This document shows positions 1 through 64,000 of a stretch of 64,000 bases of DNA, one piece after another. Origin of the DNA: Trissonchulus latispiculum (Eukaryota > Nematoda > Enoplea > Enoplida > Ironidae). Below the pieces are notes generated by a model. That model was given only the letters and a program-made list of their open reading frames with translations, ran no database searches and was not told the DNA's origin. Numbering within the stretch: the first letter of the stretch is position 1; every line of letters begins with the position of its first letter. A program made the position numbers and the translations under genes. The stretch spans positions 1-64,000 of the forward strand of contig JASAND010011000.1 of the NCBI GenBank assembly GCA_030248195.1, read 5' to 3'.

Positions 1-563
1 TCTTACTCGTTGGAGGCACCCGTCCCGGCTGGGCAATCGCAAAATTCCCGGTCCAGGGGGTCAAAATAAAAATTTGACCTCTGAGTTTTTTTCAATGTGG
101 GGGGGGGGAGGGGGTACCCCCCTACGAGGCACTGGCCACTGAATTTGCCTGCAAAAAACCTTAATTTAAAATTTTCGCGCAAACGAGACTGTGCGCCCCC
201 CCCCCCGGTTACTCCCTTAACAATAGTTATCCTGTGTTTTGCCCGGAGAGCAATAAAAAATGGAGGGAGGTTGCGAAAATTAGTCATTTTCCTGGAGTTG
301 CCTTGTTTTCTACCGGTCTGCGTAGATTTAAAATCGCATTTCTATTGTTTTGGGGGCGAGAAATAACATTTCTAGTCTTTACGAGCGGGGCGGGGGGGCG
401 TGAGGCCAGTGCCACGCAGATTCGCCCCCTTCCAATAATTCGGTAACGGGGGGCGCGAAGATTACTCATTTAGGTGGAGGCGGCGCCCCCCCCCCTGCGA
501 AATCTTCCCCTAAATATACGTTGACCGGGGGGGGGGAAATTTACAAGAAAATTTCACGTTTAT
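1..563. other. GC-homopolymer-rich region upstream of the first gene
   Basis: I see no supported gene here. The stretch is full of G and C runs of 8 to 13 bases (near 102-118, 196-208 and 489-499), and the open frames crossing them are low-complexity translations of those runs. It ends in a good splice acceptor (TTTCAG at 570-575), so it may hold the 5' intron or promoter of the gene starting at 564-582. No TATA-like box or element terminus was recognised. Confidence 0.5.
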
Positions 564-3500
564 ATGTTTCAGGTTATGATTATGAGGAACGAAACTGATG
601 CACAGGTGGAGGACGCCGTTTCCTCTTTGTTAGGAGAAATGGTAGATAGAGTGTCTGCGATTGAAGGAAGTCAGCAAGGCGGGCCGGTTGAATCATCCGG
701 AGACCGCGTGCTTGAAAATATCGACGGTGCGCAAGTCGCTGTAGACGTGGATTTGGAGTTGGAGACTCTTAGAACAGCGCAAATACTACTCACTCCTCTG
801 AGCAAGAAACAGTTGGCACAATACAAACAGCCAAAACGCAGACGTGAGTGAACATCGTTGCCACTGTTTAAATTCTATTTCAGGGAAACTGAATGCGTCA
901 AAACTAATTGTGCATCGTAAGTATATCAGTGGAGCTTTAACCTGGATGAAGCAAACTACACTCTGTAACCTGTTGCGCACATGCTTAATTTGTCTTTTTG
1001 GCGGCAAAATTTCTGTGTAGTATTTTTCTTTCAGGTGGTCGCAGGAGCAGTGGGAAATGGAATCTCAGAGAGTTTCAAAACTATCCCGGATGCACTCCTG
1101 AGCTCATGCGAGAAATCTTGACACGTATCCGTCAGAAAGAGCCCGGATATGAGAACGTTGTTGCTGCAGGAAGGACTACTCACAAGTCAAAAACGTTAAT
1201 AAATTTCTCTGCGGCCCTCCTGGGTTACATGGATATAGGTTCGTATAAGTTTGCTTATAGATGAACAAACGCTATCCTTTTAGTTTTGTTTGTTTATTTA
1301 CGTAACGCAACAAGCGATCCGTTACATAATAACTCGTTTTACGCTGTTTTTTTCGTCTTTACTAGATTGCAAAACGCAACAGTATTTGTTGTTAAATTTC
1401 TCTACCTATTCTAGTGCTCACGAAGCAAGAGATGATAAATATCCTGCGAGCAGAGGAGGAAGAGAGACGTTCCAACAGCGCGAAGTCTGGACGAAAAACA
1501 AAGGCTCATAAGACAGGTGGGGAAAAAGTTCTAGCGCTGCAACCAAAACTGTCGCTGTCTCCGCCGTAATTTTTTGTCTTTGTTTGCTATTCGTAGCGAG
1601 CAAACAGAGCAACTAAATGTCTTTCTCCCAACAGGAAAAAAAAATTGTCCTTTCTGTTACAGAGAGGGAGATGAAAACTTCAGATCTGCTTTTCTTGCCG
1701 TGTCGTTCGTGTAAGAGTGTAAGACTTAAGTTGTCTTTATCGCTGCTTGCTCTCGGATGACTGCAAAACGTTTCGACAATTAACGTACATTTAACTCTTC
1801 CTTAGCTTTAGGACCGAAATATAGATCTATGAAGATGGTTGAACGCGACCAAGCCCAATCAGTTCCTCCTAGTGGCCCATCTACTTCTTCAGTCTCTGAC
1901 GCTGGACCGAGCACCAGCGGGACACAGGGACGTAAAAGACCACAAGCAGCGGAGTCTATTAGCGGCGACAGATCAGGAAAACCTGGAACTAGTCGGGATG
2001 ACAGTGGGCTGGAAGATATCCAGCCGAAATGTCTTGACTACAGTTTCCGCCCTAGACGAAAAAGGGTGAGATACAGTCAGGAAAGCGAGAGGGACACCGA
2101 GGGAGACATCGATGAGAGCGTGTTAGAAGAGATTATAGAAAGTGTCCGCGCCAGGGCTGCTGCTACAGCAGTTGTGAGTGGCAGCGATGCCAGGAATGAA
2201 GGTATTTTATCCGCCGTTGTTGATTAGTATTTGCTTATCACAACATGATAACTTTAGACGCCTGCCGTTTTCTGTTGTGTTTGCGTTAGTTCTTCTCTTG
2301 TCGTGTTGTTATGGTTTTTTACTTTCACGGCGGACTGTTTGCCAAGAGTTAAGAAGAGATTATAGAAACTGTCCGCACCAGGGCTGCTCGTACAGCAGTT
2401 GTGAGTGGCAGCGATGCCAGGGAGGAAGGTATTTTATCCGCCGTTGTGGATTACTATTTGCTTATCACAACATGATAACTTACCCGCCTGCCGATTCCTG
2501 TTGTGTTTGCGTTAGTTCTTCTCTTCTCGTGTTGTTATGGTTTTTACTTTCACGCAGACTGTTCGCCAAGAGTTAAGTTTTAGTGTCTCTTTTCGATCAT
2601 ATTTGCTATAGCTCCGATATGGCTGCCTATTTTAAATTTTTTAATTAAAAATTTGATGTTGCAGATGGCAATGCCGCTATGGATACAGAGCCGTCCCAGG
2701 AGAATGGAGGAAAACGGAGTTCCATAAATCAGGAAACTGGCGACGGTGAGCAGAAAGAGGAGAAGGGAAAAGGTGTGGTGCGATCAGGAGCTGCGTCCTC
2801 ATTTCGTGAAGAACACTCTAATGGCGTCGATGCTGGGAACATGCACACAGATCAGCAGAGGGAATACGCACCGCGAGCCGACGATCAGAACGGTTAGGCG
2901 GAAAACACCGTTATAATATGATTTTAGTAACAGGTTTTTATTTGTGTATATCCATTTTCCCTCTGTTAGGAGGGAAAACGTGGTTGCACCATGTTTTAAT
3001 TTGCCCTCTGTTTTTAGCTGTGGTGGGCGCGATGATCAATATGTACTATTTTACTATGTTATCATGATATTTGACGTTTGGGGCTGCATGCCTTGTTTTT
3101 AATTTTTTTAAACAAATATGTTCTTTGTAGACACAGATGTAACTATGGAGGCTGGTGCGCCACAGTTGCCGCACCCCATAGATGGGGATGGCAAACGTAC
3201 ACAGGCTGGAGGCGGGAAAGGTCTATCCTCTGACGTTCAGCCTTATGGCGGTGATGGCGACAAAATGGAAACAGTGGTGCGGGATAAACCTGCAGTAGTC
3301 TCTGGCGAACAGCAAGGTAAAAAAAAATGAGGGGGAAATATGCTATGATATAATTATAGTAGAGTCAGGGGGTTTGTCTCCGTTGATAATGTGCTTATCA
3401 TGGTTGTCAGAAGGGGAAGGCTGAGGAATGGCGGGAAGTTATAGCGAACTTTTTTTTTAGCCCTCTTTGTCTGTAGTGGACTGGTCAGATTTTCACAACT

Positions 3501-6500
3501 CTGGTTATCCGCAACAATGTAGTCTTCTCATAGTCCAGTAACACAGCGCTTCCCACTGTTTTCCTCATATGTTGTTTGCGTAGATTCTAGTCCTGTCCAC
3601 TGGGCACGAGGACCAATATCTGTCTTTTATTATTTTGTCATGATATTTGTCGAAGTGCCAGCATGCCTTGTATTTTAACTGTCTTTTCAAACAAATCTGT
3701 TCTTTGTAGATGCAGATGTCACTATGGACGCGGCAGGTGGTACAAAGCCTACACGATCCGATACTGATTCAGGCGCAGGGACAGGTGGTATGTCAACTTT
3801 TGCGTAGAATGAGTTCTATGTTTAAGTATGTGTCTTCTTTCGGATTGCCTCATTATTAGCCTTTTTTTTCATTCAGTGTGGCAAAATGCCAAACGGGGCG
3901 CTAAGAAAGATACAGAAAGAGAGGGCAAAATGTACTCATAATTCTGTTTTACTACGTGAGGATTTTTCGTTTCTGTTTGTTCTCAAAAGGCAGGCGGTTT
4001 TATCCGCCCTTCTGGTTAGGTCGACGGGGGGGGTCCCTCCGTTTTCCCCCACTGATGTCCAGCTGGGGAGCCTTCGGCGCGTGATCTTACTACGTAAAGG
4101 TTTTTGTTTGCTTAAGGGCGTTTTTTTCCGCGCTTCTGTTTATGACGGAGGGTGTCGTCCCCGCCCCCGTTTTTATAACTAGTTTTTATCTTTAATTTCA
4201 GTGTCCTCTTATTTCAGGTGAAGAACACACTGTGGGAAACGCTGCCCCGGAGATGGGGACGGACGGGCGTGACGGCGCATATGGGGAAAATGCCGCCGCT
4301 GGAAAGTCAGAGATAGGGCGAATGCCTATTGAACGAGCTATTGATTCAGGCGCGGAGACAGTTGATATTTCAGGTATAGCATTGCGACGGTTAAAAGGGC
4401 CGAGTCACTGACGCATATGGCTTTATTTCACTGAAAGTGATAAGACCTTTCAGTTACTGTGATATGAACAGTTTGTTTACATTTCTTTCAAATTGGAGTC
4501 TATGTAAACAAAAAAGTCATATCACAGTCACTGAAACGTCATATCGCTTTCAGTGAAATAAAGACATATGCGTCAGTGACCCGGCCCTTTTCTGTGCAAC
4601 GTGCTGTAGTTTGATCTCTCTTTGTAGGTGCGGGCCAGTCATCGCCCTGTGATGCGCCACATGGGGGCGGGGGAGATCGTTTATGATTATTTTCTTATTT
4701 GTTGCTGTACGTTTTTAATTTTTCTTTGCAAGTCGTTATTGTTGCAGATGATGAAGCCACTATGGAAACTGCTCTGTCACAGGTGCAGAAAGAGGACAGT
4801 GAATTGACAAATGGCGAGGGTGGGAATCCAGTGAAGGCTGAAGGGGTAGACTCAGAGCGTAGTCAGATCACTAAAGAAGAAGGCGTGGGGACTGTTGATT
4901 TATTAGGTATAGCATTGTTAAAATCCTACCTCACGAATGTGTGTTTACGTTAGGGTTATTTTGATTTTTGTTTGGTAGCGGTTGGAACGACGACGATTCT
5001 TATCTTTATTACGTGGGCATGCCGTTTGTGTCGGCTGTGATGTCAAAAGTGGCGTATGCAGGCAACTGTCCTTTGTTTTTAAGGCGGCGAATGTGGCCCC
5101 CCCACTGACATCCAGACGAGCGCCAGCTTTGATTGTAAAATGGAAACTGGTGTGTGGGGACAATACTGTGGCGGACGTGCTGAACTGGGAGGTATAAATA
5201 CACGCTGCTTTTGTTTTATATGGTTTTAGTAGCTACTAATTTTTCGTTGGTTTAGGCGGTGCAGTTAACAGTTCACTATTTTTGTGCTCAGCAGTTCCTG
5301 TTACGTGCATACTCCTTGTCCTATTGGTTGTTGCTGTTGTACTGACTCTGTATTCATCGTTACATCCGGTACAAATTGTGTTGCGGTCTCTTAGCAGCTA
5401 TTTTGTTTTAAACCTTTTTCAGAGCATAAGTCGTCGTCTGTTTCAACCAGTCCACCGGAGGAAGGTGCGAGTGATAGCCACGCTGCCGGTGTGGCTGGAA
5501 CACTACAAGCCGGAAAGAATTCTCCGATTTTTGAGTTCGAGGAGACCTGGCCTGTTCCGGAAGGACAGGGCGCACAGGGACACTCTGATGAAATGCCTAC
5601 GCCAAACAGCACAGACGGAGGAGGAGGTAGGGGACAACAATACTTTTTATTCAAATAATGTACGACTTTAAAATAGGTATATTGAATGCTTGTAACGTGT
5701 TTGCAGTGTATGACTTTTATGGAATATCTGACAACCGCTAATTCTCTCTGTAGTCGTATTATTTTTGTTGCAAACAATCTCTCTGTCCAAACTTAGAGTA
5801 GAAACACTAGCACGTTGAACATGTTTATTATGTAACAGACACCGGGGGGGGGGGGCAAAACAGCGGATAAAAAATGGGGCCTGGTTCAGTAACGATGTGC
5901 GGGGAAGGCCTTTGAGTGCAAGATACAAACACATCTGGTGTAATATATTAGCTATGTGTTATGTGTTGTACAGAAACGGGGAAGGAGCGAGGGTGGACTG
6001 GAAAAGCACGAATTTGCAGCTCGATTTTACAGTGAGAAGGGTTCGGTTAATGATTTTGTCCGCACGTACTCATAGTCAACTGAAATCAAACACGAGAGCA
6101 GTACCAAAACAGAACGCTTTTATTTTTTAAGGTGCCTTCATAATCGCGAACGCAAGTGTGCGCGCGTCGACGGTCGCCTACGCGCGTCGACAAAGGTCAA
6201 CATCATTTTGCGCGCATAAACGCGCGTCGAAGTGCGACGATGCGCGTAAACAGGTTTGCTACAAAATGGGCGCGTCGACGCCTCCAAATGTGATATGGTG
6301 GTGTAGCGCGTTGCCGCGCTTCGCTGCACTTCTACGCATGTCGACGTGCGTCTACGCGCTTCTAGAGGCGACTGCGACTATTAAATCACCATTAGATTCA
6401 ACGTTCAACGTAATAGGTCAAATAAATGTTTTTGTGAGAACCTCTTTCTATCCTCGTTTTAGCGCCCCCCCCGGCCGAGGATCTAATAATAGATTAGACT

Positions 6501-7256
6501 TATGTGTCTCCTTCTTTGTATGTATATATGATAGTTTTTCGCTTTTCAGGACCAGACTGTGGTAACAACGAATCGGCCGCTCTCCCTCTGCCAACTTTGC
6601 CAGATGACACAGCTGCGGCTATGTCTTCACCACAGAACAGCGGAGAGCTTTTCGAGACTCTTGCGCAGATACTGCATGGACCAGGAACGAGCGCGGCTGC
6701 TGATGATGACGACGGCGAGACTGCTGATACAAGCGTCCTTGTTTCGCGAGTCATTGACGAGTTAGATAAATGTCTTGCTCCTGGCACTGTTCAGCCTGAA
6801 GTGCCACTAGTCGATGAGAAACCGTCCATCAACAGCATCTCCGGCCTTGGGCAGGTGGGACAGGCGAGTGACGGGGAAGAAGAGATTCAGATAACTTTGC
6901 GTAGCCCGTACATGTGTCCCAAGGTTTTGGAGCCCGGAGCTGTTATTGCTGTCCCCCCGGGGCAACCTACTCACGGGGAAAACCAATGGCTTGCTGCAAT
7001 CAGGTTTTTCGTAAAATCTGAGGGCTACTGCTACGTGCAGTTTTTCGATGAAGCAGGTTTTGATACGTCTCCAGCTAGAGACTTTATCATTTTCGAGCGC
7101 CGCCTCTCCTCTCAGATGGTCAGAATAGATCTCGACCACATAAAGTATACGCTAGTGTGTCCTCTGCAGGACATGCATAAGGATTCCCGTGTTTTTCTTA
7201 CTCCTGATTTTGTGGCGACTATGTGGAATGATATGCTTACTCCTGCTGCTACTTGA
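564..7256 (+). CDS. Multi-exon gene 1, about 949-aa acidic protein with SH3/Tudor-like C-terminal region (unknown function)
   Basis: I do not recognise a named family. Fourteen exons join in one frame: 564-843, 884-916, 1035-1238, 1415-1516, 1812-2201, 2354-2428, 2665-2892, 3131-3316, 3710-3784, 4218-4373, 4628-4678, 4748-4906, 5423-5626, 6550-7256. Every intron is phase 1, with GT-AG ends. The true start may be ATG 564, 576 or 582, or lie in an upstream exon, because an acceptor ends at 575. The N-terminal part (exons 3-4) matches gene 2 around an AALLGxxxxG motif at the exon 3 end. The middle is a run of short acidic exons repeating a D-x-x-x-T-M-[DE] opening. The last exon holds a probable SH3/Tudor-like barrel (GAVIAV, YVQFFDEAG) and a closing LDHIKYTL plus MWNDML element shared with genes 2 and 3. 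The protein is probably nuclear or DNA-associated, by inference only. Exon 6 is a duplicate of the exon 5 end. Confidence 0.68.
2124..2576 (+). repeat. Tandem duplication of about 226 bp covering an exon end and intron of gene 1
   Basis: Two adjacent copies (about 2124-2349 and 2350-2576) share nearly all bases, from the end of exon 5 through the donor and following intron. In copy 2 the sequence TTAAG before the exon homology can act as an acceptor. This gives a 75-base exon (2354-2428) that keeps phase 1 and the reading frame, so the duplication plausibly added a new coding exon. Confidence 0.8.
4393..4591. mobile_element. 199-bp foldback element (MITE-like) in an intron of gene 1
   Basis: The segment is a near-complete inverted repeat. 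The left arm begins AAAAGGGCCGAGTCACTGAC and the right arm ends with its near-complement GTCAGTGACCCGGCCCTTTT. Further matching arms include CATATG and TTTCACTGAAAG. It lies wholly in the intron between exons ending 4373 and starting 4628. It has no coding capacity and no clear target-site duplication, so I cannot assign a superfamily. Confidence 0.75.
6140..6375. repeat. CpG-rich degenerate motif array in the last intron of gene 1
   Basis: A cluster of degenerate ACGCGCGTCGAC-like words occurs on both strands within the intron 5627-6549, with GCGCGTCGA, CGCGCATAAACGCGCG and GTCGACGTGCGTCTACGCG variants. The density of CG dinucleotides is far above the flanks. A similar motif style recurs near 57385-57480. 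It may be a non-autonomous element or a multi-site protein-binding array. Confidence 0.5.
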
Positions 7257-8890
7257 CTGTGTAGTCATCCTCTTACTGAACATGGAACTACTTTTTTTGT
7301 TAAGATTTAAAGGACCTGTATTTACAATGTGGTTTTATTATACTTGTTTTGCATAGTTATGTTCTTCTTACACTCTATCGTTACATATAAACTAGCACGA
7401 AATGAGATCGTAAAATAATTGAAGAAAAGATTTAAAAATGAGCTAAATCAATCCGGCTACTTAACGACTATGGACTTTTTCCTCATACAGATCCTAAAAC
7501 TACCTTTGTTCCGCAGTTTGACGGACCTGTATTTACAGTGTGGTTTTATGATACTTCTTATGCAATGTTTTATGTTTGCTCAATGTGGCTACATATAAGG
7601 TAGCAGAGAATCAGATTCTTGAGTGTTACAAGAAAACGTTGAAATAATTGTCCTTTCAGTTTTATACTTTTCTATGTTAACACAGTGCAGCCGTTTGTCA
7701 CTAGAAATAGCTATATCTACAGTAAACAAAATCCTACCACTTTGTTTCTCTCATAGTATATTTTTAGAGAAGTCCTACATATGTAACTTGTGTACACTGA
7801 TACCTTTGTTTAACTGCTATATTTCTGTTTGTGTCATTGCCATGACAAAGTTTAGGACTGGTTTTTCGTTAAATTGTGGTCACTTGTTAATAATGGTGAT
7901 TGTTTCTTGTGTGTAGCGTAAAATAGTGGCCTTCATTTGAATAATGTTGTTTGATTATATTTGTGACCATTGTTTAATGGTATGCTGTACAGTTAGCTAT
8001 AACCTGTCACGATAAGCGGGGCCTATTTTTTTGTTTTAGTTGTTGTTTCGTTTTGTGTTGCTCTCTATAACAGTATGAGCGTTACTCTGTACAGCTGGGC
8101 TTTTTTGGGGGGGTTTGGGAGGGCGCCCCCCACTTTTTTTTGCCTAAAAGAAAAGCCCAGAACAGTGTAAACATATAGTCTACTATTTTGTCCATTACGC
8201 ACTATGGCAGGTGCTGTCACTTTCTGACAAATGTCGCGTTACTTTTTATCTGTTTTCGTATGTTATATATGCAATAAGTGTAACAGTTGTTGGTGTTGTT
8301 CCTTTTTGAAATGTGTTATCTGTACATTGCATTATTAGTGTGCGGGGGGGTACGATCTAGAAATAGTTTTATTGATTACACTTACTTCTGAAACGGATAA
8401 TCTGCGGCCATTTTGTCTTGTATTCAGCGCACGGCGCGGGAATCAATTCGAAAAAGAAAGGCATGACAGGACGCATAAAAAATTGTACTTTTTCATACTT
8501 GATTGACAACACACATAAAGAAATGGGGGAATCGACGGGAACGTTTTGTTGTTGACACTTATTTTAAAAGTGGCTAAAATTTTTAGGTTAACATCACATT
8601 TCCTGTTTCACAGTTTTAGTTTATCAGTACGAACTATGTAAGTCATACGTAAAAGCTGTAAATGTTGCTTACGTTTATTTTTCGCATTTTTTCATACTTA
8701 CTTTGCTGTTAACTTGTAGTTGTGTGACATTAACGAGTAAACAGTTTTCCTTGAACTTATGGTTAGCCCAGCGTGTATCTATGCATAAGTGGAGAGCAGT
8801 TTGAAAAACGAGTGTATACTGCATTAGTCAGAACCTGGATTTGATGTTCTTTGCACCCCCCCCCTCCAGCGCCCGCACAATAACGGGATA

Positions 8891-8970
8891 CGAAGACACA
8901 CAGACAGTAGTGTCTTACAAAAGGAGAAGGTTTGGTTGGTGTGCGAAGACACACAGACAGTAGTGTCTTT
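8891..8970. repeat. Two direct copies of a short hairpin-forming word
   Basis: The word CGAAGACACACAGACAGTAG followed by TGTCTT occurs at 8891 and again at 8944. Each copy contains AAGACAC and GTGTCTT as complementary arms around a short loop. Confidence 0.6.
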
Positions 8971-9010
8971 ACGAAAGGCTGTCACAAAACCTAACTGATT
9001 ACAAGGAATG

Positions 9011-9252
9011 GTTGGTGTACAATTAAGCGATGGGCGGCTGCGGGGGCGGAGGTAAGCTTAATTCAACACTGGTCGGTTTAATGCTTTTGGTATCGTTGGT
9101 GTAAAGTTAAGCGAAGGGGGGCTGCGGGGGGGGGTAAGCTTAATTCAACACTAGTCGCTTTAACGCTTTTGGTATCGTTGGTTTAAAGTTAAGCGATGGG
9201 GGGCTGCGGGGGGGAAAGCTTAATTCAACACTGGTCGCTTTAACGCTTTTGG
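9011..9252. repeat. Tandem repeat, three units of about 82-84 bp
   Basis: Units starting near 9011, 9095 and 9177 share GTTGGT, AAGTTAAGCGA, GGCTGCGGGGG, TAAGCTTAATTCAACACT and TTTTGG. Units differ mainly in the G-run length. The array lies in the intergenic region before gene 2. Confidence 0.85.
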
Positions 9253-9911
9253 ACAGGAGCGAAAAAAAGGTAGGAGATTGGAACTTTGGTCGTCGCGTGT
9301 TAACGCCTTTCTGTGGATCTTACTTGTATACGCTGTTGCGTACATAGTAACGCAACAAAAGGCAAACACAACCCGACAGTCCTCTCTTACAGCGGGGTAC
9401 GAGCTGAGCAAACTGAGAGCAATATAGCCAGTCCTGCCCTATCCTGTAGAACTTGTACATTTTCGTAATGTGGAGTCTAAATGCAAGGACAAACACCGGC
9501 AGTCGAACACTCGTGTCAGCTTTTTTTTTAGTTGTTGCCCTTGTGAGTGCTCGTGAAAGGACTCTACCTCGTTGCCCCCGCTGGCGGTATTTTCCCTTTT
9601 TGTTAGTGAACACTGTTTTAAAATGTTGAAGTTAACTGGATTATAGCCCTATCATTCATGGTGTGTTGACTATAGTGGCGTAACCATTGTCACTATTCAC
9701 TCTAGGAATAGGGGGGAGGGGGGTGTTGGTTGTTGAGAGTAATGTCTTTACTGCAGTTACTACGTAGAAAATTTGCACCATCAGACCCTTTTGCGACAGT
9801 TAAGAGATCGTCATCCTGCAACATGTATTTAAGAACTCTGCAGGAACAACAGACACAGCAACAAGGAGTGAACATGCGCACCTTCACTACATCAACACAG
9901 AATGCACGGCT

Positions 9912-11901
9912 ATGGAGACTCCGGAGAAGTATGGCGTCATTGAACTGGACAACAGAAAACGTCAAATCAGGTGGCCCGCCAAGTGTGTATCTTTGTCTGA
10001 TATATAAGAGTTTTTCACTGACCGCGTTTGTAGTGTAACATAGTCACGCACCGCTACAATGAAAACAGGGGCGAGGTGAATAAAAAGGGGGGCTGGCATT
10101 CGGTCCATAGAACGCAGTGATGTTTTCTTAATACCTGTTTTTGTTTCAGCAAGAGCAGCCCTTGGCTTGCGGCGACGACTGCGCCTGGAACGGGGCGTAG
10201 AGAGACAGTCCGCTGTATCCGTTTACGACCCACGAGTGTTTACGCTTGCGTTTGGTGCCAGTACGTGTATTTAATTCTTTTGTGATAATTTCGATGATGT
10301 TTTTTTAGCTAGTTCTCTAATGACACTGTCAACTATAATTTCTGTTGGTCTCTGTAGCCTGCGAGACATTGCAGCCCTCACAGTTACATATGTTGATGAA
10401 AAGCGCCGGCAATGCCAATAGTAGGCTGCAGATTGCTTAACAACGAACTTATCAACAATTTGTCTTTTCAGACGACATCACCCAAAGTGGCAAAAATAAG
10501 TCAGTACATAATGCCGGAAAGCGTAAAGCTTGTTCGGCGTCAACTGTGCGAAGGGCCCTGTCCCTGGTGAACATGCAGCGGCCCGGGTACACCACTACCG
10601 TTCATGCGGCACTGAAACTGGGCATTACCCCCGGGTTTCTCCAGTTCTGTGCTGCTTTATTAGGACTTAATCATTTGGGTATGCGCATTACCGAATAGCA
10701 AACACGTTCTGTTGCTTTATTTTATTTCTATCAACCACTGTTTTTATTTTCCGGGGCACCTGTTTGTACGTTGGCATAAGTAATAAAAAACTAACTTAGC
10801 CGTTTTCTGGCATAGACTGGAAAAAAACACTGCCATTCATGGAGTACTAAAACTGCGCATTTCTCCATGCTTTTTTGTCCAGTTCTGTGTTGCTTTCTTA
10901 GGACTTCACCATATCGTAGTGCGCATTACTGAATAGCAAACAAGCTCTGTACGTGTGTTGATTCTTATAGTTAAGTGTTGGATTTTTTATTTTCTGGACG
11001 CCTCGTTGAACGTTTAGCATAAGTAATAAACAACTTAATTTTCAGTTTTACGGCCGAAAACTGTTGTGGCTATACAGAGACAGTTGGCGAAAGGCGAGTG
11101 GACGGGCCGGAACGAAGATCTCTGTTTGGACAAAGGCCTAGGTAAGCGACAGCTTTCTACTGTTTGTTTCTTGGTTTTTGTAGTTTTGTCCCCTCCGTGC
11201 CCCTGGCCGCCTGGGGAAAATTTTTACAAATTAACCTTCTAACAATAATATCCATACGATACCAAAGCGGTGTTTACGTCTACACTAGGATGTGCTGAAA
11301 ATAATATAGTCATAGGGACGAAAACTGAAAAGGACAGTATGTAACGTAGTGGCTGTCGTTGCAAGTTTATTTCTGTATTGCATGCGCCATTTGTCTTTTT
11401 CACTGTTACCATATATTTATGGTTTCAGAATCTGACGGAGAGAACACTGAAAACTTAAAGGCGGTATGCGTCCCCCTCGCGACGCGTCGCCCACTGTTGA
11501 GCGACCCTATCGTCCGTTATCCAAATGGTCAGTTGGCTGCGGGAGATATTATCCTGACTTCGGCACGCACAGTCCCTGGCAATATGGCAGCCTTTGTCGG
11601 GTTTGTTAAATCATACTGGCCACAGCAACGGCGGCTGATCGTCCAATTTTTCAACGAACTCTCGGCAACATCCGAGACAGTGTCCTACGAAAATGAATCC
11701 GTCTCGCTGTCTCTTTCAGCGAAAGCACAGCTGCACCGCTTGAACCTGGATGAAGTTAAATACACTCTATCGCTGGGCACATCTGGTCCTGTGGATGGGT
11801 CGCAGATCTGTTTTAGTGTTGATCTGTTTGCCTCTCTGTGGAACGAACTTGTTCATTGTGGGGGCAGTGGGGACTTTGGTCCGCCTGAAATTCTTATTTG
11901 A
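9912..11901 (+). CDS. Multi-exon gene 2, about 340-aa paralogue of gene 1
   Basis: Six exons join in frame through phase 1 introns: 9912-9984, 10150-10260, 10358-10420, 10472-10678, 11046-11141, 11429-11901. I chose ATG 9912 because its 24-codon exon reads like protein and ends in phase 1 at a GT donor; an upstream extension to 9804 is possible. Exon 4 ends with an AALLGLNHLG motif matching AALLGYMDIG of gene 1, and exon 5 aligns with gene 1 exon 4. The last exon contains AAGDIILTSA, FVGFVKSYWP and LIVQFFNEL, a likely SH3/Tudor-like barrel, then LNLDEVKYTL and a final FASLWNEL helix, as in gene 1. It lacks the acidic repeated exons of gene 1. A polyadenylation signal AATAAA lies at 11956. The function is unknown. 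Confidence 0.72.
10835..11040 (+). pseudogene. Decayed duplicate of gene 2 exon 4 and its downstream intron
   Basis: The segment repeats the end of exon 4 and the intron start (10585-10800) at clearly lower identity. Shared words include GTCCAGTTCTGTG, TTAGGACTT, GCGCATTAC, GAATAGCAAACA and GCATAAGTAATAAA. The copy has no usable donor at the expected place, so it is probably a dead exon inside the intron before exon 5. Confidence 0.65.
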
Positions 11902-13324
11902 ATTTTTTTTCAAGCCGCAAAAGACGCCCCGACCTACGTATTAATGTTGAAGTTTAATAAATGGGTGTCGTTTTTTCGTTATTTATGTTGTTTGTTAATC
12001 TATATCGTTTATGAGACAACATACGAACCCTTCCAAAATAGGGACAGCTATTTCTTTTATCTTAGCCTTTTTGTCTGTGTTTTACTCCTTTGTCTCCACT
12101 GGACAGTTGTATTTTTTCGCACCAGTATCTTTTGTGTATCGGCACAGCTCGGTTACTCAGTGTTTGTCTGTTGTTTGTACATCTATGTTTCTTTCTAATT
12201 TTACATTGTGTACCTGTGAGAAAGGGACGTTTGTAGAGTTGTATTTGTTACGACTGGATCTCCACAAACCAGGAAGTGGGGGGATTATTGTTTAACTGCT
12301 GGACGGTAATTTTTTTTACTGTGGCACCAGCAAACGGTCTTTTTGTTTTCCCTCTCTCTTCCTCCTACTTTAAACAGTGATCGTGTGACAAGGGTATTTA
12401 GTTGTCTGTATTTTGTGTATATTTTCACAGGTGTAACCATCAGGGTTTTGTGTATGAATTTTACAACCTGTTCTACCACTGACTCAATATTATACATTAT
12501 TTTTGCATGTGTTGTCTGTGTTTGTAGCCTAAGTGTAGCACCTTCATTTGTTTCTGTATAAGTATGTGTTGGTATATGTATTTGTTTTATATAATAAATG
12601 TCTAAATAGTTGAATATTGTTCACAAATAAATGAACAGCATCAGTGAAAAAGGATTGAGATGCCTGTCCAACTGTGGACACGAATTGTTGTAAGTATAGT
12701 TTCCGACCTAGCATTGGCTGAACTTTTAGAAGAACAAAAACGGTCGCGGCTGTTCGTTAGTGCATAATAATTGTAGATAGTAAGTGGTGTGGTTCAGAGG
12801 TTTCCTAAGCCCCCCCCCCGTCTAAACTTGATTCATGATAAATGGCTTTTTGTTTCCAGGTGTTCTGTGAATTTGTACCTTAAGTGTAGCACTTCTATCT
12901 GTCTGTGTTTGCGTGTTGTGTCTCTGCCTGAAGATATTTTGTGGTAATAAAGGTGTTAATAGTTTGATGGAGTATTGTTGACCCTAACTAGATAATCCAC
13001 CGGTGCTATATGAAGTACACACTATACGACAAAAATTAGCACAAATCTCAAAAAAAAACATCACCCTGTGATTTCCCACACGGCCTATCGTACAATGTAC
13101 ATTACCTCACAACAATAAAATAAAGTGTACCCAACGCCCCGCGCCCCCTCCTGACCACGATACACACCCGCTTCACAGTGTAGGAGTCTGCCGTCAAAAC
13201 GGTCCCTTCTTTTTACAGCCATGGGACAGCGCGTGTATCTACGTGCCATAACCGGCTTTCTTTGTCTAGACTAGTATAAGAAGCCTCTAGAGCAAGTGGC
13301 CCGTTTTAACAGCTTACAGCAGCC
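11902..13324. other. Intergenic region between genes 2 and 3
   Basis: T-rich sequence with the probable gene 2 poly(A) signal (AATAAA 11956-11961) and two further AATAAA sites near 12591 and 12946. The segments 12500-12620 and 12850-12980 look like diverged copies of one 3' flank: both have TAAGTGTAGCAC, a TTGT-rich stretch and AATAAA followed by AATAGTT and TATTGTT. A 9-base C run lies near 12811. No coding region is supported. Confidence 0.5.
13274..13280 (+). promoter_or_regulatory. Candidate TATA box of gene 3
   Basis: GTATAAG lies about 45 bases upstream of ATG 13325, which has a favourable context (GCAGCCATGG). The spacing leaves room for a short leader. This is sequence resemblance only. 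Confidence 0.4.
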
Positions 13325-14698
13325 ATGGCTACTGGTGACGACCCGATGTATATTGACCTTGTTTCTATCATCGGGTCTGACGATAAAGAAGAATTACACA
13401 TTATAGATTTGGAGGATTGTGAAATACTTATGATCCTCTTTCCTAGTCCACAGCGCACGCCAAAGCGCGGACCTTTTGATCGTTATTTGCCATATTATCT
13501 GGCAGCAGACAATTATGTGCCTCACCAGCGGGTGGTCGTCGCTGAGGACTGCCTTTTCTATGATATTGAAATTCCTGTTTCCAACAACATAACTATACGG
13601 AGCGGTAGGTGTCGTGTGTATAGATCGTGAGCGTGACACCGTTCAAATTAAGTTTATATTTTGTTTTTGTGCTCAGTTACTTCTATACCTAAAATGGTTA
13701 CACACTTTTGCTCGTTTCGTATTATACTTTTACCATTCTGTTTGTAGGTAGAATGGTCCACAGCTCCTGTGAGCGTAATGCCCCAGACGAAAGGGAAAAT
13801 CGGGAACATATCATGCGTATGTGGGAGCAGGCAGTTCGACAACAAAAGGATGTTGTGAAATTTCCAGGGGCAGAGGAATTGTTAGCGGGCACCATTGTCT
13901 GCTATACAACAGATACAGGTTAATAATTACATTTGCGGTTTCTGGTGATACCACAACTCCAGTGGGGCAGCACCAGTCGACATAAACGGATTGAACTATA
14001 ACCAATGAGACCTATTCCACTGACGCTTGTGCTACAGTCTTTAAGGTAAAGGCTTTAACAAAAACAAGTGAAAACGTGCAAGCGATATATTTATGCTACT
14101 AATTAAAGAGCGTAGCGTATATAGTCGCTTAATACTTCAGATACAGGTTACCATTTTACACATGTTGTTTGTGTAGACACGATAACTCCTGTGGGGGAGC
14201 AGCAGTCGGCATGAACGGATACTGTTATAAGCAATTAGCCCTATTCCCACTGAGGCTCGTGCTATAGTCTGAAAACTGAAGGGTTTAACCCAAAAACAGT
14301 GAAAACGTGGAGACGATACTTTTTTCTAGTAATTTTTGAGGATAGCGTATATAGTTATTTTTTGTTTCTGGCGCTAGGCGAAACGTTCCCACCATGTCAG
14401 TTCTGTTATGTTATTAGTTGTTATTCTACAGCAACCTAATGCGTTTGAAATTAAAAGCTAAACTTGATGTTCCCTCTTTTTAGAAGTGACAGATGTCGGC
14501 ACTGTGAACTTGGGACATCTTCCCGTCCTTCCTGCAGCTATACAAGGCGGCGTGTGGTGTCGCCAGCTTGTCCAGCCAGACGTGACTCCTTCTTTGATAA
14601 AGAAACCGTTCTTTTCTTTCGTCGCTACGGCCCCCCCCCCACTCATACGTGGCTTTGCCCTGATCAAATCAGAGCTTTCCTCCCTGGATCAACTATGA
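13325..14698 (+). CDS. Multi-exon gene 3, about 221 aa, with a probable frameshift in its last exon
   Basis: Exons 13325-13604, 13748-13918 and 14484-14698 join in frame through phase 1 introns. The start has a strong Kozak-like context. The last exon crosses a run of 10 C bases (14631-14640). The frame read as given stops at 14698. The neighbouring frame after the C run stays open to 14775 and contains LCPDQIRAFL and GRVYFIIHRA, which align with the LDxVKYTL and FxxxLFxxLWN closing elements of genes 1 and 2. The family C terminus therefore sits in the other frame, which suggests a base missing or extra in the C run, either from sequencing or real. LLAGTIVCYT at the exon 2 end matches AAGDIILTSA of gene 2. 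The function is unknown; family membership is inferred from these matches. Confidence 0.6.
13910..14366 (+). repeat. Tandem duplication of about 228 bp at the exon 2 end of gene 3
   Basis: Copies begin with CAGATACAGGTTA at 13910 and 14138 and share CTCC-GTGGGG, GCAGTCG-CAT, TGAAAACGTG and GCGTATATAGT. Copy 1 contains the real exon 2 donor. Copy 2 has an acceptor (TGTGTAG, ending 14176) opening a short in-frame alternative end that stops within 13 codons, so an alternative short isoform is possible. Confidence 0.75.
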
Positions 14699-15254
14699 AC
14701 TTAAACGGACGTGTGTATTTTATCATTCATCGTGCCACCTTGTTGCAGGCTTTCCGCCTTTGCGGTTTAACCTGATGGTCTTTTCCTGTTGGACTTTAAG
14801 CCCTGACACGATGCTGGGGGCGTGTTGACTTTTTATCTTTTGATTTTTACTGTTGTCTTTATCATTACACGTGTCCGCTCTGTTCGTTAAAAAGTTTTAT
14901 ATTTTTTACACTTGTTGTCTGTTTTACTTCATATGTGCCGCCAGTTTTATGTGCATTCAGCTGAAGGAATTGTGCTGTGACTGTTCTATGAAATTAAAAT
15001 TTTAAATGAAGTTTTTGTCTTTTAATGTTGTGTTTCGCTAGTGTGGCCAGCTCTTGTCTCTGTTCATATTAAGTATAAAGGAAATTGTTTTAGGCAAGTC
15101 TACACTATCGTGTTTGGAAATCATAAGACAGGGAAAGGAAAACTGTTTTAGAATATCCCCATTTAGCTTTTGGTCTAACTGGGCCCAGCGGCCTGTGTGG
15201 CCCTGACCAGGGTCCGGATCGGGCCAAAAAATTTTGACGCACCCTGTAAAAAGT
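14699..15254. other. 3' flank of gene 3
   Basis: Up to 14775 this probably still encodes the family C terminus in the shifted frame. An ATTAAA signal lies near 14993, in AAATTAAAATTTTAAATG, a plausible poly(A) site. Nothing else is seen before the repeat array. Confidence 0.45.
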
Positions 15255-17300
15255 TCTGTAGAGGCCATGAACAGTGACCTACCAGCCTAAGATAACACCC
15301 CGTGTATAATGTTCTCTAGAGGCCATGAACAGTGGCCTTCCAGCCTAAGATAAGGCTCCGCGTATAATCGTCTGTAGACGCCATGAACAGTGACCTTCCA
15401 GCGTAAAGGTGTCAGTTCACCAGCCTCGTGGCTGGCCTGGCCCGCGAAATTTGTTAAGGGCACAACTCAAGTTAGAAGGAATTGTCAAATACGCCGCTAA
15501 CCGGCCAGGCGCAGTCGGGGGCGATGAGGCCCGGTCAAATGTTTGTTGTGCAAATTTCATAATTTCCACAAATTCTCTGGATAGTAAACTCAAATTTAAG
15601 CTTCCAAAAGTTTTCTCAGCTGTAATAAATAGCACTAGCTATTGTTTGAAACTGTTTTTGTATGTCCGCCCTTCACCGGGCCGATCGGGCCTACACATGG
15701 TCGGCGGGCCCACCGCGCCTATCACGCCTTGATTTGGGCGTTTGGGTCGGGGCCAGGCCCACGCCCGACTTGGTCCGGACAGAGGCCTGGCCTGGTCGGT
15801 TCAGCAGCCTCGTGGTTGGCCTGGCCCGCGAAAATTCTTAAGGGCACAACTCTAGTTAGAAGGATTTGTCAAATACGCCCCTAAGTGTTTGATTGAGAGG
15901 CAAAGTTCCCATCGTTTCTTGAACTAAGCTAACCGTAGAAAAAAGGCTTGAGCCGACAAAAATTTTTGCACATTTTTTTTGAAATGTGTAGAAAATATTT
16001 TAAAAGTCTAAGATTAGTTATATGCCATGCATTAATGTTAAAGGAACCATTATGAAATAAAGGCTTCTTTACTAAAACAAATGACTAAATGATATTAGCG
16101 CTAACTTTTTGTGAGCAAAGCGAATCGCTACTTTAAATGTATCAGCCCCGTGCCCTTTTCCTGCTCTTCCCAAACTAATGCTCAGGGTTGGATAGTTGTA
16201 GTTTGTGATAACTATTTGTGTATCTTATCTGCTGGAAACGGAATCAAGTCGGTTTTCGTACGCAGATACAGACGGGGGGGAAGAGAGTGTCCGTTAATTA
16301 AACGGAGAGGGAACACAGTAAACGCGTTTAACCGGGCCCGATGAGGCCCGCTCAAATGTTTGTTGTGCAAATTTCATAATTTTCACACATTCTCTGGATA
16401 GTAAACTCAAATTTAAGCTTACAAAAGTTTTCTCAGCTGTAATAAAATAGCACTAGCTATTGTTTGAAGCTGATTTTGTATGTCCGCCCTTCGCCGGGCC
16501 GATCGGGCCTACACATGGTCGGCGGGCCCACCGCGCCGCTTGAGCCGACAAAAATGTGTACACGTTTTTTTGTTAAAAAAATGTGTAGGAAATATTTTAA
16601 AAGGCTAAGATTAGTTATATGCCATGCATTAATGTTAAAAGGAACCATTATGATATAAAGGCTTCTTTACTACAACAAATGACTGAGTGATATTAGCGCA
16701 AACTTTTTGTGAGCAAAGTGAATCACTGCTTTAAATGTATCAGCCCCGTGCCCTTTTCCTGCTATTACCAAACTAATGCTCGGGGTAGGATAGTTGTAGT
16801 TTGTGATAACTATCTGTGTATCTTATCTGCTGGAGACGGAATCAATGTATTAAATAATGGATTTGTCAGCGGCCCCCCACCCGCCGTCAGTTTTCGTACC
16901 CAGGTACAGACGGGGGAGAAAAGTGTCCGTTAATTAAACGGAGAGGGAACACAGAAAACGCGTTTAACGATTTTATTATTAAGTTTTAGGAGAGGATTTC
17001 CCTGCTTACTGAATTTAAGGAGGGCAGGAATCTCCCTTTACCCTCTGTTGTAACGGGATCAAATCAAAAATTTAGGGGAGGACGCGCCTTTACCGTCGGC
17101 GCATTCACGATTCAAGAATTAAGAAACAAATTTTCCATCATTTATCCCACTATGTAAAGCGTAAAAAAAATACTTGAGCCGACGAAAATTTCTGCAAAAT
17201 TGTTTTTCTTCCAACATGTCTAAAACATATTTTTAAAGCCTACCATTAGCAACATGACATGTATATGCAAGACAATATATGTAAAAAGGAACATTAGGAT
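15255..17300. repeat. Composite tandem repeat array upstream of the primase gene
   Basis: Several interleaved repeat families occur here. Three copies of about 62 bp (from 15263, 15321 and 15381) carry GCCATGAACAGTG-CCT-CCAGC. A CAGCCTCGTGG-TGGCCTGGCC block occurs at about 15420 and 15804. A block with GATGAGGCCCG-TCAAATGTTT and CCGGGCCGATCGGGCCTACA occurs at 15523-15720 and 16340-16538. A CTTGAGCCGAC-AAAAT block occurs near 15948, 16539 and 17173. A block from CGAATCGCT through TGCTGGA-ACGGAATCAA repeats at about 16122 and 16719, a period near 597. The GC-rich palindromic CCGGGCCGATCGGGCC block alternates with AT-rich tracts. Confidence 0.8.
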
Positions 17301-17492
17301 ATAAAAATGGTTTCTTTAATACAAGCAATGAGTAACCCCCCCCCCCTCTCTGACCCACAGTAAACGCGTTTAAGGATATTCTTATTAACTTTTATTTCTT
17401 GTTGTGGTTTCAGTGAGTGCGATTCTGCTTTCCCCCCACCCCCGGTTAAAATTGCCACAGCCAGTGCTCATCGGAACTCTGTCAATTCTTCA

Positions 17493-18707
17493 ATGAGTGT
17501 GTGGCAGCAATTCCAGGACACAGACTTTGAGGTGCGTTATACGTGCGGTTGTAATGCAGACCGAAAAACACTTCTGTATGTTAAACTGAGCGAGGCCCTA
17601 CATGATTTCAACAAGTTCAGCCACAAATGTCCACTTGCGGTTTTTGCGTATGAATATAGGAAGGGCGGGGCCCGTTTCTACATGTTGGTGGACGTATACC
17701 ACTTTGTTCACTTATACTTCGTCATCCCAGCTGACAAGCGCTTCTTCAACGAGATTCTACCATATTTCCGTCCATGCAAACTGTACGTAGACATAGACAA
17801 AATAGTCGGGACACTAAGTGAGTCTACGAGTTTCCATAGGCTAGCGAATGCCCTTGTGAAACGTATGCCTTATGCTGTAGCAGAAATTCTTGACATCGAG
17901 CCTTCGGATGTCAGGTTAGTCATTTTGACAGCTCATAAAGCGGCGAAAATCAGCTATCACATCGTTGATTGTGGTCCGAACACTTTCCGTAACGCTCCAG
18001 ATGTCGGTCGCTTCATGAGTTTGCTGTCCAACAAGGTCCCCGAGGGGCTGCGAATATGGGACTCCAGCGTGTACTCGGTCAACCAGAACTTTAGGATCGC
18101 CTACTCTAGTAAGAACGGCCAGGTACGCCCGCTCATATTCGACTCAGCTGCTAACCCGGCAAGCAGCAGAGAGTTTATCAGCAGTTTGGTAGGAGTGTAT
18201 GATTGTCCCTTCGAATTCTCCAACGGGATGCCTGTGGACGATCGTGTCCTTCGTATATTCAACCATGGTGCTTCCGGTACTACTTTGGCCCGCCCTACAG
18301 TTCAAACCGGGCCACGACAACAAATAAATAGGGAGCCCACACAGTGCACGGTAACAGTTGGTAGTGGCCAGACACTGACTGATGAAGAATTCGCACATAT
18401 CAACAGAGACGCCCCCGTTCTGTTCCCCGGTTTTGATATCCGTTCCATAGATGTAACTACCAATTTTATTTTCATATCTATTCGTAACCACCACTGGTGT
18501 CCCTTTCTTCAGAAAAACCATAAGTCTAACCATTCATATCTTATGGTTCGACGCGCAAGATTTCTGTATCAGTGGCGGTGTCATGGCAACTCCTGTAAAG
18601 CGGCTCAAGAGGCTGCTCGCGGGGACCCCTACGGTCCGTGTATGTGGTTCAAAATCATAGCTGGAAGAAAATGTCTACCTTACTATCAGCGACAGTATTT
18701 TCTGTAG
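17493..18707 (+). CDS. PrimPol-type primase-polymerase (archaeo-eukaryotic primase superfamily)
   Basis: A 404-aa intronless protein. PrimPol enzymes make primers and extend DNA, restarting or initiating replication. The order of motifs fits the family. VFAYEYRKGGARFY and the following aromatic stretch match the N-terminal primase fold. YVDIDK gives acidic metal ligands D100 and D102. KISYHIV carries the S154-x-H156 nucleotide-binding motif. WDSSVYSVNQNFRIAYSSK gives the third acid D190 and the family NFR-SSK signature. A C-terminal zinc knuckle has C336, H343, C363 and C368; the spacing C-x6-H-x19-C-x4-C is what I recall for human PrimPol and the UL52-type zinc domain. All catalytic and zinc residues are intact, so it could be active. 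ATG 17493 is the first methionine and keeps the expected N-terminus. It lies between the repeat array and the transposase gene, all on the same strand. Confidence 0.88.
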   Translation: MSVWQQFQDTDFEVRYTCGCNADRKTLLYVKLSEALHDFNKFSHKCPLAVFAYEYRKGGARFYMLVDVYHFVHLYFVIPADKRFFNEILPYFRPCKLYVDIDKIVGTLSESTSFHRLANALVKRMPYAVAEILDIEPSDVRLVILTAHKAAKISYHIVDCGPNTFRNAPDVGRFMSLLSNKVPEGLRIWDSSVYSVNQNFRIAYSSKNGQVRPLIFDSAANPASSREFISSLVGVYDCPFEFSNGMPVDDRVLRIFNHGASGTTLARPTVQTGPRQQINREPTQCTVTVGSGQTLTDEEFAHINRDAPVLFPGFDIRSIDVTTNFIFISIRNHHWCPFLQKNHKSNHSYLMVRRARFLYQWRCHGNSCKAAQEAARGDPYGPCMWFKIIAGRKCLPYYQRQYFL

Positions 18708-19211
18708 CAGTATATATGTGTGTTTTTTTGTTTTGTGCATTATTGTTCGTATACGGTTGCTCGATTTTTTTTTGGGCGAGCCTGTGAATCATTTTCTATT
18801 TTGAACACATGTCAATTTCAGCATGATTTTGCTTTGACGCTGGATAGTGTAGGGGAGACAACATTCAAACTTTCTATGATAAATATAGACAGAAGGAAAT
18901 GTACAGAAAACTTACAGTTGAACAACGATAGATCCTTTTTAATAACACTGCGCATTGGCCTGTTTGTTTTTAGTCATTATACCTGTAGATTTATTCGAAA
19001 TGTGAACAAACATACAGTGTTTATAGTAGGTTACCACACGTAGAAATATTTCTGTTTTCTATTGTGGACGAGGGAATACGCCATCGCAATCTTTTTCTTT
19101 TATTTTTTAGAAAGAACTTCCCTGGCAAGTCGCTCTGCAACTTTTTCCTTCTGGCGGAAAAGTCTCCACGATACTTGCCCTGCTGCAAAGTCAAAACTAC
19201 TGTCTGACGAT
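18708..19211. other. Spacer between primase and transposase genes
   Basis: AT-rich with no convincing coding region. An acceptor-like TTTTATTTTTTAG ends at 19110, and the transposase frame is open upstream of ATG 19212 to about 19062. An extra 5' exon or an earlier start therefore cannot be excluded. Confidence 0.45.
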
Positions 19212-22200
19212 ATGCCCGTTGACACAGGGACTGGAATAGACTGGTCATTACTAAAACGGGATAGACTGCATCTGCAAAAACATGGGGAGGTTGTCACACA
19301 CACTTTGGGCGACAAGGAGGTTAGGTGTATGGTATGGGACCCTATGACAAAAGTCCCAGGGGGCTTGAAATGCCCTCTCCATAATTGTCCTTTGGTTTCC
19401 GGCAGGTGGGGGGACCGTAGGGACAGGCCCCTCCGCGTTTTCTGGGACGACACTGTGCCGCTCTTTGTCGCCCATAGGAAGTATGTCTGCAAAGCTGAGG
19501 GGGGCGGCAGGCACATCTATGGCTCTTGCGATATTGAAATAATGTTGCAAGCGTCGCGTTTGATTGATATTCCGCTAGTTCCACTACACCGCTCCGGTCT
19601 GACGACGCGCTTGATTAACCATCTACGATCAGAGTTCGGAACAAAGAACAATATGAGCGAGATTGTAAACACACTCAGGAGGAAATACTGGAAAAATGGG
19701 TATACAGGGACACGTCGACCGTCACGAACGTATATACGCCAATGGATCCTCCATGACTTTCGATTGAACTATTATCTATGGGCAGAGTACAAAGAGTGTC
19801 GCTACTGTTTTCGGTTCACGGGCGACGTGTATTTTGTTTCCGTGGATCACACCTTCAGGTTCGTTAAGACGTCGGGCTTGACTGAAAACGGTTTGTGGAA
19901 CAGAACATTCTACGCATTGGCCACTATATTGGATGGTTTCGGGATTGTGCTAGGACTTAAGCTGTGTAAGACCACGCGGTACGAGGAGATTAGCGATTGC
20001 ATCACGTCTGCAGCTGAGGAATTGCGTGGTCTAGGCAAACAGGTCATGTATTTTGTAACTGATAGCTGTTGCTTGGTGGAAGGTAAAGTTAAAGAATTAC
20101 TTGGTCCACAGGTGAAATTGTGTCAGGACCTCTTCCACATACAAACTCGCCTAGGAAAAGGGATCTCCAAGACACATCCTCTGTACCGCGAGTTCGCCCT
20201 GGCGTCAAGAAAGGTTTTCCGGCAACCTTTCGACTGGGGTCGTCGTAGACGAGCAGCGACACCTGGCGTAGAAGAAATGTTAACGAACTTTGAAAAATTC
20301 AGAAACGAATGGAGTCTGAAGACATACCGTAGAAATCCAAATGGCCCGCTAGAGCGTGTCGTTAATGACAAATTTGATTCAATTTGTGACAGAGTGGCCG
20401 TCCATATCCGAAAGGGCTGTCTAAGGTGCGCCTTTTTTTCTCATGTTTTACCTCTGTTTTCCTGCTTTCAAAGTTGTTCGAAAACAAAGTACTATGCATC
20501 TGAGAGGCGGGGAGCGCCCCCGTTTGGTTAACACAAGAGTACATACAGTACAAATCAGAATCAAGTACCTATGAAGCCAGCTTCAGCTTCGCTTGATGCC
20601 AGACTTGATTCATGGAACTGATGCTGAAGCTGGCTTGTGTTTATGTTTCTTATGTTACTTCTTTTGTATACTTAAAGTCAGACAGCATAAAAAAATAAGC
20701 TCAGCTGAGCTTTACAACAAAAAGCAAAAATAGCTAGTAGCGTAAAGTCAGTTTTTATGCTGTCTGACTTTAAGTATACAAAAGAAGTAACATAAGAAAT
20801 ATAAACAGAAGCCAGCTTGAGCATCAGCTTCATGAATCAAGTCTGGCATCAAAGCGGAGCTGAAGCTGGCTTCATAGGTACTTGATTCTGATTTGTACTG
20901 TAATAACTAGAGTATGAGAAGCGTCATACTTTTAGTTTTTTGGTTGGTGCCATCATTTTCACATTAACCGCGTACCATTTAGAGTAGTCGTTTGTCCTTA
21001 GTTAGACTCTTAGTTATGATCTGCTCTTGGTAAAAACTAGATGAAAATGGGAAATCTAAACATTATAGAATTTATAAAATAACACAGCCATGTTGAATAA
21101 AAATTTAAGGAGAAGAATACTCAGCAAACATAGCTGTTTGGATGTAGTAGCTGCTTGTACTATATACGTAAATTATCATCATTTTTTTGTGTTTTTGCTA
21201 ACGAAAGCTCTAATACTACTCTAGGTCTAAGGCTGCGATGATTAAGGTGTTGGTTCATTACAAGACGCGAATACGGTTTGTTCTGCCAAGCTGTGCCCAT
21301 ATTGATTCGCTCAGAGCCTAGTCCTCTACTAGTATATTTTTGTTTCGGAGCTGATCGGACCCATTTCTGACACATAATGAGACCTACGTCAGTTTCCATA
21401 ATTGCGGATCATACTTTAATTGTCCTTTTTTTTAGCAATATACCAGTCGGCGTCGGTACTAATCGCAATGAAGCTTTTCATCGCCACATCAAGACGGCCC
21501 CCATTTGCTCCGTGTCGCACGCGGGTATTGACCTGCTGATGGCTGTACTAGCTTTATTCAGAGATCGCTGGAACAAGACGAAGCACGACTTGTGCAGCGG
21601 TGAAGACAAAAGAGCTGATGACCGTCTCATCATGACCAGAATTTTGGAAGCTCTAAACTCGGACATTGACCAAAGGATACCGGAAGCTTCTGTTCTCCGG
21701 CGTCTGTACTGGAACAAACTTCTCCTTGTTTCGCCTACAGAGCGTGATAGGAGTGCGGCCGTCTCTATTCTGGCTTCATTGGAAGACATTGAGAGGACGC
21801 TGGCGCTGGAAACGCCCACACGCCTCCATCAAAACGTTGCGCATGAAGAGTTTTGGAGTAAAGTTGAGGCGGCGGCCCCTGACGGCTGTGTCGTTCACTG
21901 GGGTGGACTTTTTTCGTCCTTCTGCGAAGCGCTGTCATCTGACTTATTCAAACAGTTTGTCCAGGACTCTTCCTGTCGTTCCAAGAGGATGCCGCAGAGT
22001 TTACGTTCTGAAATTGTCGTTGATCGCCTTCGTAAATTTCTTTGGGAAAATGATAATTGGAATCGTTATGTCGGATACAAATGGTCTGCAGAAGCTGTCT
22101 CTAGCTTTGGTGAAAAACAGCTGATTGAGTGGCCTAATCACTATGGCGGAGCTCAAATTATAGCTGACTTTTTCGAGATACCAGTAGTTGTGGTCACAGA

Positions 22201-22933
22201 TGTTCCGCTGGTTCCTTACTTCATTCTCTCCCCCGCCACCCTTGGTTACCTGTGCAGAGATAAGGGCTGTTTCTTCCTCGGTTGGAGACGCTCTAAAAAT
22301 AAGTTTTTGTGGCTATGGATGAGTTTCCCGAGCAACCTTCACCATCATCTGTATACAAATTTTGTACGAAACATGCCTCCAGAACGTCCGCCATCCGCCA
22401 GGAAGGCCCCGTGTCGTTGTAGGCGTTACGGGGGCAACTGTTGTCGCAGATCAGGGTTCGCGGCAACTAGGAGGACGACATGTCCTTGTCTAGATGCAGG
22501 GCAGGCATGTTTGACATGTGGATGCTGGGGCTGTCAGAATCCTAATGGTCGTCGCACGGCTAGCAAAACGCCCTCCGTGTTGGCCACAATGCGTATGAGC
22601 GGGCTCCAAATGACACCGGTCCCCGCAAAACTAGCAGCTTTGAATTTCCCTTCCACCACTCCACTCTACTCGTTAAAGTGGACTTTTCTTGAGTACCTGT
22701 TGCTTGCTGGCAATCTTAGGCGGAGACAGGGGACCTGTAGGGTGTTGAACATTGAAAGCGTCTGCGCAGCATACAATTCACAGCGTTTGTATCTGTCTTC
22801 CGGCGGTGTCACAGCGACACACCGCTCCGTTGATGATATTAAACGCACAATAAAAGGTGTGGTCGAGCGATGTGGACTGGTCGGGGGCGCTGAATATTCA
22901 AGTCCAGTTTTCCAGGTGTTTTGCTCGCTGTAG
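19212..22933 (+). CDS. DDE-like transposase family protein with OTU-like and CXC cysteine-rich regions, about 903 aa
   Basis: Two exons, 19212-20425 and 21436-22933, joined by a 1010-base phase 2 intron. The join restores KGCLSNIPVGVGTNRNE, a signature I recall from a transposon-like family common in cnidarian and fish proteomes. In order: an N-terminal CPLHNCPL zinc-like motif (about residues 50-60); an RNase H-like core with SVDHTF (D212), FVTDSCC (D284), CQDLFH and TNRNE (E417), the likely catalytic acids; an OTU-like region (about 550-710) with GGLFSSFCEALS and HYGGAQIIADFFEIPVVVV, where the usual catalytic DGNC is not clearly kept; a CXC region (about 718-776) ending CLTCGCWGCQNPNG; and a C-terminal helical region with LKWTFLEYLLL. 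I expect nuclear DNA cutting and joining, with CXC binding DNA. ATG 19212 is the chosen start. KDZ or Zisupton-like membership is possible but unproven. A late AATAAA lies at 24736. Confidence 0.75.
20546..20900. mobile_element. 355-bp foldback MITE with TA target site in the transposase intron
   Basis: Both ends read CAGTACAAATCAGAATCAAG and its complement, flanked by TA (20544-20545 and 20901-20902). Arms of about 165 bases are near-perfect complements around a short centre that includes AGCTCAGCTGAGCTTT. The TA target site and length suggest a Tc1/mariner-related MITE. It lies entirely inside the intron 20426-21435, so splicing should remove it. Confidence 0.88.
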
Positions 22934-25439
22934 GGGAGTGTTGCTGCCCGTGGTAGTTGCCTGTTCAATTTTTTTATGTGAGCGCAACTATGTATACACT
23001 GAATGTCTGTAACGGTGTCACAACGTCTGTAAACATTTTTATATTTCTTACAGTGATTGCATTTTGGAAGTTCAGCTTTCAGATTCAACGTCGCTCGTCT
23101 TTTAAACTCTATTCCCATTCCTCTTTGTCGCGCCGTTTCTGTTCGATTACCACGTATTCTTGTTTTCGTGTTTGTAGATGTGTACGTGCGTTTTCTGTTT
23201 CAATATTAGGCCAATGTAAACCTTTAGTCATGACCGTCTCGCTTCTGTGGTTCACAAAATGCGAATGTGTGCGTCCACTTAATACTCTGGATATCTGTGG
23301 AACTGCTCTTTTGTTAACGAACATTTAGTTCTCTGTGACTATACGTTGTAACTTTGTTTACAGACTTACAGTGGTGTCCGTCTGTCATCGGTTTTCGATC
23401 CTTCTACTCCCGTGTTACTTTGCTTTCCTTTATATTATTATTCACATGCAGTGTTTTTGTGACCTTTGTTTGGAAGTGTATTGAGTGTGACGGCTTAACT
23501 GCATACTGGTTATTGTTTAGTTATCTGCGTCCGTGTATATTGTCTATTTGTTTTGTGTTCTTTTTGGAGACATGTGCGCTTTGTTTTTCGTTGTGCTCGG
23601 CCAAAGAAGTTCCTGTTACCGCACTGTTTCCACGTTTGGTAATTGTATTAGCGGTCTTTTCACTGTAGTTTGTTGTGTTTTGTGTTTTCTGTTTTGTTTG
23701 ATGCCCGTGTATCGTTGTTTTTGTCGATGTTTGTGTGATATATATTTTTTGATGTTTTTAAATCTGGTTTCTAATGCAAAATTCAGTTGTCCACCAGTTT
23801 TTTTTGTCTGCTTTGTGCAGTGAGACCGTTTAGAAAATAATGTTCACGACTTCTGCGCGAGATATTTGCTTTGTAGCGTTACAATACGTATTTCGGCCAT
23901 GAAAACGAGTAGCAATATATTTGGTCTACGTTTCCCCTGTCTTGTTTGGATTACGCCCCTTCCCCTCCGTACTCAAAATCATTAAAACTAGAGCAAATCA
24001 TCTAAAATTTGTTTTTTTTGTTTAGCTACGAGCACGTTGTCTAACCTACAGTGTGGTGAACTTTGTTTGCGCTTGTGTAGTACACAAATCATAGCGTCTG
24101 TAGTTTCATGAGAAAGCGGGTTAATTTTTATAGTTCAGTCTAGATTTATTCTGTAGTCATCGTTTCGCTTAGTTTTTGTCTTCGGTCGTCTACTACTATT
24201 GTATTCCTGTCTGTAGACCTGTGCGTACGTTTTCTGATGCTATATTTCTCTAATGTTATTGTCTTCGTCGTCATCGACCCGGCTTTGCACTTCAGTGAAA
24301 GTGGTAGTGTACGTAGTGTTGATACTGTACATGTCTTGTCAGCTAATGACTAGTTAAGAAGAATTTAGTATTATGTGGCTATATGTTGTAATTTCCGTTT
24401 GTTGACTTTCACTGTAGTTTGTTTGATATCAGTTTTCGTAATTTTTCACGGTCGTGTGAGAAACTTGCTCAGTTATAATTTTCCTATCCTTTTGCGCGTA
24501 GCTTTTCTTGTACCGTTCTTTGTTCACATATGCGTCGGATTTTGGTTGTCTTCGCCGAAAATAATGCCTTGTGTTGTCTTGCCACCGTCACTTTTTGTAA
24601 TTGTGTTTGCAGTCGTCTTAATGCAGTTTGTTTTGCTTTTGTTATTTGTTTTGTGATACGTTCGTTTTCGTTTGTTTATCTGAGTGTTTATCTGGTTTAT
24701 GTTTTGTGATGTTGTGTTTATTTGCTTTGTTACACAATAAATTTTTTCTCCTCTACAACTCTTCATTTGATGTCCACAGTTATAAGTGTGCAGTACTGTA
24801 AATCTGTAGAAACTGTGAAGGTAGGGTGTTGAAGTTAGAACTTTAAACAGGCAACTGTCGTTATCAGTGTATTTGGGCGATAGGACTTGTACTGTAAGTG
24901 AATAGAGTCAAAGTACAGACGTACGAGTACATTTTCTAACGAGAACAATTAGGTTCCCGTAAACCAGGAGGTTACTTTGGCGTTACAGATACTACTGCAA
25001 TGTGTCCCGATACAAAACACATCCGTAACAAAAGAAAAATAACTATAAAGGCGACACCTCTTCAGAATTCAGCATACCATATTTATAAAAGCAAGATCAT
25101 CTACAGCTTTCTTTTTAATCCGTTTTTGTCTTTTATCAAATGCATCGTTTCCGAAAAACGCAGTTAGAAAGCCTAACTGCGATTCGAAAGTAGGAAACAT
25201 TAAGGAGAGAAAGAGGAAAAAGAGCAAAAAAACGAAAAATTCCGCTTCGTGGGCGCGAATGTTATAGTTTTTAACCGCATATTCATTGTGTTAGCCAAGC
25301 ATAAGCTTTAAATGCATCCGATTTTCGTAGAAAATTACCATTTTTGCCTATAAATGTCAAGAATTTTTAAAATTTTGTTCAGTCCTTCAGTATAAAAGGA
25401 ATTAAAGATTTGAAGACCGATATTATTGCAAAAACAAAA

Positions 25440-25534
25440 AATTTCTTCAACTTCTGGGGGGCTCCGTCCCCCGCCCCCCCCCCCTAAATAGTTTTACGGC
25501 CCCCCCCCCGTCACGAAAGCCCGGATCCGCCAGT
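25440..25534 (-). repeat. Possible transposon end with G/C runs
   Basis: Read on the minus strand from about 25534 it begins CACTGGCGGATCCGGGCTTT, then runs into long G tracts. A CACTGGCGGATCC start followed by a G run resembles the ends of many short invertebrate transposons as I remember them. No partner end was found nearby. Confidence 0.4.
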
Positions 25535-26166
25535 GCTTCTTGCGCAAAATGGGATATTTCAAATGAGCTATTACATGTCTGTAATTATAATTTCTTGAAC
25601 TGTTCCGTTACCGCGCGCCGCCGCACGGAAATGCTCATATATACCTGCTAGCAGAAACTATACTAATTTTACTTTCGGGGAATAAGACAAACTATCACTG
25701 TAGTGCTGTGGTTACACAGCAAGGGAGAGAGCACCTGATGCCCAACTATGAGGAAACTCAGTCAAAGGACCCTGGTCAAAAGTCACAAGTGTGACAGTGA
25801 TTACAGTTCATAGGGAGACAGTACTAGACTTATACGAACTAGTTGTATGTGATCACAAGGTGGACTAGAAGTCAGGGCACGATTTAAAAATAACTCCCTT
25901 AACTATTGTAAAATGCGGTCACGAACGCGATAATAATCAGGGAGAGAACAAAAAACAGGCGTCTCCAACAAAACAGACCAATTAGCCTACACTTTGTTAC
26001 ACCAAGACAGAGAGGGAAAATGATGTCCAACTATGACGATAGTCAGTCAAAGGACAAGTGCGTGCGTTCCCTGGTGCTTCGGCGAAACAGAAGCTAGGAG
26101 ACAGAATTGCAAAGTCATCAGGCCAAACGGAAACAGACTACCAGGTGTAATCAGTAGTGGGGTTTT

Positions 26167-26352
26167 GATTCGGGCCTAGTAGCGGACGTGGTCTTCGAAG
26201 ACCGGACCTAGTACTGCAACCAGTACACATCCCGAACAGCTAACTAGGTTTAAACCCACGATTCGGGCCTAGTAGCGGACGTGGTCTTCGAAGACCGGAC
26301 CTAGCACCGCAACAGGTACACATCCCGAACAGCTAACTAGGTTTAAACCCAC
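26167..26352. repeat. Tandem duplication, two units of 93 bp
   Basis: Units 26167-26259 and 26260-26352 are almost identical. Each starts GATTCGGGCCTAGTAGCGGA, contains the palindrome GGTCTTCGAAGACC, and ends ACTAGGTTTAAACCCAC. Confidence 0.9.
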
Positions 26353-26410
26353 CGCGTGCTGGGGGCCGTAGTGGACTGAGATTACACTTCCCCCCCCCGC
26401 GTTTTGTTTG

Positions 26411-26496
26411 TGTTCAAAGCTGAGGCAGACGCCTTACTCGTTGCAGTACACTATTTCATCGGAGTCAGTCATAGCCTATTTAGCGTCGTGTGCCGT
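26411..26496 (+). pseudogene. 86-bp duplicate fragment of the helicase first exon
   Basis: 26411-26496 matches 26842-26927 with about two or three differences. The downstream copy lies inside the helicase exon and encodes CSKLRQTPYSLQYTLSSE. The upstream copy loses the homology abruptly at both sides and runs into a GC-rich repeat and a stop, so it is an orphan exon fragment. Confidence 0.75.
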
Positions 26497-26742
26497 TGGC
26501 GCCGGTGCTGGGGCCGGGGCCGGGGCCAGGCCCCGGTGCATCCCTAAATATTAGTTACAAATATGGAAAAAAAAGATGGGGAATGGTGCGTGATGGCGGG
26601 TGTAATGCATTGTGTTCAACCCCCCTCCTCCTTGTCAGACCGCTGTAACGTTCCCTGCCTCCTGTGCTCATTTGTTTACCGTCTATAGCAAGTTGCATGG
26701 AGACAGGGGTGTTGAAAATAGAAAGCTTAGTTGTTGTTTTAG

Positions 26743-29700
26743 CGCTGGCCTGTTACACTTGCTAATGGCCACAGAAGCGGGGGGAGGCCGGGGGGGCCGC
26801 CCACACTGGATTCACTTGATCTTGAAGATATTGAAGAAATCTGTTCAAAGCTGAGGCAGACGCCTTACTCGTTGCAGTACACTCTTTCATCGGAGCCAGT
26901 CATAGCCTATTTAGCGTCGTGTGCCGTCTGCTACAGCCTGGCTTCCTCTCACATCCTGGGAATCCTCTTACAGCTCGGCTTGTTTGTGGCGCAGGGTTAG
27001 AAGATATATTTACCTGTCTTCTACAGTAGTAGCGGAGGGGAGCTTATTATATGATTGCACTTCTTTTTTTGTTGTTTGACTTTAAGTGTGTGGTGTAGTT
27101 GTTATTTTATTTTGTACAATCGGTTGAATAAGGAAAGAAGGGAAACTGCATCAGACGAACTTCTGCTACGGTTGCGCCTCTAATGTGTACGGTGAAAGCA
27201 GAAACTTGTATGTTTGCATGTTTTCTATGTTTTTTGTTCAGACGCTGAAATTGAACGGAGAGCGATTGGTACTGATGAATCTACTAGGGAGTCGGTTGCG
27301 AGCATGATCGTTCTGACAGGGCGCCCGGGGACAGGTAAAACACCAGCTATGGGGGCATTCTTCAGGGACGTAATAAAGGATGCCTTGGGAGCAGAACTGT
27401 ACGATCTAAAATGTTTTGGCACTACTACTACGCAAGGGATTGAGCGGTATCAGAATGAGGTGAGGAAATACAAACATACGGCGGCTAACCTGTTTTGTGC
27501 GGCATTTGCGTTTTTATACCTGTGACAATGGCGAAAACAGTGGTGACTAGGAGTAGCGCTAAAAATTACAGTTGCAGTACTTTTTATCTCTTAGCGTTTA
27601 CTGATTGCAAAGATGTGACATAAATGTTTCCTGCAGACATATTACATAGACGGAAAATGTAGAAGAATCCAACATTTGTCCTTCACTTTATGTGTATCTT
27701 TTACAGCTAATTGATATGGGCCATGACCCGACCATTGTGCTAATCAGTGACGAATTCCAAACTACGCTCAATAGTATGGGCAAAAGTAGTACAGGAACAG
27801 CCAGTGATAATCTTTGTTGGTTGAACTCCAGATGGTCAGGCTTTACAACGAGTTCAGCGTTCAAGTCTTCGGACTTTCAAACGCCAGTTGATGCTCCAAT
27901 CCACCTTCTAGCTGCAATGGGACACAAATCTATGCTAAAGTTCTACAACACTGCCATGAACAGCGATGGACTGTGGGATAGGTTAGATAGGTTTAAGTAA
28001 ATCTAAATGAGGTGTTATAGATTAGTGGTTCAATGCGGCAACTTGTCCTATGCATTTGTGTTCAGCCCATTTTCTGTTATTGTTTTTCTTTTCCATTAGT
28101 AAGTATTCTTTTGGATTTCAGAGTGCTTATGTTCCCTTCTACAGTGCGGTTCTATACGCACAATAAAGCTCGTCAAGGAGCCGCAGTGTTAAAGAAAAGG
28201 TTTAGTCAACATTCATTATCAGATGCATTCAAACGCGCTTGGGATCTGAGCCGTAGACGGTATGCGTCCTATGGTGTTAGAGCAATTTCTCTACAATTAC
28301 ACAAAGTCGCCCTGTTCCTTTCATAATATATAGCTCCTCCATCGCTTTCATTATAATTTTTGTTCTAACGCTACTTGGACGAATAATTTACAGAGACAAC
28401 CTATAGTAGTGAACCTTTTTTATTTTTTAGATCGTCTCCACTGCTATACACGTGCAGTGAGGGTGCAGAAAAGGTGTTGCGCCAATTCTGGGACCGCAGT
28501 GTTCCACTGATGAATCAGGATCTTGACAAAGGTCGTCTATTCACAATTAATCCCAAGATCAGCGCCCTAGCCCTGCGGACAGCTGTTGCCTTCCATAATT
28601 TGAAATTTATGATAAGAATACTGGAAGACGGTCCCGGTTCGGCCACCCTCAGCTTCGTCATTGATGAAGAAGATATGCAAAACGCATTGGGCATCGTCCT
28701 TCAGTCTGATCTATGGAAACAGGAAATCCGGAAGGTTAGACACTAGAGGCGGAACTGTACAATTTATATGGATATTCTATATTGCCATTCATTTCATAAG
28801 AATGTATCTCATTAATAGCGGAGGCTGAATATGATCTGTAGACAGTCTAGTTGTTGTCTATGCATAGGGATAGCTGAATGTGCGTAATCATCATAAACTA
28901 GTTTACAGCAAAAGTAAACTATTCAGTAGTTATTATTACTTTGTTGTTTTGCCCTATGGCCTTGTTTGTTCGTTACAGCTAGTTGGCACTGCACGTCCGC
29001 CTCCTCCGGCGCCCGGGATAGACGATGACACAATGGCTGGGTCGATTGTGCAAGATGTACATTTGAAAGCCGCCAGGATCCCCGGAATGTATGTCGTGCC
29101 TTCAAAATTGAGGAAGCGGTTCCACTCAGGATCAAGGGCTAAACTGAAGCCTAACGTAAGTTGCTTTAATGAACAAAAAACCCACATATCTAGCAACAGA
29201 GAGAGAACCCCGCAAAATAAGATCACAACTTTAATTTTACTCAATGAACACGTAGATAAACAGATTATATTTACTACTATTTGAAAGTAGCGCTTTGCTT
29301 TTCTCTACCTTTTCCTTAGCATATCATTCTAGTGAGCCTTGCACTGAAATCAGTTGGTTTTATTTTGACAAAACGCTCGCTTCTGCAATGTAATGCTCTT
29401 CTTCCTCTACTTTTCAGATTAATGCCATCCTTCGTTTGTGTCCATTCCTACTACCTCTGCGAAATCCTCGCGGAGCTGAAATATTTTGGAAAAAACCGGG
29501 AGACGAAGTCGACACGGAACTTCTGAGGCTTCTTCCAATGCCAGTGGATACATACACCAGAATACGGTCTGAGCCGACGCCGCAACAGTACGACACTGCG
29601 GACTTGCGACAAACAGACACGATCTACGGTACTTCAGTAGAGATACCTTCGGTCACGCCAAAACAGCTAGGCACCCCATATATGGTCCTCTTACTGAAGC

Positions 29701-30542
29701 TTCAGGATCTCCGTGTCACCAGTGTTACAGGGGTCACTGACGCCGAATACGAAGTGGTGCGGCAGTTGACACAAGACACTGGGGCGCAGGTGTTAACAGA
29801 AGACAGTAGTAGCGACAGCAGCACAGAACCGCCAGATTCTCCCCGACCACTATCCCCGTCCGGGGATATATCAGACACAGGCGGGCGTTCGGACGCTTAC
29901 AGTGAAACACGAGACGACACGCCGCTCCCCACACGCACTTTTCCTGTTCCCGACAATCTGGATGAGGAGGTTGGTGCACACAGTGGAGAACACGTAGACG
30001 CGCCACGGCGGACACGCGGCGCGGGGGGTGGCGGACTTGAGACCGACGATGAAGGCCGAAACGAGTGGGAAAGACAGCGGCTTTATGACGACCCGCACGT
30101 ACCCGAGTCCCTGGAGGCTACGCCGCCCCGCGTTTCGTCTGGCATTCTTTCAGGAGGTGGGCGTTTGGACAACACTCATTTAAGTGGTCCTACGGCTGAG
30201 GAAATCGCCAATAGATCCGGGGCGGTTGAAACAGGCAGTGTTCCAGCGGCTTCCTTTTCTCCAGCTCTAGGTGATGCTGGGAGCCGTGCGAGTAACCCGA
30301 GCCCCGCGAATGAAGAAAGAGAACCTGATCCTATACGTACCCGACCGGTGGCTGTAAGAGACTTGCTCGTGACCCCTCCTCCCTCAGTCCGCGCCCGTCA
30401 GGCTGCCAATGGAGGCGACAGGGGGGTTCGTCCTATTTTGGCTACTGGTTTTGCGGCGCTGTTATGGAGTGACGGGCCGCCATCAAAAAGAACGCGGTCC
30501 TCTTTACAGAACGGAGCAGAGGACAGTGATGGGGATGATTAA
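26743..30542 (+). CDS. P-loop ATPase resembling DUF3987-type primase-associated helicase, about 830 aa
   Basis: Exons 26743-26995, 27242-27459, 27707-27990, 28122-28259, 28431-28734, 28979-29155 and 29418-30542 join in one frame. Walker A is GRPGTGKT (about residues 111-118) and Walker B is IVLISDEF (D172, E173). FKSSDFQTP, then LLAAMGHKSMLKFYNTAMN and DGLWDRL, follow in the order I recall for DUF3987 ATPases, and a helical block with NPKISALALRTAVAFHN closes the core. The last 240 residues are Ser, Pro, Asp and Glu rich and probably disordered, ending GDD. Such ATPases commonly accompany primases in replicons, so it may unwind or load at the origin with the primase upstream. The start is unclear: the frame opens at 26743 after an acceptor, while ATG 26766 is in another frame across a G run, so an indel or an upstream exon is likely. 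ATTAAA at 30671 may end the transcript. Confidence 0.7.
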
Positions 30543-32714
30543 GCCTGCAGCAGTGGAGCGGGCATCTGTGTCCCTTTTTTCGTTGCTAAATTTGTTGTAG
30601 TTGTTTTTTGTTTCTGCTATATGTTTTTGGATCACTACTTGTTGGAAATGTGGATTCTTTGTTTTTGGTGATTAAAATTGTCGTTTGCAGTCGTCGTGTT
30701 TTTTATATTTCTTCGCTGGTTGTAACTCATTTGTGCTGATAGGGACACTGTGTTGTGTTTGTTTAATATAAGGAGTCTTTGCATCTGTGTCTCTCTATGA
30801 AAAATTATTAGGAATTATTGAAAAAGAATTAGGATTTCATGTTTACTGTCATCATTGTGTAGACGTGGGTTGTCATAGCTCAATGTTTTCTGTTGCCGCG
30901 CCCCAGTGCGCGCGCAACAGGTGGCGTGTACAAATGGCCCATTATTTCCCCTTTGTTCCTTGTTTTTGCTGAATGTCTTGATTTCTCTCAGAACTACGCC
31001 CTTTTCCCTCCACTTGTATCCTTATTCGCGACTTTGTATCGCGCGTGTGATTAATCCGATTATAACCGACCGTGAATTCCGTTATAGGTGATGCCAACGC
31101 TTTGACGGGATACGTAAACGTGAAGCGTTAGCCGCGACAAATACCTTTCGGCCAGCCCGTCTGTTGTAGTGCACCTAGTGAAAATAGCTAAATAATCAAA
31201 CTAATAAACGACTGCTTTTCTGATAGATTTGCGTTAGATATAGGTTTTATGGAAATAATAGATATGAGGGCAGGTCGGACGTTTTCCTTTAATTTTCGTT
31301 GTCGGGGCACGACAACATTAATTTCGCTCGGCTGGCCACGGCTACCCAGTAAAAAGCCGTCGTTGTTTTTCGCTTCTGGCATAGAGGATTTTGAAACTAC
31401 ATCAACTAGACTATGCTCGAGTGGGAACAATTCAATTTCGCTTTTAAGCTAATAACAAGCATACAAAACATTTAGAATTAAAAGAATTGAGTGAACGCTA
31501 AAATTTTTCTCCGGTGATACTGTTTCTTTGAGTTACGTTTCTCACAGGTACATTTAGTCCGAAATCTATCGAGACCAGCCCAGACGACAAAGGAGGGGAG
31601 GGAAAGAACAACGACAGCTAACTGGTCCCTCAAACAATGAGGTCAGATTCAGCAAAAAAACTTTGTTTAATTCAGATAGTACCGTAAAACGATGACGAAT
31701 CCTGGTCGTTTTTCGCCTATGGAGGCCAATGGCATAATAGCGTTTGGTCTTTCTGGGTTTCCAGTTATCAGTATGCCAACATTAACAGGTACATGTGTTC
31801 TAATGTTTTCTTTGTGTAAATATTAGTCTGACTACTTTTCCATTTTCTTCTTTGCTGTTCTGTTGCGGATAGGTGACAGTTAAGCGAGTGAAACAGACCA
31901 AAACAGAAAAGAGAAAAGTGTGAACTTCTTCAAACTATAGGTTAGGGTAATTTTCATAATGAAATTCACTCTCCCAAACTCAGGCTCAATACAGTACTCA
32001 CAGTGCTTATGTAGAGAGCATATAGATAGGCGGTGAAAAGACATAGCAATGAAGATGATTATAAATACTAAACTAGTCTTGTGCATAAAGTCTACACAGG
32101 GGGGAGAGAGGAAAGAATTAGAGATTTAGTGTCTTCATAACTTTTGTGCAGGTGGCCGCGTTTGTTCCTAATAGTTATTGTTATCACCTCTCATTTTAAT
32201 ATGGAGTGTGCAGTTGCAAATGTGCGAGAAGCACTTGCTGTTTGAGTTTACAGTGCCTCAACTTTTCTTTAAACCAGCTATGCTTCAGTAGTAATTGCTC
32301 AATAGGATCGTGCAATTAATTCTATTGCTGTGAGCGCAGCAGCGAGAGTGTTTTTGAAAAGCAATTTATCTTCTTGGCAATTTCTACAACAGTTTATTAA
32401 GGGTACGGACTTTGTCCTTCGTTGCATTTTTAAAGAGACTGACCATTCAAAATCAATCGCCATATGCAACGACTTTGCCAAAATAACAATAGGTAACGAA
32501 AACTATGAAAACGAGAGAACAATTGAAGCGTAAAAGTTTCCAACTCATATTGTCATTTTATGACGATACTTTCATCACAACTACAGAGTAACAAAGAGTG
32601 ACGCACGGCTGGTTTAAATCGTTTTGACTGTTCTATACCGGGCAGTTATTTCATATCCAGTGTTTGAATAGGAGTTTGCGATCGCGTATATTTTTATTCG
32701 GATTAAGAGCTGCA
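30543..32714. other. Intergenic region between helicase and the 23-exon gene
   Basis: Apart from the doubtful small gene at 31692-31923, nothing is well supported. An open frame at 32330-32533 (plus) reads like protein for about 60 codons but lacks a start with good context and recognisable similarity. 31249-31452 holds overlapping open frames on both strands without support. Confidence 0.4.
31692..31923 (+). CDS. Doubtful two-exon small gene, about 46 aa
   Basis: ATG 31692 opens a 97-base exon ending at a strong donor (TTAACAG|GTACAT, 31788). An acceptor ending 31879 opens an in-frame second exon to a stop at 31921-31923 that is rich in lysine and arginine. The first exon contains MEANGIIAFGLSGFPVIS, hydrophobic in the middle. 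I recognise no family. It could also be a first exon spliced to something further downstream, or chance. Confidence 0.25.
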
Positions 32715-35700
32715 ATGTCGGCGCGAGTATCTGAATCTTCGAGTGAGTCGGACGACGGAAATGATATGAACAAGAGGGACTGTCCGGACAGGTGAGCGAA
32801 AAACCCCCCTGAATTACTTTGTCTTAGAGATGAGATCAGGGCCGACACGCGGCTCTGTATCAAAATTTGCAGACCCAGCCCGTCGCCCCGCCGTGAGTGC
32901 AGTTTAAGTCTGCACGGCCTGGCCCCGCCCTGAAAAGGCCTTTTTTAAAACTCTTCTATAAAGCTCACAAACACTTAGAATCTTTTATGTTCTGTCCTTA
33001 CGCAATATTATACGCTGGATCTCTCCGGGCTTTTTTCGTTGGGAGCTGCGCGGTTTCGGCCGTCCCCGTCGCGACAGCTCTGTCTGTATGTTACCGCTTT
33101 GCATTTTCTTCTTTTTACAGCCCAGACTCCACAGGAGCGGACATTGTTCCAGAGGAACCTATACAACCTGATGAGCAGTTTTGGGTCGTCCCAGAAAGTC
33201 CGCCTGCTTCCAACCAATTGGATTCCTCTGGCGCACAGTAAGTACAGTCCTACTTATACATAACTGAGACATAAAAGGGAATATCCATTACAACCGCGGG
33301 GTACGACAGTGCGCAACGCCACAGGGAAGCTAAATATGTGCACTTCATGGACTCAGACATCACGTTTTACATGCGTATCCGAAAAGGTTCAGACAGTGTC
33401 CTTTCTCTTCCCTACCCCCGTCACGTGCATTGCGTCTATCAAAACATTCTGACTCCTGCTGAACTGCCAAATTCCGAGGCATTTGGCTAATTGTGGAGCA
33501 CCACGGAATGTTGCTGAGGAAACTTGCTACTAGTTTTGGAATTTTGCAACTTGTGTTACTGTAGAGTCCGCGGATTGTTTCCAATCCTGCTGGAATTTGG
33601 CAATTTGTGCGACACAAAAACAAAATCTGCGGAAAGCTGCCGACGCCGTTGGAATTGTGTCATTTGTATTGGCACTTTCGGAATCCTGCTATTTGAGTTT
33701 GGTAATTGCCGATTGGAATCCTGCTAATTGTGCATCGTAGGTTGCACATTCCATGGAAATGTTGTCAGGTCCGCCAATCCGTAATATGTGCAACGTAGGG
33801 CGTTTTATGTGATGGCGATGTATCACGGCAGCACCCGTTCATTCGCAAGATTAAAGGTTTTCCTCGGTAAATACAAATTTAAAATCCTAATTTGTAGGAA
33901 TGTGGCTTGTAATTTATAGCTTCTAAACATGTTGCTGTTACTGAATGTAATTGTTTAGGTGTGCGCAAGACTGTTGCAGTAAGGAACAAAGCGACACTTC
34001 AACTTCTAACTATGCTTCAAAGGCGTGGTTTAACGCTTTAGGTTCTGGCTGGGTGCCTTAGGGCTCTGTTATAATGCTCGTGGCTGTATGGTACTGATTG
34101 GATCACTCAGTACCGTTACGTAGGTTACTTATTGTTTTTTAATAAGATGTAAGATGTTTTACTTGTTAACAAAATAATGTGCATAGCACAAAACACGCAA
34201 ATGTTCATATTTCTAACATATCAATAGTCAAAAAAGGCCAGATTAGTCCAATTGGGTAAGGAAACATCAGTCCAGTCATAAAACTGTGTACATAGTTAAA
34301 CAAAACAGTCTTAAAGTACATCAGTCTAATCAGTTTAGTCCAATAACATATGTACATAGTAAAACAAAACAGTTAAGATTGTTACAGTCCAAAGCATCAA
34401 ATTAACAGTTTAGATTAAAATACACCCAAAGTTAAGCGGGTTATTTCTGGATGAGGCAAAGGACAGGGGTAAATTCCATTTTATGGACATCCACATCCAC
34501 GTAACACAGTTTAGGTGATATCTCAGGGCGACCACATCCTGAGACTTTGGTCCATTTGTCTAAACAGACTTCCGACGATCTCTACAAGCCACCACATCGT
34601 CACAACGCAGCGGAAAATAGCATTTGGTGCAGTGGTCTTTCAGTGCATTGATGTCCTTTCTTAAGGCAAAATTTGAAAACCATAAGAAATAAATTCACAG
34701 CTGAAACAGGTAAATCACAAACTAGATTCATCTCGTAGCAAGCTCTGCCAATTTTTGGCAATTTAACCGCATAGCTTCACAGTAAATTTTGGTAAGGTGA
34801 GAGGTAAGCTTTGGACGGGAGCATCCCCCCCCCGGAACCCAACTCCCCAAAACATGGGACTACAGAAAATCGAAGAAAGAGTAAAAAGGCAACTTTTCTG
34901 AATTTTCACGCTTTTTACGTCAAAACGAGGCTTGTTTTGACAGCTTAAAGCGTTTATACACGATTTTAAAGCGATTTGAAGTCAAAATCTGAAAAACTTT
35001 TTCAAGAAATAACCATTTTTGGGCATATTTTAGCTAACATTTTGGTTCCAAAAAGGGCCGGGGGGGGGGGGTTGGGCGGGGGTAGCTGAAAGTTGGAGGA
35101 GGGTAAATAAAAAATTCTTGGGGGGTAAGGTGGGCCGAAAATTTTGGGGGGAGTTCACCCAAACCCCCCCCCCCGCCCCCCACCCCCAGTTGGGGAGAGT
35201 ACCCCCAACCCCCTCCCCACCATTTGGGGGAACGTCCCCTTCACAAAAGTTCTGGGGGAAGGTTACAAAATGGTTGGGGATGAAAGATAAACCTACCTTA
35301 CACTTATGCAGACCTTGACTACTGCTCCCACAAGCCGAGTTCTGCCTCCCCACCAAAGGGGCCCAAACTAAGAAAAAAAGTAAAAATTTTGGAAACATTT
35401 TTTGTAATTTTTGAAAATTCAGATAAAACTGGAGAAAACAGCTAGAGACGTTTAAAATAGCTTTCTGTAACATACACAATTATAAACCAGTATATTGTTG
35501 TTATTATTTTGTCAAATTTTGTATTTTTCCTATTTTCGGATATCTGAAATTGTAACAGACGCATTTTAGCACGTTTAATGCACTGTACATCAAAAATGAG
35601 CATTTAACAAGTATAAGTAAATAATTAGACAAATTGTTCTAAGTTTTGGCTAAATTATTACTAAACTTTAGCGGTTTATCTGCAATATCTCATCTGCAAT

Positions 35701-38700
35701 ATAAATGTTTTAAAAAATTACTGTGAATAACAGCAAAAATTTCTACATGGAAGAAAAATCCGAATTCAATTAACATAAGGAAAAAGTATCATTAATATTA
35801 CTAGGATTAAGTCATAAAAATTGATTAAGTTTACTAACCTGCTCTAGTGAAAGTTAAGTGGAAAAGTGAAAGATGCAGACTAGTGAAAAACAGACGAAAT
35901 TAGGACGATGCTTTGCAAATTGGAATTCAATAATTTCTAGAAGAAACTGTACACAGTAATATCTGACAAATTAAAATGTAACGTATTCGCATATGACAGA
36001 GTGAATAGTAGGGTGTGTGAAAGGTTGAATGACCCAGTCAATAGGAGACGCACTGTGAAAAGGCCTATGTGTATTTTGCATTGACAATGCAATATGGAAA
36101 CAACATATGGGTAAATTGCGTTGCATGAGCAAGAACTGATGCCATTAACTGGACCTGACTACATCTCATTTCTTAGCGTTATACAGGGAGCAGTTTTCAG
36201 GTCCTTTCTGCATTCCAAAGTGTTGTAGTTTTGTATATGAATTCTCATATATGCGAATTTATTAAATATGGTTCCCGTCTCTATGATTAGCCATTACTCG
36301 CCGTTTGCTATTGTGCTCGTTGTTATCGATTCTTCGGAAATGCCTCGGACTCCAGGTAAATTTGTTGTTGATATTATAGTTTATCTGTCCTTATTTGGCA
36401 TAGTTTGTTGTTAAGACGGTTATTTTGCCATTGGTTGGGCTGGCTTTGTTACGGACGAGCACTTATGTTGGATCTTTTCCACACTAATCCTCCAGCCCAA
36501 ATAAAGTTAACGACTCAGCCAATTGTTATTATAATTTTGATGGTAAGTTCTGGATGTCTCCCGATTACGAAATTGTAAATAATTTGAAAAATGCAAAATT
36601 TTAAAAAATTTGAAATTTTTTAATTTTTAAATTTTTTTACGTTCAACAGGTAGAATCGAACACGCCGATCATTTTGCATCATTGTAGTAACTTCTGAAAA
36701 TGCATCCACCGTCCGTTACAGCTGCTAAAATTTTAGAGATCAAAGGCAAACGCCGCCTAAACTGTTATGTAATTCAAAAGATCCCTTGTCTTCTGGTCAA
36801 TTTCTAGCTTGCCCAATAGCTAGAAATGGGTATTGGGTAAGCAATATTCACAAAATTTCGGTTTTTATTCGTTGAGTCGGACAATTATTGTGTTGTTAAG
36901 AAATTTTACCTCATTAAGCTGACATTAACAATTATTAACAATATTAGATAAATTGATAAATTAGAGAAATAATATTATCGCCCTCTAGGTGCACGCACAC
37001 AACTGGCACTGCGAATGTAACTATCAGTCCGATATCACGAAACAATTATTCTTGACACACAAACAAAATTCTTCACCAAAATCAAAAACAAAAACTTTCA
37101 GTTTTGCGAGTTGAAAAGACCGAAACCGAAATTTTGCCATATTTGAATTCGATCTCGTCGAAAACGTATCCATAACAAATTTTACCTCGTTTGGTCAAGT
37201 TTAAGATTTGAGGGGTAATCTAGACAAGATACAAAACAAGGACCTTTTAAAATTTACCTCGGCGTATTCTAAAGTAACATGTGTTCTGCCATGTTACTAG
37301 CTAAAAAGAATAATTTGTTAAATTTAAAGCACACGGCATTTACACCAGAGTTTTTTCAGCTGAGGGGGCGTCATATAAAACATAAATTTCATGGTTAGGA
37401 TTTGAATGTTACTGGAGCCTTATACTTTTACTCTTTCAGATCATACTGTGCTGAAGCGCAGCTGCCACCGAATGATGAAAAACTTCAGAAAGGCGAAGAA
37501 CCATGCTGCCGCTAAGAAGCGTGGTTGTTAGAATGCCGCCGTGCTCGGCTGAACCGGACTAAGTCCAAGATCTACTGCCTGAAGCGACTGGAGGTAAATT
37601 GTATTGTAATTGTATTGTTCTATTGAAAAAACCAGCTGCCCCTGGGACATGGCATATGTATGAACTTTTCTTTAAGTAGTGCAGACTGCAGGTTTAGCTA
37701 TACAAGCAGACCTAGCTAGGCCAAATGCTAGGTAGCAATAACTGATGCCTAAGCACAAGTTCTGTAGGCTGCCGCTTTGCTGCCTGGATTGGCTTCTGTT
37801 GCATTTTAACGAAAGCAGACTTTCTTGTTACTGTAAAAGATTTAACACACTTCCGTTATTTGTTGTCTGAGTGAGAGTAGCCAAGAATAACTGCAGACAG
37901 TCCAACAAAAAGCATAATGAGGGGGAACCCCAAAAAGGGGGGGGGGTGGGGCCGAGTGGGGGGGCAGAGATGGGAGGCGCCGCCCCTCCCCCACTAAACA
38001 AGCTCAGTCATGACTCTGAAATATAGTCTGGTTATTATATATGAGGTTTGTATATTGTTTTCAGCGTCATAGTTTGGCGGATGCTGATGAAAACCCCGAC
38101 ATTGAAGATGATGTTTTTGATCCCTGAACAGAAAGAAGGCAGGAATGGATGGATCCAAATGGCTTTTGAAATTTTTTGAAATTTAAATGATTTAACTGTG
38201 TAGATTGTGGTTTTTCGATTGTATGTCTATTTTGTTTGATCGACATTATCATGTTGTAAATAAATGTACCAGGTTGGGGTGCAACGGAAGTACCATTCAC
38301 GGGCCTGCACTGTGATGGATATTAAAGTGTAATATGTTCATTCCTGATGTTCTATCCGTTAAAAGTTTGTTGAAGCAAGATTCCCTTGTATGAGTAACAG
38401 CCAGGAGATCTGTATGCAGGTACTAAATGCTAATGCTCATTCCTGCATAAGTTGCTATTCACTGATTGTCTTCCAGCTCAGTTCATACTGAAAACAATGC
38501 AATTATTAAGTATTATAGTCCACTTTTGCAGTTTACTGTCAACTGTGTAAACAACACCTAATAGTGAACAGATAAAAAATTGTTAACTCTTCATGATTCT
38601 TGGGCAGAAACAAAAATCCACGGATATTTGCTAAACCAGCAACAATGCAGAAACAGCATAAATAGCATGCATCCAAGGAATTCGCTGATTGTGTTGGAAT

Positions 38701-41700
38701 TTTGCTAGTTGCGCAGTCTTGCGGAAAGTTGCCCGGAAAGCTGCCAACTGTTCTGGAATGTTGCTTCTTCGCAGCCAATGCGGAAAGTTGCTTGGAAAGC
38801 TGCCGACTGCGATGGAAAGTTTTCGTTTGTGATTCCTCGGAATGTCTTTCCACGGAATGTTGCTAAACATGTTTGGAGTGCGGAAAAATCGTGATTCTGG
38901 CAGTTTAGCCAGAGTCAGAATGTTTTGATAGACGCACATGGCTGGGGATGTTTGGCCGGGCCTGTCCCGCATCCTCCGTACAAAGCTAGGGGCTGTTTGT
39001 AACTGACTTGTCCTAGTTTTTACCAAACAAGCCCGCCCCGCAAATGTTTTTTGAGTTAAAACAGTTCACCAGTTTAAATAGTGTGATCATTCTCGAAGGA
39101 ATAGTTGCTGATAATAAAAAGTAAAAAGTTTATACGACAACATATTGCAAATGCTCCATGAATAACAGACCACTCAAAAAAACGCACATGTGTGCATTGC
39201 GCTGCCTTCAGGAAATTTCTTTATGCATTGTAGGGCGACGGCTCCAGAACATGGCGCCCCGCTGAACGATACGACGTTGCCTCTGGCGAAGCCTTTGGGG
39301 AAGTCGTCTAATCGTCACAGGTAGGCTGGAGTTATTCTTGTTTTCAGATATATTTTTTTTCCAGATTAGTTTATTGGCCACAATTGTTTTCCCGCCAGAG
39401 ATATATGTAAAAGTCGCTGCGCCTAGGGGTCGTAAGTGTAGCACTTTGTTTCTATGTTTGTATCTGATACATGTTCTCATTTTTCCCAACTTGTTATAGT
39501 GCTTCGTCATATGCAGACAGTTGCGCGGAAAAGAGGATGTCACGTTCAGTGAAGCGTACGACCAGTTCGCTGTACATTGCAGGGCCGTCGACTGGTACAA
39601 GGTAAGAAAACACAAACAGTCGTTGTTTTTTTCCAATGCGAACTGTTACAATTGTCAGTGGACAATGTTGTTACGTTGAGAAGTGTGTCAATACTGTACA
39701 TTTGAGGCCGAACAAGTTTAGACTGCGGGAGAAAACAGACAAAATAAAAAAGACCGTCCGAATTCCGCATACCTATGCCCGTGCCTGCTTAACAGAAACA
39801 GAGGGGGCGCACCGGACTAGTCATAATTCCAAAAATTTGGAGAACCAATTCTCATTTTAGTGGAACACAGAAGGACGCAAAGGGATCGACAAGTAACGTC
39901 ACTGATGGGATAAGTCAGCAAAAACGGAAGAGGTACGTGTATCCCTTGTTTGCTAATGCTAGTTCGATAAAAATGCTGCCAGAGGAAACTACTCGCGCCC
40001 GTTGTTGCGTAATGTATGTTTTATGTGTGCAAGTCCATTTCACAGCTTGTGTGATACCTGTGTTTCTTATAGTCCGGAGGACACGTCGGACAGTGAAGAC
40101 GGGGGACAAAAGTTCCGTCGTAGCTCGTTGCCGCCGCCTAGTACACAGCGGGCCCGGTATGTTCAACGTTACTGGTATCTGGTTTTGTTGATAAGGAAAT
40201 TTATTTAAACTGTGGGTGTTCTAGCGTGACATACACGAATTGTTATTTTCCGTTTTGCCGATGCTTGTAGCCGCCACCTAGCACGGATTAGGGCCCCTAC
40301 GGGCAACGTAACTGGTTTGCCGTTGTATTGTTTAGTTTTTTTTTGTATACTGTGGGTGTTGTAGCGTGACAAACACCAAATATTCTTTTCCAGTTTTATC
40401 GTCTCCCCCCTAGTTTTTTAGAGAAGAAACTGATCAGCCTAGTGCAAGGAAACGTAGTGTTGGGCGGAGGCGCCTGGTTGTCTTCAGCAGTTCAAGCAGT
40501 GAGGAAGATGCCAGCAAAGAGCCGGGCTGTGAGAAAGAAGATGAAAAGCCGAAAAGCCCTGATACGTCTAGTCGTCTGGAAGAATCGAACGGGTAAACAC
40601 AAAAAGGCTACACATTTGTTTTCTTTGTCTTATTGTCTCGGTATCGTCAGCTCACAATGGCTTTCTGCAATGCCATTACCATCAATGCTGGTGCTTACTA
40701 AAGATTTTTTGCACCGGATGAACCAAGCGGGAGGGGGGCCGTGTAAAAGCTAAAAATTATTTTTTGACGATTCTCTCTAAAATGAATGCAAACCGGCTGT
40801 ACTACAGAGTGCACTGCCAGTAACCAAAAAAAGGCACACACCACGTGTGCTCACGACGTTATCATCTTTAAGGGAAGAGTTTAACGAATACAACAGTGGA
40901 GACAACGAGTCCACACTGGACACAGACGAACAGTTGGACTTGGACGCGCCTACGTCAAACGATGAGGCACAGCGCGCCGTTGCCTTGTTTCCTACTCCAG
41001 ATGACAGTATGGATGAACTTGAACCCCTCGAGGTTTACTGGCCCTGGTCAGTTGTTACGTGTGTAACGATGCAGCCGTTTTTTTGCATACTTGTTGTTAG
41101 TTTAAGTTTCCCCTCTCAAATAAGGAAACCAGTGACGCTCTTTCGGTATAACTTTACCAAATGAGCTAAGATTTTGAGTGACTATGTTTTAAACCACGCT
41201 GAGTAGAATTTGTGGAATATTTTTCAAAGTTGCGAAAGTCAAATTTTCCCCATTTCTAACGCAAACCAGAGGAAAACGGAAAACATTTTTAGTCTTTCCA
41301 TTTCCCTGGTGAACTGTAAACAGGCGTGAAAAATACATATCATTTTCGTATTTCCTTTCCCGCTCGCACATTAAAAATCGTAAAATTTACAATTTCGTTA
41401 AATCACAATTTTAGCCATATTTCCAAGGGCATGGTTGAAAACATACCCTCTCCTAATTTTTAGCTCGTTTGGTCAACTTTAAAGGAGTTCCAGTACGTGG
41501 GGGCACAGCAGTCCACTTAACTTTAACCTAATCTTCGCTTTATTTTCTGATGTTACAGCCCCTATGACTGGCCACAGTTAGAACACGAGCGGCCAAGTTT
41601 CTGGGAAAATGCCGTCGCATATGCCGACCCAAACAGTTACAGGTACTCGTAGCACAAGAAGGGGGGATAGTTAATGTTGGTTTTTGGTTGTCAGTAAACT

Positions 41701-44700
41701 GAGTGTTGCCGAAAATGAAGACAGGTATTTCCGTGCGATTCAAATGTGTTGGTTACATTAAAAGTGCGGACCATGATTTAATTTTCCGTGTTCATTTTTT
41801 GGTTTTGTTGCGAGAGACAGCCCACGACTTCCCTAGGCCAAAGAGAACACATAACACTTTCCCGACGCTGGTGTGATTAAGATTGTTGTAGGCCGTCGTA
41901 CTGGAGTGATAGCGATACCGTCATGAACCGAAAACTTGCACCGCCTATGCTTAACCATTGGAGGACCATTGTGCATTCACTTTACCACGATTTCCAGGCC
42001 GAAGCCGAAGAACAACAGCATGAACGGGGCGCAGCTGAACAACGGTAATTTTTAACCAATAGCGACACAAAGACAACCTTTTTTCACTAGCTTGCCAAAC
42101 TACACGTTTCCTCTGCATAACCTTATTATCGTCTCATTCTAGTATTTATCTTTAGAACTGCATCTACTGGTGCGTGTGAAGCCTGCACATCAGCGGCTGC
42201 GGCGGAGGAGGACGGAGCCCACGCCCCTACAGTCCAACAGGAAGGCACTATGCTCCAAAGTCAGGAGATTAAAGTTGAAGCCGAGTGAGTGTCTTCTCAA
42301 AACTATTGGCAAGTCGTTTACACTGTAAACAAGCAATGAAAAACGGCGGAGTATTAGCCCCGTTTTCCCCCGTGACAAACGATTTTTTTAAATATTGCGT
42401 TATGAAGGTGCAGCAACTTGTGACAACACCATGCCATTTCAGATTCCATCGCCGCCTGAAGTACAATAGGGGGTTTGCCAGGACGGAACAGGCACTACTG
42501 GATCGCTTTCTTGTAGCAATGGCGCCGGCTGCGAGACCGGGGCAAGCTACAAGGTGAGCTAAAACATTTTGATATTAGAATCTATTGTTTTTTGCGTTAT
42601 TGTTTCAGACCGCTACCTTCAGAAACAGGGGCACATGGGGCGCGGACTCTGGAGGCGGCGTCTGACTCTGATGACGAGCTCATTCGTCAAATTGACACTG
42701 AGGCTTTGGAAGAAAAAAAACACCAGGAGCAGCGGGGGTAAATTTTATTGATAGAAGACCCAAAACTTTATGTAATGATTGAACTATTGTATAGTAAACA
42801 GTAGCCCCTACACTGTAGAGATCACAAAGTTATGTAGTTTTGCGTATTTCAGGACCAGGAATGGTACTACTGGACAAGGCTTGGATGTTGCACGTCCAAT
42901 GACAGAAGCGGAAATCCTTGCTGCAATAGGGTGAGCATATTTTGTAAACAAGTTAAACACGTTTTATACTGTGGCGTGTTGGGCTCAGTCGCGATCGGTT
43001 GTCGTCTATTATCTCACTAGCAGCACACTGCGTTGTTATTAATTGAACGCGGTTTCAGGTACGATGCGACGCCTGAGCGATATACGGAAGGGAAAGATCG
43101 ACAGCCAGAGAGAAAAAGGGAGTCAGCAGCCAACCGATGGGCGACCGAAAAGGAGGGAAAACAGCCCATGCGGCGTGGGTTTGGTGAAGACTCTCCCCAC
43201 CCGTGTCCACCCAGTCAGCCCGTGGACAAATCCTGTTTTGGGCGCCCTGTTCGTGTGGACGACCATGGCTATCGAGTTGCATCACCTGACAGTGCAGCTC
43301 CAATGGCCAGCGGGGTGAACGCTGCGTCACCAGAGTCGCACCACAACGAGGGGAGCGATGCCCGCGGACGAGGCCATGATGGCAACAGGAGAGAGCGTGC
43401 GGATCCGTATAGCAAGCGCACACAGCGGACAGGCAGTCCTGCTGCAGTATGGCTGCAGGAACAGTGCGTTTAACTGTTAGCGACCTACCGTTGTGTGTCT
43501 TTGTCTTTGCAAGTGTTGTAGTGAACATCTTAAGTTTATCTTACGCTTACAGTCTAGTTTCTGTGAAATGTCCAAATTGTTACTCAGTTAGAGAGCAAAG
43601 AAATGGCTACTGCTGTATTATTAATGACTGAAAACGACCGGAGACCCCCTTTTTTACCTTTTTGTTTTAGTTCTAACGACAACCTGTCAAATACAAAACG
43701 CCGGACTGGACGAAAAGCTGCAGAGTGAGTCTTTTTTCTGAGTCTGTTGAGCGGTGGGTGCAAATTAACCTATCTTTTGCGTGTATTGCGTCCATTCGTT
43801 GTTTTAATTCTGGTGCTAAACTCTAATATTGAATATTAGCAACTGTTTTGTCAGCTTTAGGACAGCTGAGTAAAACATAAGAAAACGTTAGAAATACGAA
43901 ATATACAAACTTTTTGTCATAACTAGGTCTTAATAGCCAACGTTTTAATTGACTTTAAGGCCAGTCGGAGACGCAGAGTCTCTGCTTAAGAACAATTTTT
44001 GTATGACTAAAGGGACAAGCGGACTGTCGGCACTGTCGACAATAATCATATGAAAAGGGTGCGCTAGCGAACAAATGTTAGTTGCTAACGTTGATTCTTA
44101 TTTCAGAGCGGCGAACCCTAGGATCAGCGCCTGTGTCGCGGAGGATGTTGCTGGACAGAAAAGTAGACGCTACAAAAAGACGAGACCACGCAAACCTATG
44201 AGGTAGAAGGAGAATGTTAACCTCAGTCATAGTCAAATCGTTTTTCATTGCTCTGATAACTAATTCCCACAGGAACAAAATACGCTTCCTGTGTACCAGT
44301 ATTTAATCCTTAGTAAGTAACATTAATTGTTGTGAAGGTTTTCGCACGATCATTTTTTAACTAACGGTTGTTTTTCAGTAACGGAGGTAGCGCATCGGAG
44401 GAGGAGATTCAGAGATTATTTGGCCGCCAGTATGGAAAACGTGGTGAACCGAAAGACGGCGGCAGTTCACGTCACTCCGGGTAATTGATAGAGTGGAAGG
44501 CTAGCAGCATTTTTAACTAGTTACCTGGTTTTGTATTAACCAGCAGTGGCAAAAAATAAAATTAGGAATTCACGATTACAAACTGTGGACATCTGTAACA
44601 TTAGAACAGAGTATTTATTCTAGACATCGTCACGGAAAAGGGAAGGAAGACCGGGCGCACTCAGGCTTGCAGCTGATAGACAAATCTACTCACCAGAGGC

Positions 44701-47700
44701 GAAGCGGGCGCCAGCCTCCTGTCAGGTTGTCTTGTTAAGCTGCTTTTCTTTAACAGGCTACAGTTTGTTTTCAGAAATTTTGCTTCTCATCCTTTTTCTG
44801 TGTTCTGTAAGAGTGTGTTAATCAGCTGATGTTGTGTGTGAGTCCTAGTTTTGTCGAGGGGAGGGGGGCGTTTTTTTATGCGGCACCTGCTTCTTTCAGA
44901 CCACAAAAGGTATGGCCAAACTCATTGCCGGATTCGAAGTCTAGAAGAGACTACGTTCTCGGCATCCGTGACAGCAAAGGGGAAACGCACATCCAAAGGT
45001 GGACACCGTGGACCTGGTCTTCAATTTCTTGACCGCAGTGCAAAGGAGGCTTCACACACGATTAGTGGCGGCGAGGACTATGGCTACAAGAAAACTCAGA
45101 GGCGAAGGAGAAAGAACAAGAGTACCAGGTACTGTTACATTTCAAAAATAAACTAACACCAGTGAGGGGAAGTCTTAAGTTAATACTCGTTTAATGCACT
45201 GTTTTCGTATAGTTAGCCTGTTCCTGTTTACTTTCCCCCTCCGTTTTTCCCTTTGCTGTTGGCATATTCATTTTCTACTGTTGTCACTCACTTTTACATA
45301 GTGATTTCTGGTTTTAGCCGTCGAAAAGCGCGCGGGAGAATGATGTTTAGAAAGGGAGACCGAAGTTACACGTACCAGTACCTTGATGAGCCGGACCACA
45401 GTTATTATTCGGATGCCAGTAACTTGCGGTATGCTTAAACAAGACTGCATTGGATATTTGTTATTGTTGCACAAGAGTATTTTACTGTTTCATATTTCCT
45501 CTTGTAGTCTATGTACGATTTGCAGTATTCTTTCTGCGGTGTGACGTTCACATTTACGCTTATACTTAGCGGGTCGGATTAAGAATTGTTTTATCCTACG
45601 TATATGTACACTCTGTTGCGTTTGATTTAATTTTTGTTCCAGGTCTACTGATTACGACAGTGACATGGGCGATTTTATTGAAGACGATACACCACTGAAA
45701 GACCGTGAGAAGTGGTACAGACGTAAGTGGGACGATGACAGTAGCGATGGAGGTGGGGCCGCAGCTTTTCAACGGTAAGAAGCAACCCTGATTAGAATAG
45801 TAGAAGAATTAGACTGAGAAACTGAGCTTACCCAGCACACAGCCTTTGCAGACAAGTTCATCGTTATAACAATTAGTAATAACCTCTTTCTACCAACAAC
45901 ACTGTTACAAAAAGTAATCTTTACGCAGGCCTCCACATACTATTTTCTCCTCAGTTTTCGCCCACCATATAAGTGTCTGTTATTCTGTTATCACTTCGTT
46001 TCTCTTATCCCACTTGCATACAAACGAGCAGTGACACAGCATTGACAAAGACACACATGTGACTTCTTTATGCTAATTAGATTTTGTATTCTCGGCGTAT
46101 ACTTCTCTTCTTAGCTGTCACGTTAACATGCATGTCTATTAATATCTGCTAATTTGGGACGAACTGCGTGTGTAAGAACAGTTTACGCAGGTTTACAGGA
46201 AAAGGGGAAATATCATAGCGCAATCTCGGATTGCCTACGCCAACACCTGGACCGTTCGCTACCTACATTATGTCAACTTCGTGTCATGGGCTAACGGATA
46301 AGGTGCAGTGCTAACATAAACCTCCCTCCCCGCTAACGACTGGAACTGGCTCAGAGAAATGTCAAAAGAGGGGAAAGTGACTAGATATATAAACAGGTAG
46401 CAGAAAATTCATCTATCTACTTCCTTCTACGCAGGCAAACTGGGGGGGGGGGGCATATTTCGGTGGGTCTAAAAGCAGGACAAGAGAGCAAAAAGACCAG
46501 GACCAAAGGCTACTTTTGAGGAGGGGTGTAGGACAAAAAGGGCAGGACCGCCCTTCCGCGCCACCCTCAGGGCCAGTACCAGGGCGGGGGCGACGGATGT
46601 AAATTGACCACCACCTTTAGCACCAAATTAACAACCACAAACGCCCATGATGTCTCATGAAATAACGACAAACTTCAAGCCAAAGGGCAAAAAGGTGCGG
46701 GCCTGTGTTTAGACCCTTGTTGGTCCTCGTCCTGCTGATGAAAAGTGGTTCTGGCCCTTGTCCTGGTCGCAGGCCTGCTTTTAGACACCATCCATTTATA
46801 AGCTCAAATAGCGCAGAGACAAACTTACGTAAAAACATGCGCGTGTGCATGGAAAGGACTAGCGCTCTCCTATCTAAATTTAGCGATGTAGCTGACGTTT
46901 TCGCCTCCCTTTCTGTCTTCTATGCACATCCGAGATAAAGGATGGTAAATATCGTGTGAGTGATGTAACTTACAGATTTACGTGTTCTACCTCTAGGCTC
47001 TTAGGGGTGGCGAGAGGTGGAGCAGGGGTGGCGAGGGATTGCCACCCTTGTGCGTACACTTGCCGCTGCAGTTTCAGATGTGCATACAGACGCACGCAGT
47101 TGTAAGGGTGGAGGGGTGGCGGCTAACAACGAGGAAATCAACTTTTACATATGCAAATTAATCTTGTCCTTGTCATGCAGCAAGACAGAGCAGCCTCTTT
47201 AGAGAACATTGTTTCTGACAGACAGGACTAAACTTATACATTTGCTAATGCATACATTGATTAGTTGCTCGCTCAGCCTGCTCCGGTGTCTCAGATATGG
47301 GACGTTACACTGTTGATGAAAGTCTATACATACACTGCTTTATTACATGAATCCCCTCCAACAGCGCAGCATAGTGTTATAATGTGCACAGAGTATTTTC
47401 ACATTTTTCGCTCTGTATACAACGTCGTGCTACCGCTCCGTGTTTTTCTTTTCCCACTTGTTTGCATCCGAGCTGCGAAGTTCTCTATGCAAATTAGATT
47501 TTGCAATTGCCCCCTATACTTCTGTTCTAGCTGTCACGTTAACATGGATGTGCATTAATGTGTTGTCATTTCAACCTAGTCCGTCTAACGCTCTGTTTCA
47601 GGAAAAGGGATAATATCACTAAACGAAGTTGTCTACGCAAACATGTGGACCGTTTCCTACCTACATGAAGTCGACTTCGTTTCACATAGTAATGCTAAAC

Positions 47701-48680
47701 GAGCACTGTAAACAACCCCCCCCCCAATTCATACTAGAAACACTTTAAGTTTTAATAATGCTCAGAAACATTGCAATGAGAGAAAAGTTACAAAATTTAT
47801 AACCACGTCAGACAGAGGCAACTGATCTACTTCCTCAAACACAGCCACACTGGCAACGTTCAATATATGACCTCACGTGACGCAGGCAGACACCTACGAA
47901 AAGCGCGCGCGTGTGCGCGGAAAGAAAGAGTGCGCTCCTATCTAAAACACTTATGTAGCTAAGGCCACCCCCGAATTGCCTCTTTCACAGAGACAAAACA
48001 AAACTTATACATATGCGTTCATGCATTGTGTACTTTGCCGCTCAGGCTACGTCCTAGGATAGGGGTGGCGAGAGGTGGAGCAGGGGTGGCGAGAGATTGC
48101 CACCCTAGTGCGTACACTTCACGCTACACTTTTACGTGTGCATACAGGCGCACATACTTGTTGGGGTGGAGGGGTGGCGGCTAACTGCGAGAAAATGAAC
48201 TTCTACTTATGCAAATTAATTTTCTCGTTTTCATACATCAGACCTGCCTAGAGGACATTGTTTCTAACAGACTGAACTAAACTTATGCATATGCATGCAT
48301 ACACTGTGTACTTTATGCCTTTGTGTCCTAGTATAGGGGTGGCGAGAGGTGGAGCAGGGGTGGCGAGACATTGCCACCCTCGTGCGTACAGTTTACGCTA
48401 CACTTTCACGTGTGCATACAGACGCACACAGTCGAAGGGGTGGAGGGGTGGCGGCGAACTGCGAGGAAATTACCTTCTACTTATGCAAATTATTTTCTTC
48501 CTTTTCCATGCATCTGAGCTGCGTTAAGACAACATTGTTTCTCACAGACAGAATTAAACTTATACATATGCATATGCATACACTGTACTTCCTCTCACAG
48601 CTACAGGTTTGTATGCAAATGAGTTTCCGAAATGCAAGTTATTCCTTTTGTTTTCTAGTGCTGCTGACTTTATCTACTGA
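32715..48680 (+). CDS. 23-exon gene for a 917-aa charged, low-complexity protein (unknown function)
   Basis: Exons: 32715-32791, 33121-33237, 39234-39320, 39517-39601, 39861-39892, 40073-40156, 40422-40592, 40873-41046, 41559-41642, 41892-42044, 42156-42284, 42443-42553, 42609-42737, 42853-42930, 43059-43463, 43671-43724, 44107-44202, 44379-44480, 44624-44725, 44910-45128, 45318-45428, 45643-45774, 48659-48680. They total 2754 bases, exactly 918 codons. All introns are phase 2 except the short phase 0 intron before 39861. Most junction codons encode Arg, Ser or Gly. The protein is rich in Ser, Glu, Asp and Arg with acidic patches (SSSSSEEDASKE, YDSDMGDFIEDD) and basic stretches. One more ordered part is near EDVTFSEAYDQFAVHCRAV (exon 4). 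It is probably nuclear, by composition only. The acceptors at 40873 and 44910 were chosen on frame, and the last 22-base exon is least certain. AATAAA lies at 48849. A 5.5-kb transposon sits in intron 2. Confidence 0.62.
33431..38936. mobile_element. 5.5-kb DNA transposon with 25-bp terminal inverted repeats and CAT target-site duplication
   Basis: The left end begins TGCGTCTATCAAAACATTCT (33431) and the right end finishes with its exact complement (ending 38936); 25 bases match, then CTGCCAAA-like arms continue with mismatches. CAT flanks both sides (33428-33430 and 38937-38939). Both subterminal regions (33485-33770 and 38690-38900) are packed with degenerate GGAAT-TTGC, GGAAAGTTGC and GAAAGCTGCC words, typical of transposase-binding arrays. 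Inside are long G/C runs (35058-35240) and one decayed gene. No transposase core was found, so it looks non-autonomous or degraded. It lies inside intron 2 of the 23-exon gene. The superfamily is not assigned. Confidence 0.85.
36340..38127 (+). pseudogene. Decayed small gene inside the 5.5-kb transposon
   Basis: Three exon-like segments: 36340-36355 (ATG with a good donor), 37440-37593 and 38065-38127, the last ending in ADADENPDIEDDVFDP and a stop. The middle segment is basic, with FRKAKNHAAAKKRG in one frame and ECRRARLNRTKSKIYCLKRL in another, separated by a stop and a frame change near 37528. AATAAA follows at 38259. Basic and then acidic composition suggests a small DNA-associated protein. 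I do not recognise the family. Confidence 0.45.
40110..40410 (+). repeat. Tandem duplication at the end of an exon of the 23-exon gene
   Basis: The end of exon 6 and the following intron (from CCGCCGCCTAGTACACAGCG at about 40131) recur at about 40270 as CCGCCACCTAGCACGGATTA, followed in both by matching CAACGT-ACTGGT, ACTGTGGGTGTT-TAGCGTGACA and a TTTCC stretch. The second copy contains a stop and lacks a donor at the matching place, so it is intronic. Confidence 0.7.
46072..48600. repeat. Large repeat array in the last intron of the 23-exon gene
   Basis: A unit of about 270 bases starting TAGGGGTGGCGAGAGGTGGA occurs at 47002, 48060 and 48333; the last two are adjacent. Each includes ATTGCCACCCT, GTGCGTACA, GGGTGGAGGGGTGGCGGC, TATGCAAATTA and AACATTGTTTCT. 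A second block (TGTCACGTTAACATG through GTGGACCGTT and GTCAACTTCGT or GTCGACTTCGT) occurs at about 46115-46280 and 47530-47680. The pattern indicates a duplicated segment of roughly 1 to 1.4 kb plus tandem growth at its right end. Confidence 0.8.
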
Positions 48681-49354
48681 ACTGATTGCCGGAAGAATGA
48701 AGATTTGAAAGAAGATGAATACATAAACTGAAACTGGAATCCAGGGGAAAAGAAGGGGGGGGGGTTGTGAAAAAATAATAATTGATCTAACTAGATCATC
48801 TGTCATATCGTTTTGGCTGTGTCTCTTTCGCTTGTAATATTAAAAAAAAATAAAACGTAGTCGCGAATCTAGATTCGTACTCCCCTTCCTTCTTTTCCCA
48901 TCTTTGTCTTTTACTGCCCACATTTGTTATCTGTTATTTTGTGGTGCAGACAATTAAAATCTGTGGCGTGGAACTGTTGTTAATTCTACTGTATACACAG
49001 ATTAGAAATAGTAGACAATGAATAGACGGAGCGCCTTAAAGCGAGATGAGCTATGAGCAAAAAGGAAGGGGTAGCCCCGACACGGGGACTGGTAAAAAAA
49101 ATACGCCACCAGGCTAAGCAGTAAAAGTTAAAAATTAGCTCTAAGTGTACAGTCTAGGCTGAGCAGTGCAAGTTTAAAAATTAGCTCTAAGTGTAGAGTC
49201 GTATATAGCTAACCTTTCTGTGTGATGCGGAGTCTGCTATGTCACGAGCTGGGTTAGTCTGACACGTATGTTGCGAAACGGGTTCTCTATTATGGATATA
49301 GTTACTACGTGGTGAAGCATGAAATAGTAAGTGTCTCTCTGTAACGGCTGGTGA
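48681..49354. other. Candidate right border region between the mobile-looking segment and host genes
   Basis: AATAAA at 48849 probably ends the 23-exon gene. A short direct repeat AGCTCTAAGTGTA with surrounding TTAAAAATT occurs twice (about 49112-49152 and 49153-49198). The base composition drops towards AT after about 49400. No inverted repeat linking this area with the window start was seen. Confidence 0.4.
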
Positions 49355-51785
49355 GCACTGCTTTTCGCGAAACTGTCTCACATACGAGTGCCACACGAAA
49401 CACAACCCCAGATTTTTTGGATTACAACTTTACTAATATTTGCTACAATTTCCATCTGCCAGGGCTTCATAAACATCAGCAGCTACTGGAGTGCACCTTC
49501 TACAACATCTGTTCGTACAGTGCAGCTCACAACATTTCCTCTTCCCGACCTGATCATCTGTCCCCCTATAGCATACTACTGGAACTTATCCCGACTGAAC
49601 CAAAGCGGGGCTACCGACTTCTTCACCGGTCACATCAATCAGCTGTTGTTTTCTGTGGATAATCTTTACTCAAGCTTCTACGAAATGTCATCCCTTTTCT
49701 CGAAGTGGCAAAATTCTTCCTTCAACACTCCTATACTAGTAGAGCTTGAAGCCTTAGCTAAAAGTGGCTTGGCAAAGTTTTATGATGAGTTTGGCATCAA
49801 CTGTCAGAGTATGGTCTTGGGTTGCTTCTCGAATAACAAGTTTGAGGACTGCTGCGAAGGTGCACACAGTGTCTATCTTCCCTATATGGGAGTTTGTAAG
49901 CGGTTGACCTTCATGACCAATCAGAGTTTGGACTTTTTTGATTCACATGGTGGTAACGGTTATCTAACATTTAATGTTGAAGAAATGGTTCAGGCTGACA
50001 AATTTCTGAATCATAAGACACCGAGTACGTTTCTGAATTTCAACATTGTTCTCAGTCCGAGGACTCCCAATTCACGAGTGATAACACAAATGCCACTTCT
50101 CATGGTTGAAGGGAATATTGCAATGTTGTATGTAACAGTAGAGCATGTTATAATGAAACCAGGTAGGAATGTTGAATGCAGACAGGTGCACGAAGACGGA
50201 CAAACCTCGGGCACCTGTAACGACAAATGCCGGAAGAAGATTGAAAGCGATATTTGTGGATGTTCTCTGATTGCCCCGGAGCTAAATCAAACTTGCAAAA
50301 TGGCGACGGTAACTATACTAACTATATTTTGTATATAGTCAGCCTGCACGTAAGCAAATCTTACGGCTACGACATGTTACTGCTGAAACGGATAATTGAA
50401 TTAGCTGTAACGAAACAGCTAATTGTATGATTTAGAGACCGTATCTGGATACATTATTGTCAAAAAAACTGAAAAATGTACACACAGAAAACTTTTATGA
50501 CCACATCGCTTATATGGTAACATGAGTTAGTTTATTGGAACTCATGAGGCGGTTAAGCGTTATTTATGATCCAACATGGTTACTGAAACAAACAAGCTGT
50601 TATTACCTTAAACTGGTCATAAATTCAAAGCAAACAATTTCTTTAGCAATTAGTTTAAATCGTCAAATGATGTTGTCTTTAAGTTTAAAGTTATCGTTTT
50701 AGTAGTAGTCAGTACTTGAGATATTTAACAGTACTATGTTATAAACGTATAATTTTGTGATAAAGTATAATTCTGGAGGGTCATCCCCGACTTGGACGCA
50801 GGGTCTACTACTGAAAAATTTCAAAATTTAAAAACGGTCTACTCGAAATTCGCAAAAATTAAGATGTTTTCGGTTTTTGCCAAACATTAGTAAAAGACAG
50901 ACCCCTTTAGAGTTTCTTGAAAACAATAGCAAAAATGTACTGAAGATTGTGCAAAGTTTGGTAAAAATCGAAAAGAGGGCTACAAGTTTTCAATTCTGGA
51001 CAAAAAGGAACAACACGGTTTTATATTGAGAGGGTCTACTCTCTTCTTGCCTGTTTGGGGGTGTCTGTACTTCAGGCCCCTATTCATCCTACCTTATCCT
51101 GTGGTTATAAGGTCGTTTAACTAAGTATACTAGACTAGGTATGCATTCCTTTCTTAAAGAAAGTATAAATTTATACCAATTTCTTTAGCATTCAGACGTA
51201 TTTTTAGCTTATACCATGCTACCAATTAAAAAGAAGTGAGCTGGTACGACTGGTGCGAGAGTGCTCTTCCACTTGTAAGAGTATCCCTCGATGCGATGAG
51301 TGGAAATATTACACTACAATTACATACATTCCATTACGTGATGACTTTATTGAGGAGATGTCTCAGTCAATCTATGCTGACCATATTCCTGAATTGGGGT
51401 TTGTATAAACTCATGCCTTAACTTCTCCAGTTAAATAATATGCATGCATGTATAGCTAATGAAATTTATATCCTGTTAGTTAAACGCCTTACGCCATGAA
51501 ACCACTGTATAAATATTAATGTAACTATTATTGGTTTTTAGACATTTGAAATCGGGTGAAAAGTTTGCAATGTTCATGGTTAGCTATGATAATGGTTTGA
51601 TGTACAGAGAAGAAACAACATTTCAGGCCAATACTTTTACCAATTTGGTTTCTCTGAACGGAGGTGTGATGGGGCTCTGGCTGGGAAGCTCAGCCATTAG
51701 CATGCTTCAATTTGCCATATGGGTTTATTCAATGACGACCCTGAAAATGTGGAAATTCATAAATAAATGGAAACTCAATAAATAA
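49355..51785 (+). CDS. DEG/ENaC family sodium channel subunit (5' end incomplete)
   Basis: Three exons in frame: about 49355-50308, 51208-51398 and 51542-51785. The first holds a membrane segment (IFWITTLLIFATISI), the post-TM1 motif TTFPLPDLIICP, and an extracellular cysteine-rich part (CFSNNKFEDCC, CNDKCRKKIESDICGC). The second continues CYQLKRSELVRLVRECSSTC and IPRCDEW. The third has the pore and TM2 with LNGGVMGLWLGSSAISML, where GSS is the selectivity-filter position of the family. DEG/ENaC subunits are trimeric plasma-membrane cation channels for touch, acid or peptide signals. The reading frame has no ATG before the first exon and is closed by TGA at 49352, so one or more upstream exons must supply the cytosolic N-terminus. 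AATAAA at 51812 fits as the poly(A) signal. The length is short for the family (about 460 aa seen). Confidence 0.85.
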
Positions 51786-54700
51786 TCAATTCATCTTCAA
51801 TGTATTCTCCTAATAAAATTTCAGATTTGAACGACATAATTGCTATAATGAGATGTAATTAGGTAATTTCATTGGGATGTGGTGTTTGCAGTTAATGAGA
51901 ACAAGATTTAGTAAAGAAATTAACTTTGTACATGGCGAAATGTCAGAATTAAGATTTAATCCGAGAGTGCAGTTATATTTTTAGGGGAGCCGCTTCTACG
52001 CTAGACTGGCATTTTCTTGCCGCGGATGCTGTTAAACTTTAGGTCGATGCGTTTGACCATCTTCAGGCCGACAACACTTTTATCTTTGGCTGGTGGGGTG
52101 GGATTATCGGAATTTGATCTGGGACCTTCCGTGTTACATTTTTGTATCATTATTCTTATGCCACTACAGTCAGCACTCACTCGTAACAGGAATTTTACCT
52201 GCGCGGTTGATAACTGCGGAGCTGTCAGTGTTTCCCACATAATCTATTTTACTATTTTCTGTTGGCGCTTCAAATAGTACAGTGAAAGATTGAAATCAGG
52301 ATTGAAAGGGGTGAAGAAAAGTGTGCAGGGCGGGGATGGAACCGCCTTGGATCTTCAGTAGAAACTCTCTACCATTAATTTTAACCTTTCGAAGTTTACA
52401 ATTAATATTTAACAGTACAAGTAACTAGTGTTTCCTGTAAGAAGTGAAGCTGATCGGTTGTACTATGATAAGGTAGATAATAGCAGCTAGCTGGTTCTCT
52501 GTAATCAGTTGTGAGTCATCTCGCTGACAGCGGACTCCTCACATAAATGCGAACATTCACTTCAAAGAATATTCTTTATCGTAATCTTATCTTTTCTTAT
52601 CTTATCTTATCTTATCTTATTCATTATCGTTAAATGATGTCAGAACAATAAAGAGTCAGAAAATACCGGTCCGCGGATCCATAAGGAATACTCATGTAGC
52701 AGTAAATAGGAGAATATTAAAACGTGGATATCCAGAAATGTAACCAGTTTTAACCATGCGACCGGTTCAGGAGACCGTTGCGGCCTATCAATCAGGCGAA
52801 TCCTGGCTATCCGTCGCTGCTGACGTTCCAAGATGGCTATTAGACTTTTTGTTTAAATGGGTGGGCAGTTTGTGGTTGCTGAGAACAGGGGTACGACGCT
52901 TGGCGCGTCTAAGAGGAAGGGGAGCCTGTGAAGGCTACGGGTTGTTATTGCTTTCAGTAAAATAGATTAAATTATTTTAGAGTTAGATTTTAGATTTTTA
53001 CTAGTTTTCTTTCTTCTTTCTGGCAATCTCGTCCGTTGTAGAGTCAACTACAGAATCCAATAAATCCACTAAATCCTGACTATAATATCTATATCAAGAG
53101 CGATTAGTTAGCATTTGATCTGCGAATATCATATCATGTTTGTGGCCCTGAAATCGCAGGATCAATGAGTTTCCTGCTTCCCCAACCTACTGGGAATCCG
53201 AATTTCAATAAATATTTAATTTTTGCATTCCTGCAGTTAAATTGCCCCTTACGTACACTGTAGTGCTGGCCAGTGGCCAGTCACTCAACTTCTGATACTG
53301 AATCCCTATTTGATGTTGGAGTTCTCGCTGGACATAAATCTCGGCCATGGTATATTAGAACCAGCGTCGTTTCGCCATTTAAGTGTGGTTTAGTCACAGG
53401 ACAGTAAACCATTAGTTATTACATAATTACTACCGCTTTTGGAAAGAAAGATCTAGGTGTTTACTTAAATGTAAATATAAACATGGCCTTATCTGTTGAT
53501 AGTTTTACATATTTGCAATCAGATGCTAAGTTACCACTATTTATGCTCAGTTATGCCAATGGCTTGAGGTACAAAGAAGAAACAGTATTCCAGCCAATAG
53601 TCTAACCAACTTGGTTTCACTGAACTGGTGTGACGGGCTTTGGCTGGGATGATCTGCCATCAGCAAGATACAGTTTAGCTTACGGTTTTATTCAGAAATG
53701 AGCATAAAAATTAGGGAACTCATAGCTAAGTTAAAATTCAGTAAATCAGCTGTGCTCTTATTTAAGTTAAAAGAAAATAAATTTAATGTGAAATTTTATT
53801 CTTTCTTTCCGCTTTCTTTCTTTCAAAATAGTATTTCTTTCTTTCAACCTTTAAAGTTAAGCCAGCTTGCTCCCTGCTGAATTTGATTGACAGCTGCTAT
53901 GGATGTTCTAGCAGAGGTCAGAGGTTAAGAAGAGAAATTGTCTTTGCACTAGTTACACACACGTGTTTATGCATACGTATAAGTCAGAGGTCAATTGGGT
54001 AACACACTTGCGAGCTTAAGTTTAACGAAATTTTGATGTGCGGCTGTCAAGAGTTACATAACAAAGATGGGACAAACCAGAGAGGAAAGAAAGAAGCTTT
54101 ATTTATTTGAAAATATTATTTCTTGCTTCTTTCATTCTTCTAAAATATATTTTCTTTAATTTCTTCTTTTCTTTAAATTTAAATAAGAGCGTAGCTGTAG
54201 TTCAATGTCGATGCATCATTCAAAAAGAGTTTGTGCACTCGAAGACAAAATGTGACAACTATGTATTAAATATTAAATACTTTATGTCGCTTCGCGTCCT
54301 CTTCTTCCTTCCTGGAAGAAGTTAGTTTGCTTCACACACGAAATGCACAGTGAGGTTTTGTGTGTGGGAAAGCGCGTGAGCTGGATTCAAATCAAAAACC
54401 GCTCATGTCTTACCAAAGTAGATTACCTTATTGTGCCTACTGCCAATTCATACTTGCTTATCATCAATTGCGCTACAGCTACGACAAACTGCATGTGATT
54501 TTATCGATTAAACGTAGGATTAAAAGATTATATTATATTATATTATATTATTTTTTAAAGCATTGCTAATTACTTAAAGATTGTAACATTTATTCTTGTG
54601 GGTACGCCCTCAGGTGACGCTGCCATGTTAACCTTTAGAGTTAAGCTCATTGTATGAGCGATATAGTCTTGTTAATAATCTTAACCTTAATAGTCTTCTT

Positions 54701-55054
54701 ACAACAGCCTTCTCTTTGAAGAGTGTCCAAAGCTTAATTAAAATATGAATCATCTTGACCCCCGCAGCTTTCCTTGCACACATTTTCAGAACTTTGAAAT
54801 TTTTGAACAGCGTCACTTGAGACCGCCACCTTTCTGGTAAGCCACTAAAAACCCTTTTTACGTTTTCATTACATTGTTGCATGAAGATTTCTGAGCTGAC
54901 ATACCATGAGATGTGGATTTACACAGTTTGGAGTGTCCGTGCACAGCAAATCTGAAGCATATAGAAACGTTTTCCTGGAAGGCGTCAACCAGAGACAGCT
55001 TAATGCTAATGTAGTCAAGCATGGCTCATATCAATTTCTTTTTGAGTTGCTGTA
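51786..55054. other. Intergenic region between the channel and receptor genes
   Basis: AT-rich. It includes a pentanucleotide microsatellite (TCTTA repeats about 52586-52622), a TATAT-type repeat near 54529-54552, the decayed channel exon at 53500-53700 and a tRNA-like remnant near 52320-52385. A minus-strand open frame at 54628-54882 is rich in Arg, Lys and Leu but has no support. No other gene is seen. Confidence 0.5.
53500..53700 (+). pseudogene. Decayed copy of the DEG/ENaC last exon
   Basis: The segment aligns with the channel exon at 51542-51785. It shares the pieces encoding MLSYANGLRYKEET and TNLVSLN, then GLWLG, but with a stop after the frame change near 53600 and a lost selectivity-filter region. 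It points to a former tandem duplicate of the channel gene. Confidence 0.75.
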
Positions 55055-56026
55055 TTACTGTCGGTCTTTCAGCTGAATGGTCGTTTGACTAATTCTGTTA
55101 TCTGTTATTGGATACCGACACATCCCAATGATGGAGTTTCTGATGTCTTTATTTTTCGCAACATATATGATGATATTGTTGGCGGAATTAAAGTTCATTA
55201 TGATCCGACATGACGGGGCTAATATAGCCATGGTTTCATCGGAAAGCCTTCCCGAGGCAATACCCAACGTGAACATGGGCAGGGTTTGGAGGAAAAAGGT
55301 GCAGAGAGTAACAAGTGAGAGCATTCTGGTCACCTTCATTTGTCGTTCCTTGTTTCGTCGCATCAGCTCTGTGAGAGCACCGTCTGTGCCGCAGTAAAGC
55401 GCGGCCATTGCCATGACATAGACTACCACACTAGACAGTCCCACACAGAACTGATACCATGTCCACAGCTGTTCCATGAACGGCAACACAGCCCAGGCTG
55501 TAACACAGATATTTGGATACTTGGGCTCCTCTGGCGCGCCAAGGCTTGTAATATACGCGGTGACAGTGAAAGCCATTGCGATGATGAACGGGGCCGTACT
55601 GCACATACCTATCTGCTTTGCGCTAATTCTTGTATAGGCAACAATACTCGCACAAGCAGTCAGTCTATCAATTGAGACAAGTAACAACATCGTTGGCACA
55701 CAAAATCCTCCAAAAAGGAACCAAAAATTGTGCACAGTTTTAATGCAGTCCCATTTGCTTACAAGAACAACGCTGTCAGAGTGCAGTAGATAGATTCGGT
55801 AGATACCAGCATACAACTGTCCTACGCCTAATGTGAAGTCAGCAAAAGCAAGGGCGCCTGGTAGACAGTATTCTTTGGAATGCAGGTTCTTAGACTTGAA
55901 GATTGCCGTAATGATCAGCAAATTTCCCAGCATCTGTGCACACCCTTCGACGATATAAATTGAGAAGATTATTGTAGAGCTTAGAATGAAATTATGATCG
56001 GTGATGTTCAACTGATTTGTCGTCAT
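55055..56026 (-). CDS. Serpentine chemoreceptor-like GPCR, srsx type (rhodopsin class)
   Basis: A complete 323-aa single-exon seven-transmembrane receptor. TM1 (about 14-42) contains the GN motif (34-35). TM2 has LAFAD (D63). TM3 (about 100-119) ends in DRL (120-122) in place of DRY. TM4 lies at about 141-163, TM5 at about 187-211, TM6 at about 234-257. TM7 has NSANNIIIY (280-288) in place of NPxxY. Cys94 and Cys174 could form the usual extracellular disulphide. NQLN and NIT near the N-terminus are possible glycosylation sites. The pattern fits nematode srsx receptors, which act in chemosensory neurons or peptide signalling. It runs opposite to its neighbours. The ligand cannot be told from sequence. 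Confidence 0.85.
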   Translation of the reverse strand: MTTNQLNITDHNFILSSTIIFSIYIVEGCAQMLGNLLIITAIFKSKNLHSKEYCLPGALAFADFTLGVGQLYAGIYRIYLLHSDSVVLVSKWDCIKTVHNFWFLFGGFCVPTMLLLVSIDRLTACASIVAYTRISAKQIGMCSTAPFIIAMAFTVTAYITSLGAPEEPKYPNICVTAWAVLPFMEQLWTWYQFCVGLSSVVVYVMAMAALYCGTDGALTELMRRNKERQMKVTRMLSLVTLCTFFLQTLPMFTLGIASGRLSDETMAILAPSCRIIMNFNSANNIIIYVAKNKDIRNSIIGMCRYPITDNRISQTTIQLKDRQ

Positions 56027-56455
56027 TAATATCCAATAATTAGATTACCAACAGAGTCATCGGAATCATTAAATTAAAATTAATAATTAAATTCATTAAA
56101 AATTAAAATTAAATTAAATCATTTTATGCAGAAAGTGTAAGTGGCTGCCCAGAGGACAGTTTGTTCATTGAAAAGGACTGCTGGCAGTGATTGGCAAGGT
56201 TGGAACATCACATTTCACTGCTGCGAGCTTGTGACAGTTCTACGATTGCCCAGGTGCACTGGATAAGTCAAACCTAAAAATCGCTAGTCACTAATATTAA
56301 GAAACTAGCTATTTAGAAGATTTGACCCTGAAAAGTTGGAATCATTAAGCAAACTAATGGATTAATCAAAATTCCTCAAAGATTCAGGCAAACAGAATAT
56401 TTCCTAGTATTGAGGCTACTCTACTTTACAAAAGCTTGCTACAATTAGGAAGTTA

Positions 56456-57215
56456 AGGTGCTGGTATCGCTTTGTGTAAATTCGACCCTACAAGCTTCAA
56501 TTCTTTATGAAAGTACCTGAAACTTTCCAAATATATTATTTTCGTGCTCTTTAACATTCTGGGACCAGTCCCGGATTTTTAAGTGTAAAGATAAGAAAGT
56601 TTTGGTTTTAGCCCTTATTCTCTCAGTACACCGCATTGGTTGTTATGGCTGGAAAGAGGGCACCAAAATGAACATTTGAGCTTTTGAGCTACCTCTAGTG
56701 GTTAAGGCAGTATAAGCCAAAAACGATTTTTGGGGTCAAAAAATGGCCATTTTTGACGAAATCAGTTTTTTCAAAATTACCGCCAAATCTTACACACAAT
56801 TTCGACTTATTTATACTCAATCGATACACCGTCCAATTGCCCATTTTATCAATACCTATTCGCTGGAGTTCGTTACTTTATGCTAGGAAATTCGCCGAAA
56901 AACCATTTTGGCAAAATTGCGATTATTTTGTTTTGAACATTGATTTCTCAAAAACTGCCCAATGGATTCGCGTGATTTTTGGCTGAATGAAAATTCGCCC
57001 TATTGCGGAGGGACATTTTTCTTGGTTTGAGCTAAAACTTCTCCAGTTGTGAGAAAACTGAATAGAAAGTTGCGAAATTTCGTGTCATCGCGCATTTGCC
57101 GGATTTTCAGGAGTACTGAGACTTGTTGAGCCAAATCCAAAAAAATGTCCCTCGGCCCACATGTCCTTCGGATCATGGCACAAGAAAAAATTTTGGCCGA
57201 TTCTACAGTTTTGAG
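56456..57215. repeat. First copy of a dispersed repeat of about 700 bp
   Basis: It aligns with 58093-58811. Both begin AAGGTGC-GGTATCGCTTTG and share TTCGTGCTC-TTAACATTCT, ATTGGTTGTTATG, TTATACTCAATCGATA and GGCCGATTCTACAGTTTTGA. A short open frame inside (56753-56986) is shared with the other copy in part but carries no protein signature. Confidence 0.8.
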
Positions 57216-57717
57216 AAATCGAAATCAGAAAACTGAAGAGAACAAATATGGATTCATGTTGTCCCAATATTCCTTCATAATCATGAACGCACAATAGCCC
57301 TTCGACGGGCGTCAAAGCGTTCGCCTGTTACATGCCATTTTGGCAATTGAAAACCACCAATTTAGGGGATGTTTGCTTACAAACGCATATAGACGCTTAT
57401 ATACGCGAGCTGAAGCGCGTCCACGCACGTCTGTCTGCAACTTATGAAATTATTCATACCGACGGACGCACGTAACTGCAACCGCCCTTAGCCCTCAGAC
57501 TAGAAGCGACTGCACCGAAAGTTTTAAAGGTCGGTGCAATGAAAATTTCAATTCTATCCAAATAAAGAAACTAAAGTTGACAATTGTTTTTTCAAGTTGT
57601 TTTGCCTAGCTTTAAGGTTGCAACGAAATTGGTCGAGCCGTGAATTGATTTGATGGGTGATTACAGAAGTAGTGCAAAGACAAGAAAAATTAACCATATG
57701 GATGTGGGGGAGGCTTT

Positions 57718-59283
57718 TGTGTACTGGGTGGGGACCACGATAGAAATTTTACCCATTCACGGCCCATTGCACTCAATTAAGACAAGTCCAATTTGAGTTG
57801 ATTGGGAGGCTTTTGCACAAAATTCATTCCTGGGTCACACAGACTTATTTCAATTATGTCCCCACAGAATACCAGATGCTACCGTAACAACATGTCATTA
57901 GTTAGCAAATAAGAAAAACCTACTTTCACAGACAGCCGCAAAATCGGCACAGAATGTAATTTAATGGCCGTTACGTATAAATGTTGAATTAAAGAAATAA
58001 CGTAGATAGCACTATAAAATTTGTTTGGATTCTTCTTTGATAGCTTAAAGTTGAAATTTGGACGAAAATTTAGCCATTAGCCACTTATTTTAAGGTGCCG
58101 GTATCGCTTTGTGTAAATTCGACCTTGCCAGCTTCAATTCTTTACGAAAGTGGATGAAACTTTTCAAATTCATTATTTTCGTGCTCCTTAACATTCTGGG
58201 ACAAGTCACGGATTTTTAGGTTTAAAGATAGGAAAGTTTTGGTTTTTGCCATTTTTCTCTCAGTACGTAGTCGCAACACCGGATTGGTTGTTATGACTGC
58301 AAAGAGGGCACCGAAATGTACATTTTTGCTTTTACAAACTTTGAACTGTCTTTAGTGGTTAAGTCAGTATAAGCTAAAAACGAGTTTTGGGGTCAAAAAA
58401 CGGTCATTATCGAGGAAATAGGTTTTCAAAATTACTGCCAAATCTTGCAGACAATTTGGAGTTATTTATACTCAATCGATATATCGTCCAATTGCGCATT
58501 TTATCGATGCCTATTCGCTGGAGTTCGTTGTTTTAAGCTGGAGAATTCGCCGAAAAGCCATTTTACCAAAACTGCGATTATTTTGTTTTGAACATCGATT
58601 TCTCAAAAACTACCCAATGGATTCGCGTGATTTTTGGCAGAATGAAAATTCGCCCTATTGCGGAAAGACGTTTTTCACTAAAAGCTAAAGCTAAAGCTTC
58701 ACTAAAGCTAAAACGTCACAAATCTAAAAAATGTCTTTCGGCCCAAATGCCCTTCATATCATGGCACAAGAAGAAATTTTGGCCGATTCTACAGTTTTGA
58801 GAAATCGATGTTCAAACATTTTTGGTCTATATTCTGCCTGCCACATGTCAGCATGTGAGAAAATTTTTGCTTATTTTTTGCTAATTTTGCTAGTTTCGTA
58901 AGCTGATGTTTTTGTACAGATTATAAGCTTTAAAACGATGTAGGCTCTTTCCAACTCCCAAAATTGCGAGAAGATATAGCGTTTCGAACAATCACAACAA
59001 AAGCACGCACAAAAGAAAATCAGCACCTTAACCGAATTTCCTACAACACTACACCGAATTGTAGCAGCAGTGAAATGTAGGTTCTCTTATATGCTAACTA
59101 ATGACATGTGGTTGTAGTAGCGTTTGGTATTCTGTGGAGACATAATTGAAATAAGTCTGTGTGACCCAGGAATGATCTTTTGTGCAAAGGCCTCCCAATC
59201 AACTAAAATTGGACTTTCCTTAATTGAATGCAATGTTCTGTGAAAAGGTCAAATTTCTCTCGTGGTCCCCACACAGTACATAT
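57718..59283. mobile_element. Foldback element of about 1.6 kb with a second element nested inside
   Basis: The outer arms (about 57718-57945 and 59075-59283) are inverted copies. The left arm has TGTACTGGGTGGGGACCACG, CACTCAATTAAG and GACATAATTGAAATAAGTCT in complement, and the right arm has the same words reversed. Within it, 58093-59033 starts AAGGTGC and ends GCACCTT, and its first 700 bases are the dispersed repeat also seen at 56456. The inner element probably inserted into the outer one. Confidence 0.7.
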
Positions 59284-60084
59284 ATATAAACCGTGGGGGG
59301 AAAGGAATTGGAAAGAATCTTGAATTACGAACTCTGAGCGACGTTGGTCACAATAGATTAGACGTGCAGAATTTAGCATTAACCCTTGAATGCATAAGCA
59401 ATTTTGCCGACGTTAACGCATACCCTGGGTCAATTTGACCAAGCACTAATTTTAGCTTTGGCACTTTTTACTGTTGCAATGCCAAGAGCCACAGAATACC
59501 TTGGCAGTTTAGGAGATCTGATAATTTCAGTCTAATCGTGGAATAGCAGCTGTAAAAATTCCTAGTCCAACTGCCAAACCCCAGGCGCCTATGTCAGTCA
59601 AACTAGCAAAAATATTGAATCCCAAATATTGAAATATTGAATCCCATCGTAGGACCCTACGGTATTGGCCGCTTGGAACCTTACTACAAGCCCTTGTGGG
59701 ATACCTAACGTAGTGTTGTATATCTGTCAGTTGTTGAAACTAATTCTATTATTTTTCAGACGTTGTCCAGTTACTACACAAGACTGTTCAGGACAGTAAA
59801 CATTGGTCTTTGATACCTAGCAGAGTAGTCCTAGTCACATCGCTGCCAAAAGAATTCTGCTTGACAAATAGGCAAAATTGGATAAAATTTACCACGGTTG
59901 CACATAAATTCATCAGCGGAGACAAGAAAACGCTGCTACTTGTCACCTGACATGTGCAGGAGGGGAAGATTTTGGGGGGGGGACGGCTGAGGGCAGCCGG
60001 AAAACCGGAAGTTTCGGGTTGTTGTCCAAAAAACCGGAAAAACCCGGATTCTGGGGAATCAGGACCCCTATGAAGGTGAGGTCA

Positions 60085-60112
60085 ACGTCGGGGGGGGGGG
60101 GGGGGGGGGGGA
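60085..60112. repeat. Long G homopolymer
   Basis: An uninterrupted run of more than 20 G bases follows CAACGTC. Its length is unlikely to be reliable in the assembly. Confidence 0.9.
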
Positions 60113-60505
60113 ACCACCCCAAGCACATGTATGCGTGTCACTCAGAATTCAAATTTGAGTGTTGCTTTGTGAATTTCATGAGCTTTGTCAAATTGACCCA
60201 GAGGATAAATATTGAAAATAGTTTTTTCTTTTAAGAACCAAGAATTTTCTTGCGACTTTGTCTTGGTTTTTTAGTTATATCAGAGAATTTTGTGAGATAT
60301 CACAAGAAGTCGCCGGTGTAGGAAAGTCGTATAACTTGCCTAGTAAAAGAATACTTTGCAATAAACGATTGCTCGGTTCGTACTCGGTGTGTTATGCCTA
60401 AGTGTAGAACCTCTCGGAAAACGTAGAGCGAGTGCTAGAACTATATGTAAATTGGAATCCCTAAAATTACTTAATGAAAAGAGAAAACCAAATCATAACT
60501 TTACT

Positions 60506-61715
60506 TTGAATTCCATACAAAACTTGACTTCAAATGAAGTAACGGAAACTATTTCAAATACTCATTCAAAACAAAGATACAAAACGACAACACAAGTGAA
60601 CCTAGAGAGCACAACTCTGACCTTTGGAGACTTCCCAGATCAAAATAAGCCACCACTCCCCAACCGGAAACTGACACAACTGCCCTGAATTCTTCGCTAA
60701 GCTGCCTTTTATAGTTGCAAAACAATGCTGTAGCTAGCCCAGAAAAGAAATTAGCTTTGTCATTCACGAATAGATAAACATTTGAATTATTGGACATTCA
60801 ATAGTTTAGACGCTCTGTTGCGCTAACTTTTTGAGTGTGCGCTTCTGCGCCACACTTCTGCGCTGTTGCGGAGCTGAATATACTCCCTACTGAAAATAAC
60901 ATAAATAAACACATAAACATAAACATAAACAAATAAACAAACAAACAAACAAACAAATAAACATAATCATAACATAAATACCCACTCTTTGCCGCCGTCG
61001 GCCCCCCGCGCGGCGATTACAACAGGTGTCACACAGTAGGTGAAACAATGGTAAACCTTGTGTTAGTGTTGGGCCCTATTAGTAATGTTAGTGGTAAAAC
61101 TTGGTATTAAGAAACTACCTACTACTAACTACTAGAAACTAAGGGGAGCCAAACGATCCACACCGACTACGAACTATGTGGGTCACATTCAGCTCGGCAC
61201 GACTCTTCGAACTGCGACTGGGTAAAACTGCGTCGGCTGTGACTGAAACGAAGCAAACTGACTTACTTACAAACGAACAAAACGAACAAACTGCACTACC
61301 TACCTAACAAACTGCAAGTTGGGTTTGCCAAACTTGGGACCCCCAACATAGATGGTCGTTCCTGATTCTGGGGAAGATTCTCTTGATAGTAACCTTGGGA
61401 GGAAGTATGTACAGAATGCGTAAACTGAGCCGAATCTGAATTCAAAGTTACCCGCGGAGGAGGAAGTAGGGACCTCCCCACCGAGCTGCACACATTAGAA
61501 GTTGTACTTTGAATTCAATACAAAACCAGACTTCAAATGAAGTAACGGAAACTATTTCAAATACTCATTCAAAACAAAGATATAAAAGGACAACACTAGT
61601 GAACTTAGAGAGCGCAACTCTGACTTTCGGGGACCAACCAAATCAAAATCAACCACCACTCCCCAATCGGAAACTGACACAACTGCCCTCAATTCTTTGC
61701 TAAGCTTCCTTTCAT
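60506..61715. repeat. Two direct repeats of about 210 bp flanking a 790-bp spacer
   Basis: 60506-60715 and 61507-61715 match closely, from TTTGAATTC-ATACAAAAC to GGAAACTGACACAACTGCCC and TTTCATAGTT-like ends. The spacer contains an AAAC-type microsatellite (60900-60970) and no coding signal. They could be solo or paired LTR fragments of a decayed retroelement, or a segmental duplication. No primer-binding site was recognised. Confidence 0.7.
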
Positions 61716-62084
61716 AGTTATATATATTATATTATTAATTAATTAATTAATAATTATATTATTAATATTCATCTTGAATGTATACACTGCACATTAATTC
61801 CTGTTTTCACTTCACTTCAAAGTGAGCTACACCATGAGCCAGTTTTGAGGAAGTTCGAAAGTATTAGGTGTTAGCTTTTTGAATTGCTGAAGGAAAATCA
61901 GCTCGTTGGTACTGTGTCGATTTGTAAACGTCTACGATGGATTACCTTTGAAAAAACACGGTTGGCTATTGCTGCCAGTGACTAGGGTTCATCTCCATAG
62001 GAATTAGGGAATAATAGATCGTATCGTAGTTTTGTTAAGCATTACTGAAATCCATATTTTTGTGAGAGACACTGGAATTGTGGC

Positions 62085-62150
62085 GTTGAGAGGCGATTCG
62101 GAATCAAACCAGTGCTCTAAGTATCTGTAGCACCTGACTACCAAGACATC
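62085..62150 (-). repeat. Possible tRNA-derived SINE head
   Basis: On the minus strand GGTTTGATTCC (62100-62110) matches a polymerase III B box and TGGTAGTCAGG (62133-62143) resembles an A box, in the right order and with tRNA-like spacing. The rest does not fold as a full tRNA by eye. The remnant at 52320-52385 (minus) has a similar TGGTAGAG and GGTTCCATCCC pair. Confidence 0.35.
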
Positions 62151-64000
62151 GTTTTTTACATGGATAAAGAAAAAGTATTTTACTGAAGAGTGGAAAATTT
62201 GCACCACATTCGTAGTTCAAACCTATGGGCTTTAAAACTTACACTCAGTGATACTTAGTCAAGATTATTATTCGCCGTTCTTGGCAAACTGACAAGAACA
62301 GATGAAAAATTCTGAAAATCTATTAACAAACAAGAAATTGAGTAAAAATAGACAGAAGAGTTGGGAAATGCAATGCTTGAAACGGTACTTATTCAAAACT
62401 AATTTAAGACGAAATTACATACATATATACTTTATTTTCTCTTTTCTGCTTGGCTTGAAAGCCGACAGGTTTTCAGTTGAGAAAAAGAAAGATAACATTA
62501 TTTCAAATGTTGTAACCATATATAATTGCATAAAATATATAATTTACAGTATCGTTTTGGAAATATTGTTTCAATTCCAACTAAATCACCTCATTGTACG
62601 GAAAGTTCACAAATCCGTTTACCAGATTAAGTTTAGAAAGCCAATGCAAGAAACGAGATTGTCTGAATAATGCGTAAGAAAAAGAAGAGAAATTACCACA
62701 CTGTCTACAAAATTGATTGTTTTGACTGGAGACTTTCTGCTTAGAGTTTTATGAAACTTGGACAATTATAACCAATTACCAACCAACCGTGTGGGATAAT
62801 GCTAAAGAATGATGAAAGAAATAGTGTTCCGGAAGAAATGGCAGCAGAAGTTGTTGAGACTTGGCACGCCACTTCTCTGGAAGCAGTCACTCACAAAAAA
62901 CTGGTCCCAGTACCGAAATAATTTGACCGTTATCGGAAGAAAAGCGTTTTCTATTCATGGATTAGTAAATTTTAGTTTTGTATTGTGTTAGAATGTTTCT
63001 CATTCCGAGACTCACAGGTAGTAATCCATGACTACACGCAAAAGTTCGAGAGGAGAGTATAGGACAAAACCCGACAGTACTGACAATATGACGTCACAAC
63101 GTGACGTACTAAGTATAAAGCTACATTAAATCTAAGCCCAAGCCATACCATTAACTTAGGATTCGATATGGCCAGTGCAGTCAGGATGAGATTTTTCTTC
63201 GTCTAATAATTGAACTAATCCACAAAGGCACCAAACAATTCTTTGCTAAACTACAATATACTACTACAGTACATCACAATAAACTACAATACAAGACTAA
63301 AAACGACACTAAAATTTCAGTAATCCATAAAGTCGATACCAAGAAAAGATTTGGTGAACGTCAACGTTCATATCCAATTGTAAATTTGGAAACCAATGAC
63401 TAACCAAACTTTACGAGTGGAAACTGTGCGCGAATGGAAACGTCGAACCTGGAGGAGAGGTATGTTCCAGTCGACCAGGGCAGGATCTCTCCAAGTTAAT
63501 TCCTAAGTGAAACCTAACGAACGGAGTGAAACCGCCGATGAGAACAAACAAGACCTGAGTACAAATAGTAGTTGAATACCTTAAATAAATTTAATACACA
63601 CCCAATAAATAGTTAAACTACCTAAATCCAGTCCTCGCTCAAAGCCCTACCTACCACCTATGCAATTCTAACAAAAACCTAAACTACAGTACCGCCCAAA
63701 AATAACCGGGTATTTCGCGAGCGTTCGAGCAGCCAGTTTGCTTGAAGCTGCTCGCGCTCGTTTGCTCGCGTGCTTGCGAGTCATTAAATGTTTGCAAAGG
63801 CAAGGTGGAAAAGGAAAGGTTTGCTTTAAGCTTAGTTTGTAACCTGTAGTTTTTGCTTAGCTTTTTCTGACATTTCTTTTGGATTGTTTACGGTTTTTCA
63901 CAGTGAATAGCTTGAAAATCACTGATAAAGCAGACAGCCATGATGTCTGAAATGTAGCCGCATAAATAAAATAAAATTGTTAACGTCTTGCAGTATGCGT

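Follow-up and report, generated by a model that had tools for sequence, protein, structure and literature searches.

The presence of genes for a primase-polymerase (PrimPol), a DDE transposase and a P-loop ATPase, all on the + strand of one stretch of animal DNA, raises the question of whether they belong to a mobile element that takes part in its own copying. The window, that is the whole stretch of 64,000 bases analysed here, corresponds to bases 1-64000 of contig C7490 (67373 bases), and the genome containing it (734 Mb, 21732 contigs) was our sample. The initial annotation had delimited a candidate self-replicating giant transposon at 17493..30542; the trio does lie in this interval, which however covers only part of the element. 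We consider it near certain that the trio lies inside a mobile element. With a probability of roughly 55%, we propose that this element represents a family of giant DNA transposons in which PrimPol and the ATPase would provide element-directed DNA synthesis.

The three genes were found together on 36 of the 21732 contigs among the matches listed, which is more than expected by chance, and a one-strand set is present in each of these contigs, so that the succession on one strand first noticed in the window is a recurrent arrangement. The order is PrimPol-DDE-ATPase in 32 of them, the DDE gene being located 21-23 kb upstream in the four others; C3762, C18085 and C10408 additionally carry opposite-strand matches. 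Considered separately, PrimPol matched at least 67 contigs, DDE exon 2 at least 66 and the ATPase exon at least 66. Among the matches listed, 45 contigs are shared by PrimPol and DDE (chance probability ~1e-104, hypergeometric, all contigs counted alike), 39 by PrimPol and ATPase and 41 by ATPase and DDE; single genes occur on 19 (PrimPol), 22 (ATPase) and 16 (DDE) contigs, many of these being weak or short matches. The identities of the three genes to the window copy are also correlated, both over 35 contigs (Spearman 0.84, 0.71 and 0.89) and in 29 distant contigs (Spearman 0.72, 0.49 and 0.81). Location of the three genes in unrelated positions, which had been named as a possible refutation, is thus contradicted by their joint recurrence within the same genome.

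Evidence of mobility comes from the right boundary of the element, described by the following features:

1..49408, + strand: part of the element within the window, its left end lying beyond the contig start (homology to C8207, matches ending at 49408)
49384..49408, + strand: right terminal repeat of ~25 bp, the same terminus being found at 11 places with up to 2 mismatches
49409..50338, + strand: host flank, an interrupted amiloride-sensitive sodium channel gene (Pfam ASC, E=2.4e-13) that is uninterrupted in C11633, C16693 and C9

This end is sharp: matches from other copies stop at 49408 and those to the host flank start at 49409, the frame recognised by Pfam ASC being at 49355-50338. A search for the terminus allowing up to two mismatches returned these 11 places and none for the reversed control. 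Ten of the 11 were read (the exception is C12149, where the terminus lies at the start of the contig) and revealed ten different flanks with about 25 bp in common. Behind the terminus, six interiors are alike, C375, C6909 and C16622 share a second kind and C15502 has another; the two kinds of end resemble each other over ~40 bases. From the common ~25 bp, the ten flanks and the two kinds of interior, we infer short terminal inverted repeats; the alternative of an element devoid of them was rejected, as two kinds of interior stand behind one terminus. The termini of the second kind, which sit on contigs without a trio match, would then be left ends. Among the terminus contigs none has both ends, and the searches returned no copy with both junctions on which a target-site duplication could be read. 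The trio is present on two of these 11 contigs (C7490 and C6690), the ATPase alone on C1445, and eight have no trio match. Three of the terminus contigs (C17760, C16622 and C15502) extend over 41-71 kb on the element's side yet lack a trio match, and are therefore interpreted as rearranged copies, non-autonomous copies or relatives of another sort. Three routes to the left end were followed, by way of the left region of C8207, where satellites and palindromes occur, of the left flank of the empty site described below and of the dispersed-repeat target of C6690 (41 matches, none in C6690), and none of them led to it.

The interrupted gene offers a second line of evidence. C11633 is 99% identical to the host flank over 2092 bases (5 differences in 275 bases in the direct comparison) and goes on beyond the insertion point without the element, and in the paralogues C16693 and C9 the arrangement is likewise uninterrupted. 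C11633 thus appears to be an empty site; it could be either an allele or a copy duplicated recently. The sharp common terminus with different flanks, together with this apparent empty site, supports the earlier proposal that the element moves. Homology over tens of kilobases, non-coding DNA included, and the introns of the genes would also suit the segmental duplication of a cluster of host genes; this explanation was rejected because of the shared terminus with ten different flanks and of the end at 49408 with its apparent empty site. It is further opposed by the C6690 copy, which lies inside a dispersed repeat (right flank L040) with at least 36 other matches at 91-92%, and we regard it as very improbable. 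Further into the host flank, the window contains a dispersed repeat (56450-58940, matched in C14743, C3762 and C10408) and, on the - strand at 55055-56044, a 329-codon open frame encoding a chemoreceptor-type GPCR (Srsx). Together with the size of the genome, the sodium channel and this receptor, both of a type found in animals, are the basis for taking the DNA to be animal.

The element is at least 49.4 kb long and continues past the contig start, in agreement with the description of a giant element. Homology to C8207 at the DNA level, in non-coding as well as coding regions, spans window positions 537 to 49347 and is broken by indels. The order of exons is kept in diverged copies, over window positions 6879 to 45724 in C14743 and 705 to 30506 in C3762 (part of the contigs compared). 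Besides the trio, the conserved coding features are:

6900..7238, + strand: conserved exon, paralogous to 11500-11898 (tblastx to C14743 and C3762; alignment A10), without any Pfam match
11500..11898, + strand: conserved exon upstream of PrimPol, paralogous to 6900-7238 (tblastx to C14743 and C3762)
13334..13627, + strand: conserved exon, 51% identical to C14743
29412..30542, + strand: frame with a conserved start, the remainder being mostly low-complexity
40895..45724, + strand: small conserved exons (tblastx to C14743)

Several structural peculiarities were also observed. Repeated units precede the right end (window 46800-48600), and the matches to C8207 and C6690 fall there into several overlapping segments. 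Tandem satellite and palindromic DNA was encountered in copies, within their left part or close to it (C8207:47662-54000, C4152:39402-47080 and C16622:26290-29195). Copies also form inverted pairs: head-to-head in C3762 (25235-48155 versus 54782-77638, arms 95-99% identical), tail-to-tail in C10408 (up to 99% identical) and, known from paired matches only, in C7404. These pairs may be replication traces or assembly artefacts.

The first gene of the trio was said to encode a PrimPol with all metal and zinc ligands intact, which our alignments confirm:

17493..18707, + strand: PrimPol gene in one open frame, from the ATG at 17493 to the stop at 18707 (alignment, profile match to human PrimPol)

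In eight aligned rows (numbering of the 17463 frame), the motifs D110xD112, S164xH166 and D200 are invariant except for residue 112, which is D or E, and C346, H353, C373 and C378 are invariant; we take these residues to be the metal/nucleotide motifs and the CHCC zinc ligands of an archaeo-eukaryotic primase. Seven of the rows show 33-56% identity with the window copy, stop-bearing copies having been left out, and the rows are partly non-independent (two come from the two arms of C3762, a palindromic contig, and C14743 hardly differs from C3539). Compared with the PDB at E up to 1, the PrimPol profile matched two sequences, both human PrimPol (E=1e-17). Family alignments were needed for the identification of both PrimPol and the DDE protein: single-sequence searches of Pfam, NCBIfam and PHROGs gave almost no match for either, and none of the 2411 candidates in a protein search with PrimPol passed the threshold of E=0.001. 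The family comprises at least 104 matches on at least 67 contigs in this genome; this gene is therefore not the single host PrimPol orthologue, the other refutation initially put forward, and this candidate was rejected.

The second gene is composed of two exons:

19212..20425, + strand: transposase exon 1, with a DUF6729-like zinc region and catalytic D at 19845 and 20061
21436..22933, + strand: transposase exon 2, with catalytic E at 21470, a degenerate OTU-like stretch and a CXC region at ~22412-22549

The intron between 20425 and 21436, read by eye, has GT and AG ends and is in phase. It contains a 359-bp near-perfect palindrome (window 20544-20902, arms 95-98% complementary), probably a nested foldback or MITE-like insertion, at which the DNA alignments with C8207 and C6690 break. 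The assignment to DDE-like transposases holds, since the triad formed by D212 and D284 in exon 1 and E15 in exon 2 (frame 21428) is invariant. As regards the accessory regions then described, nine cysteines of the CXC region are invariant in six rows, but the Pfam MSL2-CXC match remains below the cut-off (E=0.028). A working OTU protease is unsupported, the catalytic Cys and His not being conserved in six rows of the window-protein family. The transposase core is homologous to the DUF6729-DDE-OTU proteins P0001-P0009 (E=4e-38 over 344 columns). Of these, P0002-P0009 constitute a protein family in public assemblies and are probably transposases in their own right. In contrast to the window transposase, P0001-P0009 have one long frame and an intact OTU motif, with Cys and His present in P0002-P0006 and P0009, and no CXC region was seen in them. 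As the model of P0005 is poor, little weight was given to the result resting on it. Searches of the PDB with alignments A4, A8 and A1 gave no convincing match, and Pfam matches were obtained with the relatives only (MULE, E=0.052; ISL3, E=0.0036), the relation to Mutator-like or IS256 transposases not being significant. KDZ (Kyakuja-Dileera-Zisupton) transposases carry CXC-type domains; a Pfam search with the exons at E up to 10 gave neither KDZ nor CxC, single exons being of limited reach in such a search.

The third gene is distributed over the following exons:

26803..26997, + strand: exon preceding the P-loop exon, 84-85% identical to C14743 and C3762
27241..27471, + strand: ATPase exon with Walker A (GRPGTGKT), conserved across copies
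27674..27985, + strand: ATPase exon with Walker B (LISDE, within 27695-27985) and weak DUF3987 likeness, conserved across copies
28111..28263, + strand: ATPase exon, conserved in other copies
28399..28743, + strand: ATPase exon (alignment A3)
28973..29167, + strand: exon following the ATPase, conserved in other copies

The first of these is partly duplicated (window 26408-26497 and 26803-26997). Eight rows show conservation of the P-loop exon, with GRPGTGKT or GRSCTGKT, and five that of the Walker B exon, in which several copies carry stops. These data substantiate a P-loop ATPase; its attribution to DUF3987 (PF13148) does not reach significance, three of the five rows matching below the cut-off (E=0.016-0.023, 14.3-14.8 bits versus 27). 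As the exons were searched singly and unspliced, which lowers the score, a relation to DUF3987 is possible.

The trio genes are under purifying selection. The ratio dN/dS was computed with the close copies C8207 or C6690, dS being saturated in distant pairs, and is lowest in the transposase and in the ATPase exons tested (0.06-0.10 and 0-0.16, respectively). PrimPol has a value of 0.22, the other figures being 0-0.32 for the three upstream exons (0.14 for 6900-7238, 0.32 for 11500-11898 and 0 for 13334-13627) and 0.16 for the first 122 codons of the frame 29412..30542. One stop each was found in PrimPol of C8207 and in transposase exon 2 of C6690, which indicates that copies of the element decay.

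From the linkage of the three genes, the DDE protein would drive mobility at the termini; the roles suggested for PrimPol and the ATPase rest on their families and on their long conservation alongside the transposase. In the proposed mechanism, both ends of the element would carry the terminal repeat, and the transposase, guided by its zinc regions, would bind them and move the element. The ATPase would unwind DNA and PrimPol would prime, and perhaps extend, new strands. The element would thereby control some of its copying or gap filling, with the synthesis probably shared between it and host polymerases. Self-replication by PrimPol is plausible on these sequence grounds. Several points count against this reading: PrimPol is the sole replicative polymerase seen among the frames and exons submitted to Pfam, most terminus contigs lack a trio match, genes are broken in some copies and many contigs carry one gene of the three. 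We advance more tentatively, at slightly less than even odds, the wider proposal that the element represents a new class of giant transposons that replicate themselves in animals. In this view PrimPol rather than a family B polymerase would be the replicase, the P-loop ATPase the helicase and the CXC-bearing DDE protein the enzyme integrating the copies, the whole forming a long-lived and diversified lineage in one genome.

Cellular PrimPol is a repriming enzyme, and the support for mobility is independent of replication. Both points would suit a giant inverted-repeat transposon moving by cut-and-paste with host synthesis alone, PrimPol and the ATPase acting in repair, damage tolerance or regulation. 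Against this stands the fact that both genes have accompanied the transposase through long divergence while purifying selection acted on them, and we judge this explanation rather unlikely. A large DNA virus that has become integrated, or what is left of one, with PrimPol and the ATPase as viral replication genes and the DDE protein as an acquired integrase, would fit the size and the gene types and has a precedent in Teratorn. It is improbable in view of the introns of several genes, of the lack of any capsid or packaging gene among the frames and exons submitted to Pfam (part of the element) and of the lack of relatives in viral contigs, where DDE exon 1, PrimPol and the P0005 family had no confirmed match.

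Element-directed synthesis by a transposon, the reading that we prefer, invites comparison with known systems. Polintons/Mavericks are likewise large, with inverted repeats, and associate a recombinase with replication enzymes, as presented in PMC6431247. They differ by a family B polymerase, a retroviral-type integrase and, in many cases, capsid proteins; neither these nor packaging genes were recognised in the part of the element covered by the Pfam scans. To our knowledge, all known self-synthesizing eukaryotic transposons rest on family B polymerases. Among Polinton-like viruses, genomes of algal or protist viruses have been described. Some Polinton-like viruses encode archaeo-eukaryotic primases or a primase-polymerase, according to PMC4642659. 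They share this primase likeness with our element, but are defined by their capsid protein. Teratorn, in which a piggyBac transposase is fused to a herpesvirus, is a giant animal element that joins a DDE transposase to replication genes, as outlined in PMC6431247, a union also encountered here. It differs by ~90 genes including herpesvirus structural genes and a polymerase; our element has a different transposase and no recognised herpesvirus gene. In agreement with the view that this combination is not known from described animal transposon classes, no description of a PrimPol-DDE transposon or equivalent was found in the openly licensed PMC literature. The review PMC6431247 considers that a nucleic acid-primed polymerase and a primase joined to an integrase could yield elements of unprecedented size. 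The present family readily suggests itself as a comparable solution, based on PrimPol. It lends itself to studying how transposons exceed their usual size, where transposons and viruses with primases came from and how animal genes come to receive very large insertions. Giant DNA transposons themselves are known. Assignment to Polinton, Casposon or Teratorn is not supported; by analogy, the element plausibly resembles a self-synthesizing transposon in its working, and what would be new is the putative replication module in a giant DNA transposon.
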